From Segeticoccus rhizosphaerae (GTDB taxonomy: Bacteria > Actinomycetota > Actinomycetes > Actinomycetales > Dermatophilaceae), in assembly GCF_009192725.1 (NCBI RefSeq), contig NZ_VOHR01000008.1, positions 1-36,557 on the forward strand: a stretch of 36,557 nucleotides of DNA. Direction: 5' to 3'. The notes below the pieces were generated by a model, which ran no database searches, was not told the DNA's origin, and saw only the letters and a program-made list of their open reading frames with translations. Shown here one piece after another: positions 1 to 36,557 of the stretch (positions within the stretch are counted from its first letter, which is position 1; each line of letters opens with the position of its first letter). Both the position numbers and the translations under genes were made by a program.

Positions 1-2
1 GC

Positions 3-908
3 TTCGCCGGCGAGGCCGTCGCGGCGGCGGTCGAGCACGCGTTCCGCCCGGCGGCCGAGGGTGGGCTGGGTCTGCGACGGCTGCACGCGGTGACCGACCG
101 GGCCAACACACCCTCGCAGCGAATCCTGCAGGGCGCCGGCTTCCGGCTCTGGGGCATCGACCACCAGTCGTATGCGCGGTCGGACGGCTCGATCTCGGAC
201 GGTGCCTTCTTCGAGCTGCTCGCCGACGACAACCGCGGCGGGCGCGCGGGAGCCGGCGTCCAGTGGACGGGGCATGCGACCCGAGACCAGCCAGCGGCCG
301 GAGCCCAGGGTGGCGCCGGCCGAGGCGAGGCCGGACGGGGTCTGGAGCCGGCCACGATCGAGGGACGCGGCATCCGGCTGCGGGAGTGGCAGGAGGACGA
401 CATACCTCGCATCGTGGAGGCCTGCACCGACCCCGTCAGCCGGCACTGGCTCGCCACACTGCCCGAGCCGTATGACGAGGTGGCCGGCCGCGGCTACGTC
501 GAGATGACCCGCGAGCGGCACCGCAACAGCGCGGGACTCTTCTGGTGCGTCGCCGACGCGAGGACGGACCGGTGCGTGGGCTCGCTCGGTCTGATGGACC
601 TGTCCGGCGAGGACCCGACGACGGCCGAGGTCGGCTATTGGCTGCACCCGGACGCGCGTGGTCGCGGTGCCATGAGGCAGGCCGTCGGGCTGGCTGTGCG
701 GCACGCCTTCCTGCCGGTCGAGGACGGCGGCCTCGGGCTGCGCCGGTTGCGGCTCAACGTCGCCGACGGCAACGAGGGCTCGGCGCGGATCGCGGACGCC
801 AACGGTTTCACCGAGGTGGGACGCGACCGGGCGGCCGAGCGGTTGGGCGACGGATCGTACGTCGACCTGCGCCGGTTCGACCTGCTCGCCACCGAGTGGA
901 CCGGCTGA
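3..908 (+). CDS. Tandem GNAT N-acetyltransferase (5'-truncated)
   Basis: The reading frame is open from base 3, so the gene starts upstream of the window; the first in-frame GTG at 90 lies inside a domain and is not a real start. Two GNAT (acetyl-CoA-dependent N-acetyltransferase) units are visible. The first is only its C-terminal end (bases 3-250), with a helix ending HAFRPAAEGGLGLRRL. The second is complete (about 343-890): a beta-strand start GIRLREWQEDD, the acetyl-CoA-binding core around GYWLHPDARGRGAMRQA, then HAFLPVEDGGLGLRRLRL and ANGFTEVGRDR. The two HAF...GGLGLRRL segments are clearly related, so the protein is a duplication fusion of the RimJ/RimL-like type. An Ala/Gly/Arg-rich linker (about 235-340) joins the units. 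The substrate is unknown. Confidence 0.85.
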   Translation, partial: FAGEAVAAAVEHAFRPAAEGGLGLRRLHAVTDRANTPSQRILQGAGFRLWGIDHQSYARSDGSISDGAFFELLADDNRGGRAGAGVQWTGHATRDQPAAGAQGGAGRGEAGRGLEPATIEGRGIRLREWQEDDIPRIVEACTDPVSRHWLATLPEPYDEVAGRGYVEMTRERHRNSAGLFWCVADARTDRCVGSLGLMDLSGEDPTTAEVGYWLHPDARGRGAMRQAVGLAVRHAFLPVEDGGLGLRRLRLNVADGNEGSARIADANGFTEVGRDRAAERLGDGSYVDLRRFDLLATEWTG

Positions 909-1060
909 CCCGGGATGCGCCGAAACGGTGGACAGGGCGGGCGAGGAGTGGTTCGTTGTGTGGTGGCCCGCTCACCCTGAGAGAGCCGAGGCCCCTCCGA
1001 CGACACCAGGAGACCGTGCCGCCGCCGTGGCCCGTCCGCCGTCGAAAGGTCGCACCACCC

Positions 1061-1840
1061 ATGTCGAAGACAACAGTGACCCGCCCCCGCTGGATCACCG
1101 CCGGCGTCGCCGCGATCGTCCTCGTGGGGGCCGGCGTCCCCGCTGCGCTCGCCTCCGGCGACGGTGGCTCGCATCCCGGATACACCGGGTCCCACGAGCC
1201 GCCCAACATCGACCTGGTCCGCCAGCAGATCTACGCCTACTACGGCGACCCCGAGAAGACGGGCACCGCCTCGGAGGACTCCGGCTACGGGCACAAGATG
1301 CACCGGATCGAGCGGCGCATCACCAACCTGCTCAAGGCGCGCCAGCACGCGAAGTACCACGGGTCGGACCCCACGCTCCTGCTCGACGTGGACGACACAT
1401 CGCTGCTGACCTACAACTACGAGATCTTCAGCAACTTCGCCTACAACCCCGACACCAACGCGGAATTCGTGATGGGAGAGAAGTTCCCGGCGACCTTCGG
1501 CATGGTCAAGGTGGTCAAGAAGGCCAAGGCGATGGGGTATGACGTGGTCTACCTCACCGGCCGCCCCTCCACCCAGCAGGACGCGACCATCGGCAACCTG
1601 ACCAAGGTCGGCTACCCCGCGCCGGACGCGATCTACACCCGGGACAGGGCCAACCCCCCGGCCTACATGACCTGTGCGCCGGATTGCACGACGATCCAGT
1701 ACAAGTCGCTGACCCGCAAGCACATCAACCGGACCGGTAACCACATCGTGGCCAACGTGGGCGACCAGTTCTCCGACCTGGCAGGCGGATTCGCCGACCG
1801 GACCTTCAAGCTGCCCAACCCGATGTACTTCCTGCCCTAG
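1061..1840 (+). CDS. Secreted HAD-superfamily acid phosphatase (class B/IIIB-like)
   Basis: The 259-residue protein begins with a signal peptide (residues 1-32: RPR then a hydrophobic stretch ending ALAS), so it should act outside the membrane. HAD phosphatase motifs are all present: motif I D109-V-D111-D-T113 (nucleophile and general acid/base), motif II T166 in YLTGRP, the motif III lysine K215, and motif IV GDQFSD at 234-239. This is the pattern of the subfamily IIIB plant/bacterial acid phosphatases, which hydrolyse phosphomonoesters through an aspartyl-phosphate. Start choice: ATG 1061 precedes the signal peptide directly, although the Shine-Dalgarno is weak; an in-frame GTG at 1016 follows AGGAG too closely. 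Its stop TAG and the stop of the convergent gene share the tetranucleotide CTAG at 1837-1840. The physiological substrate cannot be told from sequence. Confidence 0.88.
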   Translation: MSKTTVTRPRWITAGVAAIVLVGAGVPAALASGDGGSHPGYTGSHEPPNIDLVRQQIYAYYGDPEKTGTASEDSGYGHKMHRIERRITNLLKARQHAKYHGSDPTLLLDVDDTSLLTYNYEIFSNFAYNPDTNAEFVMGEKFPATFGMVKVVKKAKAMGYDVVYLTGRPSTQQDATIGNLTKVGYPAPDAIYTRDRANPPAYMTCAPDCTTIQYKSLTRKHINRTGNHIVANVGDQFSDLAGGFADRTFKLPNPMYFLP

Positions 1841-3063
1841 GAGCGGCGCCCCGCGGGCGATGAGACACGGTCGAGGCCGAGCCATTCGGCCATCGAGGCC
1901 AGCTCGTCCGCGAGAGCCGGGCGCGCTTCGGGGGGCGCGTCCGGCTCCCAGTGGACGGCCTGCACCCGCAGCACCCCCGTGGCCCGGTCGGCCTTGAGGT
2001 CGCACCGGGCCACGAGGTGCTCGCCGAAGAGGAACGGCAGCACGTAGTAACCGTGCACCCGCTTGCCCTGCGGCACATAGATCTCGAGCCGGTAGTGGAA
2101 ACCCCACAGCGCCAGCGTCCGATCCCGTTGCCAGATCAGGGAGTCGAAGGGGCTCAGGAGCGCCTGCGCGTGCACCCGCCGCGGCACCCGGGCATCCCGA
2201 TGCAGGTATGCCGTCCGCTTCCAGCCCTGCACCGTCACCGGCACCAGCTCGCCCTCCGCGACGAGCGAGGCCAGCGCCGGGCGGGCCTGCTCCGGCTTCA
2301 GCCGGAAGTAGTCGCGCAGGCACTGCTCGCTGCCCACGCCGACTGCGCGTGCCGCGATGCGCATCAGCTCGCGGAAGGCAACGTCGTCGGGCGGGCGCAC
2401 CTGCGGTGAGACCGCGTGCGGCAGCACGTCGCGGGGCATCACTCGCTCGAGCGAGGCGTAGCGCCGCTCGAACTGTGCGGTGCGGCCGGCGCTGGTGATC
2501 TCTCCCGCCCAGAAGAGGTGCTCGAGCGCGTTCTTGACCAGCGACCAGTTCCAGCCCCACTCCTCGCGGTCGCGGGGCACGTCGTGCTCGAGCGCGGACT
2601 CGACCTGGCGCGAGGTCAGCGGCCCTCGGGCCCGCACCTCGGTGGCCACGGCCACGACCAGCTCGGGGTGGTCGTGCGCCACCCGGCGCATCCCACCCCA
2701 CGAGTCGTGCAGTGCCCGCCGCATCCGGAAGCCCAGCAACGGCCAGGTCGACGGCGGGATGAGGCTGGCCTCGTGCGCCCAGTACTCCACGAGCCGGCGC
2801 GGTGCCCGGTCACGTGCGCGGTCGAGCAGGCCGGTGTCATAACGGCCGAGCCGGGAGAACAGCGGGAGGTACTGGCTGCGCGTCAGCACGTTGACGCTGT
2901 CGATCTGGATGACGCCGACCCGGTCGATCACCCGGCCGACGTGCCGCATCGTCGCGGCGCCCGGCGCAGGTCGCGGGTCGCAAAAACCCTGAGCGGCCAG
3001 CGCGATCCGGCGTGCCTGCGATCGGGAGAGGACGCGAGGGGCCGGGACCGTGCCCGGGCTCAC
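1837..3063 (-). CDS. Winged-helix DNA glycosylase, AlkX/YcaQ type (HTH_42 family)
   Basis: The 408-residue protein matches the HTH_42 (AlkZ/AlkX) family, whose members excise bulky alkylated bases and unhook interstrand DNA crosslinks. Family features seen: an N-terminal helix with SRSQARRIALAAQGF, the catalytic segment IQIDSVNVL with Q53-x-D55 (the QxD form of E. coli YcaQ/AlkX rather than the QxQ of AlkZ), the HEASLIP segment, winged-helix repeats in the middle, and a C-terminal beta-barrel part with SPFDSLIWQRDR and GYYVLPFLFGEHLVARCDLK. The GTG start at 3061-3063 overlaps the TGA of the upstream response regulator gene (GTGA at 3060-3063), so translation is probably coupled. The 3' end overlaps the acid phosphatase gene by four bases. 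A role in crosslink or alkylation repair is inferred from the family. Confidence 0.85.
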   Translation of the reverse strand: MSPGTVPAPRVLSRSQARRIALAAQGFCDPRPAPGAATMRHVGRVIDRVGVIQIDSVNVLTRSQYLPLFSRLGRYDTGLLDRARDRAPRRLVEYWAHEASLIPPSTWPLLGFRMRRALHDSWGGMRRVAHDHPELVVAVATEVRARGPLTSRQVESALEHDVPRDREEWGWNWSLVKNALEHLFWAGEITSAGRTAQFERRYASLERVMPRDVLPHAVSPQVRPPDDVAFRELMRIAARAVGVGSEQCLRDYFRLKPEQARPALASLVAEGELVPVTVQGWKRTAYLHRDARVPRRVHAQALLSPFDSLIWQRDRTLALWGFHYRLEIYVPQGKRVHGYYVLPFLFGEHLVARCDLKADRATGVLRVQAVHWEPDAPPEARPALADELASMAEWLGLDRVSSPAGRRS

Positions 3064-3830
3064 TCGGGCAGCTCGACCAGCTTGGCCTTCACGGCATACA
3101 TCGCTGCTTCCATCCGCGAGTGCATCTGCAGCTTGTCGAGGATGTTGCGCACGTGGTTCTTGACCGTGTTCTCGGAGATGAAGAGTTCCTCGGCGATGTC
3201 GCGGTTGGACATGCCCCTCGACACCAGCTTGAGCACCTCGATCTCGCGCTCGGTCAACCGGGGCGCCGGCACCGACTCCTCCTGCCGCTGGATCAGCGAG
3301 CTGAACTCCGACAGCAGGGTGGAGGCCATGGAGGGGGAGATGAGCGACTGCCCCGAGTGGACGGCGCGCAGGCCCTCGGCGATCTCCTCACCCGGGATGT
3401 CCTTGAGCAGGTAGCCGTTGGCGCCGGCTCGGACCGCCTGGTAGAGGTCGCCCTCGTCGTCGGACGAGGTCAGGATGATGATCCGCGCGGACGGCGCCGT
3501 CGCCTTGATCGACGCGCACGCGTCGATACCGCTGGCACGCGGCATCCGGATGTCCATGAGCACCACGTCGGGCAGCAGCTCCGCGGCACGTTCGATCGCC
3601 TCGGTCCCGTCACTTGCCTCACCGACGATGTGGATGTCGGGCTCGAGGCTGAGGACGGCCTGGAGCCCGCGACGGTAGAGCCCGTGGTCGTCCGCGATGA
3701 GGACGCGGATGGGCTCGGGGTCACCCCCTGCAGTGGTCGAGCTTGGCTTCTCCTGCAACGGTGGTATCCCCTTCTCGACGCCCTGTGCCAGTGACGCAGG
3801 AACGGCATCCACGCTGGTCATGGGCGACAT
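3060..3830 (-). CDS. NarL/FixJ-family response regulator (orphan)
   Basis: An N-terminal receiver domain (residues about 41-160) has acidic pocket D47-D48, phospho-acceptor D93 in VLMDIRMP, the conserved T/S in ILTSSDDE and K in YLLKD. A LuxR-type helix-turn-helix follows (LTEREIEVLKLVSRGMSNRDIAEELFISENTVKNHV positions about 188-225). It should therefore be a phosphorylation-controlled DNA-binding transcription factor. Start: the open frame extends to 3881, but the upstream part has poor codon use; ATG at 3830 (MSPMTS) or 3821 is more likely. About 40 residues of low-complexity sequence precede the receiver, which is unusual. No kinase gene is adjacent; the only NarL-type kinase here (5099-6736) already has its own regulator. 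Its stop overlaps the glycosylase start. Confidence 0.85.
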   Translation of the reverse strand: MSPMTSVDAVPASLAQGVEKGIPPLQEKPSSTTAGGDPEPIRVLIADDHGLYRRGLQAVLSLEPDIHIVGEASDGTEAIERAAELLPDVVLMDIRMPRASGIDACASIKATAPSARIIILTSSDDEGDLYQAVRAGANGYLLKDIPGEEIAEGLRAVHSGQSLISPSMASTLLSEFSSLIQRQEESVPAPRLTEREIEVLKLVSRGMSNRDIAEELFISENTVKNHVRNILDKLQMHSRMEAAMYAVKAKLVELPE

Positions 3831-3893
3831 GATGGCACGCACCGGTGACAGGCAACAGGAGTATCGCACGCCACCTGCCACCGGTGCGCCTGG

Positions 3894-4613
3894 TCAGCTC
3901 ACGCGCGCCCGGGGTTCGTCACGCTCCTGCTCGTCGGTCGCGGTCAGCTGTCCTTCGATCTGTTCGTCGTCGCCGGAGGCCTCCTGACGGTCGAGCCGCA
4001 GCACGCCGTAGGACCACCCGCGGCGCCGGTAGACGACACACGGCTGACCGGTGTCGATGTCCTCGAAGAGGTAGAAGTCGTGTCCGACCAGCTCCATGTT
4101 GTTCAGCGCCTGGTCGATGCCCATCGGGACGCTGGGGTGCACCTTCTCGCGCACCTCGATCGGCGAGTTGCCGTGGGTGCCGAGCTTTTGGTGCATGCGC
4201 TCTTCCTGGTCGTTCTCCGCCGTGTCACCCGACTCGCCATTCAGTCCCACCGGCTCGCTCGCCAGGCGTGCGGTCGCCTCACCCACCGACTCCGGCCTCT
4301 GCCGTCCCCGGTGCACGCGGCGGCGGTCCTGCGCACGCCGGATCCGCTCGAGGAGCTTGGTCATGGCCAGGTCGAGCGCGGCATACTCCTCGTCCGCACA
4401 GGCCTCGGCGCGGATGACCGACCTCTTGACGTGGCAGGTGATCTCCACCCGCTCACAGGCCTGCGCCCGGCGGGGGTTGGGCTCATGACTGATCACGACA
4501 TCCACGCGCATGACGCGTGGTGCCAGTTGCGGGATCTTGGACAGCTTCTCGTCCAGATGACGGCGGAAGCGGTCGGTGACCTGGACGTGACGTCCAGTGA
4601 CGGTGATCTCCAC
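3894..4613 (-). CDS. hpf: Long-form ribosome hibernation promoting factor
   Basis: The 239-residue protein has the two-domain build of long HPF (RaiA/YfiA family). Residues 1-105 form the N-terminal ribosome-binding domain, starting MEITVTGRHVQVTDRFRRHL. A charged linker (about 110-170) follows, then a C-terminal dimerisation domain (about 175-225) with PMGIDQALNNMELVGHDFYL and VVYRRRGWSYGVLRL. In stationary phase such proteins pair 70S ribosomes into inactive 100S particles. The GTG start at 4613 is fixed by a perfect AGGAGG (4620-4625 on plus) six bases upstream. In many actinobacteria (for example M. tuberculosis Rv3242c-Rv3241c) hpf follows comF directly; here comF lies about 16.6 kb away on the same strand. 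Confidence 0.93.
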   Translation of the reverse strand: MEITVTGRHVQVTDRFRRHLDEKLSKIPQLAPRVMRVDVVISHEPNPRRAQACERVEITCHVKRSVIRAEACADEEYAALDLAMTKLLERIRRAQDRRRVHRGRQRPESVGEATARLASEPVGLNGESGDTAENDQEERMHQKLGTHGNSPIEVREKVHPSVPMGIDQALNNMELVGHDFYLFEDIDTGQPCVVYRRRGWSYGVLRLDRQEASGDDEQIEGQLTATDEQERDEPRARVS

Positions 4614-5098
4614 AGGTGCCCTCCTAGGGTGGTGACGCGTAGTTCTCTCCGGGCCCGCGAGGCCCCTTCGGCTGCTGCATCACCCCCTTGCTCTGGAGGT
4701 GCCCCGACGCGCCTCGGGCCGGCCCCACGAGTAGTGGCGTGGGACGCGACCCGTGTCCGGCGCTGCCGTGGCAACGACCACCAAGGTCATAGTTCGCACC
4801 GTAGTCGACCCGATCTGGAAACGACACACCGCTGACGAAATCGGGGTCAAGTCTTGGTGTGGACTGGCCGACGGGGTATCGCCGAGCCCGCACCCCGGGC
4901 GGCGGGAGTCAACTCATTCCGTAGTGCACCTGCATCGGCGAAGGCAGCCGTACGTCTGCCACAGGTCATCTGAAGGTAAAGGCGAGGTAAAAAATCTTCC
5001 CGGATTCGCTAGACAATGTCGGTGGTGTGGGCCATGATGCATTCCGTCGAAGGTTCAACTACCACGCGGGGGGAAACCCGCAGACGGCAGGGTATGAC
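4614..5098. other. Divergent non-coding region between hpf and the histidine kinase gene
   Basis: About 485 bases without a convincing gene; short frames here have poor codon use. On the minus side it holds the AGGAGG of hpf. The right half contains an A/T-rich patch (4971-4996) and a small perfect stem (GCGGG/CCCGC around 5065-5080, loop GGGAAA) just before the likely kinase start. A GTG at 5027 is in frame with the kinase, but codons between 5027 and 5098 are atypical and it lacks a Shine-Dalgarno, so I treat this stretch as leader. I did not recognise a riboswitch fold. Confidence 0.5.
4975..4991 (+). promoter_or_regulatory. Direct repeat GGTAAA x2, one helical turn apart
   Basis: GGTAAA at 4975-4980 is repeated at 4986-4991, 11 bases apart, inside the only A/T-rich patch of the region upstream of the kinase operon. 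Repeats on one face of the helix are typical of activator or response-regulator sites. This is a candidate operator only; no promoter hexamers can be assigned with certainty. Confidence 0.25.
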
Positions 5099-6736
5099 GT
5101 GTCAACAAGGGGTGGGCTGGTCGCGGACACTGCGCGGCAGCGTCGCGTGCTCGTTCTCTTCCTGATCGTCGTCGGGGTCGGCGTCGGGATCCTGGAGGGC
5201 TTCACCGAGGTGGTGGTGCCGACCGCGGCCGCGCTGCTCGCCCTCGACCTGCTCGCCGCCGCCTGGGTGGCGCGCAGCCACCCGCGGGTCATGCCCCACG
5301 TGCACCCGGCCATCGCGCTCGAGCTCGCCGGCGCCGGACTCATCGCCGCGGTCATCGGCTACAACATGCCAGCCGCACACGGCCTGCTGCCGATGCTGCT
5401 CATCCCGGCCCTGCGCATCGGTGAGTATGCCGGCCGCGCCCTGGCCAGCTGGACCGTCGCCTGCCTCTTCCCGCTCATCTTCATCCTCGACCGCTTCGTC
5501 GGGACGCAGTCCAGCCAGACCGACCGCACGAGCACGCTGCTCTGGCTCGTCATCGCCCTGATCACCGGCCTCGTCGGCGCCCGCGTCGCCACCATGGAGC
5601 GCGACCAGGAGGAGTCCACGCCCCGTGCCGCCCAGGAAGCGGCGGCTCTGCTGCGGCGGCTGGACACCCTGGCGGGCAGCATGGACGCCGGCTTCGACGT
5701 GCCCGCCTCGGCGGAGATGATGCTGGAGGCACTGCGCCAGGAGATCACGCTGCGCCGCTCAGCCGTCCTCGTCGGCACCAGCGACCACCCTGCGGTGCCT
5801 CTCGCGCTGCGCGGCAGTGACCGGGTTCCGTGGCCCGGACCCGAGGTCGAGGGCTCGCCGCTGCAGCACACCTGGTCCACCGGTGAGGCCATCGTCGAGG
5901 CATGGCAGGGCGACACGGGCAGCCGGACGGTGCTGACCGTGGCGATCCGCGACACCGACGGGCAGTCGATCGGAGTGCTCGTGGCCGACCGCGAGGGCTC
6001 GCTGCCGTTCAACCGCCACGACGTCGCCGTGGTCGAGGACATCGTCCACCAGCACGGCCCCAACCTCGACGTCGCGCTCTCCTTCGCCGCGCTGCGCGAG
6101 CACGCCGGCATGGAGGAGCGCGAGCGCCTGGCCCGCGAGATGCACGACGGCATCGCGCAGGAGCTGGTGGCGTTCGGCTACCAGATCGACATGGTGCGCC
6201 GGCAGTATGCCGAGAACCTCCCCCACCTGCCCAACCCGATGGACGGACTGCGCACCGACCTGACCCACGTCCTGTCCGGGCTGCGCCTGCGGATCGCCGA
6301 CCTGCGGGTCGCGGTGCGCCCGGACCAGGGCCTCGGCGCCGTGATCAGCAGCCGGCTGCAGCGCTTCGGCACCAGCAGCGACCTGTCCATCGCCCTGCGG
6401 CTCAACGAGACCGGCTTCCGGCTCCCGGCCCACACCGAGACCCTGCTCTACCGCCTGTTCCTCAAGGTCCTCGACGACGCGCGGCACGCGCCCGGCGCCA
6501 CGGCTCTCGATGTCAACCTCAGCGTGACCGCTCCGCAGGCCTTCCTGCGCATCACCCACGATGGTGCCAGCGAGCTGCACCAGCGTATCTTTCAGGACCA
6601 CCCCATCAATGACCTCGGCGGGCAGGTCATCGTCGACCGCCTGCCGGGCACCGGTGTGGTCGTGCAGGTCGCTCTGCACGGCACGCCCCGGCGCGCACCC
6701 CAGCCCCTCACCAACGAACGGATGCCCCTGCGATGA
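5099..6736 (+). CDS. Membrane NarL-type sensor histidine kinase with degenerate ATPase domain
   Basis: Counting from GTG 5099 (AGGG six bases upstream), the protein has 545 residues; an in-frame GTG at 5027 would add 24. Five or six membrane segments fill residues about 15-165. A GAF-like segment follows (about 195-335), then a HisKA_3 dimerisation helix ERLAREMHDGIAQEL with phospho-acceptor H349. The C-terminal part aligns in position with a HATPase domain but is eroded. The N-box reads KVLDDARHA (459-460 are Asp where Asn is expected), the D-box reads ITHDGAS instead of DDGxG, and no GLxGMRER segment is present. The stop overlaps the start of the regulator gene (ATGA 6733-6736), so both act together. 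The stimulus is unknown. It may bind ATP poorly or work mainly as a phosphatase or scaffold (inference). Confidence 0.85.
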   Translation: MSTRGGLVADTARQRRVLVLFLIVVGVGVGILEGFTEVVVPTAAALLALDLLAAAWVARSHPRVMPHVHPAIALELAGAGLIAAVIGYNMPAAHGLLPMLLIPALRIGEYAGRALASWTVACLFPLIFILDRFVGTQSSQTDRTSTLLWLVIALITGLVGARVATMERDQEESTPRAAQEAAALLRRLDTLAGSMDAGFDVPASAEMMLEALRQEITLRRSAVLVGTSDHPAVPLALRGSDRVPWPGPEVEGSPLQHTWSTGEAIVEAWQGDTGSRTVLTVAIRDTDGQSIGVLVADREGSLPFNRHDVAVVEDIVHQHGPNLDVALSFAALREHAGMEERERLAREMHDGIAQELVAFGYQIDMVRRQYAENLPHLPNPMDGLRTDLTHVLSGLRLRIADLRVAVRPDQGLGAVISSRLQRFGTSSDLSIALRLNETGFRLPAHTETLLYRLFLKVLDDARHAPGATALDVNLSVTAPQAFLRITHDGASELHQRIFQDHPINDLGGQVIVDRLPGTGVVVQVALHGTPRRAPQPLTNERMPLR

Positions 6737-7392
6737 CTCTCTCGGTGATCCTCGTCGACGACCACGCGCTGGTGCGCGAGGGCCTCGCCCGCCTCATCGA
6801 CTCCGCCCCGGAGTTCCAGGTGGCGGGACAGGGTGCCTGTCTGGCCGACGGCTACAGCCTGCTGGCCAAGCAGCACGACCTGCTCGTGGTGGACGTCTCG
6901 ATGCCCGACGGCAGCGGTCTGTCGCTTGCCCGCTATGCGCGAGAGCACTACCCGAACATGGGCATCGTCGTGGTCACGATGCACAACGACGACGAGACGC
7001 TGCTCGAGGCCCTCGACGCAGGCGCCTCCGCGCTGGTGCTCAAGAGCGACCCGTCCGACGACGTGCTGTATGCCGTACGCCAGGCCGTGCACCGCCCGCG
7101 CAGCTTCGTCGCCGACGGGCTGTCTGACGCCCTGCGGCGCCGTGAGTCGTCCAGCAAGCCGCGGCTCACGCCGCGCGAGACCGAGGTCATGGCGAGCCTG
7201 CTCGATGGCGCCTCGGTCTCCCAGGTGGCCCGCTCCCTCTACATGAGCGAGTCGACCGTCAAGACCCACATCGCGCGCCTCTACGACAAGCTCGGTGTGC
7301 ACAACCGCGCGGCCTTGGCCATGGCGGCTGTGCAGCACGGCCTGGTGCCGAACAGCGCCCGCTCCGCGCAGCAGGCCGCCCTCACCGCCTGA
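6733..7392 (+). CDS. NarL/FixJ-family response regulator (partner of upstream kinase)
   Basis: The 219-residue protein has a receiver domain with D9-D10, phospho-acceptor D54 in VVDVSMPDGSG, T82 and K104, followed by a LuxR-type helix-turn-helix (LTPRETEVMASLLDGASVSQ then SESTVKTHI, about residues 145-190). All key receiver residues are intact, unlike the partner kinase. Its ATG overlaps the kinase stop, the usual arrangement for a cognate pair. Targets are unknown; autoregulation of the 5.1-7.4 kb operon or control of the following genes is possible. A 48-base gap separates it from the next gene on the same strand, so co-transcription with the large-protein/SWIM pair is possible. Confidence 0.92.
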   Translation: MTLSVILVDDHALVREGLARLIDSAPEFQVAGQGACLADGYSLLAKQHDLLVVDVSMPDGSGLSLARYAREHYPNMGIVVVTMHNDDETLLEALDAGASALVLKSDPSDDVLYAVRQAVHRPRSFVADGLSDALRRRESSSKPRLTPRETEVMASLLDGASVSQVARSLYMSESTVKTHIARLYDKLGVHNRAALAMAAVQHGLVPNSARSAQQAALTA

Positions 7393-7440
7393 CCGCTGCA
7401 CCGGCTGGCTCCGTGGCTGGCCAGGAAGGTTGGGGGGAGC

Positions 7441-10400
7441 ATGGCCAAGCCGTTCGTCGACCGGTTGACGCCGCTGCTGGAAACCGGGGACGTCGTGGGT
7501 GGTCGCCTGCTGCTCGACTCGCTGACCGGTCAGGAGCTGGCGGAGGCCAAGCAGTGGTTCGCCGGGAGCCGTCGCTTCGTCCGCGACCTGCACGCGCTCG
7601 ACTTCGCCGGTGCGGACCATGAGGAACGGTCTCGCGCGCGGTGGGAGGCCTCCTGGATCATCGCGATGTGTGCGGTCCGATTGTGCGGGCCGACCACCGC
7701 GGCACGCCGGGTGCCGTGGCGCGACCTGTGGGACTTCATGCGGTGCGACGGTGAGGCGCAGTTCGTCCACCTGCTCTGGGAGACCGACCGGGCCTGGGTG
7801 GGACAGTTCGCCGAGACCGCGAGCGGGGTCGGACTCGGCGGACAGGCGCGCAACGTCAACGCCAACCTGTCGCGCGTGGTGCGCGCGGCCGTCATCCACC
7901 ACGGGCTGCCCTGCCCGAGCGGCGCAACCTTCCTCGCCGCGTGGTCGGCGGGCACCGGAGCACCCACCTATGACGTCGCCGCGGTGCGCGACTGGCTGGC
8001 CCGCGACCCGCTGATGCCCGACCTGCTGCACCACTACCTCGCCTCCGGCCACTGCGGCCAGGTGCCGGGGCTGCCCGATGCCGTCCCAGAGCTTGTCGCT
8101 GCCGGGGTGCTGGATCGAGAGGCTTTGCTCGAGCACGTGCTCGGGCTGATGACCGCCCCGCAGCGCCCGGCCAGCCAACGCGTCCTCGCCGGAGTCTTCA
8201 CGGCGCTCAACCCGCGGCCGGATGAGATCACAGGCGGCCTGACCTATCTGCTCGGCGTCATCTCCACTGCCCACGGCTCGGTCGGTCAGGTGCTGCTCCC
8301 CATGGCGCTGGAACTGGTCGATGACCCCGACGGGCTGCTCGAGCTCACGACGGTCGTCGCCGGCCGCCCAGAGCGCCGCCAGAAGTCGATGCTGCTGAAG
8401 GCGCTGGTTGGACCGTCCCTGCGCGCGAGGGTCGGCGACTCGGCCGTGCGGGAGGCGCTGCGCGTCCTCGCGACTGACGACGACGCGGCCTTCATCTCCA
8501 AAGTCACCGAGGCGCTCACCGCCCTCGGGGACGATGGCACCGACTCCGAGTCCGACAGCGAGGCGCCGGTGCTGGGGCTGTGGGGCCTGGAGCCTGCCAC
8601 CCATTTGGAGGTGGACGCCTTCCGCACCCGGTGGCGCAAGCAGTTGCCACTGGGGCAGGTGCCGCTGTCCACCCTCATCGGCGAGTTGAACGACCTGTTC
8701 CTGGCTGGTGGCCTGCGCCCGGTCTGGCCGGTCGCGCTCGAGCTGGCCGACACCGCCTGTCGGATGCCGCGCAAGCCGGCCGGGCTGGCTGACCTCCTTC
8801 GCCTGCTCGCAACGTATGCCGTGGAGGTACCTCGCCCGCGCGAGCTCCCGCCATACGTCGCGGCCCTCGCCGCCCAGAGTGGGCGCAGCAAGGCGCAGAT
8901 GGAGGCGCGTCGGCTCGGCTCGCTGTTGGCGGCCGTCGACGTGGACGACTACGTCGCGGGGTTGCGGCAGGCCGGTGCGCAGGACGTGCCGCCGCGGGTG
9001 CGTGGGCTGTGGCAGCGTGGCGCCCCGATCAACGTGCTGCCCTCGACCCTCCGGGTGGACGATCCGGTGCTCGACGTGCCCGCCCTGCGGCGCCAGCTCG
9101 AGGCGACGAGCTCGTGGCACGGAATGCAGGACAACGACCTGGTGGTGGTGCGGCCGGACTACGTCCAGCGCATGGAGCGAGTGAACCTGACCTTTGCCGA
9201 CCGGCTCCTGGCCGTGGCGGTGCGGGCGATCCACGAGCACGGCGTAGCCGATTCCCGCCGCTTGTTGAGGGGCATCGAGCGGCCCGGCCACCCCTTCCCG
9301 GTGCCGGGGGCCATCGACCTGTGGGCAGCCGGGCACCTGGACGCCACGACGTTCTGGCGGCTTGCCCACCGGTCAATGACGGCGCTGGAGCACCACCGTC
9401 GGCTCACGAACAACCCGTGGCTCGACTACGCGGGACAGGCGACGATCGTGGAGGCCGTGACCGCAGCCGGGGACGAGACCATCGTGCTGCCGGTGTGGCT
9501 CAACGAAGCGACCACGCGGCTCACCTTCCTGCTGGCGTGCGAAGCGTTGGCCAAGGTCGAGCAGACGTCGGTGCTGCTGTCGACCCCCACCTATCGCGAG
9601 GGCACGCTCGACTTCGACGACCTGCTCGGCCGGTTGCGAGCGGTGGCCGCCGGCGGCGTCTCGGTCGGGCCGCTGGACCTGGTGCAGGCGCTGCACCGGT
9701 TGCGGCCGACCGACCCGGCTCGCGCTGTCGAGCTGGCCCCGCTCGAGGTCATGACTGACGCGGCGTTCACCAGCCCGGACGGCGACGAGGCCTGGGACGC
9801 GGTGGAACTCGTGCGGACCTGGCTGGCCCGGGGTGGGCTGCCTCCGCTGGACCCCGTCGTGGAGGATGGCGAGTGGTCGACGGTGGCGGTGGCTCCGGTC
9901 CCGTGGTCGCGTTGTGCCGCCCTGCCAGAGGAGTTGCGCGCCGACCCGTGGTGCCCGGGCCCCATGGTCGACGCCGTGCGGATGATGCCGCTCTGGGGAG
10001 ACCGGTGCGCCGCTCTGGACCGTCCCGAATGGGATGGCTACGGCGCGTTCCCGACCCTGATCGCCGGTCCGCTGGGGCTTCCCATGCACGACCGGTTTCT
10101 CCAGCTGATGACACGCACCGGCCAGGGGGGTGTGGACGTCGTCGTGTCCACCATGCTGTCGGTGTTGCGGCTCGATCGGCTCGACCCGCAGCTCGCCGCG
10201 GAGGCCGCGCTCCGGCGACATGCGGTGGGGACGCTGGAGCTGGCGGCGATCAACTGGTCGGCCTGGGTTGCTTTCGAGTTCGGTGGTTTTCGTGGATTGT
10301 GGCCGTCACTGCTGGAGATCGCGGCCGCGCTGTGTACGGTCCCAGAACCGCTCGCGGAGCTGCCCGCGCTGATGGGCCTGCTCAGCGACTACGCACATGA

Positions 10401-10554
10401 GGTGCCCGAACCCGTCATACCGGAATCGTTGCGCGCCTTCGCCGACGGTGCAGGGAACGCGCGGGGTCGGACGGAGGCGCGGGCATTGGTCGAGGCACTT
10501 TCGATGACCGCCCCGGACGCCCTGGATGAGACCGACGAGCGGGTGTCGGCATGA
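7441..10554 (+). CDS. Large helical protein of unknown function, partner of a SWIM protein (DUF6493-like)
   Basis: The 1037-residue cytoplasmic protein has no signal peptide or membrane segment. It looks almost entirely alpha-helical, with Leu/Ala-rich helices recalling HEAT-like repeats. I see no nucleotide-binding, protease or nuclease motif. It contains an internal duplication: residues about 423-500 (GGLRPVWPVALELAD ... TYAVEVPRP ... EARRL) resemble about 948-1022 (GGFRGLWPSLLEIAA ... DYAHEVPEP ... EARAL). An acidic Ser/Asp linker lies near 365-375. Large proteins of this general kind (DUF6493 in Streptomyces; compare MolR/YehI beside YehQ in E. coli) are known next to SWIM zinc-finger genes, and that context is my main basis. 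The start ATG has GGGGGAG just upstream. The stop overlaps the SWIM start (ATGA 10551-10554), so the two are translationally coupled and probably form a complex. Function not known. Confidence 0.8.
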   Translation: MAKPFVDRLTPLLETGDVVGGRLLLDSLTGQELAEAKQWFAGSRRFVRDLHALDFAGADHEERSRARWEASWIIAMCAVRLCGPTTAARRVPWRDLWDFMRCDGEAQFVHLLWETDRAWVGQFAETASGVGLGGQARNVNANLSRVVRAAVIHHGLPCPSGATFLAAWSAGTGAPTYDVAAVRDWLARDPLMPDLLHHYLASGHCGQVPGLPDAVPELVAAGVLDREALLEHVLGLMTAPQRPASQRVLAGVFTALNPRPDEITGGLTYLLGVISTAHGSVGQVLLPMALELVDDPDGLLELTTVVAGRPERRQKSMLLKALVGPSLRARVGDSAVREALRVLATDDDAAFISKVTEALTALGDDGTDSESDSEAPVLGLWGLEPATHLEVDAFRTRWRKQLPLGQVPLSTLIGELNDLFLAGGLRPVWPVALELADTACRMPRKPAGLADLLRLLATYAVEVPRPRELPPYVAALAAQSGRSKAQMEARRLGSLLAAVDVDDYVAGLRQAGAQDVPPRVRGLWQRGAPINVLPSTLRVDDPVLDVPALRRQLEATSSWHGMQDNDLVVVRPDYVQRMERVNLTFADRLLAVAVRAIHEHGVADSRRLLRGIERPGHPFPVPGAIDLWAAGHLDATTFWRLAHRSMTALEHHRRLTNNPWLDYAGQATIVEAVTAAGDETIVLPVWLNEATTRLTFLLACEALAKVEQTSVLLSTPTYREGTLDFDDLLGRLRAVAAGGVSVGPLDLVQALHRLRPTDPARAVELAPLEVMTDAAFTSPDGDEAWDAVELVRTWLARGGLPPLDPVVEDGEWSTVAVAPVPWSRCAALPEELRADPWCPGPMVDAVRMMPLWGDRCAALDRPEWDGYGAFPTLIAGPLGLPMHDRFLQLMTRTGQGGVDVVVSTMLSVLRLDRLDPQLAAEAALRRHAVGTLELAAINWSAWVAFEFGGFRGLWPSLLEIAAALCTVPEPLAELPALMGLLSDYAHEVPEPVIPESLRAFADGAGNARGRTEARALVEALSMTAPDALDETDERVSA

Positions 10555-11879
10555 GCTCCTTCGCGGCGGAGTCGGTGCTGACTCGCTCGCCCGAGAGCCA
10601 ACGCCTCGAGCTGGCGACCGGACTCGGTGTCACGCCAACGGGGCTGGTAGAGAGCCCGGTGTTCTTCTCCGGCTTCCTGGACCGGCCTGATGTGGCCGCC
10701 TCCGGCCTGCTTGCCGTCGCGGACGTGGCCGCCAGTCGGTATGCCGACGCCGGACTGGCCGCGCGCCTCGCCTCGATGGACCCGGTCGTGACGGCCGGTG
10801 GAACCTGCCTGCGCTTCGAGTCGTTCTCGGCGTGCAACGGTGTGCACGCTCGGTTTGACCTGCTCCGCGAGGGATTGGGCGGCGGCGAGGTCGGCTTCGG
10901 CACGACGAACGTCGACATCAACCCTCCCCTGCGCAAGGCCCTGGCCAGGGTCAACCGGGCCGAGGCGATGCACCTGAGCGTCGGGCGGGACGAACTGCGC
11001 GCGTCGTCGCTGGCGGGCACGCATGTGGAACGCAAGGTCAACCTGCCGGAGCGGTGGGTCCGGGGCCTGGCGGAGGTGCCGGCGCTCACTGCGGCGATGA
11101 CGCGCGTCGCCGAGCTTCGCGGGCCGGCGATCGCGCGCTTCTTCTCGACCCTCCCGCGGGTCGCCCCGCCGGGGCCGTCGATGAACGTCCTGCCGATGCC
11201 CTCGGGGTGGCGCCTTGCGACCCGCGCGCTGCCGAAGTCCTTTCCGCTACCTGGTGTCTCGCGCCTCCGCGGTGCCGACCGAATCATCCGGCACGCCTCG
11301 CGTCTCGCGGTGTACGTCAACGTCAACGGCACCACGGCCTGGGTGTTCGACGTGCCGGGCGGCCGCTTCACCCTGGTGCTCAGCCCCGATCCCTTCCGGG
11401 GCTTCTCGGGCGAAGGCACCCTGCTCACGCTGCTCACCGACAGTGACGCAGAGTCGCACGGGCGACGAGTGCTCGCCGAGCTCGGCTGGACGCCGCTCGT
11501 CGACCCGAAGGACTTGGCCGAGCGCACCGGCCTGGGCCCCGGCAAGGTGGCTTCTGGCCTGGGCTGGCTCGCCGCCTGCGGGCGACTCGGCTACGACCTG
11601 ACGGAAGGCGCGTGGTTCCACCGCGAGTTGCCCATCGACAGCGACAAGGTCTTGCGCCGCAACCCCCGCCTTGCCTCGGCCCGCAAGCTATTGGAAAGTG
11701 GCTCTATCAGGGACGGCAGCGACGGCTGGAAGGTGGAGGGTAGCTACGGCAACCGCTACACGGTGACGAAGCAGTTGCGCTGCGACTGCGCCTGGGGCGT
11801 CGAGCACGACGGCAACCGTGGCCCCTGCAAGCACGTCTTGGCGGCCATCCTCACCTTCCGCGACTCGGGTTTGGACTGA
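10551..11879 (+). CDS. SWIM zinc-finger protein
   Basis: The 442-residue protein ends in a SWIM zinc finger of form CxCx(n)CxH: C411, C413, C426 and H428, within LRCDCAWGVEH and RGPCKHVLAAIL. SWIM domains bind DNA or proteins in transposases, SNF2 proteins and bacterial multi-subunit systems. The preceding 400 residues match no domain I can name. They contain a run reading VNVNGTTAWVFDVPGGRFTL and a winged-helix-like stretch before the finger (ELGWTPLVDPKDLAERTGLG). It is coupled by ATGA to the large upstream gene. The usual further partners of such pairs, a MoxR-type AAA ATPase and a stand-alone vWA protein, are missing here. The gene converges on the DUF1294 gene with an 11-base gap. The role is unknown. 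Confidence 0.85.
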   Translation: MSSFAAESVLTRSPESQRLELATGLGVTPTGLVESPVFFSGFLDRPDVAASGLLAVADVAASRYADAGLAARLASMDPVVTAGGTCLRFESFSACNGVHARFDLLREGLGGGEVGFGTTNVDINPPLRKALARVNRAEAMHLSVGRDELRASSLAGTHVERKVNLPERWVRGLAEVPALTAAMTRVAELRGPAIARFFSTLPRVAPPGPSMNVLPMPSGWRLATRALPKSFPLPGVSRLRGADRIIRHASRLAVYVNVNGTTAWVFDVPGGRFTLVLSPDPFRGFSGEGTLLTLLTDSDAESHGRRVLAELGWTPLVDPKDLAERTGLGPGKVASGLGWLAACGRLGYDLTEGAWFHRELPIDSDKVLRRNPRLASARKLLESGSIRDGSDGWKVEGSYGNRYTVTKQLRCDCAWGVEHDGNRGPCKHVLAAILTFRDSGLD

Positions 11880-11890
11880 CCGCACCCCTG

Positions 11891-12503
11891 TCAGGGCAGT
11901 GCGAAGGGTGCCTCGGACACGAACCATGCAAGTGCCACACAGTTGGTGACAACCGTGCACCAGAAGATGGTGCGGAACGGTTGTTTGACCGTCTTGTGCC
12001 GGAAGACCTGTCGTGCGACCAAGGCACCCGGCCAACCGCCCACCAGGGCGATCGTGTGAAGGGTGGACTCCGACGTGCGCCATCTACCCTGCTTCGCTGC
12101 GGACTTGTCCGCGCCGTAGAGCACGAACGCCACTGCGCTGAACAGTCCATAGGCAGCCAACAACACGACGTGAATCTGATCCTCCACCAACAGGACCACC
12201 TGGAGAGCGAAGAACAACACGGCGGAGGCGGAAGCCACTAGTACTGCACTGGTCCTTGTGCTGCCGGCTCGTCCGTGGGCCGCGTACCGCACCCGTGAGA
12301 CGCGTGCCGGGTTACGCTCGTCACGAGTCTCGACGGAGGTGACCTCACAACCGGGGGGCAGGCCTCGGCCCACGCGGGAACGCACTCACGTGCACAAAGA
12401 CACGCGAGCCTCCACCGGCGGGAGTGATGAAGCCGAAACCCCGGGCGTCGTTCCAGTCCTCCAAAACCCCGCGCTGAGACCTGGCGCTGTTGTCTGAAGG
12501 CAC
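11891..12503 (-). pseudogene. Cold-shock domain-DUF1294 membrane protein, frameshifted
   Basis: Two frames together make one familiar protein. From GTG 12503 (AAGGAG at 12512-12517 on plus, eight bases upstream) a cold-shock domain is read: RGVLEDWNDARGFGFITP, then SRVFVHVSAFPRG. That frame hits a stop soon after the run of six C (six G at 12353-12358 on plus). Reading one base less in this run restores RPAPGCEVTSVE and continues into the second frame to the stop at 11891. The second part carries three membrane segments and the DUF1294 signature (YGADKSAAKQGRWRTSE, then GGWPGALVARQVFRHKT). The intact product would have about 204 residues. This may be a real disruption, a phase-variable homopolymer or a sequencing error; if the two parts are translated separately, the second could start at GTG 12385. 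Confidence 0.8.
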
Positions 12504-12613
12504 GCTTCCCGCTCCTTGGCTCGGATATCCCCAGGCTGGGCCGTGTGACCCCCGGTTCCGGCGCAATAACGCGGACGGAACAGGTACCGTCACCCGGCGC
12601 GCGGCGAGGCCGT

Positions 12614-12646
12614 GGTGGGGCGGCATCCCCTGGTTGCCGCCCCACC
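12614..12646 (-). terminator. Strong hairpin terminator after the Tad operon
   Basis: A perfect 12-base-pair stem (12614-12625 with 12635-12646, arm GGTGGGGCGGCA) closes a nine-base loop about 100 bases beyond the tadC stop on the minus strand. There is no T-tract, which is common for actinobacterial terminators. It also lies upstream of the cold-shock/DUF1294 gene and would separate it from pilus transcription. Confidence 0.65.
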
Positions 12647-12746
12647 GGATCCCCCTGCCGCTCGGGTCCCCAACCCGATAGGGGTCTCACATCTGGCTGA
12701 AGGTGCCCCCGCCGGCGTCTACGATAACGACGTCGGACGCGTGGCG

Positions 12747-13670
12747 TCAGAAGTTCGCGAACGAACTCATAACACGGATGGCGCCAGGACCAACGATCAC
12801 GATGAACATTGCCGGGAATACACAGAGAAGCATGGGGAACAGGATCTTGATCGGCACCTTTTGAGCCTTTTCCTCGGCACGCTGGCGTCGCACAAGCCGC
12901 ATCTGCAGGGCCTGTTCTCGCAACACTGCACCGATGGGCAGTCCGAGGCGGTCAGCCTGCACTAGGGAAGTCACGAACGTCTTGACTTCCGGCACACTCG
13001 TCCTCTGCGACATCGACTGGAAAGCTGCTCCGCGAGAGCGGCCGATCTGAATCTCCTGCAGAACACGCGAGAATTCACCAGCCACTGGACCGGTGACCGA
13101 CTTGGCGACCTGTTGCAACGCCCCATCGAAGGCTTGTCCTGCCTCAACACACACCGTGAGCATGTCCAGCGCGTCGGCCAGGCCGCGACGCAGCCCATCC
13201 TGTCGCTTGACCCCCGCGTTGTATATGAGTAGGTCAGGCAAGTAGAAGCCCACTGCACCAAGGCCCACCCCTGCAGCAACCCCGCCTAAGGTGAGGCCGC
13301 CAGCGAAGGTTAGCCCCAGCGCGCCAGAAATGATCAGCAGCGCGCCCTTGACGGCGAAGACCCGCTCGAGTGCCCAAGCTGGAGGGTTACCCGCAACATC
13401 GAGCATCTTCGTGAGTCGCTTTGCGGCGCCTCCTGGAGATAGCTTCGTGGCGAGTCGCCGCGTCATGCCGAAAAGAAATCCCTCTAAGCGATCTCCGAGC
13501 CCCAACTCATTGCGAGCGACCTCTTGCGTACGGAAGTCGTGTTGGATCAGGGCCAGGCTGCGAGCAACGCCTGTCGGCTGGGAAGTGGAACTCAGGAGGA
13601 TGACCAACGCCGCTCCGAGGCCCAGCAATACTGCTCCGCCACCGGTGTAGAGAAGAATTTGCGGACTCAT
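12747..13670 (-). CDS. tadC: Tad pilus inner-membrane platform protein TadC
   Basis: The 307-residue protein belongs to the GspF/TadC family of type II secretion and Tad platform proteins. It has an N-terminal membrane segment (about 6-25), two in the middle (about 100-145) and one at the C-terminus (about 280-300). The T2SF cytoplasmic domain lies between them, with the family pattern DALDMLTVCVEAGQAFDGAL, SRVLQEIQIGRSRG and FVTSLVQADRLGLPIG. With TadB it forms the membrane base that couples the TadA ATPase to pilin assembly. Start: the open frame extends to 13694, but ATG 13670 has GGAGGT (13676-13681 on plus) five bases upstream and begins one base after the tadB stop. It is the last gene of the operon. 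Confidence 0.92.
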   Translation of the reverse strand: MSPQILLYTGGGAVLLGLGAALVILLSSTSQPTGVARSLALIQHDFRTQEVARNELGLGDRLEGFLFGMTRRLATKLSPGGAAKRLTKMLDVAGNPPAWALERVFAVKGALLIISGALGLTFAGGLTLGGVAAGVGLGAVGFYLPDLLIYNAGVKRQDGLRRGLADALDMLTVCVEAGQAFDGALQQVAKSVTGPVAGEFSRVLQEIQIGRSRGAAFQSMSQRTSVPEVKTFVTSLVQADRLGLPIGAVLREQALQMRLVRRQRAEEKAQKVPIKILFPMLLCVFPAMFIVIVGPGAIRVMSSFANF

Positions 13671-13671
13671 C

Positions 13672-15660
13672 TCAGACCTCCACCTTGACGACACGGCTCA
13701 TCCAGAACATGCCAAACAGAAGAGACACGGTCCCGCCAGTGACCATCAACAAGCCCATACCCGTGGTCCACAAGAGCGAGATGTAGTCGCGGTTGACGAG
13801 AAGCATGTACAGGAGCAGACCAATGGGTAGCGCGACCAAGATGTATGCGGACAACCGTCCATCCGCCGACAACGCCCGGATCTGGCGGACGAGCGACTCC
13901 CGCTCTCGAATCGTCCCGGCCGTGGTGCGCAAGGTCTCGGCGAGGTTGCCACCCACCTGACGTTGGATCCGGATCGCCATCGTGGTCCATTCCAGGTTAG
14001 TGCTTCCCATCCGACTTGCCATCCGCTCGAGACTGTCCTCGAGGTCAGCTCCGATGCGAGTCTCTGCCAGAGCTCTTGAAAATTCCTTGGCGGACGGCTC
14101 AGCCGCGTCACGCGTCACGGCGTCGACCGCCTGCGCCAACGAGAATCCTGTCGACAAGCTACTGGCGATTAGCGTCAATACATCTGGCAGTTGGGTATCA
14201 AACTTGCTCGCCCGCCGTGCCGCCTTGAAACGTAGAAAGAACAGCGATGCCCCAAGCCCGACGACGATCGAGACCACAAGAGCAACCAAGCTGCCGATAA
14301 TCGAACTCCGCAAACCGAGCCAAGCCACCGTAAAGGTCACAATCACGGCAACGACCCGCAGCACGTACCACTCGCCCACCCGCAATGGCAGGTCGGCCCG
14401 TTCGAGCAGAACGGCCGTCTTGGCGCTGGAATCATGCCGCTTTGCCCAAGCGTCACTCACCCTGAGCACGCCGGCCGCGATGCCGCTAGTGCCAGACTTA
14501 GTTGCCTTGGTCTTCGCGTTGGCAACTGTGCCGACGTACTCGTCAAGAGATCGGATCCGGCGACGCGCTTCTGGGGTGAAGGCGGACCCGGTGGCGAGCA
14601 GCGACACTATCAAGAGACCGGCGAACACTGCACCAACTGCAACCCAGATCCACCCGGCCGACAGCCAGGGCGTTGCAGCCACCTTGGGTGCTGGGACGGC
14701 GGGTGCGACTTCAGCGACACTGGGCCGTGGGGCCGGCGATGTTACGGACGATGGGACCCTCGTCGACGGTGAGACGTGCGTTGCCACGCCTGCCGCGATG
14801 GGCGCACCATTGGCGCGGCCAGTGATGCGCAGTGCTTGGTTGCCAGAGACCCCAGGAGGCACCGTGACCTTCACTCGGACCTGCCCTGCGAGGGCCTTTG
14901 CGGCAGACGCGAAAGCCGCCCTGAGCGCTTTAGGGTCATCAGCCTGCACCAGGTGCCCCTGCGTGCCCTTGACGATAGTCCGGAGAGCCGCAAACTGGCT
15001 CTCGACGGTATGGAAGGCGACTGCCTCGGTCCGGATGCCATGGCTGGTGAGGACCTTGAGAGTCAACTTGGGGTTGGACTTGCTGACGGTGTCTCCGCCG
15101 TCGCTGAGCACGATGATTGTGCGACTTCCGTCTGGGCCCAGAGCCTTCGCGGCCCGCTGGAGGCCATCGTAGAGCGCCGTCTCGCCCTTTGCCTGCAGCG
15201 CGGGGAGAGCCTCAAGTACTGCACGCCGGTCGGTAGTGGGGCCAACGAGGACCTCGGGCTTATCAGCAAACGTCGCCAGCCCGACCCTAAGGTCGGAGGG
15301 GGCTTGCTTGAGGAAGGTCCGAGCTGCCTCTATGGCTGCGGCGATCCCGTCGCGCCCCATCGATCCACTGGTGTCGATCAGCAACACAGTCGAACGCCGC
15401 TCGTGCTGCACGCCCTCAACCGACACTGTTGCCTGCTTCCCTCCCACTGTCGCTCTGATGCTTCGAGGGTCGATGACAACCGTGTCCTCCCCTGCGGGCA
15501 CCGTCAACATTGCGGTGATGTGGCCTTCGTCCCCCTTGACGTCGCTCAGCGAAACGGGTTTGGGGGTAGTGGCACCATGGGCTGCCGGCGCGACCGTCAG
15601 GCACAACAACATGGTCAGAAGGCACAGGGCCAGGGCCCGCGCGCGTTGTTGGACACTCAC
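13672..15660 (-). CDS. tadB: Secreted vWA domain fused to TadB platform protein
   Basis: The 662-residue protein joins two modules. Residues 1-30 form a signal peptide ending AHGA. Residues about 88-260 are a von Willebrand A domain with a complete metal site: D96-T-S98-G-S100, T161 and D187 in VLSDGG. A Pro/Ala/Ser-rich stretch (about 295-330) leads to a membrane segment (335-357). The TadB part follows, with two close membrane segments (about 433-475), a T2SF domain (488-595, LPDVLTLIASSLSTGFSLAQ, then FSRALAETRIGADLEDSLER) and two C-terminal segments. The vWA domain would face outward, TadB sits in the membrane. GTG 15660 overlaps the tadA TGA (15657-15660). vWA domains bind proteins or surfaces via metal, so a pilus-base adhesion or docking role is possible (inference). 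Confidence 0.9.
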   Translation of the reverse strand: MSVQQRARALALCLLTMLLCLTVAPAAHGATTPKPVSLSDVKGDEGHITAMLTVPAGEDTVVIDPRSIRATVGGKQATVSVEGVQHERRSTVLLIDTSGSMGRDGIAAAIEAARTFLKQAPSDLRVGLATFADKPEVLVGPTTDRRAVLEALPALQAKGETALYDGLQRAAKALGPDGSRTIIVLSDGGDTVSKSNPKLTLKVLTSHGIRTEAVAFHTVESQFAALRTIVKGTQGHLVQADDPKALRAAFASAAKALAGQVRVKVTVPPGVSGNQALRITGRANGAPIAAGVATHVSPSTRVPSSVTSPAPRPSVAEVAPAVPAPKVAATPWLSAGWIWVAVGAVFAGLLIVSLLATGSAFTPEARRRIRSLDEYVGTVANAKTKATKSGTSGIAAGVLRVSDAWAKRHDSSAKTAVLLERADLPLRVGEWYVLRVVAVIVTFTVAWLGLRSSIIGSLVALVVSIVVGLGASLFFLRFKAARRASKFDTQLPDVLTLIASSLSTGFSLAQAVDAVTRDAAEPSAKEFSRALAETRIGADLEDSLERMASRMGSTNLEWTTMAIRIQRQVGGNLAETLRTTAGTIRERESLVRQIRALSADGRLSAYILVALPIGLLLYMLLVNRDYISLLWTTGMGLLMVTGGTVSLLFGMFWMSRVVKVEV

Positions 15661-17045
15661 GCCGGCTCCCGCAAGTCGCCTACGGCAAAAGCGCCGGCCG
15701 GCAATTGGATCCCAGCGTCGCTGAGTGCTTGAGCAAATTTCGGTCGGAGACCGGTGGACCGCAGCGAACCTCGTACGCGGCCCTGATCGTCCCGACCGGG
15801 AGAAAAGTCGAAGGTGAAGAGGTCTTGCAGCGTAATCACGTCACCCTCCATACCCACCACCTCCGTGATCGCCAGAACCCGGCGCGTTCCATCCTTGAGC
15901 CGGGTGAGCTGGACGATGAGGTCGACGGCGCTGGAGACCTGGTCACGAATGGCGCGAATCGGTAAATCAACCCCGGCCATCAAGACCATGGTTTCGAGTC
16001 GAGAAAGGCTGTCGCGTGGCGAGTTGGCGTGCACGGTGGTCAACGATCCGTCGTGGCCGGTGTTCATCGCCTGCAACATGTCGAGAGCGGCACCGTCCCG
16101 GACCTCCCCCACGACAATACGATCAGGTCGCATGCGGAGCGAGTTGCGCACGAGATCGCGAATCGCGATGCTGCCCTTGCCCTCGACGTTCGGCGGGCGC
16201 GATTCCATACGCAAGACGTGGCGTTGGCGCAATTGCAGTTCAGCGGCATCTTCGATAGTCACGATGCGCTCGTCGTCGGGAATGTAGCTGGACATGACAT
16301 TGAGGAACGTCGTCTTGCCAGAGCCGGTTCCCCCAGAGATGACGATGTTGAGCCGGCCGCGCACGCAGGCATCGAGCACATCACGGGCCTGAGTCGTCAT
16401 CGTGCCGAATGCGATCAGGTCGTTGTCGGTGAACGGATCAGCCGCGAACTTGCGGATGGTGAGAACGCTGCCGTCTAGGGCTATGGGAGCTATCACGGCA
16501 TTCACGCGCGAGCCGTCGGGAAGCCGCGCATCGACCATAGGCTGAGCCTCGTCGATGCGTCGACCCACCCTGGCCACGATCTTGTCAATGGTTCGCCTCA
16601 GGTGGGCATCGCTGGTAAAAGATGCGGCGACGGGATGGATCTTGCCAGCGCGTTCGATGTAGATCTGGTGCGGACCGTTGACCATGATCTCGGTGATCTC
16701 GCTGTCGCGCAATAGCGGCTCCAGAGGGCCGTGGCCGAGGATCTCGTCGGCCACCTCCTGGGCTATCCGGGTGCGGTCGGCGTTGGAAAGCGGCGTGTCC
16801 TCGGCCTCGAGGACCCCTTGCAATGTTACTCGAACCCGCTGCTCCAACTCGCTGCTTGCGAGGTGTGGATCATAAAGTTGCGGTCCGAGACTCTCGATGA
16901 GTCCCTCATGGACGCTGGCCTTGACCGCAGCGTACGGATCGACTGCCACGGCCGGCTCTTGGCTGCCAGCCGTGGCCGACGAGCCCGCAGTTGGAACGAC
17001 GGGCGAGCTGCGGCGTGCTTGTTCCAGGCGATCGGCGAGACTCAT
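15657..17045 (-). CDS. tadA: Tad pilus assembly ATPase TadA (CpaF family)
   Basis: The 462-residue secretion ATPase powers Flp pilus extension and, in this family, probably retraction. The N-terminal domain (about 90-200) contains [11 protein letters not shown] and [13 protein letters not shown]. The RecA-like domain has Walker A G238-G-T-G-S-G-K244-T-T, the Asp box VTIEDAAEL (262-270), an Arg-rich loop, Walker [11 protein letters not shown] (309-318) and the His box [13 protein letters not shown]. All catalytic residues are present. ATG 17045 overlaps the tadZ stop (ATGA) and its own stop overlaps the tadB start (GTGA), so tadZ-tadA-tadB should be made in fixed proportion. It acts as a hexamer at the cytoplasmic face below TadB/TadC. 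Confidence 0.96.
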
Positions 17046-18253
17046 GCCTGGCTCCCAGCCTCGGCGCGGCGCAGGAAACGGCGTCCGTTGGCCCGGTGAG
17101 CAGCCTTGCTCACCGGCATCGGGGACTCGACCGCCATCTTTATAGCGGGACGCAGTCGCTCGCGGACCAGCGCCTTGAGTGCGAGGCTGACTGGGTTCTT
17201 CGGCTCGTGCAGCACGACGGGCACGCCGCGGTTCGTGGCGGCGGTGACGGCACGGTTGTCCGGGATCTCCTGAGCCAGCTCGTGATGCAAGGCGGTGGTG
17301 ACATCATCAACCGAAAGCCCGACCTTCGCGTCTGCTCTGTTGAGCACGAGCAAACGGTTAGCCTTCGGGTGTCCCAGTAGGTCGAGGGTATCGAGGGCGA
17401 GCCGCAGGTTCTTGACCGCGGGAATGTCGAGCGTCGCCAACAGAACCGAGGCGTCGCAGGCGTCGAAGCTGGTCAAGACGTGCTCTGTGAAGGCTGGCGG
17501 CGTGTCAATGACAACGACGTCATAGACCTTTTTGGCAACACGAAGAACCTCGGCGACAACGGCGGCTGGGATGCGGTCTGCGTCGCCCGGGTGAGCCGGA
17601 GCACAAAGCGCGTCTAGCCCCGAGTCGTGGTGCGTGACCACGGAGGCCAAGCCCTCAGCGTCCAGGTGGCCAGCCATCGCGACGACGTCTGCGATCGAGC
17701 GCTCCGGCATCAGGCCGAGCGAGATCGCCACATCGCCGAATGCAAGATCGAGGTCGATCAGCAGCACGCGGGTGGTGCGGTCCAAAGCGAGCTCAGCAGC
17801 CATGTTGGTTGAGACCGTGGTCTTGCCGCAGCCCCCCTTGGCCGAGAAGACGGTGACGATGCGGCCCTCCGCCGCCTCAGATCCCCCTGCCAGCCCGGCC
17901 AGCCTTGTCGAGAGTTGCTGGCTGCGAGAGCAGGCCTCGGTAAGGCTACTAAGGTCATCGGCACTCACGACCTCTCGAACACCCGCCCGCAGCGATTGGG
18001 CAAGGACACCGACGTCAAGCCTCCGACGCATCAGCACCACGCCTACTTCAGGCCGTTCGAGTCGTAGCGAGTCCGCCACGGTGAGCGCAGACGTCAGATC
18101 GATATCCGGTCCAATGACCAGCAGTATCTCGCGGCGATCATCGGCGAGACTGCGGTGTGCAGCGGGCGCAGACTCGACGACACGCATGCCGTGTCCCAGC
18201 GCCAACCGGAGGTTCTCGGCTGCCTGGTGGTCGGTTTCCCAAAGGAAGGTCAT
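17042..18253 (-). CDS. tadZ: Tad pilus localisation ATPase TadZ/CpaE
   Basis: The 403-residue protein has an atypical receiver-like N-terminal domain (about 1-115) and a ParA/MinD-type ATPase domain. The deviant Walker A reads FSAKGGCGKTTVSTN (about 136-150), followed by LLIDLDLAFGDVA and VVVIDTPPAF. TadZ/CpaE places the Tad machine in the cell, usually at a pole. The receiver-like part lacks a clear phospho-acceptor pocket, as is usual for TadZ. The C-terminus (after about 370) is basic and may touch membrane phospholipid or DNA. ATG 18253 lies seven bases after the cpaB stop, and its own stop overlaps the tadA start. Confidence 0.93.
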   Translation of the reverse strand: MTFLWETDHQAAENLRLALGHGMRVVESAPAAHRSLADDRREILLVIGPDIDLTSALTVADSLRLERPEVGVVLMRRRLDVGVLAQSLRAGVREVVSADDLSSLTEACSRSQQLSTRLAGLAGGSEAAEGRIVTVFSAKGGCGKTTVSTNMAAELALDRTTRVLLIDLDLAFGDVAISLGLMPERSIADVVAMAGHLDAEGLASVVTHHDSGLDALCAPAHPGDADRIPAAVVAEVLRVAKKVYDVVVIDTPPAFTEHVLTSFDACDASVLLATLDIPAVKNLRLALDTLDLLGHPKANRLLVLNRADAKVGLSVDDVTTALHHELAQEIPDNRAVTAATNRGVPVVLHEPKNPVSLALKALVRERLRPAIKMAVESPMPVSKAAHRANGRRFLRRAEAGSQA

Positions 18254-18260
18254 GACTGTC

Positions 18261-19079
18261 TCACTTTCCGAGGACGGTGTTGTCGTTGACGTCCGTCGCG
18301 GTGTCCGGCTTGGCGTCCTTGCCGAGCAGGCCGGCGTAGAGCGTGCCGGTCTGGATGCCGTGTACCAGGCGGAGGGAGTCCTTTGGAGAGACTGCCACGG
18401 TCACCAATGCCTGCAGCTCGTCATCTGGAGTCGTGCCGGCGCTTTTGTCCTTACCTTCGGTGGCGGTAGGTGCCGGAGCAGGAGCGCCTTCCCGGGTGGT
18501 GCCGACTGCGATGACTTTGACGCCGGTCAGCAGGATGCGGGTGGCGTGCAGGTACTCGGGCTTGTCCGCCAAGTGCTCTCCATTGGGCGTCAACTTGTCA
18601 GCCTTGGGGTCGTGAGCATTGAAGGTGTCGTAGATGACGATCTGAGATCCAGGCTTGAGCAGAGGCGCGATCCGCTGAGGGTCCGAGAGGCTCACCGTGA
18701 TCGCCACCATGCCCTTGGGCACCAGCGGCAAGGTGACCTTCTTCGTCGCCTTGGCAGTACCGAAGCGATCGGTGAGCACGACTTCACCAATCTGTATATC
18801 GGACTCGGCGACCAATGAGCGCGTTGCTGGCTCGACGCTCGTCATCGCGCCGTCGGGCACGCCCTTGGCTACAACCTGTTCCGGCACGATGAAGGCGCCG
18901 TCGACTGCCTTGGCCAACGTGGTGCCCTCCGGCACCGCCTTCTTGGCGATGTAGACAGTGGAGACCTCTTGGCCGGCCACCGCCCGCTTGTCGGCAGACT
19001 GAGCATAAGCCACGACGGCTCCCGCTCCCACCACCGCCACGACCAGGGCGATCACGATCGCCACCACTCGACGCTTCAT
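18261..19079 (-). CDS. cpaB: Flp pilus assembly protein CpaB/RcpC
   Basis: The 272-residue protein has one N-terminal membrane anchor (residues 4-27), then a SAF domain (about 40-105: VYIAKKAVPEGTTL, PATRSLVAESDIQIGEVV) and a RcpC-type beta-rich domain (about 115-260: VTVSLSDPQRIAPLLKPGSQ). In Gram-negative Tad systems this protein helps the outer-membrane secretin. Actinobacteria have no such secretin, so here it probably works at the wall-facing side of the machine, perhaps binding peptidoglycan or glycan through the SAF domain (inference). A Pro/Ala/Thr-rich loop (about 200-222) interrupts the second domain. Start ATG 19079 has GAGGA six bases upstream. Confidence 0.88.
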   Translation of the reverse strand: MKRRVVAIVIALVVAVVGAGAVVAYAQSADKRAVAGQEVSTVYIAKKAVPEGTTLAKAVDGAFIVPEQVVAKGVPDGAMTSVEPATRSLVAESDIQIGEVVLTDRFGTAKATKKVTLPLVPKGMVAITVSLSDPQRIAPLLKPGSQIVIYDTFNAHDPKADKLTPNGEHLADKPEYLHATRILLTGVKVIAVGTTREGAPAPAPTATEGKDKSAGTTPDDELQALVTVAVSPKDSLRLVHGIQTGTLYAGLLGKDAKPDTATDVNDNTVLGK

Positions 19080-19088
19080 GTCAGTTCC

Positions 19089-20216
19089 TCATCCCGCCAT
19101 CTGAATAACCGTGGCACCCAGGTTTGGTGTGCCGGGGGGGCCAATCACGGTGCCAGTCGGCACCAAATCCTTCAGGAAATATCCGTAGAGACAGTTTCCG
19201 CCCTTGGCCTGGCATGCTGCTTTCGCTGCAGCTGTCGGATATCCCGGGAGGTTCGCCTTAAGCTGACCCGTGACATCGACGGCCGTAATGAAGAAGGCTG
19301 CCAAACCAAGGATGTGGTAGTTGGCGTTGCTACCGTTAGCCGTGTTGTCACACAGGACCTTTAAATTCGACTGACAGTCGTACACCGGCACGTATGCAAC
19401 CTGTCCGACGGTAGCTTTTATAGAGTCGCTGCAGCCGCTCGGCGGGCTTACACCGGTCGACACGCTGACCCAGCCATTGGCGTCGACCTTGCTCTGACAG
19501 TTGGGTGTTGGGGCGAGCCAGCCGAAACCACCAGGTTGGTCATGACCATTGAAGCTGCACGGCGCGTCGTTGCTACCGTTGAGTTCGATCGCGATCTCTG
19601 CCGTGGGGTAGGTGGCGCCACTTCCGGTGGCGTCACGCCATTCACACGCGGAGAGAGTAAACGGCAGAGTCGAAATGAAATTCGCCGGCGGTCCCCAGGC
19701 AGCGGCTGCACAGGCCTGGTGGAAAGTGCCGGTTGAGCTGCCGGTCAATGACTGGGCGAAGATTGAGGGAAGGAGGGTGTCGCCAACGGGAGTACGGGTG
19801 TAGACGCGGACGAAGTTGGAATCCGCTGGCAGGTTGGCGTCTGGGCAGTTCTGCAGTAGTTTCGATGCCACGGTGCCGCAAGATGGGAGGGTGTTGTTGG
19901 GATCGTGACCACAGACAGCTGGCCCACCGTCGCTCCGTGCCAGTGCGGTATTGGTGTCGCTGTTGTCGTTGGCGTCGGCGAGGTTCTTGAGGTCGGGACT
20001 TGAATCGCTAGGGCAGGCATTGGTCTTCGCGCATTGCAGCGCAGCGGCCAAGGCACCAGCGTCGGCGCCGTTTTGCAATTGACGTCGCTCGTGAGACATG
20101 GCGCCGACGTCGACCGTGAGGGCGGCCATCCCGAGCAAGGAGCCCATACCGAGCACCACGGCCACGATTAGGGCAACAGCCCCGCGCTCGCGGTCCCGGC
20201 TTGCGAAGGGCTTCAT
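19089..20216 (-). CDS. TadG-like Cys-rich pilus-associated protein
   Basis: The 375-residue protein starts with a basic stretch and one long hydrophobic segment (GAVALIVAVVLGMGSLLGMA) followed by DVGAMSHERRQLQNGADAGALAAA, the typical TadG/TadE-like (Flp pseudopilin) N-terminus. The outside part holds 14 cysteines, an even number that suits disulfide bonding, and is rich in Asn, Thr, Ser and Gly. Start: the frame extends to GTG 20225, but ATG 20216 overlaps the tadE TGA (20213-20216) and has GAGGTG six bases upstream. TadG is thought to be a minor, surface-exposed part needed for pilus assembly or adhesion. I see no vWA domain, which other TadG proteins have; in this operon vWA is on TadB. Confidence 0.8.
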   Translation of the reverse strand: MKPFASRDRERGAVALIVAVVLGMGSLLGMAALTVDVGAMSHERRQLQNGADAGALAAALQCAKTNACPSDSSPDLKNLADANDNSDTNTALARSDGGPAVCGHDPNNTLPSCGTVASKLLQNCPDANLPADSNFVRVYTRTPVGDTLLPSIFAQSLTGSSTGTFHQACAAAAWGPPANFISTLPFTLSACEWRDATGSGATYPTAEIAIELNGSNDAPCSFNGHDQPGGFGWLAPTPNCQSKVDANGWVSVSTGVSPPSGCSDSIKATVGQVAYVPVYDCQSNLKVLCDNTANGSNANYHILGLAAFFITAVDVTGQLKANLPGYPTAAAKAACQAKGGNCLYGYFLKDLVPTGTVIGPPGTPNLGATVIQMAG

Positions 20217-20605
20217 CCTTGACACCTCATCGTCGCCGTCTGGGGGTAATTGCGGTCAATGCCGGGAATCCAGCCGACCAGGATCAGACCAGTCGGGTGC
20301 CAACCGACCGTCACTTCTGCAGAGTCGTTCGGCAAGGGAGCTGCCGGGCACGCCCGAGTCACGGCAACGGTCATACTGGAAAGCCCTGGGGCAGCTGCGT
20401 GCGCTCTCGTGGAGACATCGCCCGGAAAGCCGAGCGACTCCATGCGGACTCCCTCGCGGGCCGCTTGACTGAGTTGGATTTGAGCCGTGTAGATGCGGCC
20501 GAAGTCGATGATGCCGAAGAGCAGGACAATCAGGAGTGGCAGCACGAGAGCCATCTCAACCGCGGCTGCGCCGCGGTCGTGACCTTCTCTGCGTCGGCGT
20601 CTCAT
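20213..20605 (-). CDS. tadE: TadE-family minor pilin (pseudopilin)
   Basis: The 130-residue protein shows the TadE pattern: a basic, Arg-rich leader, then GAAAVEMALVLPLLIVLLFG and IIDFGRIYTAQIQLSQAAREG. The Glu after the GAAAV segment matches the processing region of Flp-like pilins (cleavage after the Gly). The C-terminal part has two cysteines (TRACPAAP and the end TMRCQG) that could pair. ATG 20605 has AGGAG seven bases upstream. Two stable hairpins lie between it and the upstream pilin genes. It overlaps the tadG-like gene by four bases, so both minor pilins are likely made together. Confidence 0.88.
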   Translation of the reverse strand: MRRRRREGHDRGAAAVEMALVLPLLIVLLFGIIDFGRIYTAQIQLSQAAREGVRMESLGFPGDVSTRAHAAAPGLSSMTVAVTRACPAAPLPNDSAEVTVGWHPTGLILVGWIPGIDRNYPQTATMRCQG

Positions 20606-20638
20606 GGCCGGGCTCCTGGTGGTGTGTTGAGGAATACC

Positions 20639-20657
20639 TGCGCTGATAACCAGCGCA
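20639..20657 (-). other. Small RNA hairpin in the flp2-tadE gap
   Basis: A perfect seven-base-pair stem (20639-20645 with 20651-20657) with a five-base loop lies just downstream, in the direction of transcription, of the larger hairpin at 20665-20701. Together they fill most of the space between the pilin genes and tadE, with the tadE ribosome-binding site following after about 20 bases. Confidence 0.55.
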
Positions 20658-20660
20658 AGA

Positions 20661-20707
20661 GCCGGTCCGGCGGCGCCCGCGAAAGAGGAACGCCGCCGGA
20701 CTTCGGC
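20661..20707 (-). terminator. Large hairpin after the pilin genes (partial terminator or RNA stabiliser)
   Basis: An 11-base-pair perfect stem (20665-20675 with 20691-20701, arm GTCCGGCGGCG, 15-base loop) is extended by four more pairs (20661-20664 with 20704-20707) across a two-base bulge. It starts right after the flp2 stop. Such a structure can end most transcripts or protect the 3' end of the pilin message, giving much more pilin than assembly protein. No T-tract follows. Confidence 0.6.
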
Positions 20708-20869
20708 CTAGAACGGTGGGACCGAGGCGAAAAGCCCTTGGACCCTGATGCCGACAACAGTCACCATTGCGATGATCATGCCAGCGATGAGGCCGGCCAT
20801 GAGCGCGTACTCCACGGCCGTGGCACCACGGTCGCCGTGCCGGCTGACCGTGGAGTACCGCTGGATCAC
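20708..20869 (-). CDS. Second Flp-family pilin, 53 residues
   Basis: A short frame from GTG 20869 to TAG at 20708 encodes 53 residues. A short basic leader ends HGDRG, followed by the pilin core ATAVEYALMAGLIAG and a hydrophobic helix, finishing VQGLFASVPPF. Predicted cleavage is after G15; E20 (+5) and Y21 (+6) of the mature protein are the conserved Flp Glu-Tyr pair. The GTG overlaps the TGA of the first pilin gene (GTGA 20866-20869), so synthesis is coupled. The N-terminal half is like the first pilin, but the C-terminus differs. It could be an alternative or minor pilin. It is under 60 codons and easily missed by gene callers. Confidence 0.85.
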   Translation of the reverse strand: MIQRYSTVSRHGDRGATAVEYALMAGLIAGMIIAMVTVVGIRVQGLFASVPPF

Positions 20870-21057
20870 GGCAGGTTGGTGTTGACGAGGTTGAACGCGC
20901 CCAGGATCTTCTGGCCAACTGCCGCGACGACGACGATGATGATGGCCGCGATGAGCGCGACCATGATGCCGTACTCCACCGCAGTGGCGCCGCGGTCCTT
21001 CTTGTCCTGGAGGAGGTGGAAGGCGCGGGTCTGGAGCTTGACGAGTGCAGAGGTCAT
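20866..21057 (-). CDS. flp: Flp-family major pilin
   Basis: The 63-residue pilin has leader MTSALVKLQTRAFHLLQDKK, then processing site DRG/ATAVEYGIM with cleavage after G23, E28 (+5) and Y29 (+6), a 20-residue hydrophobic helix and tail GQKILGAFNLVNTNLP. It is the first gene of the Tad operon and probably the main pilus subunit. Start: the open frame runs further upstream, but ATG 21057 is preceded by AAAGGGG about eight bases away and gives the normal pilin length. A small CCCTT/AAGGG hairpin overlaps that ribosome-binding site. The processing peptidase (TadV/CpaA) is not encoded in this window. Confidence 0.9.
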   Translation of the reverse strand: MTSALVKLQTRAFHLLQDKKDRGATAVEYGIMVALIAAIIIVVVAAVGQKILGAFNLVNTNLP

Positions 21058-21191
21058 GTCGAATCCCCTTTCAAGGGCTTGGGTGGTGCGGCCCGGGAGG
21101 TGGTCCGCGACATCACCTAGATTGCCCGGCGCGAGGTCCACGCACCATCGGCTGTTCCGCCCCTTTGTGGCTGCCTCTTCGGACGACAATG

Positions 21192-21215
21192 GGGGTCATC
21201 CGAACGGATGACCCC
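21192..21215 (-). terminator. Hairpin terminator overlapping the comF stop
   Basis: A perfect 11-base-pair stem (21192-21202 with 21205-21215, arm GGGGTCATCCG, two-base AA turn) spans the last codons and stop of comF. It would end mtrA-mtrB-lpqB-comF transcription just before the flp promoter region (21058-21191), insulating the pilus operon from the mtr block. Confidence 0.65.
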
Positions 21216-21990
21216 GACGCCTCTGGGTGGCCGCCACGGTGGCCCCTACCACGTGCCCTGCGCCGGCCTCACGAAGCGCTCTGGCCGCTTCGGTCAGGGT
21301 CGCCCCCGTCGTCAACACGTCGTCGACCAGCACACACGCCGAGCCCCCCGGGCAGCCGGCCCAACGAGCCCGCACGGCCATCGCGCGGTCGAGGTTGGCG
21401 GCGCGTTCGACGCTGTCCAGCCCGGCTTGATCCGCTACCCGCCGGGTCAGCCGAAGACATCTTGCCACATATATCGACCTGTGATCGAACGGGCTTGAGC
21501 CCCTGACCTGAATTTCGCGAATCGCCTTGCCCAACAATATATTCAGCGGGACGTCGCCGCGACTACGGACCGCTTGGGGTGAAGACGGCGCCGGCACCAA
21601 CCACACCGGCCGGCCCGCTTGCAACGCCGCCGCCACAACCACATCCTCCGCGAGCGCAGCCTGCAGAGCAGCCGCGAGCAGGGGCGCGAGGACGTGCACC
21701 AGATCGCGCCGGTCACCGTCCTTGAAGGCGACCAGCGCGCCTCGGAAAGGCCCGGCATACGGTCCACTCGCCCACACGGGCGGACAGCCCTGCGGCATCG
21801 GATCGGGTCGCGCCGGCCGCGGCCAGCCGGCGCTCCCGTCCCGCAGCTGAGCCTCGCACTCGTCACACCACGGACGACCGGGCGACCCGCAACCACCGCA
21901 GCTCGACGGCAGGGCTAGACCGGCCAGCTCGCCCAGGCAGCGTCGCAGCAGCCCGCGCTGGTCCCGAGGAACAAGGTCGGACGTAGCCAT
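21196..21990 (-). CDS. comF: ComF-family phosphoribosyltransferase-like protein
   Basis: The 264-residue protein has an N-terminal zinc-ribbon-like motif with C31, C34, C42 and C45 (SSCGGCG ... WCDEC). A type I phosphoribosyltransferase fold follows, with the PRPP-binding loop LVDDVLTTGATLTEAA (about 221-236). ComF proteins assist DNA uptake in competent bacteria, but in actinobacteria this gene is a fixed neighbour of lpqB and hpf and its role there is not settled. Residues PVWLVPAPSSPQAVRSRGDVPL match the typical central ComF segment. ATG 21990 lies 92 bases after the lpqB stop, with a CGAGGCGCCTCG palindrome in between. Confidence 0.88.
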   Translation of the reverse strand: MATSDLVPRDQRGLLRRCLGELAGLALPSSCGGCGSPGRPWCDECEAQLRDGSAGWPRPARPDPMPQGCPPVWASGPYAGPFRGALVAFKDGDRRDLVHVLAPLLAAALQAALAEDVVVAAALQAGRPVWLVPAPSSPQAVRSRGDVPLNILLGKAIREIQVRGSSPFDHRSIYVARCLRLTRRVADQAGLDSVERAANLDRAMAVRARWAGCPGGSACVLVDDVLTTGATLTEAARALREAGAGHVVGATVAATQRRRGHPFG

Positions 21991-22082
21991 GCCGCCACGA
22001 TGTCACTGCATCCGGAGCCCCGGGAACGAGCGAGGCGCCTCGTGGATCAAGGCCGTTCGCAGAAGAGGGGTGTGGAGGGAAC

Positions 22083-23840
22083 TCAGGAACCCGGGACGAC
22101 GATGTCGGTGCCGGGACCGTATTCGGGCCAGCTCGCACCCGCCCGGGTGAGGACCTTGTCGCGGTCGGTCACGACCAGCAGGCCCTGCGAGCCGCCCTGG
22201 CCGGTGGCCGTGATGGAGCGCGCGCCCTCGACCGGGTTGAGCGGGGTGAGCTGGCCGCCGATGTCGATGACGAAGGGACGGATCCGCTCCCTGGTGGAGG
22301 TGCGCCCCAGCACCGCCACCGACCGGTCCGACACCCAGACCACGTCGGTCACGGAGATCAAGGTGGAGCCGATCCGCTTGGGCGGGGTGAGCCCGACTGG
22401 GTTGCCATGGCGGTCACGCTTCACCGCGGTGATCGCGACCTGGTCGCGGTCGGTCTTCGGGTCGTGCAGGACGATCACGGCGCGCTGGTCGGTGCGGGAC
22501 ATCCGGAAGTCGATGATCTGCCGGTCGCCGAGCCACGGCACCGCCACCTCCTCCGGCAACGCATCGGCCATCGTCGTGATCGTGTTGATAACCCACAGAC
22601 GGCTGCGTCCCCCTGCCTGGCCGGCGACCCAGAGGCCGTTTTGGCTGCCGAAGCTCGGCTCGGTCAGGTCGGTGGCGAAGCGGGGCACCATGTGGAAGGT
22701 CTCGCCCTCCCACCGGCCCAGGTCCTTGTGGTCACCGCCGATCGCCGCGAGCTGGTCGCCGCTGGGTGATGCCGCGAGCCCGATCCACCCGATGGGCACC
22801 TGCGGCAGCTCGGGCGCGGACTTGGGGTGCACCGGCGGCAGGTCGATCCGGGTCGCGTCCACCCGAGTGAGCTCGGTGCCGGAGCGCAGCAACGCCGGCT
22901 GGTCCACCGGCGCCGTGAGGCCATAGCCCACATCGCTCGGATCGGTGGGGCTGTGCGAGAGGCCTTGCACCTCGAGCGGCGCGTCGTCCACCCGGATGGT
23001 CAACCGGCGCACCGAGGGCGACTGGTCCAGCGTGGTCAGGAACTGCGCCCACATCATCTTGCGATGCTCGACGTCGGCGTCTCGCGCGCGCGCGTTGAGG
23101 TCGAGGGTGGCCGTGCCGTCCTCGATGGCCACGGCGTCGACGGCCATCGACGCGCCGGACGGCACGCCGGTCTCGACCGCACCCCGCAGGTAGGCCGGCA
23201 CCGGCTCGAGCTGCGCGCGCGCCAGGCTCGTGGCAAGGCCGGGTCCGGTGGGGAACCACCGCACATCCGGGACCATCGCGCGGGTCTTCGGGTCGATGTA
23301 GTTGACGCCGAACGCCTGGTAGAGCCGCTCGAAGTCGAGCGCGCTCACCCACAGCCCGAAGCCTTTCGGCAGGGCAGAGATGCGCCACTGGCCTTCGACC
23401 TTCTGGAGGGTGAACCTCGCCGAGCGGTGCGCGCTGGCGGACAGGTCGGTGTAGTAGCCCTGTGAGTTGACCGTCGCCACAGCCTTCACCCCTACCGTCA
23501 CGTGGTCGGGCGGCTGGTGCTTCACGGTGAAGTTGGTCTCGCCGGTGTGGACGACGACCTTGCGCTCGGGCACCCACTTCTCCGCGAGGCGGGCGGTGAG
23601 AAACTGCCGCGCCACCTCGTGGTCGTTCTCGAAGCCAGCACCCGCGCGGAGGAAGCCCCTGACGATGTCGTTCTGCGAGGCGCCGGCACGGGGTCCGTCG
23701 TAGTCGATGCGGAACGGTTCCCCCGGCCCGGGGCCGAGGGCCAGACCAGGCTTGACCTCGCTCTCGGAGGGCAGGCCAGCGCAGGCCGTGAGCGTCATCA
23801 ACAGCGCGAGCACGGCCGCCAGCAGGGTCCGCCGTCTCAC
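22083..23840 (-). CDS. lpqB: Lipoprotein LpqB, partner of MtrAB
   Basis: The 585-residue lipoprotein begins at GTG 23840, which overlaps the mtrB TGA (23837-23840). The frame is open further upstream, but only this start puts a lipoprotein signal in place: basic VRRR, a hydrophobic core and lipobox LTAC with Cys20. A GerMN domain follows (about 180-310, with VPAYLRGAVETGVPSG and VDAVAIEDGTATLDLNARA), then a beta-propeller-like C-terminal part. In mycobacteria and streptomycetes LpqB binds the outer part of MtrB and tunes MtrAB signalling in cell division and wall homeostasis. The gene order mtrA-mtrB-lpqB confirms the assignment. Confidence 0.93.
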   Translation of the reverse strand: MRRRTLLAAVLALLMTLTACAGLPSESEVKPGLALGPGPGEPFRIDYDGPRAGASQNDIVRGFLRAGAGFENDHEVARQFLTARLAEKWVPERKVVVHTGETNFTVKHQPPDHVTVGVKAVATVNSQGYYTDLSASAHRSARFTLQKVEGQWRISALPKGFGLWVSALDFERLYQAFGVNYIDPKTRAMVPDVRWFPTGPGLATSLARAQLEPVPAYLRGAVETGVPSGASMAVDAVAIEDGTATLDLNARARDADVEHRKMMWAQFLTTLDQSPSVRRLTIRVDDAPLEVQGLSHSPTDPSDVGYGLTAPVDQPALLRSGTELTRVDATRIDLPPVHPKSAPELPQVPIGWIGLAASPSGDQLAAIGGDHKDLGRWEGETFHMVPRFATDLTEPSFGSQNGLWVAGQAGGRSRLWVINTITTMADALPEEVAVPWLGDRQIIDFRMSRTDQRAVIVLHDPKTDRDQVAITAVKRDRHGNPVGLTPPKRIGSTLISVTDVVWVSDRSVAVLGRTSTRERIRPFVIDIGGQLTPLNPVEGARSITATGQGGSQGLLVVTDRDKVLTRAGASWPEYGPGTDIVVPGS

Positions 23841-25513
23841 GACGTCGACCGATCCATCGGCAGCGGGGATTGGCCGATCGGCACACCGGGCTTGGTCGGC
23901 AGGGTCAGCCGGAAGCACGAGCCCTCACCCGGCTCGCCCCACGCCTGCAGCCAGCCCTGATGCAGTCGGGCGTCCTCGAGGGAAATCGAGAGTCCGAGAC
24001 CGGTGCCACCCGTGGTCCGGGCGCGGGCGGGGTCGGCACGCCAGAAGCGGTTGAAGACCAGGCCGGCCTCACCCGGTCGCAACCCCACTCCTCGGTCGCG
24101 CACCATGACTGCGGCTGCGGTCCCGTTGACCCCCACGGTGACCGTCACGGGCCGACCTTCTCCGTGCTCGATCGCGTTGACCACGAGGTTGCGCAGGATG
24201 CGCTCGATCCGCCGGGAGTCGACCTGCGCCATACATGGTTGTTGGGGAGCCACAATCTGCAGCTCGCTGCCACGCCGGGCGGCGAGGTGCTGCGCGGCCT
24301 CGACAGTCCGCGCCACCGAGTCGCGCAGGTCGGTGTCCTCGAGGTCCAGGGCTGCCGCTCCGGCGTCGAACCGGCTGATCTCGAGCAGGTCGGCCAGCAG
24401 GGCCTCAAAACGGTCCAGCTCGTCGTGCAGCAGCTCGGCCGAGCGGGACACCGACGGCTCGAAGTCGGCTCGTGCCGCGTGGAGCAGGTCGACGGCCATC
24501 CGGATCGTCGTCAGCGGGGTGCGCAGCTCGTGCGACACGTCGGAAACGAAGCGCTGCTGCACCGCGGAGAGGTCCTTGAGCTGGCGGATCTGCGACTGGA
24601 GGCTGTCGGCCATCGCGTTGAACGAGGTCGCCAGCCGGGCCAGGTCGTCCTCCCCCCGCACCTTCATCCGTTCGTCGAGCGCGCCGGAGGTCAGCCGCTC
24701 GGAGACGTGGGCGGCGCGGCGGACCGGCTCGACTGCGAGCCGAGTGACCATCCAGGCCACCGCGCCGACCAGCAGGATCAGCGCGACGCCACCGAGGTTG
24801 AAGGTGCGCTGGACCACGGCGAGGGTGGCCTCTTCGCTCTCCATGGGGAACACGAAATACAGGTCGTAGTCCCCGGCGGTCGGGATGTCGACGCGTGACC
24901 CGACCAGCACGGCGGGGACCATCCGGTTCTGCTGGTCCTTCACGGTGATGATCTTGACCGCTTGGTGGGTGCTGTTCCTGGCGAGCTGGTTGCGCGCGTC
25001 CTGCGGGATGCTGGGCAGCCCGATGTTGCCGCTGCCGCCGGAGATCACGGTCGGCACGATGACATTGCGCTGGTTGGTGATCGCGCGGGTGAGGATGACC
25101 TCGCGCGAGTTGTCCTCGCCCGGGGAGGCGCTGGACTGCACGATGTCACCGGCCAGGCTCTTGAGGCTGTCACGGTCGGTGCGATCCGCTCCGGTGAACT
25201 TGGCCTGTGCGGAGCGGGTCTGCTGCGCCGCCTCCTGCTGGGCGGAAGAGATCCGCGCCTGCACGAGGCCGTCGGCGATCCGCTGGTAGAGATAGGAGCC
25301 GAGCAACAGCGCCATGACCGTGCCCAGGAGCATGGTCAGCAGGACCACCCGCAGCTGCAGCGACGAGCGCCAGAGCCGGGTGAGCCAGTGCAAGAAGGCG
25401 AGTGCTCCTCGCCGTAGCGCCGCGAGGAGCCGCTCGAGGTCCTGGACTATCGGAGCCTTGGGGTCCTTGCGCTGCGTCGTCTCAGCCTCCGCGGGCGGGC
25501 TGATCTGGACCAT
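23837..25513 (-). CDS. mtrB: Sensor histidine kinase MtrB
   Basis: The 558-residue kinase has a cytoplasmic start, a first membrane segment (about 53-76), a large extracellular sensor domain (about 80-235), a second segment (about 240-258) and a HAMP domain. The DHp helix VSDVSHELRTPLTTI carries phospho-acceptor H328. An intact HATPase follows with N-box LRNLVVNAIEHG, D-box VRDRGVGL and G-box GGTGLGLSIS. It phosphorylates MtrA to couple division and cell-wall hydrolase expression. Start: ATG 25513 (MVQISPP), four bases after the mtrA stop, is preferred over the extension to 25549 that would run into mtrA. Confidence 0.95.
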   Translation of the reverse strand: MVQISPPAEAETTQRKDPKAPIVQDLERLLAALRRGALAFLHWLTRLWRSSLQLRVVLLTMLLGTVMALLLGSYLYQRIADGLVQARISSAQQEAAQQTRSAQAKFTGADRTDRDSLKSLAGDIVQSSASPGEDNSREVILTRAITNQRNVIVPTVISGGSGNIGLPSIPQDARNQLARNSTHQAVKIITVKDQQNRMVPAVLVGSRVDIPTAGDYDLYFVFPMESEEATLAVVQRTFNLGGVALILLVGAVAWMVTRLAVEPVRRAAHVSERLTSGALDERMKVRGEDDLARLATSFNAMADSLQSQIRQLKDLSAVQQRFVSDVSHELRTPLTTIRMAVDLLHAARADFEPSVSRSAELLHDELDRFEALLADLLEISRFDAGAAALDLEDTDLRDSVARTVEAAQHLAARRGSELQIVAPQQPCMAQVDSRRIERILRNLVVNAIEHGEGRPVTVTVGVNGTAAAVMVRDRGVGLRPGEAGLVFNRFWRADPARARTTGGTGLGLSISLEDARLHQGWLQAWGEPGEGSCFRLTLPTKPGVPIGQSPLPMDRSTS

Positions 25514-25517
25514 CGCC

Positions 25518-26195
25518 CTAGGCCGGGCCCGCCCTGTAGCCGACGCCACGCACGGTCACGACGATCTCGGGGTGCTCGGGGTCGCGCTCGATCTTGGAGC
25601 GCAGCCGCTGCACGTGCACGTTGACCAGCCGGGTGTCGCCGGCGTGGCGGTAGCCCCACACCTGCTCGAGCAGGATCTCCCGGGTGAAGACCTGCCACGG
25701 CTTGCGCGCCAGCGCCACCAGCAGGTCGAACTCGAGGGGGGTGAGCGAGAGCGGCTTGCCGTCGCGCTTGACGGAGTGTCCGGCCACGTCGATGACCAGG
25801 TCGCCGACCTCCAGCCGCTCGGGCTCGGGCTCGTCGGTGCGCCGCAGACGCGCCCGCACCCGCGCAATGAGCTCCTGCGGCTTGAACGGCTTGAGTACGT
25901 AGTCGTCGGCACCGGCCTCCAGGCCCACCACGACGTCCACCGTGTCGGTGCGGGCGGTGAGCATCACGATCGGGACACCGGACTCGGCCCGCAGACGCCG
26001 GCAGACCTCGATCCCGTCGAGGCCGGGCAGCATGACGTCGAGCAGCACGAGATCGGGCTTGGCCTCGTGGAACGCCTCCACCGCAGTGCCCCCCTCTGCG
26101 CAGTGCGTCACCTCGAGGCCCTCGTTGCGCAGCACGATGCCCAGCATCTCTGCCAGTGCGAGGTCGTCGTCGACGACGAGCACGCTTCCCTTCAC
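25518..26195 (-). CDS. mtrA: OmpR-family response regulator MtrA
   Basis: The 225-residue regulator has an intact receiver domain (D9-D10-D11, phospho-acceptor D53 in LVLLDVMLPGLDG, T in VMLTART, K in YVLKPF) and an OmpR/PhoB winged helix (TPLEFDLLVALARKPWQVFT, RLVNVHVQRLRSKIE, VRGVGYRAG). MtrA is the essential or near-essential actinobacterial regulator of cell division, wall hydrolases and, in some species, dnaA. Start: the open frame extends to 26258, but GTG 26195 with AAGGA upstream gives the usual family length. It is the first gene of mtrA-mtrB-lpqB-comF; the 209 bases upstream are shared with a divergent membrane-protein gene. Confidence 0.96.
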   Translation of the reverse strand: MKGSVLVVDDDLALAEMLGIVLRNEGLEVTHCAEGGTAVEAFHEAKPDLVLLDVMLPGLDGIEVCRRLRAESGVPIVMLTARTDTVDVVVGLEAGADDYVLKPFKPQELIARVRARLRRTDEPEPERLEVGDLVIDVAGHSVKRDGKPLSLTPLEFDLLVALARKPWQVFTREILLEQVWGYRHAGDTRLVNVHVQRLRSKIERDPEHPEIVVTVRGVGYRAGPA

Positions 26196-26404
26196 GGCAC
26201 AGTCCTTCCCTCGCCGGTGTGGAGGCCATCGTCGCATCATCTTCCCCCACAGACACACACCGACGCCCGCAAGGAGATCCCAACCCGTGATCGCTAGGTC
26301 CTAGGCGTGGGTCGCGATGGCCTCGGCAGCGAAAGCACGAGACTGGAGAAATTCACCCGAACAGCCGATGGCGAAACCGCTCGGGTCGTCTCGATAGTGG
26401 GCCC

Positions 26405-27844
26405 ATGACTGTCGACCTGCACGAGGTGGCCACGCGGCGTCTCGGTTCGACACAGACCGGTGGACGGCCCCTTCCCGCGTGGATCCCGCTGCCGGCACTC
26501 GCCTTGATACTGGTGTCCGTTGTTGTTCTGGGGCGACAGCCCCTGAGCGACCCTGACACCTGGTGGCACCTGCGCGCCGGAAACTACCTGCTGCAGAGTG
26601 GCCACTTCACCGGCCCGGAGCCCTGGAGTAGCTTTTCATCCCGCCTCTGGGTATTGCACGAGTGGTTACCCGAAGTGGTGATGAGCCGGTTCGCGGCCAC
26701 CTTCGGCCTTGCCGGCGTCTCATGGGTCTTTTGTCTGGGTCTGGTACTCGTCACCGTGAGCCTCTTCGTGGCTGCCAGGCGAGAGGCGGGCCCACTCGCT
26801 GCAACCGCTGCCACCGCCATAGGCCTCATAGGCATGAGCGCTAGTCTTTCGCCTCGACCACAGATCGTCTCCTTCGCCCTGCTGACCCTCTACACCGCGG
26901 CATGGCTCGCGACGGCGCGAGACCTGCGCCCACGGTGGTGGATGGTCCCAGTGACATGGCTTTGGGCTAGCTCACACGGGATGTGGTTCACGGGAGTCCT
27001 GGTCGGTACGGCGGTGATCGTCGGCCTTGCCCTGGAGCATCGTGTCAACGTTCGACAGGCGTTTCGTCTTGCCCTGGTGCCAGTGGGATGCATGGTCGCG
27101 GCAGCCTTGACTCCCGTGGGCCCGCAGCTGCTGATCTCTCCGTTGTCTGTCCGCGGTTACGCCCAGTTCGTCGCGGAGTGGGTCGCGCCGGTCATCACAG
27201 ACCCTGCCCCAATGGCCACACTGACCATGGCGCTGGTCGTGGCAATAACTTGGGTACGTTCGGCGCGCCCAACTCCTTGGCATCAGATCGCCGTCCTGGT
27301 CGTTGCCCTGGGATGGACGCTGCTATACGGACGCACCGTTGCTGTCGGCGCCGCAATGACCGCACCACTCTTTGCCGGCTGTCTGCAAGTCCTGCTCAAG
27401 CAGTCCCGACCCCATTTCGCCAGAGCGGAGAGGATCTTTGTCTTCGGTGTGGCAGCACTCTGCATGGTCGTCGCGGCAATCGTTCCGGGCCCGAGCGCGC
27501 CTTCGGCAGCCGCATTCCCCAGCGCGCTAAACGGCAAACTCTCACAGCTCCCATCAGGCACCGTGATGCTGGACGCGTACTTCCTCGGCGGTTGGCTGCT
27601 CTGGCAGCACCCAAATCTCGACCTCGTGATTGACGGGCGGACTGAGGTCTATGCGGTTTCGTATGTTGAGGACTACATGGGCGCACTGCGTGCCGACCGT
27701 GGGTGGGACGAGTTCGTACGGTCGTCGGGCGCAAAGGTGGCGCTGGTGGAGACCGGCTCACCGCTCGCAACCGCGCTTCAACAGCGGTTGTCCTGGCGGT
27801 CGGACGGTTCGGATGCGGGCTACACCCTGCTCCGAGCGCCTTGA
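26405..27844 (+). CDS. Polytopic membrane protein, GT-C glycosyltransferase-like
   Basis: The 479-residue protein has about nine to eleven hydrophobic segments. After the first (residues 25-43) comes an acidic extracytoplasmic motif D49-P-D51-T-W-W-H55, then AGNYLLQSGHF, PEPWSSFSSRLWVLHEWLPEV. This pattern is typical of a family of large membrane proteins related to GT-C glycosyltransferases, in which the acidic pair lies in the first outside loop. The C-terminal outside domain (about 365-479, MLDAYFLGGWLLWQ, DLVIDGRTEVY) is also typical. GT-C enzymes use lipid-linked sugars; no donor or acceptor can be named. Base and codon use look less GC-rich than in neighbouring genes. It is divergent from mtrA. 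ATG 26405 has no clear Shine-Dalgarno. Confidence 0.7.
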   Translation: MTVDLHEVATRRLGSTQTGGRPLPAWIPLPALALILVSVVVLGRQPLSDPDTWWHLRAGNYLLQSGHFTGPEPWSSFSSRLWVLHEWLPEVVMSRFAATFGLAGVSWVFCLGLVLVTVSLFVAARREAGPLAATAATAIGLIGMSASLSPRPQIVSFALLTLYTAAWLATARDLRPRWWMVPVTWLWASSHGMWFTGVLVGTAVIVGLALEHRVNVRQAFRLALVPVGCMVAAALTPVGPQLLISPLSVRGYAQFVAEWVAPVITDPAPMATLTMALVVAITWVRSARPTPWHQIAVLVVALGWTLLYGRTVAVGAAMTAPLFAGCLQVLLKQSRPHFARAERIFVFGVAALCMVVAAIVPGPSAPSAAAFPSALNGKLSQLPSGTVMLDAYFLGGWLLWQHPNLDLVIDGRTEVYAVSYVEDYMGALRADRGWDEFVRSSGAKVALVETGSPLATALQQRLSWRSDGSDAGYTLLRAP

Positions 27845-27930
27845 ACCGACGTCAGGTGAGTCAGGATGTCGGTCCGGGTGCTGTCCGGGCGATTGACCTC
27901 AAGTCCACCTGAGGCTGCAGTCTTAGTCTC

Positions 27931-28395
27931 ATGGACGGCCTACCCGCATCGTCGACGCTCCGCATCGTGCGGCCCACGAAGGACCTGGACACGACCGAGA
28001 CCTTCTGGGTCGAAGGCGTGGGCCTCGAGGCGCTGTGGCGCAACGACCACCCGCACGCCGGCGAACACGCACTCCTCATGGTCGGTGTCGCCGGTGCGGT
28101 ATGGCACTTGGAGATCGTCGACGATCCTGCGGCGGCGGCTGAGAGTCGCCCGAGCGCCGAGGACCTCCTCGTGCTCTACCTCGGCGAGTCTGCCGACCCG
28201 CAGTGGGTCGACAGGATCTGCGCCCACGGCGGGACGGTCGTCCCGTCCCGCAACCCCTACTGGGACCAGTGGGGCGTCACGATCAAGGATCCGGACGGGC
28301 ATCTCCTGGTCCTGTCCCACCGCACCTGGGGCCCGCGCACAACAGTCACTCCCGTCCCTTCCCAGCGGGTCCGCGGAGATGGGGTCCCACGGTGA
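27931..28395 (+). CDS. VOC-superfamily protein (glyoxalase/bleomycin resistance-like)
   Basis: The 154-residue protein fits the two-repeat VOC fold. The first beta-alpha unit reads STLRIVRPTKDLDTTETFWV, and the second ends with WGVTIKDPDGHLLVLSHR, the usual final strand of the family with D-P-D-G-H. It resembles the YycE-like subgroup. H73-type and E-type metal ligands may be present (AVWHLEIVDD), but whether it is a metalloenzyme or a binding protein is unclear. It follows the GT-C-like gene after 86 bases on the same strand and has no clear ribosome-binding site. Confidence 0.8.
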   Translation: MDGLPASSTLRIVRPTKDLDTTETFWVEGVGLEALWRNDHPHAGEHALLMVGVAGAVWHLEIVDDPAAAAESRPSAEDLLVLYLGESADPQWVDRICAHGGTVVPSRNPYWDQWGVTIKDPDGHLLVLSHRTWGPRTTVTPVPSQRVRGDGVPR

Positions 28396-28508
28396 CGGCT
28401 GCCCGCCGAGCAGTCGGTCCAGCGGTTCACGTTGAAGCCCGTCCTCCCGGGCGCGGCGGCGGCCCCAGGGGCAGCGGCCGGGGGGCGATGCGCTGACAGG
28501 ATGGCCAG

Positions 28509-28844
28509 GTGGACACCCTCAGGTCGATCGCTCTCTTCATCGCCGCCGCCATCGCCGAGATCAGTGGCGCCTGGCTGGTCTGGCAGGGAGTCCGCGAACA
28601 CAGGGGATGGCTCTGGATGGGCGCCGGCGTCATCGCGCTCGGCCTCTACGGCTTCGTCGCCACCTTGCAGCCGGACGCCAACTTCGGCCGGATCCTCGCT
28701 GCCTACGGCGGTGTCTTCGTCGCCGGTTCTCTCGCGTGGGGCATGGCAATCGACGGCTACCGGCCGGACCGCTACGACATCGCGGGCGCCCTCGTCTGCC
28801 TGGTCGGCGTCGCCGTCATCATGTACGCGCCGCGCACCCGCTGA
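28509..28844 (+). CDS. YnfA/UPF0060 family small membrane protein
   Basis: The 111-residue protein has four membrane helices. The family signature is clear: [20 protein letters not shown] in the first half and [31 protein letters not shown] in the second (read as two adjoining segments). YnfA proteins are related to small multidrug-resistance (SMR) transporters, and some have weak drug-export activity; a transport role here is inferred. GTG 28509 has AGGA upstream (28501-28504 region). The gene ends ahead of a very strong hairpin at 28941-28984. Confidence 0.88.
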
Positions 28845-28940
28845 CGCCGGGACCGACCTCCGCAGCCCTCCCCCACCGTCGAAGGACCCTTGGCGCGAAA
28901 CGGTCGCCCAGCCCGCGCCCCGTGCCAACCCGCCCCCAGA

Positions 28941-28984
28941 CGCAGGTATGCCGTCCGCTCACCGGAGCGGACGGCATACCTGCG
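28941..28984. terminator. Perfect 20-bp stem, bidirectional terminator
   Basis: Bases 28941-28960 pair perfectly with 28965-28984, closing a four-base loop (ACCG). The hairpin sits between the converging ynfA-like gene (+, ends 28844) and ahcY (-, ends 29022) and can end transcription from both sides. Each arm carries the motif GTATGCCGT that is over-represented in this window. Eighteen bases of the left arm (28942-28959) recur exactly at 2202-2219 inside the glycosylase gene. Confidence 0.75.
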
Positions 28985-29021
28985 ATTGCTCGACCGGCAG
29001 AGGAAGCCGGGCGCCTGAGGA

Positions 29022-30470
<1,449 letters not shown>

Positions 30471-30809
30471 AGGAAAAGTGCTCCTGGTCGTCTTACGGTC
30501 GGTTGGCAGACCCGGCGTAGCCCCTCTGGGCGCATCTTCTCGCGGGTCATCACCCACGCCGGCAACCGCCAGTCTATGCCCGTATGCCGCCCGCCCGCCG
30601 CCCGCGCGCGGCGGCCGCGCCGCTCGCCCAGCCACACGGCATACCCGCAAGTCGGGTCAGCACTCGGCAGATCGTCCTCGAGGATGATGCGGTCGCGACC
30701 TGTGGTCGATGCGCTGTGGCGCCAGCGAGGTCACAGTGAAGGTGCACCTTTCGCCACGCTGCCGGAGGAAGCCGGTAGGAATGGGACAGCGTCTGCAGGA
30801 GGACCGAGA
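30471..30809. other. Divergent non-coding region between ahcY and a membrane-protein gene
   Basis: About 340 bases. It holds the ahcY leader on the minus strand (with short GCCC/GGGC and GGTC/GACC stems but no riboswitch I recognise), an extremely GC-rich stretch (30585-30630), two copies of the GGCATAC motif (30582 and 30636) and a 12-base palindrome (30739-30750). AGGAGG at the right end belongs to the next gene. Confidence 0.5.
30739..30750. promoter_or_regulatory. Perfect 12-base palindrome AAGGTGCACCTT, candidate operator
   Basis: AAGGTGCACCTT is a perfect inverted repeat about 60 bases upstream of the DUF3995-like gene and about 270 bases from ahcY. Its size and place suit a dimeric regulator site. 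No regulator gene is adjacent. Confidence 0.3.
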
Positions 30810-31439
30810 ATGACCCACACGGAGCGCCTCGTCGCGCGCGATCGATCCCGACAGGCAACCCGGAACCCTGCGGTCCCGCCGTCGGCGGTGGCGCAGAGGA
30901 TCTCCGTCACTCTTGGCATGTGGGGTTTCGGTTACGCCTGCTACCGCGCCTACTACGCAGTCGGTGGCACCTTCGGCATGATCGGCGAACCACGCTCCGA
31001 GACACAGTTTCGCGTCATCAACGCCCTCGGCGCCGCGATCATCCTGCTCGCCGCGATCGTGCCGGTTGTGCTGGTGCGGGTGCGCCCGGCTCGGGCCGCC
31101 GTTCCAGTGCTCGCGTGGGTGGCCGCTGTCGGCTGCTCCATGCACGCCGTCGTCGACATCATCTTGAGGGTGCTCAGCCTGACCGGCGTTCATCCGACGC
31201 AGCTGCCGAGCAGCGTGTGGCTCTCGGTGGACCGCCGGGCCGCCGACCTCCAGGACGTGCTGCTGAACGAGCCGTGGTTCCTTGTCGAGGGCCTCCTGTG
31301 GGCGGCTCTCGGCCTGGCCTTCGTCGCGGCGCCACGCCGGCGCGCCTGGCTGTGGTCGGCCCTCGCTGCGTGCCTCGCGCTCAGCGTCGTCGGAGTCCTC
31401 AGCGGACTTGACGTCATCGGGTCCTTCCACCTCGGCTAG
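30810..31439 (+). CDS. DUF3995-like polytopic membrane protein
   Basis: The 209-residue protein has five hydrophobic segments. Residues GYACYRAYYAVGGTFGMIG in the first part and LNEPWFLVEGLLWAALG before the fourth helix resemble DUF3995 proteins, small membrane proteins of unknown role; the match is by eye. The start is certain: ATG 30810 has AGGAGG seven bases upstream. A much longer open frame upstream is only the antisense of ahcY. Its end overlaps the convergent HAD gene by 26 bases. Confidence 0.75.
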   Translation: MTHTERLVARDRSRQATRNPAVPPSAVAQRISVTLGMWGFGYACYRAYYAVGGTFGMIGEPRSETQFRVINALGAAIILLAAIVPVVLVRVRPARAAVPVLAWVAAVGCSMHAVVDIILRVLSLTGVHPTQLPSSVWLSVDRRAADLQDVLLNEPWFLVEGLLWAALGLAFVAAPRRRAWLWSALAACLALSVVGVLSGLDVIGSFHLG

Positions 31440-32145
31440 ATCGGACAGCGACCGACACCGTGGGGACCGGCGCGTCCTGGTCGGGCATCAGGTCACGCAT
31501 CTGGTCGAAGACGATCGCTCCCGCCTCGGCAAGCTCGGCGTGCGGGGTCAGGCCACCACCGAAGCCGTATGCCGTCATGCCGGCCGCCCGCGCGGCCCGC
31601 ACCCCGAAGGCGCTGTCCTCGACCACCACACACCGGTGCGGCTCGACGCCGAGGCGAGTCGCGGCATACAGGAAGAGATCGGGTGCGGGCTTGCCGTGCT
31701 CCACCTCGTCTGCGCTGAAGATGCGGCCGTCGAAGAGCTCCCACAGCCCGGTGAGGCCCAGGGTCTTGCGCATCTTGGCGTGTGACCCGCTCGAGGCGAC
31801 GCAGGTGAGGGTGCCGGCCGCGATCAGGGCCTCGGCGAGCTCGCGGACGCCGGGCACCGCCCGCAGGTCACTCTCGAACGACGCATGGACCTCGGCGGTG
31901 GAGCGCTCGTCGAACTCGCGGGTGCGCTCCGGCCCCAGGTGACGCTCGACCTCGGCCAGCATCGCGGCGCTGGTGGCGCCCATGAAGCGGCGGACGAGCT
32001 CCTCCTGGGTCATCGGCCAGCCCATCTCGGTGAGCATGCGGGCCTCGACGACCGCGGTGAGGCGTTCGCTGTCGACCAGGACGCCGTCACAGTCGAAGAT
32101 CACCAGGTCGGCGTCGGCTGGCGCCAGGGGTGTTGGACTCGTCAT
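31414..32145 (-). CDS. HAD-family hydrolase (phosphoglucomutase/phosphatase-like, subfamily IA)
   Basis: The 243-residue protein has all HAD motifs: motif I LVIFDCDGVLVDSE, motif II S in CVASSGS, motif III K in EHGKPAPDLF and motif IV VVVEDSAFGVRAARAAG. The helical cap between motifs I and II is of type C1, as in beta-phosphoglucomutase and small phosphosugar phosphatases. The substrate cannot be assigned. ATG 32145 follows the metal-transporter stop by four bases, so both genes are one transcription unit. The C-terminal tail is Ser/Arg-rich and overlaps the end of the convergent membrane-protein gene. Confidence 0.9.
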   Translation of the reverse strand: MTSPTPLAPADADLVIFDCDGVLVDSERLTAVVEARMLTEMGWPMTQEELVRRFMGATSAAMLAEVERHLGPERTREFDERSTAEVHASFESDLRAVPGVRELAEALIAAGTLTCVASSGSHAKMRKTLGLTGLWELFDGRIFSADEVEHGKPAPDLFLYAATRLGVEPHRCVVVEDSAFGVRAARAAGMTAYGFGGGLTPHAELAEAGAIVFDQMRDLMPDQDAPVPTVSVAVRSSRGGRTR

Positions 32146-32149
32146 GTGG

Positions 32150-33115
32150 TCAGGGTGCCTCGGCGCGTTCCCACGGCGCGGGCTCGGCACTGCCGCGGTC
32201 GATGTCGGGCTCGAGGTAGAGCACCAGGGTGAGGCCGGGGACGGCCGCACGGGCCCGTTGCTCGGCGTCGTTGATGGCCGAGGAGATCTCGTCGCCGTGC
32301 TCCCGGCGGCCGACCCCGAGCTTGGCCGCGACCAACAGCTCCTCGGGCCCGAGGTGCAGGGTGCGCATGTGGATCACCCGGGTGACGGCGTCCGTGGTGT
32401 CCGACTCGAGGGCGTCGCGGATCTTGCGGATGACGTCGAGACCCGCCGACTCGCCGATCAGCAGCGACTTCATCTCGACGGCGAGCGTGATCGCCACCGC
32501 CACGAGCAGGAAGCCGATGGCGGCGGTGCCGACGGCGTCCCACTTGCCGTTGCCGGTGAGCAGCGTCAGCCCAACGCCGAAGAGCGCGAAGATGAGGCCG
32601 AGCAGCGCGGCGAAGTCCTCGAGCAGGATGACCGGCAACTCAGGCGCCTTGGCGCTGCGGATGAACTTCGGCCAGGACTGCTCGCCACGGGTGTGGTTGC
32701 TCTCCTTCACGGCCGTGCGGAAGGACATGCCCTCCATGCCGATCGCGACGAGCAGCACCACGATCGGGACCCACCACCACTTGCCCTCGAGGCCGTGCGG
32801 GTCGGCCCACTTGTGCCAGGCCTCGTAGAGCGCGAACAGGCCGCCGACGCTGAACAGCACGATCGAGACGATGAACGCGTAGACGTAGCGCTCGCGCCCG
32901 AAGCCGAAGGGGTGCTCGGGCGTGGCCTTGCGCTTGCTGCGCTTGCCGCCCAGCAGCAGGAGCCCCTGGTTGCCGGAGTCGGCCACCGAGTGCACCGACT
33001 CGGCGAGCATCGAGCTGGACCCGGTCAGCAGGAACGCGATGAACTTGGTGATCGCGATGCCGGTGTTGGCCAGCAGAGCCGCGATGATCGCCTTGGTGCC
33101 GCCCTCGGTTGACAT
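32150..33115 (-). CDS. Cation diffusion facilitator (CDF) metal efflux transporter
   Basis: The 321-residue protein has six membrane helices. The CDF features are the helix-2 metal site SVHSVADSGNQ (His and Asp four apart), HPFGFGRERYVYAF between helices 2 and 3, an acidic LLEDFAALLG in helix 5 and a C-terminal cytoplasmic domain (about 235-310). This form resembles the SLC30A9-like subgroup and carries Zn, Fe or Mn out of the cytoplasm in exchange for protons; metal choice is uncertain. Start ATG 33115 begins MSTEGGTKAI; the upstream extension lacks homology. It is followed after four bases by the HAD gene. Confidence 0.9.
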   Translation of the reverse strand: MSTEGGTKAIIAALLANTGIAITKFIAFLLTGSSSMLAESVHSVADSGNQGLLLLGGKRSKRKATPEHPFGFGRERYVYAFIVSIVLFSVGGLFALYEAWHKWADPHGLEGKWWWVPIVVLLVAIGMEGMSFRTAVKESNHTRGEQSWPKFIRSAKAPELPVILLEDFAALLGLIFALFGVGLTLLTGNGKWDAVGTAAIGFLLVAVAITLAVEMKSLLIGESAGLDVIRKIRDALESDTTDAVTRVIHMRTLHLGPEELLVAAKLGVGRREHGDEISSAINDAEQRARAAVPGLTLVLYLEPDIDRGSAEPAPWERAEAP

Positions 33116-33246
33116 GCGGAAGAGACTAACCGCCCGCGCTGCGGAGGCGCCCGCGACGCGGCCCAAGGCGCCGGAGTCGTCGCCGCCGCAAGCTCTGAGG
33201 CTCGGGCGGACAGCACCCCTTGCGCCCGCGTGATTGGGTAGTCGCC

Positions 33247-34029
33247 GTGGAGACTCGAGCGGGCGAGGTCACGGTCCAGTATGTCGAGCACGGAGCCGGC
33301 CGGCCGGTGCTCGTGCTGCACGGCGCTGGGGTCGACCACCGCGAGACCGAGGCCTGCTTCGAGCCGATCCTGCGCGACGGTGCAGGGTTGCGGCGGATCT
33401 ATCCGGATCTTCCCGGCATGGGTCGAACGGTCGCTCCCGATGATCTGCGCAGCGCCGAGGACGTCCTCGCCACTCTGCTCGAATTCGCCCGTGCGGTCGC
33501 CGGCGACAGCTACCTGCTCATCGGTCACTCGGCGGGTGCCTACTACGCCCAGGCGATGGCCGACAGGGTGCCGGCGCAGGTCGCCGGTCTCACGCTGGTC
33601 TGCCCGTTGCTGCCGGGCACGCGCGACGTTCCGCCACACCGCGCCGTTGTCGGAGCGGACGAGATCGGCGACGAGGGCTTCCGCAGCTACTTCGTGATCC
33701 ACACGCCGGAGATGCTCGAGCGTTACGAGCGCCATGTCGCTCCCGCGGCCGCGTTGGTCGACCAGGCCGCGATGGCGCGAATCGACGAGCGGTGGGAGCT
33801 CGCCTCCCATCCTGGGCCCACCTTTGCAGGCCCCACGCTGATCGTGGCGGGGCGGCTGGACTCGAGCGTCGGCTACCGGGCCGCGGTTGACCTCGTCGAC
33901 CACTACGCGCACGCCTCGCTGACCGTGCTGGACGACGGGGGGCATGCCCTGCCTCACGAACAGCCCGACCTCCTCCGCGCCCTGGTCACAGAGTGGCTCG
34001 GGCGCGTCGAACGATCGGCTCGGCGTTGA
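33247..34029 (+). CDS. Alpha/beta hydrolase
   Basis: The 260-residue protein (from GTG 33247) has the alpha/beta-hydrolase pattern: oxyanion segment VLVLHGAGVDH, YPDLPGMGRT, nucleophile elbow GHSAGAYYA with S95, acid in GRLDSSVGYR and catalytic His in DDGGHALPHEQP. The triad is complete, so it should be an active serine hydrolase or related enzyme. The substrate is unknown. An upstream TTG at 33220 is in frame, but codons between are atypical for this genome. It is divergent from the metal transporter. Confidence 0.85.
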   Translation: METRAGEVTVQYVEHGAGRPVLVLHGAGVDHRETEACFEPILRDGAGLRRIYPDLPGMGRTVAPDDLRSAEDVLATLLEFARAVAGDSYLLIGHSAGAYYAQAMADRVPAQVAGLTLVCPLLPGTRDVPPHRAVVGADEIGDEGFRSYFVIHTPEMLERYERHVAPAAALVDQAAMARIDERWELASHPGPTFAGPTLIVAGRLDSSVGYRAAVDLVDHYAHASLTVLDDGGHALPHEQPDLLRALVTEWLGRVERSARR

Positions 34030-34055
34030 GGACGCGGTTCGTCCGAGATCTGACC

Positions 34056-34061
34056 TAGCGT
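34056..34061 (+). promoter_or_regulatory. Possible -10 element TAGCGT
   Basis: TAGCGT fits the actinobacterial TANNNT -10 form and lies 31 bases upstream of the likely start of the next gene. No good -35 is seen, so this is tentative. Confidence 0.3.
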
Positions 34062-34092
34062 GACGGCATACAGGCACATCCGGAGCGGAGTG

Positions 34093-34767
34093 ATGACCAT
34101 GACGCAGCAGCGGCTGACCGAGGCCCAGGTACGCGAGGCCGGCCTGGACGACTGGCGGCAGATCCTCGGGCGGCTCAAGGCACGCTTTCGGACCGGCGAC
34201 TTCGCCACCGGGCTGGCCCTGGTGGACAAGATCGGGGAGGCTGCCGAGGCGGCCGACCACCACCCCGACATCACGCTGACCTACACGGACGTCATCGTGG
34301 CGCTGACGAGCCACGACGTGCAGGGCGTCACGGGACGCGATCTGCAGCTTGCGCGGCAGATCAGCGACCACGCGGCGCAGCTCGGCGTCGAGGCGGACGT
34401 GTCCGGCCTGACCCAGCTCGAGCTGGGACTGGACACCGCCGCGGGGCAACGCCTGGCACCGTTCTATGCAGCCCTGCTCGGCGGGGAGGTGGACCACGGC
34501 GAACCGGTCGACCGCAGTGGTCAGGTCCCGACCGTGTGGTGGCAGGACCCCGGCGAAACCGACGCGGAGTGGGCCCTTCCCGAGCAGTCCTTCGAGCAGC
34601 GCTGGCACTTCGACGTGTGGGTCCCCCACGACGAGGCAGAACGTCGCCTGCAGGCGGTCCTCGACGCGGGCGGCCGGCTGGTCAGCGACAAGGCAGCGCC
34701 GGCCTACTGGGTGGTCGAGGACGCCGACGGCAACCGTTCCTGCATCTGCACACCGTCCGGGCGCTGA
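34093..34767 (+). CDS. Pterin-4a-carbinolamine dehydratase fused to a VOC domain
   Basis: The 224-residue protein has an N-terminal dehydratase domain (residues about 7-100) with the family motif EAADHHPDITLTY: catalytic H56, H57, P58, Y64, and H74 in TSHDVQG. This enzyme dehydrates 4a-hydroxy-tetrahydropterin in cofactor recycling after aromatic hydroxylation. A glyoxalase/VOC-like domain follows (about 107-224), with FYAALLGGEVDHG, WHFDVWVPHDEAERRL and an ending VVEDADGNRSCICT. The fusion occurs in actinobacteria. No aromatic amino acid hydroxylase gene is near. ATG 34093 or 34099 may start it; GGAG copies at 34082 and 34087 suit either. The VOC part may hold a substrate or metal (inference). 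Confidence 0.88.
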   Translation: MTMTQQRLTEAQVREAGLDDWRQILGRLKARFRTGDFATGLALVDKIGEAAEAADHHPDITLTYTDVIVALTSHDVQGVTGRDLQLARQISDHAAQLGVEADVSGLTQLELGLDTAAGQRLAPFYAALLGGEVDHGEPVDRSGQVPTVWWQDPGETDAEWALPEQSFEQRWHFDVWVPHDEAERRLQAVLDAGGRLVSDKAAPAYWVVEDADGNRSCICTPSGR

Positions 34768-34904
34768 GCCGAGCTGGAGGGCCGCCAACGCCGACCATCG
34801 GGGCCGTGGGTGCCCGGGCCGGCGTCTGCCGCGCGTCGGCCCGTTGCTCTCCGAACATCCCGTATGCCGGGTGACTGGCTCCCGTCCACGGGCTCGTCTC
34901 CGCC

Positions 34905-34943
34905 TGTGGACAGTGGGGCGTCTCGGGTAGGGGTTGTGGACAA
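34905..34943. promoter_or_regulatory. Two DnaA-box-like sequences upstream of the HNH gene
   Basis: TGTGGACAG (34905-34913) and TGTGGACAA (34935-34943) lie 30 bases apart in the 254-base gap before the nuclease gene. The second is the exact complement of TTGTCCACA, the high-GC actinobacterial DnaA-box form, and is part of a GTTGT/ACAAC inverted repeat. Two boxes do not make an origin; regulation by DnaA or chance are both possible. Confidence 0.35.
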
Positions 34944-35021
34944 CTCGGTCGACGGATCCGACTGGCAGTGCTGTTGATTCGGGCTGAGTGGGTTGTCGGT
35001 GGTCACCTCTAGGGTGAAGTC

Positions 35022-36557
35022 ATGAAGCACAGCGGACCACCGTTCCCCCGCGGGGGCGACACCGGCTCAGGCACGGGTGGTGCCTTCGGCCTCGGTGGCG
35101 GACACGGGATGCCGGAGCGTCCGCTGGATGCCTCCGACGTCGCGGCGGCGGCAGCCGCGAGCGGGTCGGGTGAGGTGGGCCCGGAGGGGCTGCCGCGGGT
35201 CGACGCGGTTGAGGTTGCTGCGGCGCGTGAGCGACTGTCGCGCACCGCGGCGGATCTGCGGACGGTCGCGGCCGGTCTGTGGTCGGTCGGGTCGGACGAC
35301 CTCGCCGCCCTGATCAGCCATCTCGACGGGGTGCGCTCAGGGGTGGACATCGCCACCGTGCTGGCCACCAGGGATGCGGCACAGCGGGGCGTGGTCAGCG
35401 AGTCACAGCAGGCGTCAGAGGGGCAGTGGCTCCGTGCCCAGGCCCCGACGCTCGAGCCGGCGGAGGCGGCAGCCGTGGGACAGGTCGCGAAGGCGTGCAC
35501 CCAGCAGCCGCGTCACCAACTCCTGCAGTCCCTGGTGGCATCGGGTGCGGCGACGACCAAGGCCGCCGCGACGGCGCTGCGCGAGGTCACCAAGATCTTG
35601 CCCGACCTCGACCTGGACGTCGACTACGACGAGGTGCTGGGCTGGTATCTCAGCGCGTTGATGGGTGGCGCGACCGGCGCCGACCTCCGACGACTGTCCG
35701 ACCGGCTGCGCCAGCAGTACGGCTCCGCCGAGGCCAACCAGAAGGGCGAGAAGGCCCACGGCCTCAATGCCCTGGACGTCTCCACCCTCCCCGACGGGGT
35801 GCGGCGCTACCTGATCCACCTGTGCCCTGAATACGCCGCGGCCCTGGATGCCGCGCTGGCCACCCTCTCCGCGCCCCAGCCCGGTGTCGACCCCGACACC
35901 GGCGAGCAGCTCCGGGACGAGCGCACGCCCGCCCGTCGCCGCGCCGAGGCCTTGGTCGAGATCGTCAAGCGCACGGCGGCCACCGATCCGAGCACCTCGT
36001 CGACCGCGACGACCAAGCTGATCCTGACCATGTCGATGGCCGACCTCCTCTCGGGCACCGGTTCCGCCACCACCCGCGAGGGCGAGCTCCTGGATGCCGG
36101 GACGGCCAGGCGGCTCGCCTGCGACGCCGACGTGATCCCTGCGGTCCTGGGCGGTGGCGCGGAGATCCTCGACTGGGGCACCGAGAAACGCCTGTTCGAC
36201 GGCCCGTTGCGGGCAGCGATCGTGGCCAGGGACCGGTGCTGCACCTTCCCTGGCTGCGGACGACCGGCGACCTGGTGCCAGGCACATCACCTGATTTACT
36301 GGATCGACGGCGGCAGGACCGCCCTGACCAACGCTGCCCTCCTGTGCCAGCGACACCATACGATCGTCCACCGGGACAAACTCGGCGCCTCCATCGTCGA
36401 CCACGAGGTGGTCTGGGACACCACTCCTCGTGCGGAGCCGCCCACCTCGGACACCGGTTACCCGCCGCAGATCACGACCTGCCCCGGCCAGCGCGACGGG
36501 CGCGACGGGCGCGACGGGCGCGACGAACGCGGTGAGGGCGACCACGGGGGCGGCGGG
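35022..36557 (+). CDS. DUF222/HNH endonuclease, 13E12-repeat family (3'-truncated)
   Basis: The frame is open from ATG 35022 to the end of the window (512 codons, no stop). AGGGTGA lies about four bases upstream of the start. A Gly-rich start is followed by the DUF222 helical domain (about 60-330, VAAARERLSRTAADLRTVAAG, LISHLDGVRSGVDIATVLATR split over it). The C-terminal HNH nuclease domain (about 400-450) has RDRCCTFPGCGRPATWCQAHH, then WIDGGRTALTNAALLCQRHH and H. This is the family of the M. tuberculosis 13E12 repeats, often present in many copies in actinobacteria and possibly mobile; activity has rarely been shown. The C-terminal tail has Gly-Arg-Asp repeats. Confidence 0.85.
   Translation, partial: MKHSGPPFPRGGDTGSGTGGAFGLGGGHGMPERPLDASDVAAAAAASGSGEVGPEGLPRVDAVEVAAARERLSRTAADLRTVAAGLWSVGSDDLAALISHLDGVRSGVDIATVLATRDAAQRGVVSESQQASEGQWLRAQAPTLEPAEAAAVGQVAKACTQQPRHQLLQSLVASGAATTKAAATALREVTKILPDLDLDVDYDEVLGWYLSALMGGATGADLRRLSDRLRQQYGSAEANQKGEKAHGLNALDVSTLPDGVRRYLIHLCPEYAAALDAALATLSAPQPGVDPDTGEQLRDERTPARRRAEALVEIVKRTAATDPSTSSTATTKLILTMSMADLLSGTGSATTREGELLDAGTARRLACDADVIPAVLGGGAEILDWGTEKRLFDGPLRAAIVARDRCCTFPGCGRPATWCQAHHLIYWIDGGRTALTNAALLCQRHHTIVHRDKLGASIVDHEVVWDTTPRAEPPTSDTGYPPQITTCPGQRDGRDGRDGRDERGEGDHGGGG
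36492..36527 (+). repeat. Tandem 9-base repeat coding Arg-Asp-Gly units
   Basis: CGCGACGGG is repeated three times exactly, followed by a fourth diverged copy (CGCGACGAA), in frame in the tail of the HNH gene, giving RDG-RDG-RDG-RDE. Units of three codons can change number without frameshift. The repeat ends 30 bases before the window edge. Confidence 0.85.

What the first reader, a model, noticed from the sequence alone, without database searches (positions are those of the whole stretch)
7441..11879. Coupled large helical protein and SWIM zinc-finger protein without their usual ATPase partners
A 1037-residue, apparently all-helical protein with no recognisable catalytic motif overlaps (ATGA) a 442-residue protein ending in an intact CxCx12CxH SWIM finger. 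Related large-protein/SWIM pairs in other bacteria tend to sit with a MoxR-type AAA ATPase and a vWA protein, an arrangement discussed for conflict or chaperone-like systems. Here the pair stands alone, right after a two-component operon on the same strand. It may be a minimal form of such a system, or may use trans-encoded partners. This is the strongest candidate in the window for an undescribed system.
Basis: partly seen in the sequence, partly recalled or inferred. Interest (0 to 1): 0.65.

Follow-up and report, generated by a model that had tools for sequence, protein, structure and literature searches.

The report
PCNA-like clamp–SWIM protein plus HEAT partner
Two tightly linked bacterial genes encode a large all-helical scaffold and a protein predicted to combine a PCNA-type DNA sliding-clamp fold with a DNA-binding helix and a zinc finger; the pair recurs in many bacteria without the reverse transcriptase that accompanies the same clamp protein in type XIII retrons.

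Summary
In detail: a 1037-aa all-helical protein (A, 7441-10554) and a 442-aa SWIM protein (B, 10551-11879) overlap by ATGA. The pairing is conserved: of 44 loci recruited with B alone, 38 carry an A homologue next door, in either gene order. A belongs to the unstudied DUF6493-DUF7824-DUF7825 (HEAT-like) family. The MoxR/vWA premise fails: no such genes recur nearby, and neither protein matches E. coli YehM or YehQ.

Two results go beyond the finding. (1) B is homologous over most of its length to the SWIM protein of type XIII retrons. A bona fide type XIII locus (WGR/HEAT-ARM–SWIM–RT) has the same layout, but this pair and its relatives have no RT. (2) The AlphaFold2 model of B shows that residues 37-281 form a two-domain PCNA/9-1-1-type clamp (VIA Z 17.8, 213 residues, 3.0 Å), followed by a winged helix and the SWIM finger.

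The pair is a ~5-kb insertion in a backbone conserved in three sister genera, so the adjacent two-component system is not part of it. Most likely it is a DNA-engaging clamp complex. Ring formation, DNA encirclement and a role in phage defence or genome stress are inferred, not shown.

The parts
7441..10554 (+). Gene A: 1037-aa all-helical, HEAT/ARM-like protein; divergent member of the DUF6493-DUF7824-DUF7825 family
   Evidence: ORF. Profile-profile match of the window-clade A proteins to the DUF6493-type A proteins over 810 columns, E 7.9e-71. No family over cut-off by itself. AF2: only helices, low confidence.
8008..8523 (+). Most confidently modelled part of A (about residues 190-361): stacked helix pairs, HEAT/ARM-like
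   Evidence: pLDDT mostly 65-86. Matches to beta-catenin ARM, PP2A-A, importins and condensin HEAT subunits at Z 8-9, below the level that is informative for helical repeats.
10551..11879 (+). Gene B: 442-aa clamp-wHTH-SWIM protein; homologue of PADLOC SWIM_XIII
   Evidence: ORF; SWIM_XIII E 4.2e-43; non-circular hhalign to a real type XIII retron SWIM protein E 1.6e-30 over 366 columns.
10659..11393 (+). PCNA-type two-domain clamp fold (residues 37-281), four beta-alpha-beta-beta-beta units
   Evidence: AF2 model pLDDT 74.9, pTM 0.76. The 50 PDB hits shown by Foldseek are sliding/checkpoint clamps, best E 1.7e-9. VIA Z 17.8, rmsd 3.0, 213 aligned. BFVD hits are mostly PCNA, beta-clamp and other processivity factors.
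11412..11621 (+). Winged helix-turn-helix (about residues 288-357)
   Evidence: Weak Pfam hits HTH_PafC, DprA_WH, HTH_24; helix-helix-helix-strand-strand in the model.
11781..11834 (+). SWIM zinc finger CxCx12CxH (C411, C413, C426, H428)
   Evidence: Pfam SWIM E 0.0017, below cut-off but over it; C426 invariant, C411, C413 and H428 at least 90% conserved in 25 homologues.
7393..12746 (.). Inserted segment (A, B and a DUF1294 gene) relative to three sister genera
   Evidence: HPF-HK-RR directly followed by the T2SSF genes in L110, L111 and L112; in L111 and L112 the RR-T2SSF gap is 95 and 42 bp against 5354 bp here.

Best explanation
A and B form a horizontally acquired two-protein complex. B is a PCNA/9-1-1-like clamp subunit (residues 37-281) carrying a winged helix and a C-terminal SWIM finger. 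Its likely job is to engage DNA, probably as a ring or partial ring of B subunits, with the winged helix and SWIM finger giving structure or strand specificity. A is a long HEAT/ARM-like superhelix made from the same mRNA in step with B; it likely docks on B and either loads/regulates it or is the part that acts when B engages its target. The same kind of B protein, with an analogous (not detectably homologous) WGR/HEAT-ARM helical protein in the same layout, is placed next to a reverse transcriptase in type XIII retrons. The window pair is therefore best seen as the RT-less sibling of the type XIII accessory module: a stand-alone DNA-sensing module, most plausibly used against foreign DNA or in genome stress. 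Shown: gene anatomy, conserved pairing, homology of B to the retron SWIM protein, absence of RT in the neighbourhoods, insertion into the backbone. Predicted by model: clamp fold, helical nature of A. Inferred: complex formation, ring, DNA binding, biological role.
For: Pairing in 38 of 44 loci in two gene orders, over Actinomycetota, Pseudomonadota, Planctomycetota and Sericytochromatia. A/B identities correlate. B matches PADLOC SWIM_XIII, and an L052-free profile matches the SWIM protein of a type XIII retron identified by its three markers WGR_XIII, SWIM_XIII and RT_XIII. PCNA fold. wHTH and SWIM. All-helical A. Only one RT in the genome, a group-II-intron type. Empty sites. Patchy presence, 4 of 149 genomes of the family and 8 of 396 of the phylum sample.
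Against: No experiment. The clamp model rests on a 4-sequence alignment. A two-domain internal repeat is not visible by sequence, and PDB sequence searches find no clamp. Pore-lining helices are not enriched in K/R overall (11.0% against 11.4% elsewhere in the clamp), though R128, R168, R171 and R238 are conserved. Neighbourhoods are not defence islands; in Streptomyces the pair sits in a fixed chromosomal slot. A shows no detectable homology to the retron WGR/HEAT-ARM proteins. B persists without A in a few loci (L051, L070, L072).
Confidence: 0.5

Rival explanations
1. A DNA repair or genome-maintenance accessory module: B is a 9-1-1-like checkpoint clamp for damaged DNA ends and A a HEAT scaffold, with no role in immunity.
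For: Checkpoint clamps (Rad9-Hus1-Rad1) are among the top structural matches of B; fixed chromosomal slot in Streptomyces and neighbours that are not defence genes.
Against: Patchy presence and recent insertion in this genome are unusual for core repair genes; sharing of B with a retron points to conflict.
Confidence: 0.3
2. A transcription or DNA-architecture regulator: the clamp fold is a non-encircling scaffold (as in UL42-type factors) presenting the winged helix and SWIM finger to operator DNA, with A as co-regulator.
For: wHTH and SWIM are DNA-binding folds; pore helices not enriched in basic residues; BFVD matches include herpesvirus processivity factors and a poxvirus late transcription factor.
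Against: No conserved target gene next to the pair; a 1000-aa HEAT partner is unusual for a local regulator.
Confidence: 0.12
3. A degenerate or minimal MoxR-vWA-SWIM system using trans-encoded partners.
For: Shared SWIM finger and large partner protein.
Against: Profiles of A and B do not match YehM, YehQ, YehL, YehP or YehI; no MoxR or vWA recurs near homologues.
Confidence: 0.03
4. A retron that lost its RT, with the msDNA made in trans.
For: B homologous to SWIM_XIII.
Against: The only RT in the genome is a group-II-intron maturase; none of the 43 other loci except L052 has an RT by motif scan; in the B tree the RT-linked L052 lies among RT-less pairs (unrooted, long branches), suggesting the retron is the derived form.
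Confidence: 0.04

Closest known systems
Type XIII retron accessory genes (PADLOC SWIM_XIII + WGR_XIII / HEAT-ARM_XIII + RT_XIII)
   Same: B is homologous to SWIM_XIII over most of its length, including the clamp region; a large helical-repeat protein is coupled to it by an ATGA overlap in the same order in L052.
   Different: No RT in the window pair or its relatives; A has no WGR domain hit and no detectable homology to WGR_XIII or HEAT-ARM_XIII. B scores 146 bits against SWIM_XIII, the retron's own SWIM 706 bits.
'SWIM zinc finger family protein' + 'DUF6493 family protein' pairs (PGAP names)
   Same: Same two families, adjacent, similar lengths.
   Different: Window A is too divergent for the Pfam cut-offs (E 0.38), and the gene order is reversed (A before B).
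PCNA / Rad9-Hus1-Rad1 sliding and checkpoint clamps
   Same: Residues 37-281 of the model superpose on the whole two-domain PCNA fold (Z 17.8, 213 residues).
   Different: About 13% identity; bacterial; extra winged helix and SWIM finger; no AAA+ clamp loader nearby; ring formation not shown. Bacterial DnaN has three domains per subunit (own knowledge).
E. coli yehL-yehM-yehP-yehQ (MoxR, vWA, SWIM) cluster
   Same: Large protein and a SWIM protein.
   Different: No profile similarity of A or B to any of its proteins; no ATPase or vWA here.

Membership tests
Type XIII retron | SWIM_XIII accessory protein | tested here: met
   B E 4.2e-43; hhalign without L052 E 1.6e-30
Type XIII retron | WGR_XIII or HEAT-ARM_XIII partner | tested here: not met
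   A and 21 homologues have no hit to these models; hhalign to the L052 WGR protein probability below 1%; the position is filled by an analogous helical protein
Type XIII retron | Reverse transcriptase adjacent | tested here: not met
   No RT motif in 43 of 44 loci; only a group-II-type RT in the genome
Type XIII retron | msr/msd non-coding RNA | tested here: inconclusive
   No Rfam match in the window; type XIII ncRNA may not be in Rfam
DUF6493-DUF7824-DUF7825 family (protein A) | Homology to curated members along the length | tested here: met
   hhalign E 7.9e-71 over 810 columns; relatives hit all three Pfam domains
DUF6493-DUF7824-DUF7825 family (protein A) | Pfam gathering score reached by the protein itself | tested here: not met
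   DUF6493 10.3 bits against a cut-off of 25
PCNA-type sliding clamp (fold of B) | Two-domain processivity fold over the whole domain | tested here: met
   Model residues 37-281, Z 17.8, rmsd 3.0, 213 aligned; prediction only
PCNA-type sliding clamp (function) | Ring oligomer encircling DNA, clamp loader, polymerase partners | not testable with these tools
MoxR-vWA-SWIM systems | MoxR ATPase and vWA protein in the locus | tested here: not met
MoxR-vWA-SWIM systems | Homology of the SWIM and large proteins to YehQ and YehM | tested here: inconclusive
   hhalign probability below 1%, but against single sequences rather than profiles

The most novel reading that the evidence does not exclude
Bacteria carry a stand-alone immunity or genome-surveillance module built on a PCNA/9-1-1-like clamp (two-domain subunit, with winged helix and SWIM finger) that assembles a ring on DNA and hands the signal to a giant HEAT-repeat partner; type XIII retrons arose by putting an RT/msDNA in control of this clamp.
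Probability: 0.3. Interest if true: 0.85.

Novelty: new variant of a known kind. Interest (0 to 1): 0.62.

Why it matters
Type XIII retrons list a SWIM protein as an accessory of unknown action. If that protein is a PCNA-like clamp, their mode of action becomes testable, and so does that of a much wider RT-less family (27 of 296 sampled genomes of the class carry a SWIM_XIII-type protein). A two-domain PCNA-type clamp in bacteria outside DnaN would also bear on how processivity and checkpoint clamps evolved, and would give DUF6493, DUF7824 and DUF7825 a biochemical context. I found no paper on this in the library searched; it does not hold most subscription journals, nor the type XIII retron classification paper.

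Tried and rejected
MoxR/vWA relation: tested with YehI/L/M/P/Q, no signal. Two-component operon: rejected by the empty sites. Phage or prophage cargo: no relatives in IMG/VR by three scans or in the phage records. Defence-island context: 116 nearest neighbours gave only scattered PADLOC hits such as mad3 (4) and single PDC hits. Trans RT: the sole genomic RT is of group-II-intron type. RT_XIII-like RTs in 3 of 396 Actinomycetota genomes have no A or B relative nearby. Sequence support for the clamp: internal-repeat test and PDB sequence searches gave nothing, as expected at 10-13% identity. Pore-charge enrichment: neutral. Fold matches of A (importins, beta-catenin, condensin, Scc2) are generic for helical repeats and the model is poor, so no specific relation is claimed. 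Flanking direct repeats marking the insertion: none convincing. Literature: no paper names DUF6493; type XIII retron and clamp searches found nothing relevant; the retron classification paper is not held. The first hhalign of B to L052 was circular because L052 was in the profile; it was repeated without it.

Full report
Observation. B ends in CxCx12CxH. By itself A reaches no Pfam, NCBIfam or PADLOC family, and B reaches only a sub-threshold Pfam SWIM hit, weak winged-helix hits, and the PADLOC model SWIM_XIII at E 4.2e-43.

Conserved pairing. I recruited relatives with B alone: 3 further genome loci, 4 of 149 family genomes counting this one, 8 of 396 phylum genomes counting this one, 27 of 296 class genomes with the PADLOC model and 8 plasmid records. 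No phage record and no IMG/VR contig carries it. In 38 of 44 loci an A homologue lies beside B on the same strand. Most have order B then A; the window and its nearest relatives have A then B, and these A-then-B loci group together in the B tree. One genome carries two modules end to end (L056), two loci carry tandem A genes (L048, L069), and one shows only an A remnant (L072). A and B identities correlate at 0.91. Annotators call the partners 'DUF6493 family protein'. The window-clade A profile matches the others over 810 columns at E 7.9e-71, and several relatives hit DUF6493, DUF7824 and DUF7825.

Not a MoxR system, not part of the two-component operon. No neighbour family recurs across loci beyond generic ones and vertical synteny in Streptomyces, and a Pfam scan of 116 nearest neighbours lists no MoxR or vWA among recurrent families (only the top 25 of 126 families are shown, so single occurrences could be hidden). 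Profiles do not match the E. coli MoxR/vWA/SWIM cluster proteins. In three sister genera the backbone HPF-HK-RR runs straight into the T2SSF genes (L110-L112). In two of them the RR-T2SSF gap is 95 and 42 bp; here it is 5354 bp filled by A, B and a DUF1294 gene. The pair is thus an insertion behind a backbone regulator. GC and GC3 of A and B resemble the upstream genes.

The retron link. The most divergent plasmid relative (Methylobacterium bullatum, L052) has an RT right after its SWIM gene. Its three genes score WGR_XIII E 1.5e-251, SWIM_XIII E 4.8e-213 and RT_XIII E 6.6e-176, so it is a true type XIII retron. Its large helical gene overlaps its SWIM gene by ATGA in the same order as in the window. 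A B profile built without L052 still matches its SWIM protein over 366 columns at E 1.6e-30. The large proteins do not match. None of the other 43 loci has an RT by motif scan. The one RT in the window's genome is of group-II-intron type. The window pair therefore shares one homologous part and the layout with type XIII retrons, but fails two defining features (RT; WGR/HEAT-ARM partner), and I do not file it as a retron.

The strand/helix order of residues 37-281 is four beta-alpha-beta-beta-beta units. The 50 PDB matches shown by Foldseek are PCNA or 9-1-1 clamps (best E 1.7e-9). VIA-align gives Z 17.8, rmsd 3.0, 213 residues over the whole PCNA chain, far above the Z 7-8 usual for models without a real match. 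The viral library gives mostly PCNA, beta clamps and other processivity factors. A winged helix (about 288-357) and the SWIM finger follow. Sequence methods do not see the clamp, as expected at about 13% identity. Conserved arginines sit on three of the four would-be pore helices (R128, R168, R171, R238), but the helices as a whole are not enriched in basic residues, so DNA encirclement is open.

Fold of A. All helices, no strands; only about residues 190-361 are modelled with fair confidence. Matches are to HEAT/ARM proteins at levels that are uninformative for helical repeats.

Mechanism proposed. B binds DNA as a clamp-like oligomer with wHTH/SWIM specificity, and A is its superhelical partner, loader or effector. 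In retrons an RT/msDNA has been added to a similar pair. In a B tree the retron SWIM (L052) falls among RT-less pairs (support 0.93, long branches, unrooted), hinting that the RT-less form is the older. Defence or foreign-DNA control is favoured slightly over repair because of the retron link and the patchy, inserted distribution. It is weakened by the absence of defence-gene neighbours and the fixed chromosomal slot in Streptomyces.

Verdict. No function is demonstrated.

Noticed in passing
window 11891-12540 (-): DUF1294 ORF preceded in another frame by a cold-shock-domain-like stretch (RGVLEDWNDARGFGFITPAGGGSRVFVHVSAF): a probable CSD-DUF1294 fusion gene with a frameshift or sequencing error.
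   Followed up: partly
L056 (4006-13175): One genome of the same family carries two modules end to end in the order B-A-A-B, showing both gene orders side by side.
   Followed up: partly
L072 (8773-8912): B is intact but only the first ~45 codons of A remain; L070 and L051 have B without A. B may be retained alone.
   Followed up: no
L107, L108, L109: Three RT_XIII-like reverse transcriptases in Actinomycetota without A or B relatives nearby; retron type unassigned.
   Followed up: partly
L052 11252-11567: 316-bp gap between SWIM and RT genes of the Methylobacterium type XIII retron, a plausible msr/msd site; not analysed.
   Followed up: no
G000:C12:514-597: A second SWIM protein in the same genome at a contig edge, unrelated to this pair as far as tested.
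   Followed up: no

Follow-up and report, generated by a model that had tools for sequence, protein, structure and literature searches.

Additional flp genes beside the main one have been described in other systems. Flp2 appears as minor in Table 1 of PMC3244431, H. ducreyi carries flp1-flp2-flp3 (PMC3201912), and predation by Bdellovibrio depends on flp1, flp2 and flp4 individually, none of which can stand in for another (PMC5430801), according to the available extracts of these papers. The locus described here likewise has an extra flp gene beside the main gene, and those extracts do not mention an overlap or a hairpin at the start of a second flp. Since extra flp genes are already known, the second pilin of this locus (pilin 2) is in itself ordinary. 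Flp pilins are 50–80 aa in size, and M. luteus, which has a single Flp of typical size, forms Flp pili, TadE and TadF being unseen when these are sheared off (available text of PMC4322843). Not every Flp system therefore requires a second Flp. The solved Flp chains 8u1k (PilA) and 8u2b/8ucr (Flp family type IVb pilin) resemble pilin 2 in having the G/XXXXEY site and about 40 residues in the mature pilin. Pilin 2 matches these chains only weakly in sequence (E 0.017 and 0.019), and it carries Ala at residue 7 (Ala7) whereas both solved chains carry Gly (Gly7).

The best precedent for the proposed role of pilin 2 is found in KilK and KilO of Myxococcus, likened here by description and not by sequence. 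These are small, all-helix Flp pilins with very low transcription that serve as adapters between the tip complexes and the filament and are needed to start polymerisation, and TadEFG is proposed to form such tips elsewhere (PMC12075869, in the portion available). Pilin 2 is also a small Flp with a leader and a cleavage motif, whereas the minor role and the weak transcription are those of KilK and KilO. The kilK gene is located in kil cluster II and kilO in a tip gene cluster, and an overlap with the major pilin gene is not mentioned in that portion of the paper.

Translational coupling at short overlaps is the subject of three papers (PMC10666635, PMC12548453 and PMC6728339), according to whose accessible parts re-initiation needs overlaps or very short gaps and falls steeply with distance (PMC10666635), and predicted structure directly after the upstream stop reduces coupling (PMC12548453). 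The present locus resembles these coupled genes in its 4-base overlap, missing Shine-Dalgarno site and structure at the start, but is unlike the cases in those parts in that the structure is the downstream gene's own leader and motif coding sequence.

The tandem Flp genes of the window

The window is the whole 36,557-nucleotide stretch of Segeticoccus rhizosphaerae DNA that was analysed. Its tad cluster is encoded on the minus strand and is headed by two Flp prepilin genes, as follows.

21065..21071, minus strand: AAAGGGG, Shine-Dalgarno-like site of pilin 1 (upstream sequence)
20866..21057, minus strand: pilin 1, Flp prepilin of the Gly7 kind, 63 aa, ATG start (PF04964, 45.9 bits; class test -4.62)
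20866..20869, minus strand: GTGA overlap of the pilin 2 start and the pilin 1 stop, TGA (sequence)
20708..20869, minus strand: pilin 2, Flp prepilin of the Ala7 kind, GTG start (PF04964, 40.5 bits; class test +4.29)
20802..20862, minus strand: stem-loop in the 5' coding part of pilin 2 (inverted repeat, fold and synonymous-codon null)
20665..20701, minus strand: stem-loop just 3' of the pilin 2 stop, perfect 11-nt arms (inverted repeat; region 20600-20712, z -5.0)
20640..20656, minus strand: small hairpin between this stem-loop and tadE (fold)
20213..20605, minus strand: tadE (PF07811, 66.3 bits)
19089..20225, minus strand: TadE/TadG-like gene with a Tad domain (PF13400, 33.7 bits)
18261..19079, minus strand: CpaB/RcpC (PF16976; TIGR03177 below its cut-off)
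17042..18253, minus strand: CpaE/TadZ-like ATPase (PF13614; TIGR03815 below its cut-off)
15657..17045, minus strand: CpaF/TadA motor ATPase (PF00437, 220.4 bits)
13672..15660, minus strand: TadB-like protein whose frame also encodes a VWA domain (PF13519 and PF00482)
12747..13694, minus strand: TadC-like protein (PF00482)

Pilin 2 is a 53-aa open reading frame running from 20869 to 20708, with the GTG at 20869 as the earliest start codon in its open frame. The prepilin begins with a leader of 15 residues, MIQRYSTVSRHGDRG, which is followed by a mature part of 38 residues, ATAVEYALMAGLIAGMIIAMVTVVGIRVQGLFASVPPF. The Gly/Ala cleavage site and the Glu+5/Tyr+6 pair, both read in the initial annotation, are present (the residues after the leader are ATAVEY), and with the charged leader they make up the G/XXXXEY prepilin site. 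The match to PF04964 (Flp_Fap) has an E-value of 2.4e-10 and lies above the curated cut-off of 32.2 bits, so pilin 2 is not a chance ORF. Its length fits the Flp/Fap size of 50–80 aa and its hydrophobic stretch the usual span of about 20 residues, its frame has the highest codon score of the six (GC3 0.83), and its genomic setting, with TadA, TadB/C, TadE and CpaB as neighbours, is that of a tad locus. An NCBIfam search gave no match for pilin 1 or pilin 2. Pilin 2 is confirmed as a genuine Flp prepilin gene, the second in a tandem pair heading the tad cluster, and pilin 1 is probably the major pilin. Within the host genome (4.44 Mb, 761 contigs) these two are the only Flp genes over the PF04964 cut-off, and a single A24 prepilin peptidase is encoded on another contig.

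Two earlier statements about pilin 2 require correction. It had been described as differing from pilin 1 after the hydrophobic helix, but the differences run throughout, with 50% identity over the first 36 mature residues. It had also been described as hidden below normal gene-size limits and missing from many annotations, which is overstated: among eight plasmid records with a similar pilin, four annotate it as 'Flp family type IVb pilin', three have no feature (from a gene table that describes itself as incomplete) and one is an unannotated record. Common gene finders accept ORFs as small as pilin 2.

Several other features of the window were recorded alongside the pilins. The frame at 13672-15660 (minus strand) joins T2SSF and von Willebrand A domains in 662 residues, and a VWA domain on a TadB-like protein was unexpected. 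Upstream of the tad cluster, ComF-like, LpqB and MtrB genes occupy 21196-25549 (minus strand). On the plus strand, two frames (7441-10554 and 10551-11879) overlap by ATGA beside a two-component pair; neither has a Pfam or NCBIfam match, and the C-terminal Cys/His pattern of the second is one that we take to resemble a SWIM zinc finger.

Gly7 and Ala7 pilins in related tad clusters

A PF04964 search of 97 genomes, among which the genome of the window is the sole member of its genus, matched 35, including the window's own. From 32 of the 34 others, 38 regions were fetched, the weak matches of G004 and G010 being left out. The Flp filter used here required the motif and a mature part of at most 90 residues, and it kept no Flp in L097, L102 and L106 despite their Pfam matches, one of which is above the cut-off. 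Two or three Flp genes in a row were found in 21 of 38 sets, window included, a count in which some genomes give two sets and in which a copy truncated where its contig stops (L092) and an artefactual frame (the second of L071) are kept as set members. Gly7 and Ala7 pilins occur together in 10 of these 21 tandem sets, the window among them, with Gly7 first in eight. Tandem Flp genes are common in relatives, and a second pilin is often carried beside the main one. Further loci came from a class-wide sample (93 of 344 genomes matched; 34 regions fetched, only those with neighbouring matches) and from the genus of G234, where 172 of 215 genomes matched the pilin 2 of locus L131 and 30 loci and 20 further regions were obtained. 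The 97-genome and class-wide loci were recruited by the Pfam model and those of the G234 genus by the L131 pilin 2; loci L033-L068 were recruited by the sequence of pilin 2, and Ala7 pilins are over-represented there.

The two kinds can be told apart beyond the residue that names them. A leave-one-locus-out profile test with residue 7 masked, run on 60 pilins from 27 distinct mixed sets (degenerate copies included), assigned 55 correctly and five in error. Pilin 1 scored on the Gly7 side, and pilin 2, with a modest score, on the Ala7 side, with which its sequence is thus predicted to belong even when residue 7 is masked. That the frame encodes a second Flp pilin, as first proposed, is upheld by the PF04964 match, by the tandem Flp genes of relatives and by this test. 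Over 26 sets (the L071 set dropped), the mean pairwise identity is 0.53 for Ala7 pilins versus 0.70 for Gly7 pilins, and of 325 genome pairs, 300 show higher conservation of the Gly7 pilin and 13 of the Ala7 pilin, with 12 ties. In 37 of the 38 Ala7 pairs above 68% identity pN is below pS; these pairs come from loci other than the window, with some counting one genome twice and some lying within one genome. The sole exception is formed by two contigs of one assembly with zero synonymous changes. Judged by these comparisons of sequence, Ala7 pilins diverge faster yet stay constrained.

A tree of 122 mature pilins over 37 columns contains 24 label changes versus 38.5 for shuffled labels, so the labels cluster, and the end branch of pilin 2 in it is long (1.27). 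The Ala7 pilins were also considered as one old lineage, and this was set aside; the tree, in which 37 columns give little resolution, shows no single clade, and Ala7 pilins are for this reason termed a kind and not a lineage. Of 128 adjacent Flp pairs, 71 combine two Gly7 pilins, so residue 7 is only a rough guide to role. Some relatives carry near-identical Flp pairs, for example L079 and L072. Separately, in two Nocardioides loci (L033 and L068) the main pilin and the Ala7 pilin are separated by damaged additional Flp copies that keep an intact motif but have lost the helix part, which suggests that Flp genes are copied and lost in these clusters.

Hairpins after Flp genes and within the start of pilin 2

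The GTG of pilin 2 overlaps the stop of pilin 1, as the initial annotation had noted; the two share GTGA, and the resulting spacing of -4 is within the overlap or very short gap of coupled pairs. A Shine-Dalgarno site was looked for upstream of the GTG and not found. The 60 bases after the pilin 1 stop, which are the start of pilin 2, fold at -36.8 kcal/mol (z -4.4), with perfect 11-nt arms pairing 20848-20858 in the leader with 20807-20817 in the Val-Glu-Tyr codons; the predicted fold of 20800-20880 is -42.7 kcal/mol. In a synonymous-codon null, with the protein fixed and synonymous codons drawn according to their usage in nine genes of the window, the start region was equally stable in 6, 12, 0 and 4 of 1000 draws for four stretches, and in 1 of 500 in a repeat. 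Opening the ribosome site is predicted to cost 19.3 kcal/mol for pilin 2 versus 11.1 for pilin 1, and 16.5 kcal/mol for the tadE start, which is nearly as high as pilin 2. The features of pilin 2 that bear, indirectly, on its expression are the lack of a Shine-Dalgarno site, the start hairpin and the high opening energy. The 60 bases after the pilin 2 stop are also structured (z -3.2), and with the stem-loop at 20665-20701 both pilins of the window are followed by structure, as they are in the relative L038. The stem-loop and small hairpin at 20640-20701 (minus strand), in the gap between pilin 2 and tadE, may be a second dose step between pilins and machinery. No T-run terminator was found between 20200 and 21400.

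Across the mixed sets, the folding of the 60-base stretch 3' of every pilin stop was compared with that of dinucleotide-shuffled versions. In 25 of 27 sets, window included, the Gly7 pilin is followed by a stronger hairpin than the Ala7 pilin, in a comparison whose downstream stretches mix intergenic and coding sequence without matching for coding content; identical sets were removed beforehand, as were the degenerate middle copies in L071, L033 and L068. Repeats on new mixed sets gave a stronger Gly7-side hairpin in 9 of 10 (after dropping the already-seen L112 set) and in 7 of 9 (after dropping already-counted or cut-short stretches). The exception among the ten is L131, where the hairpin after the Ala7 pilin is the stronger of the two. 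The Gly7 side is also the stronger in all eight sets in which the Ala7 gene is first (L046, L048, L062, L066, L084, L087, L109 and L110), by a negligible margin in L066. A z-score below -2.5 was reached at 17 of 46 Gly7 stops of the Pfam-recruited sets versus 1 of 115 stops of other tad genes, and the Gly7 hairpin is strong by this threshold in 18 of the 27 mixed sets and not in nine. No Gly7 stem-loop is present (z 0.5) in L088, whose pilin 1 is the nearest to that of the window (67%). Strong hairpins also follow Ala7 stops, in 2 of 10 Pfam-recruited, 8 of 39 pilin-2-recruited and 4 of 13 new cases. Among 31 sets with Gly7 pilins only, the first-pilin hairpin is stronger than the last-pilin one in 21. 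Whichever gene comes first, the stem-loop thus tends to accompany the Gly7 pilin, and such a tendency towards one pilin kind is new here. One open library of literature was searched, and neither a stem-loop tied to one pilin kind nor its reuse as coding sequence was found described there; no such layout was recognised in it for a stem-loop or terminator in an flp/tad operon, or for overlapping or hairpin-bearing pilin genes.

The overlap itself is rare. A start overlapping the previous stop occurs in 3 of 128 distinct adjacent Flp pairs, namely the window and L131 with GTG at -4 and L166 with ATG at -1. The proposal of a subunit whose dose is controlled by coupling is supported at this locus by the GTGA, the missing Shine-Dalgarno site and the start hairpin, but with overlaps so rare coupling is not the general rule. 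In 13 pairs the cleavage codon of the second gene is no more than 75 bases from the stop of the first, comprising three Gly7-Ala7 pairs (window, L131 and L173) and ten Gly7-Gly7 pairs. With the codon usage of the window applied to the other loci in place of their own, equally stable starts arose in 1, 3 and 0 of 500 synonymous draws for the window, L131 and L173, and the lowest counts among the ten Gly7-Gly7 pairs were 15 and 19 of 500. Locus L131 (G234:C1:2810000-2815000), from another family, has a GTGA overlap of a Gly7/Ala7 pair with a hairpin in the leader codons, and L173 has an embedded hairpin and no overlap, starting at +7 or +25. The stems of the three loci differ in sequence. At these three Gly7-Ala7 loci, where the spacer has shrunk, the hairpin lies inside the leader codons of the minor pilin. 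Tentatively, and with some doubt, the guard or end stem-loop of the main pilin message may have been reused here as coding sequence, such that the leader of the overlapping minor pilin is complementary to the invariant codons for cleavage and Val-Glu-Tyr in the same gene, which would thus carry its own dose limiter, an arrangement that would have arisen more than once (window, L131 and L173).

Role and dose of pilin 2

Pilin 2 is a known kind of pilin with an unusual expression layout. By a slight balance of probability, it is a low-dose minor Flp subunit, probably an adapter joining a TadE/TadG-like tip to the pilin 1 filament. We infer the adapter role, the low dose and the coupling from the layout and the precedents given above. 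Pilin 1 would build the filament, and pilin 2 would be needed in few copies, with its helix in the filament and a link to the TadE/TadG-like tip; tadE and then the TadE/TadG-like gene sit downstream of pilin 2. In many relatives the low dose of the minor pilin could come from its lying outside the stem-loop of the main-pilin message. In the window the spacer would have been lost, so that pilin 2 begins on the pilin 1 stop and the stem-loop falls within its leader and motif codons. Given this start position, the missing Shine-Dalgarno site and the start stem-loop, most synthesis of pilin 2 would come from ribosomes re-starting, at low efficiency, after completing pilin 1. Its standing as a minor subunit, one of the original suggestions, is favoured indirectly by the faster divergence of the Ala7 kind and by the stem-loop accompanying the Gly7 pilin. 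A place at the very tip, suggested along with it, is possible, though an adapter just below the tip fits the precedent better, as far as the available text of PMC12075869 goes.

The hairpin might instead serve pilin 1 only, as a message end or stabiliser, with no effect on pilin 2. Its occurrence with the Gly7 pilin in both gene orders, including all eight Ala7-first sets (L066 negligibly), would be expected on this account, which we regard as somewhat unlikely because the hairpin still lies at the pilin 2 start, where the opening cost is high. Another account makes pilin 2 a second building block of the shaft, which either co-polymerises with pilin 1 or alternates with it by condition. The intact helix and Glu5/Tyr6 of pilin 2, the near-identical pairs of relatives such as L079 and L072, and the fact that no more than 21 of the 31 Gly7-only sets have their stronger hairpin behind the first pilin all agree with a shaft role. 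It is nevertheless unlikely, since pilin 2 is only 50% identical to pilin 1 and of a distinct kind, the Ala7 kind diverges faster, and pilin 2 has no ribosome site and a hairpin over its start.

Pilin 2 could also be a decaying duplicate that drifts, its overlap and hairpin having come from a deletion that merged an old spacer stem-loop with the gene. The long end branch and the rarity of overlap among adjacent Flp pairs lend this some weight, as does the fact that the 97 genomes hold no same-genus relative to show constraint. Decay is improbable, however, in a gene that keeps its motif residues and full hydrophobic helix, scores above the Pfam cut-off and has the top codon score of six in its own frame; Ala7 pilins elsewhere are constrained, and L131 and L173 have an embedded hairpin with an open pilin frame. 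A chance ORF, for which the shortness, the GTG start and the lack of a Shine-Dalgarno site could be cited, is refuted by the Pfam match and has a negligible probability in view of the operon context and the kind shared with relatives.

A Tad pilus can be expected to require many copies of its main pilin but few of its tip parts. PapA/PapH is a parallel case, mentioned as background and not used as evidence. The overlapped layout of the window would be a compact example in which re-initiation through a hairpin sets the ratio of two subunits, and the Gly7-linked stem-loop offers a sequence mark for main versus minor Flp pilins in Actinomycetota.
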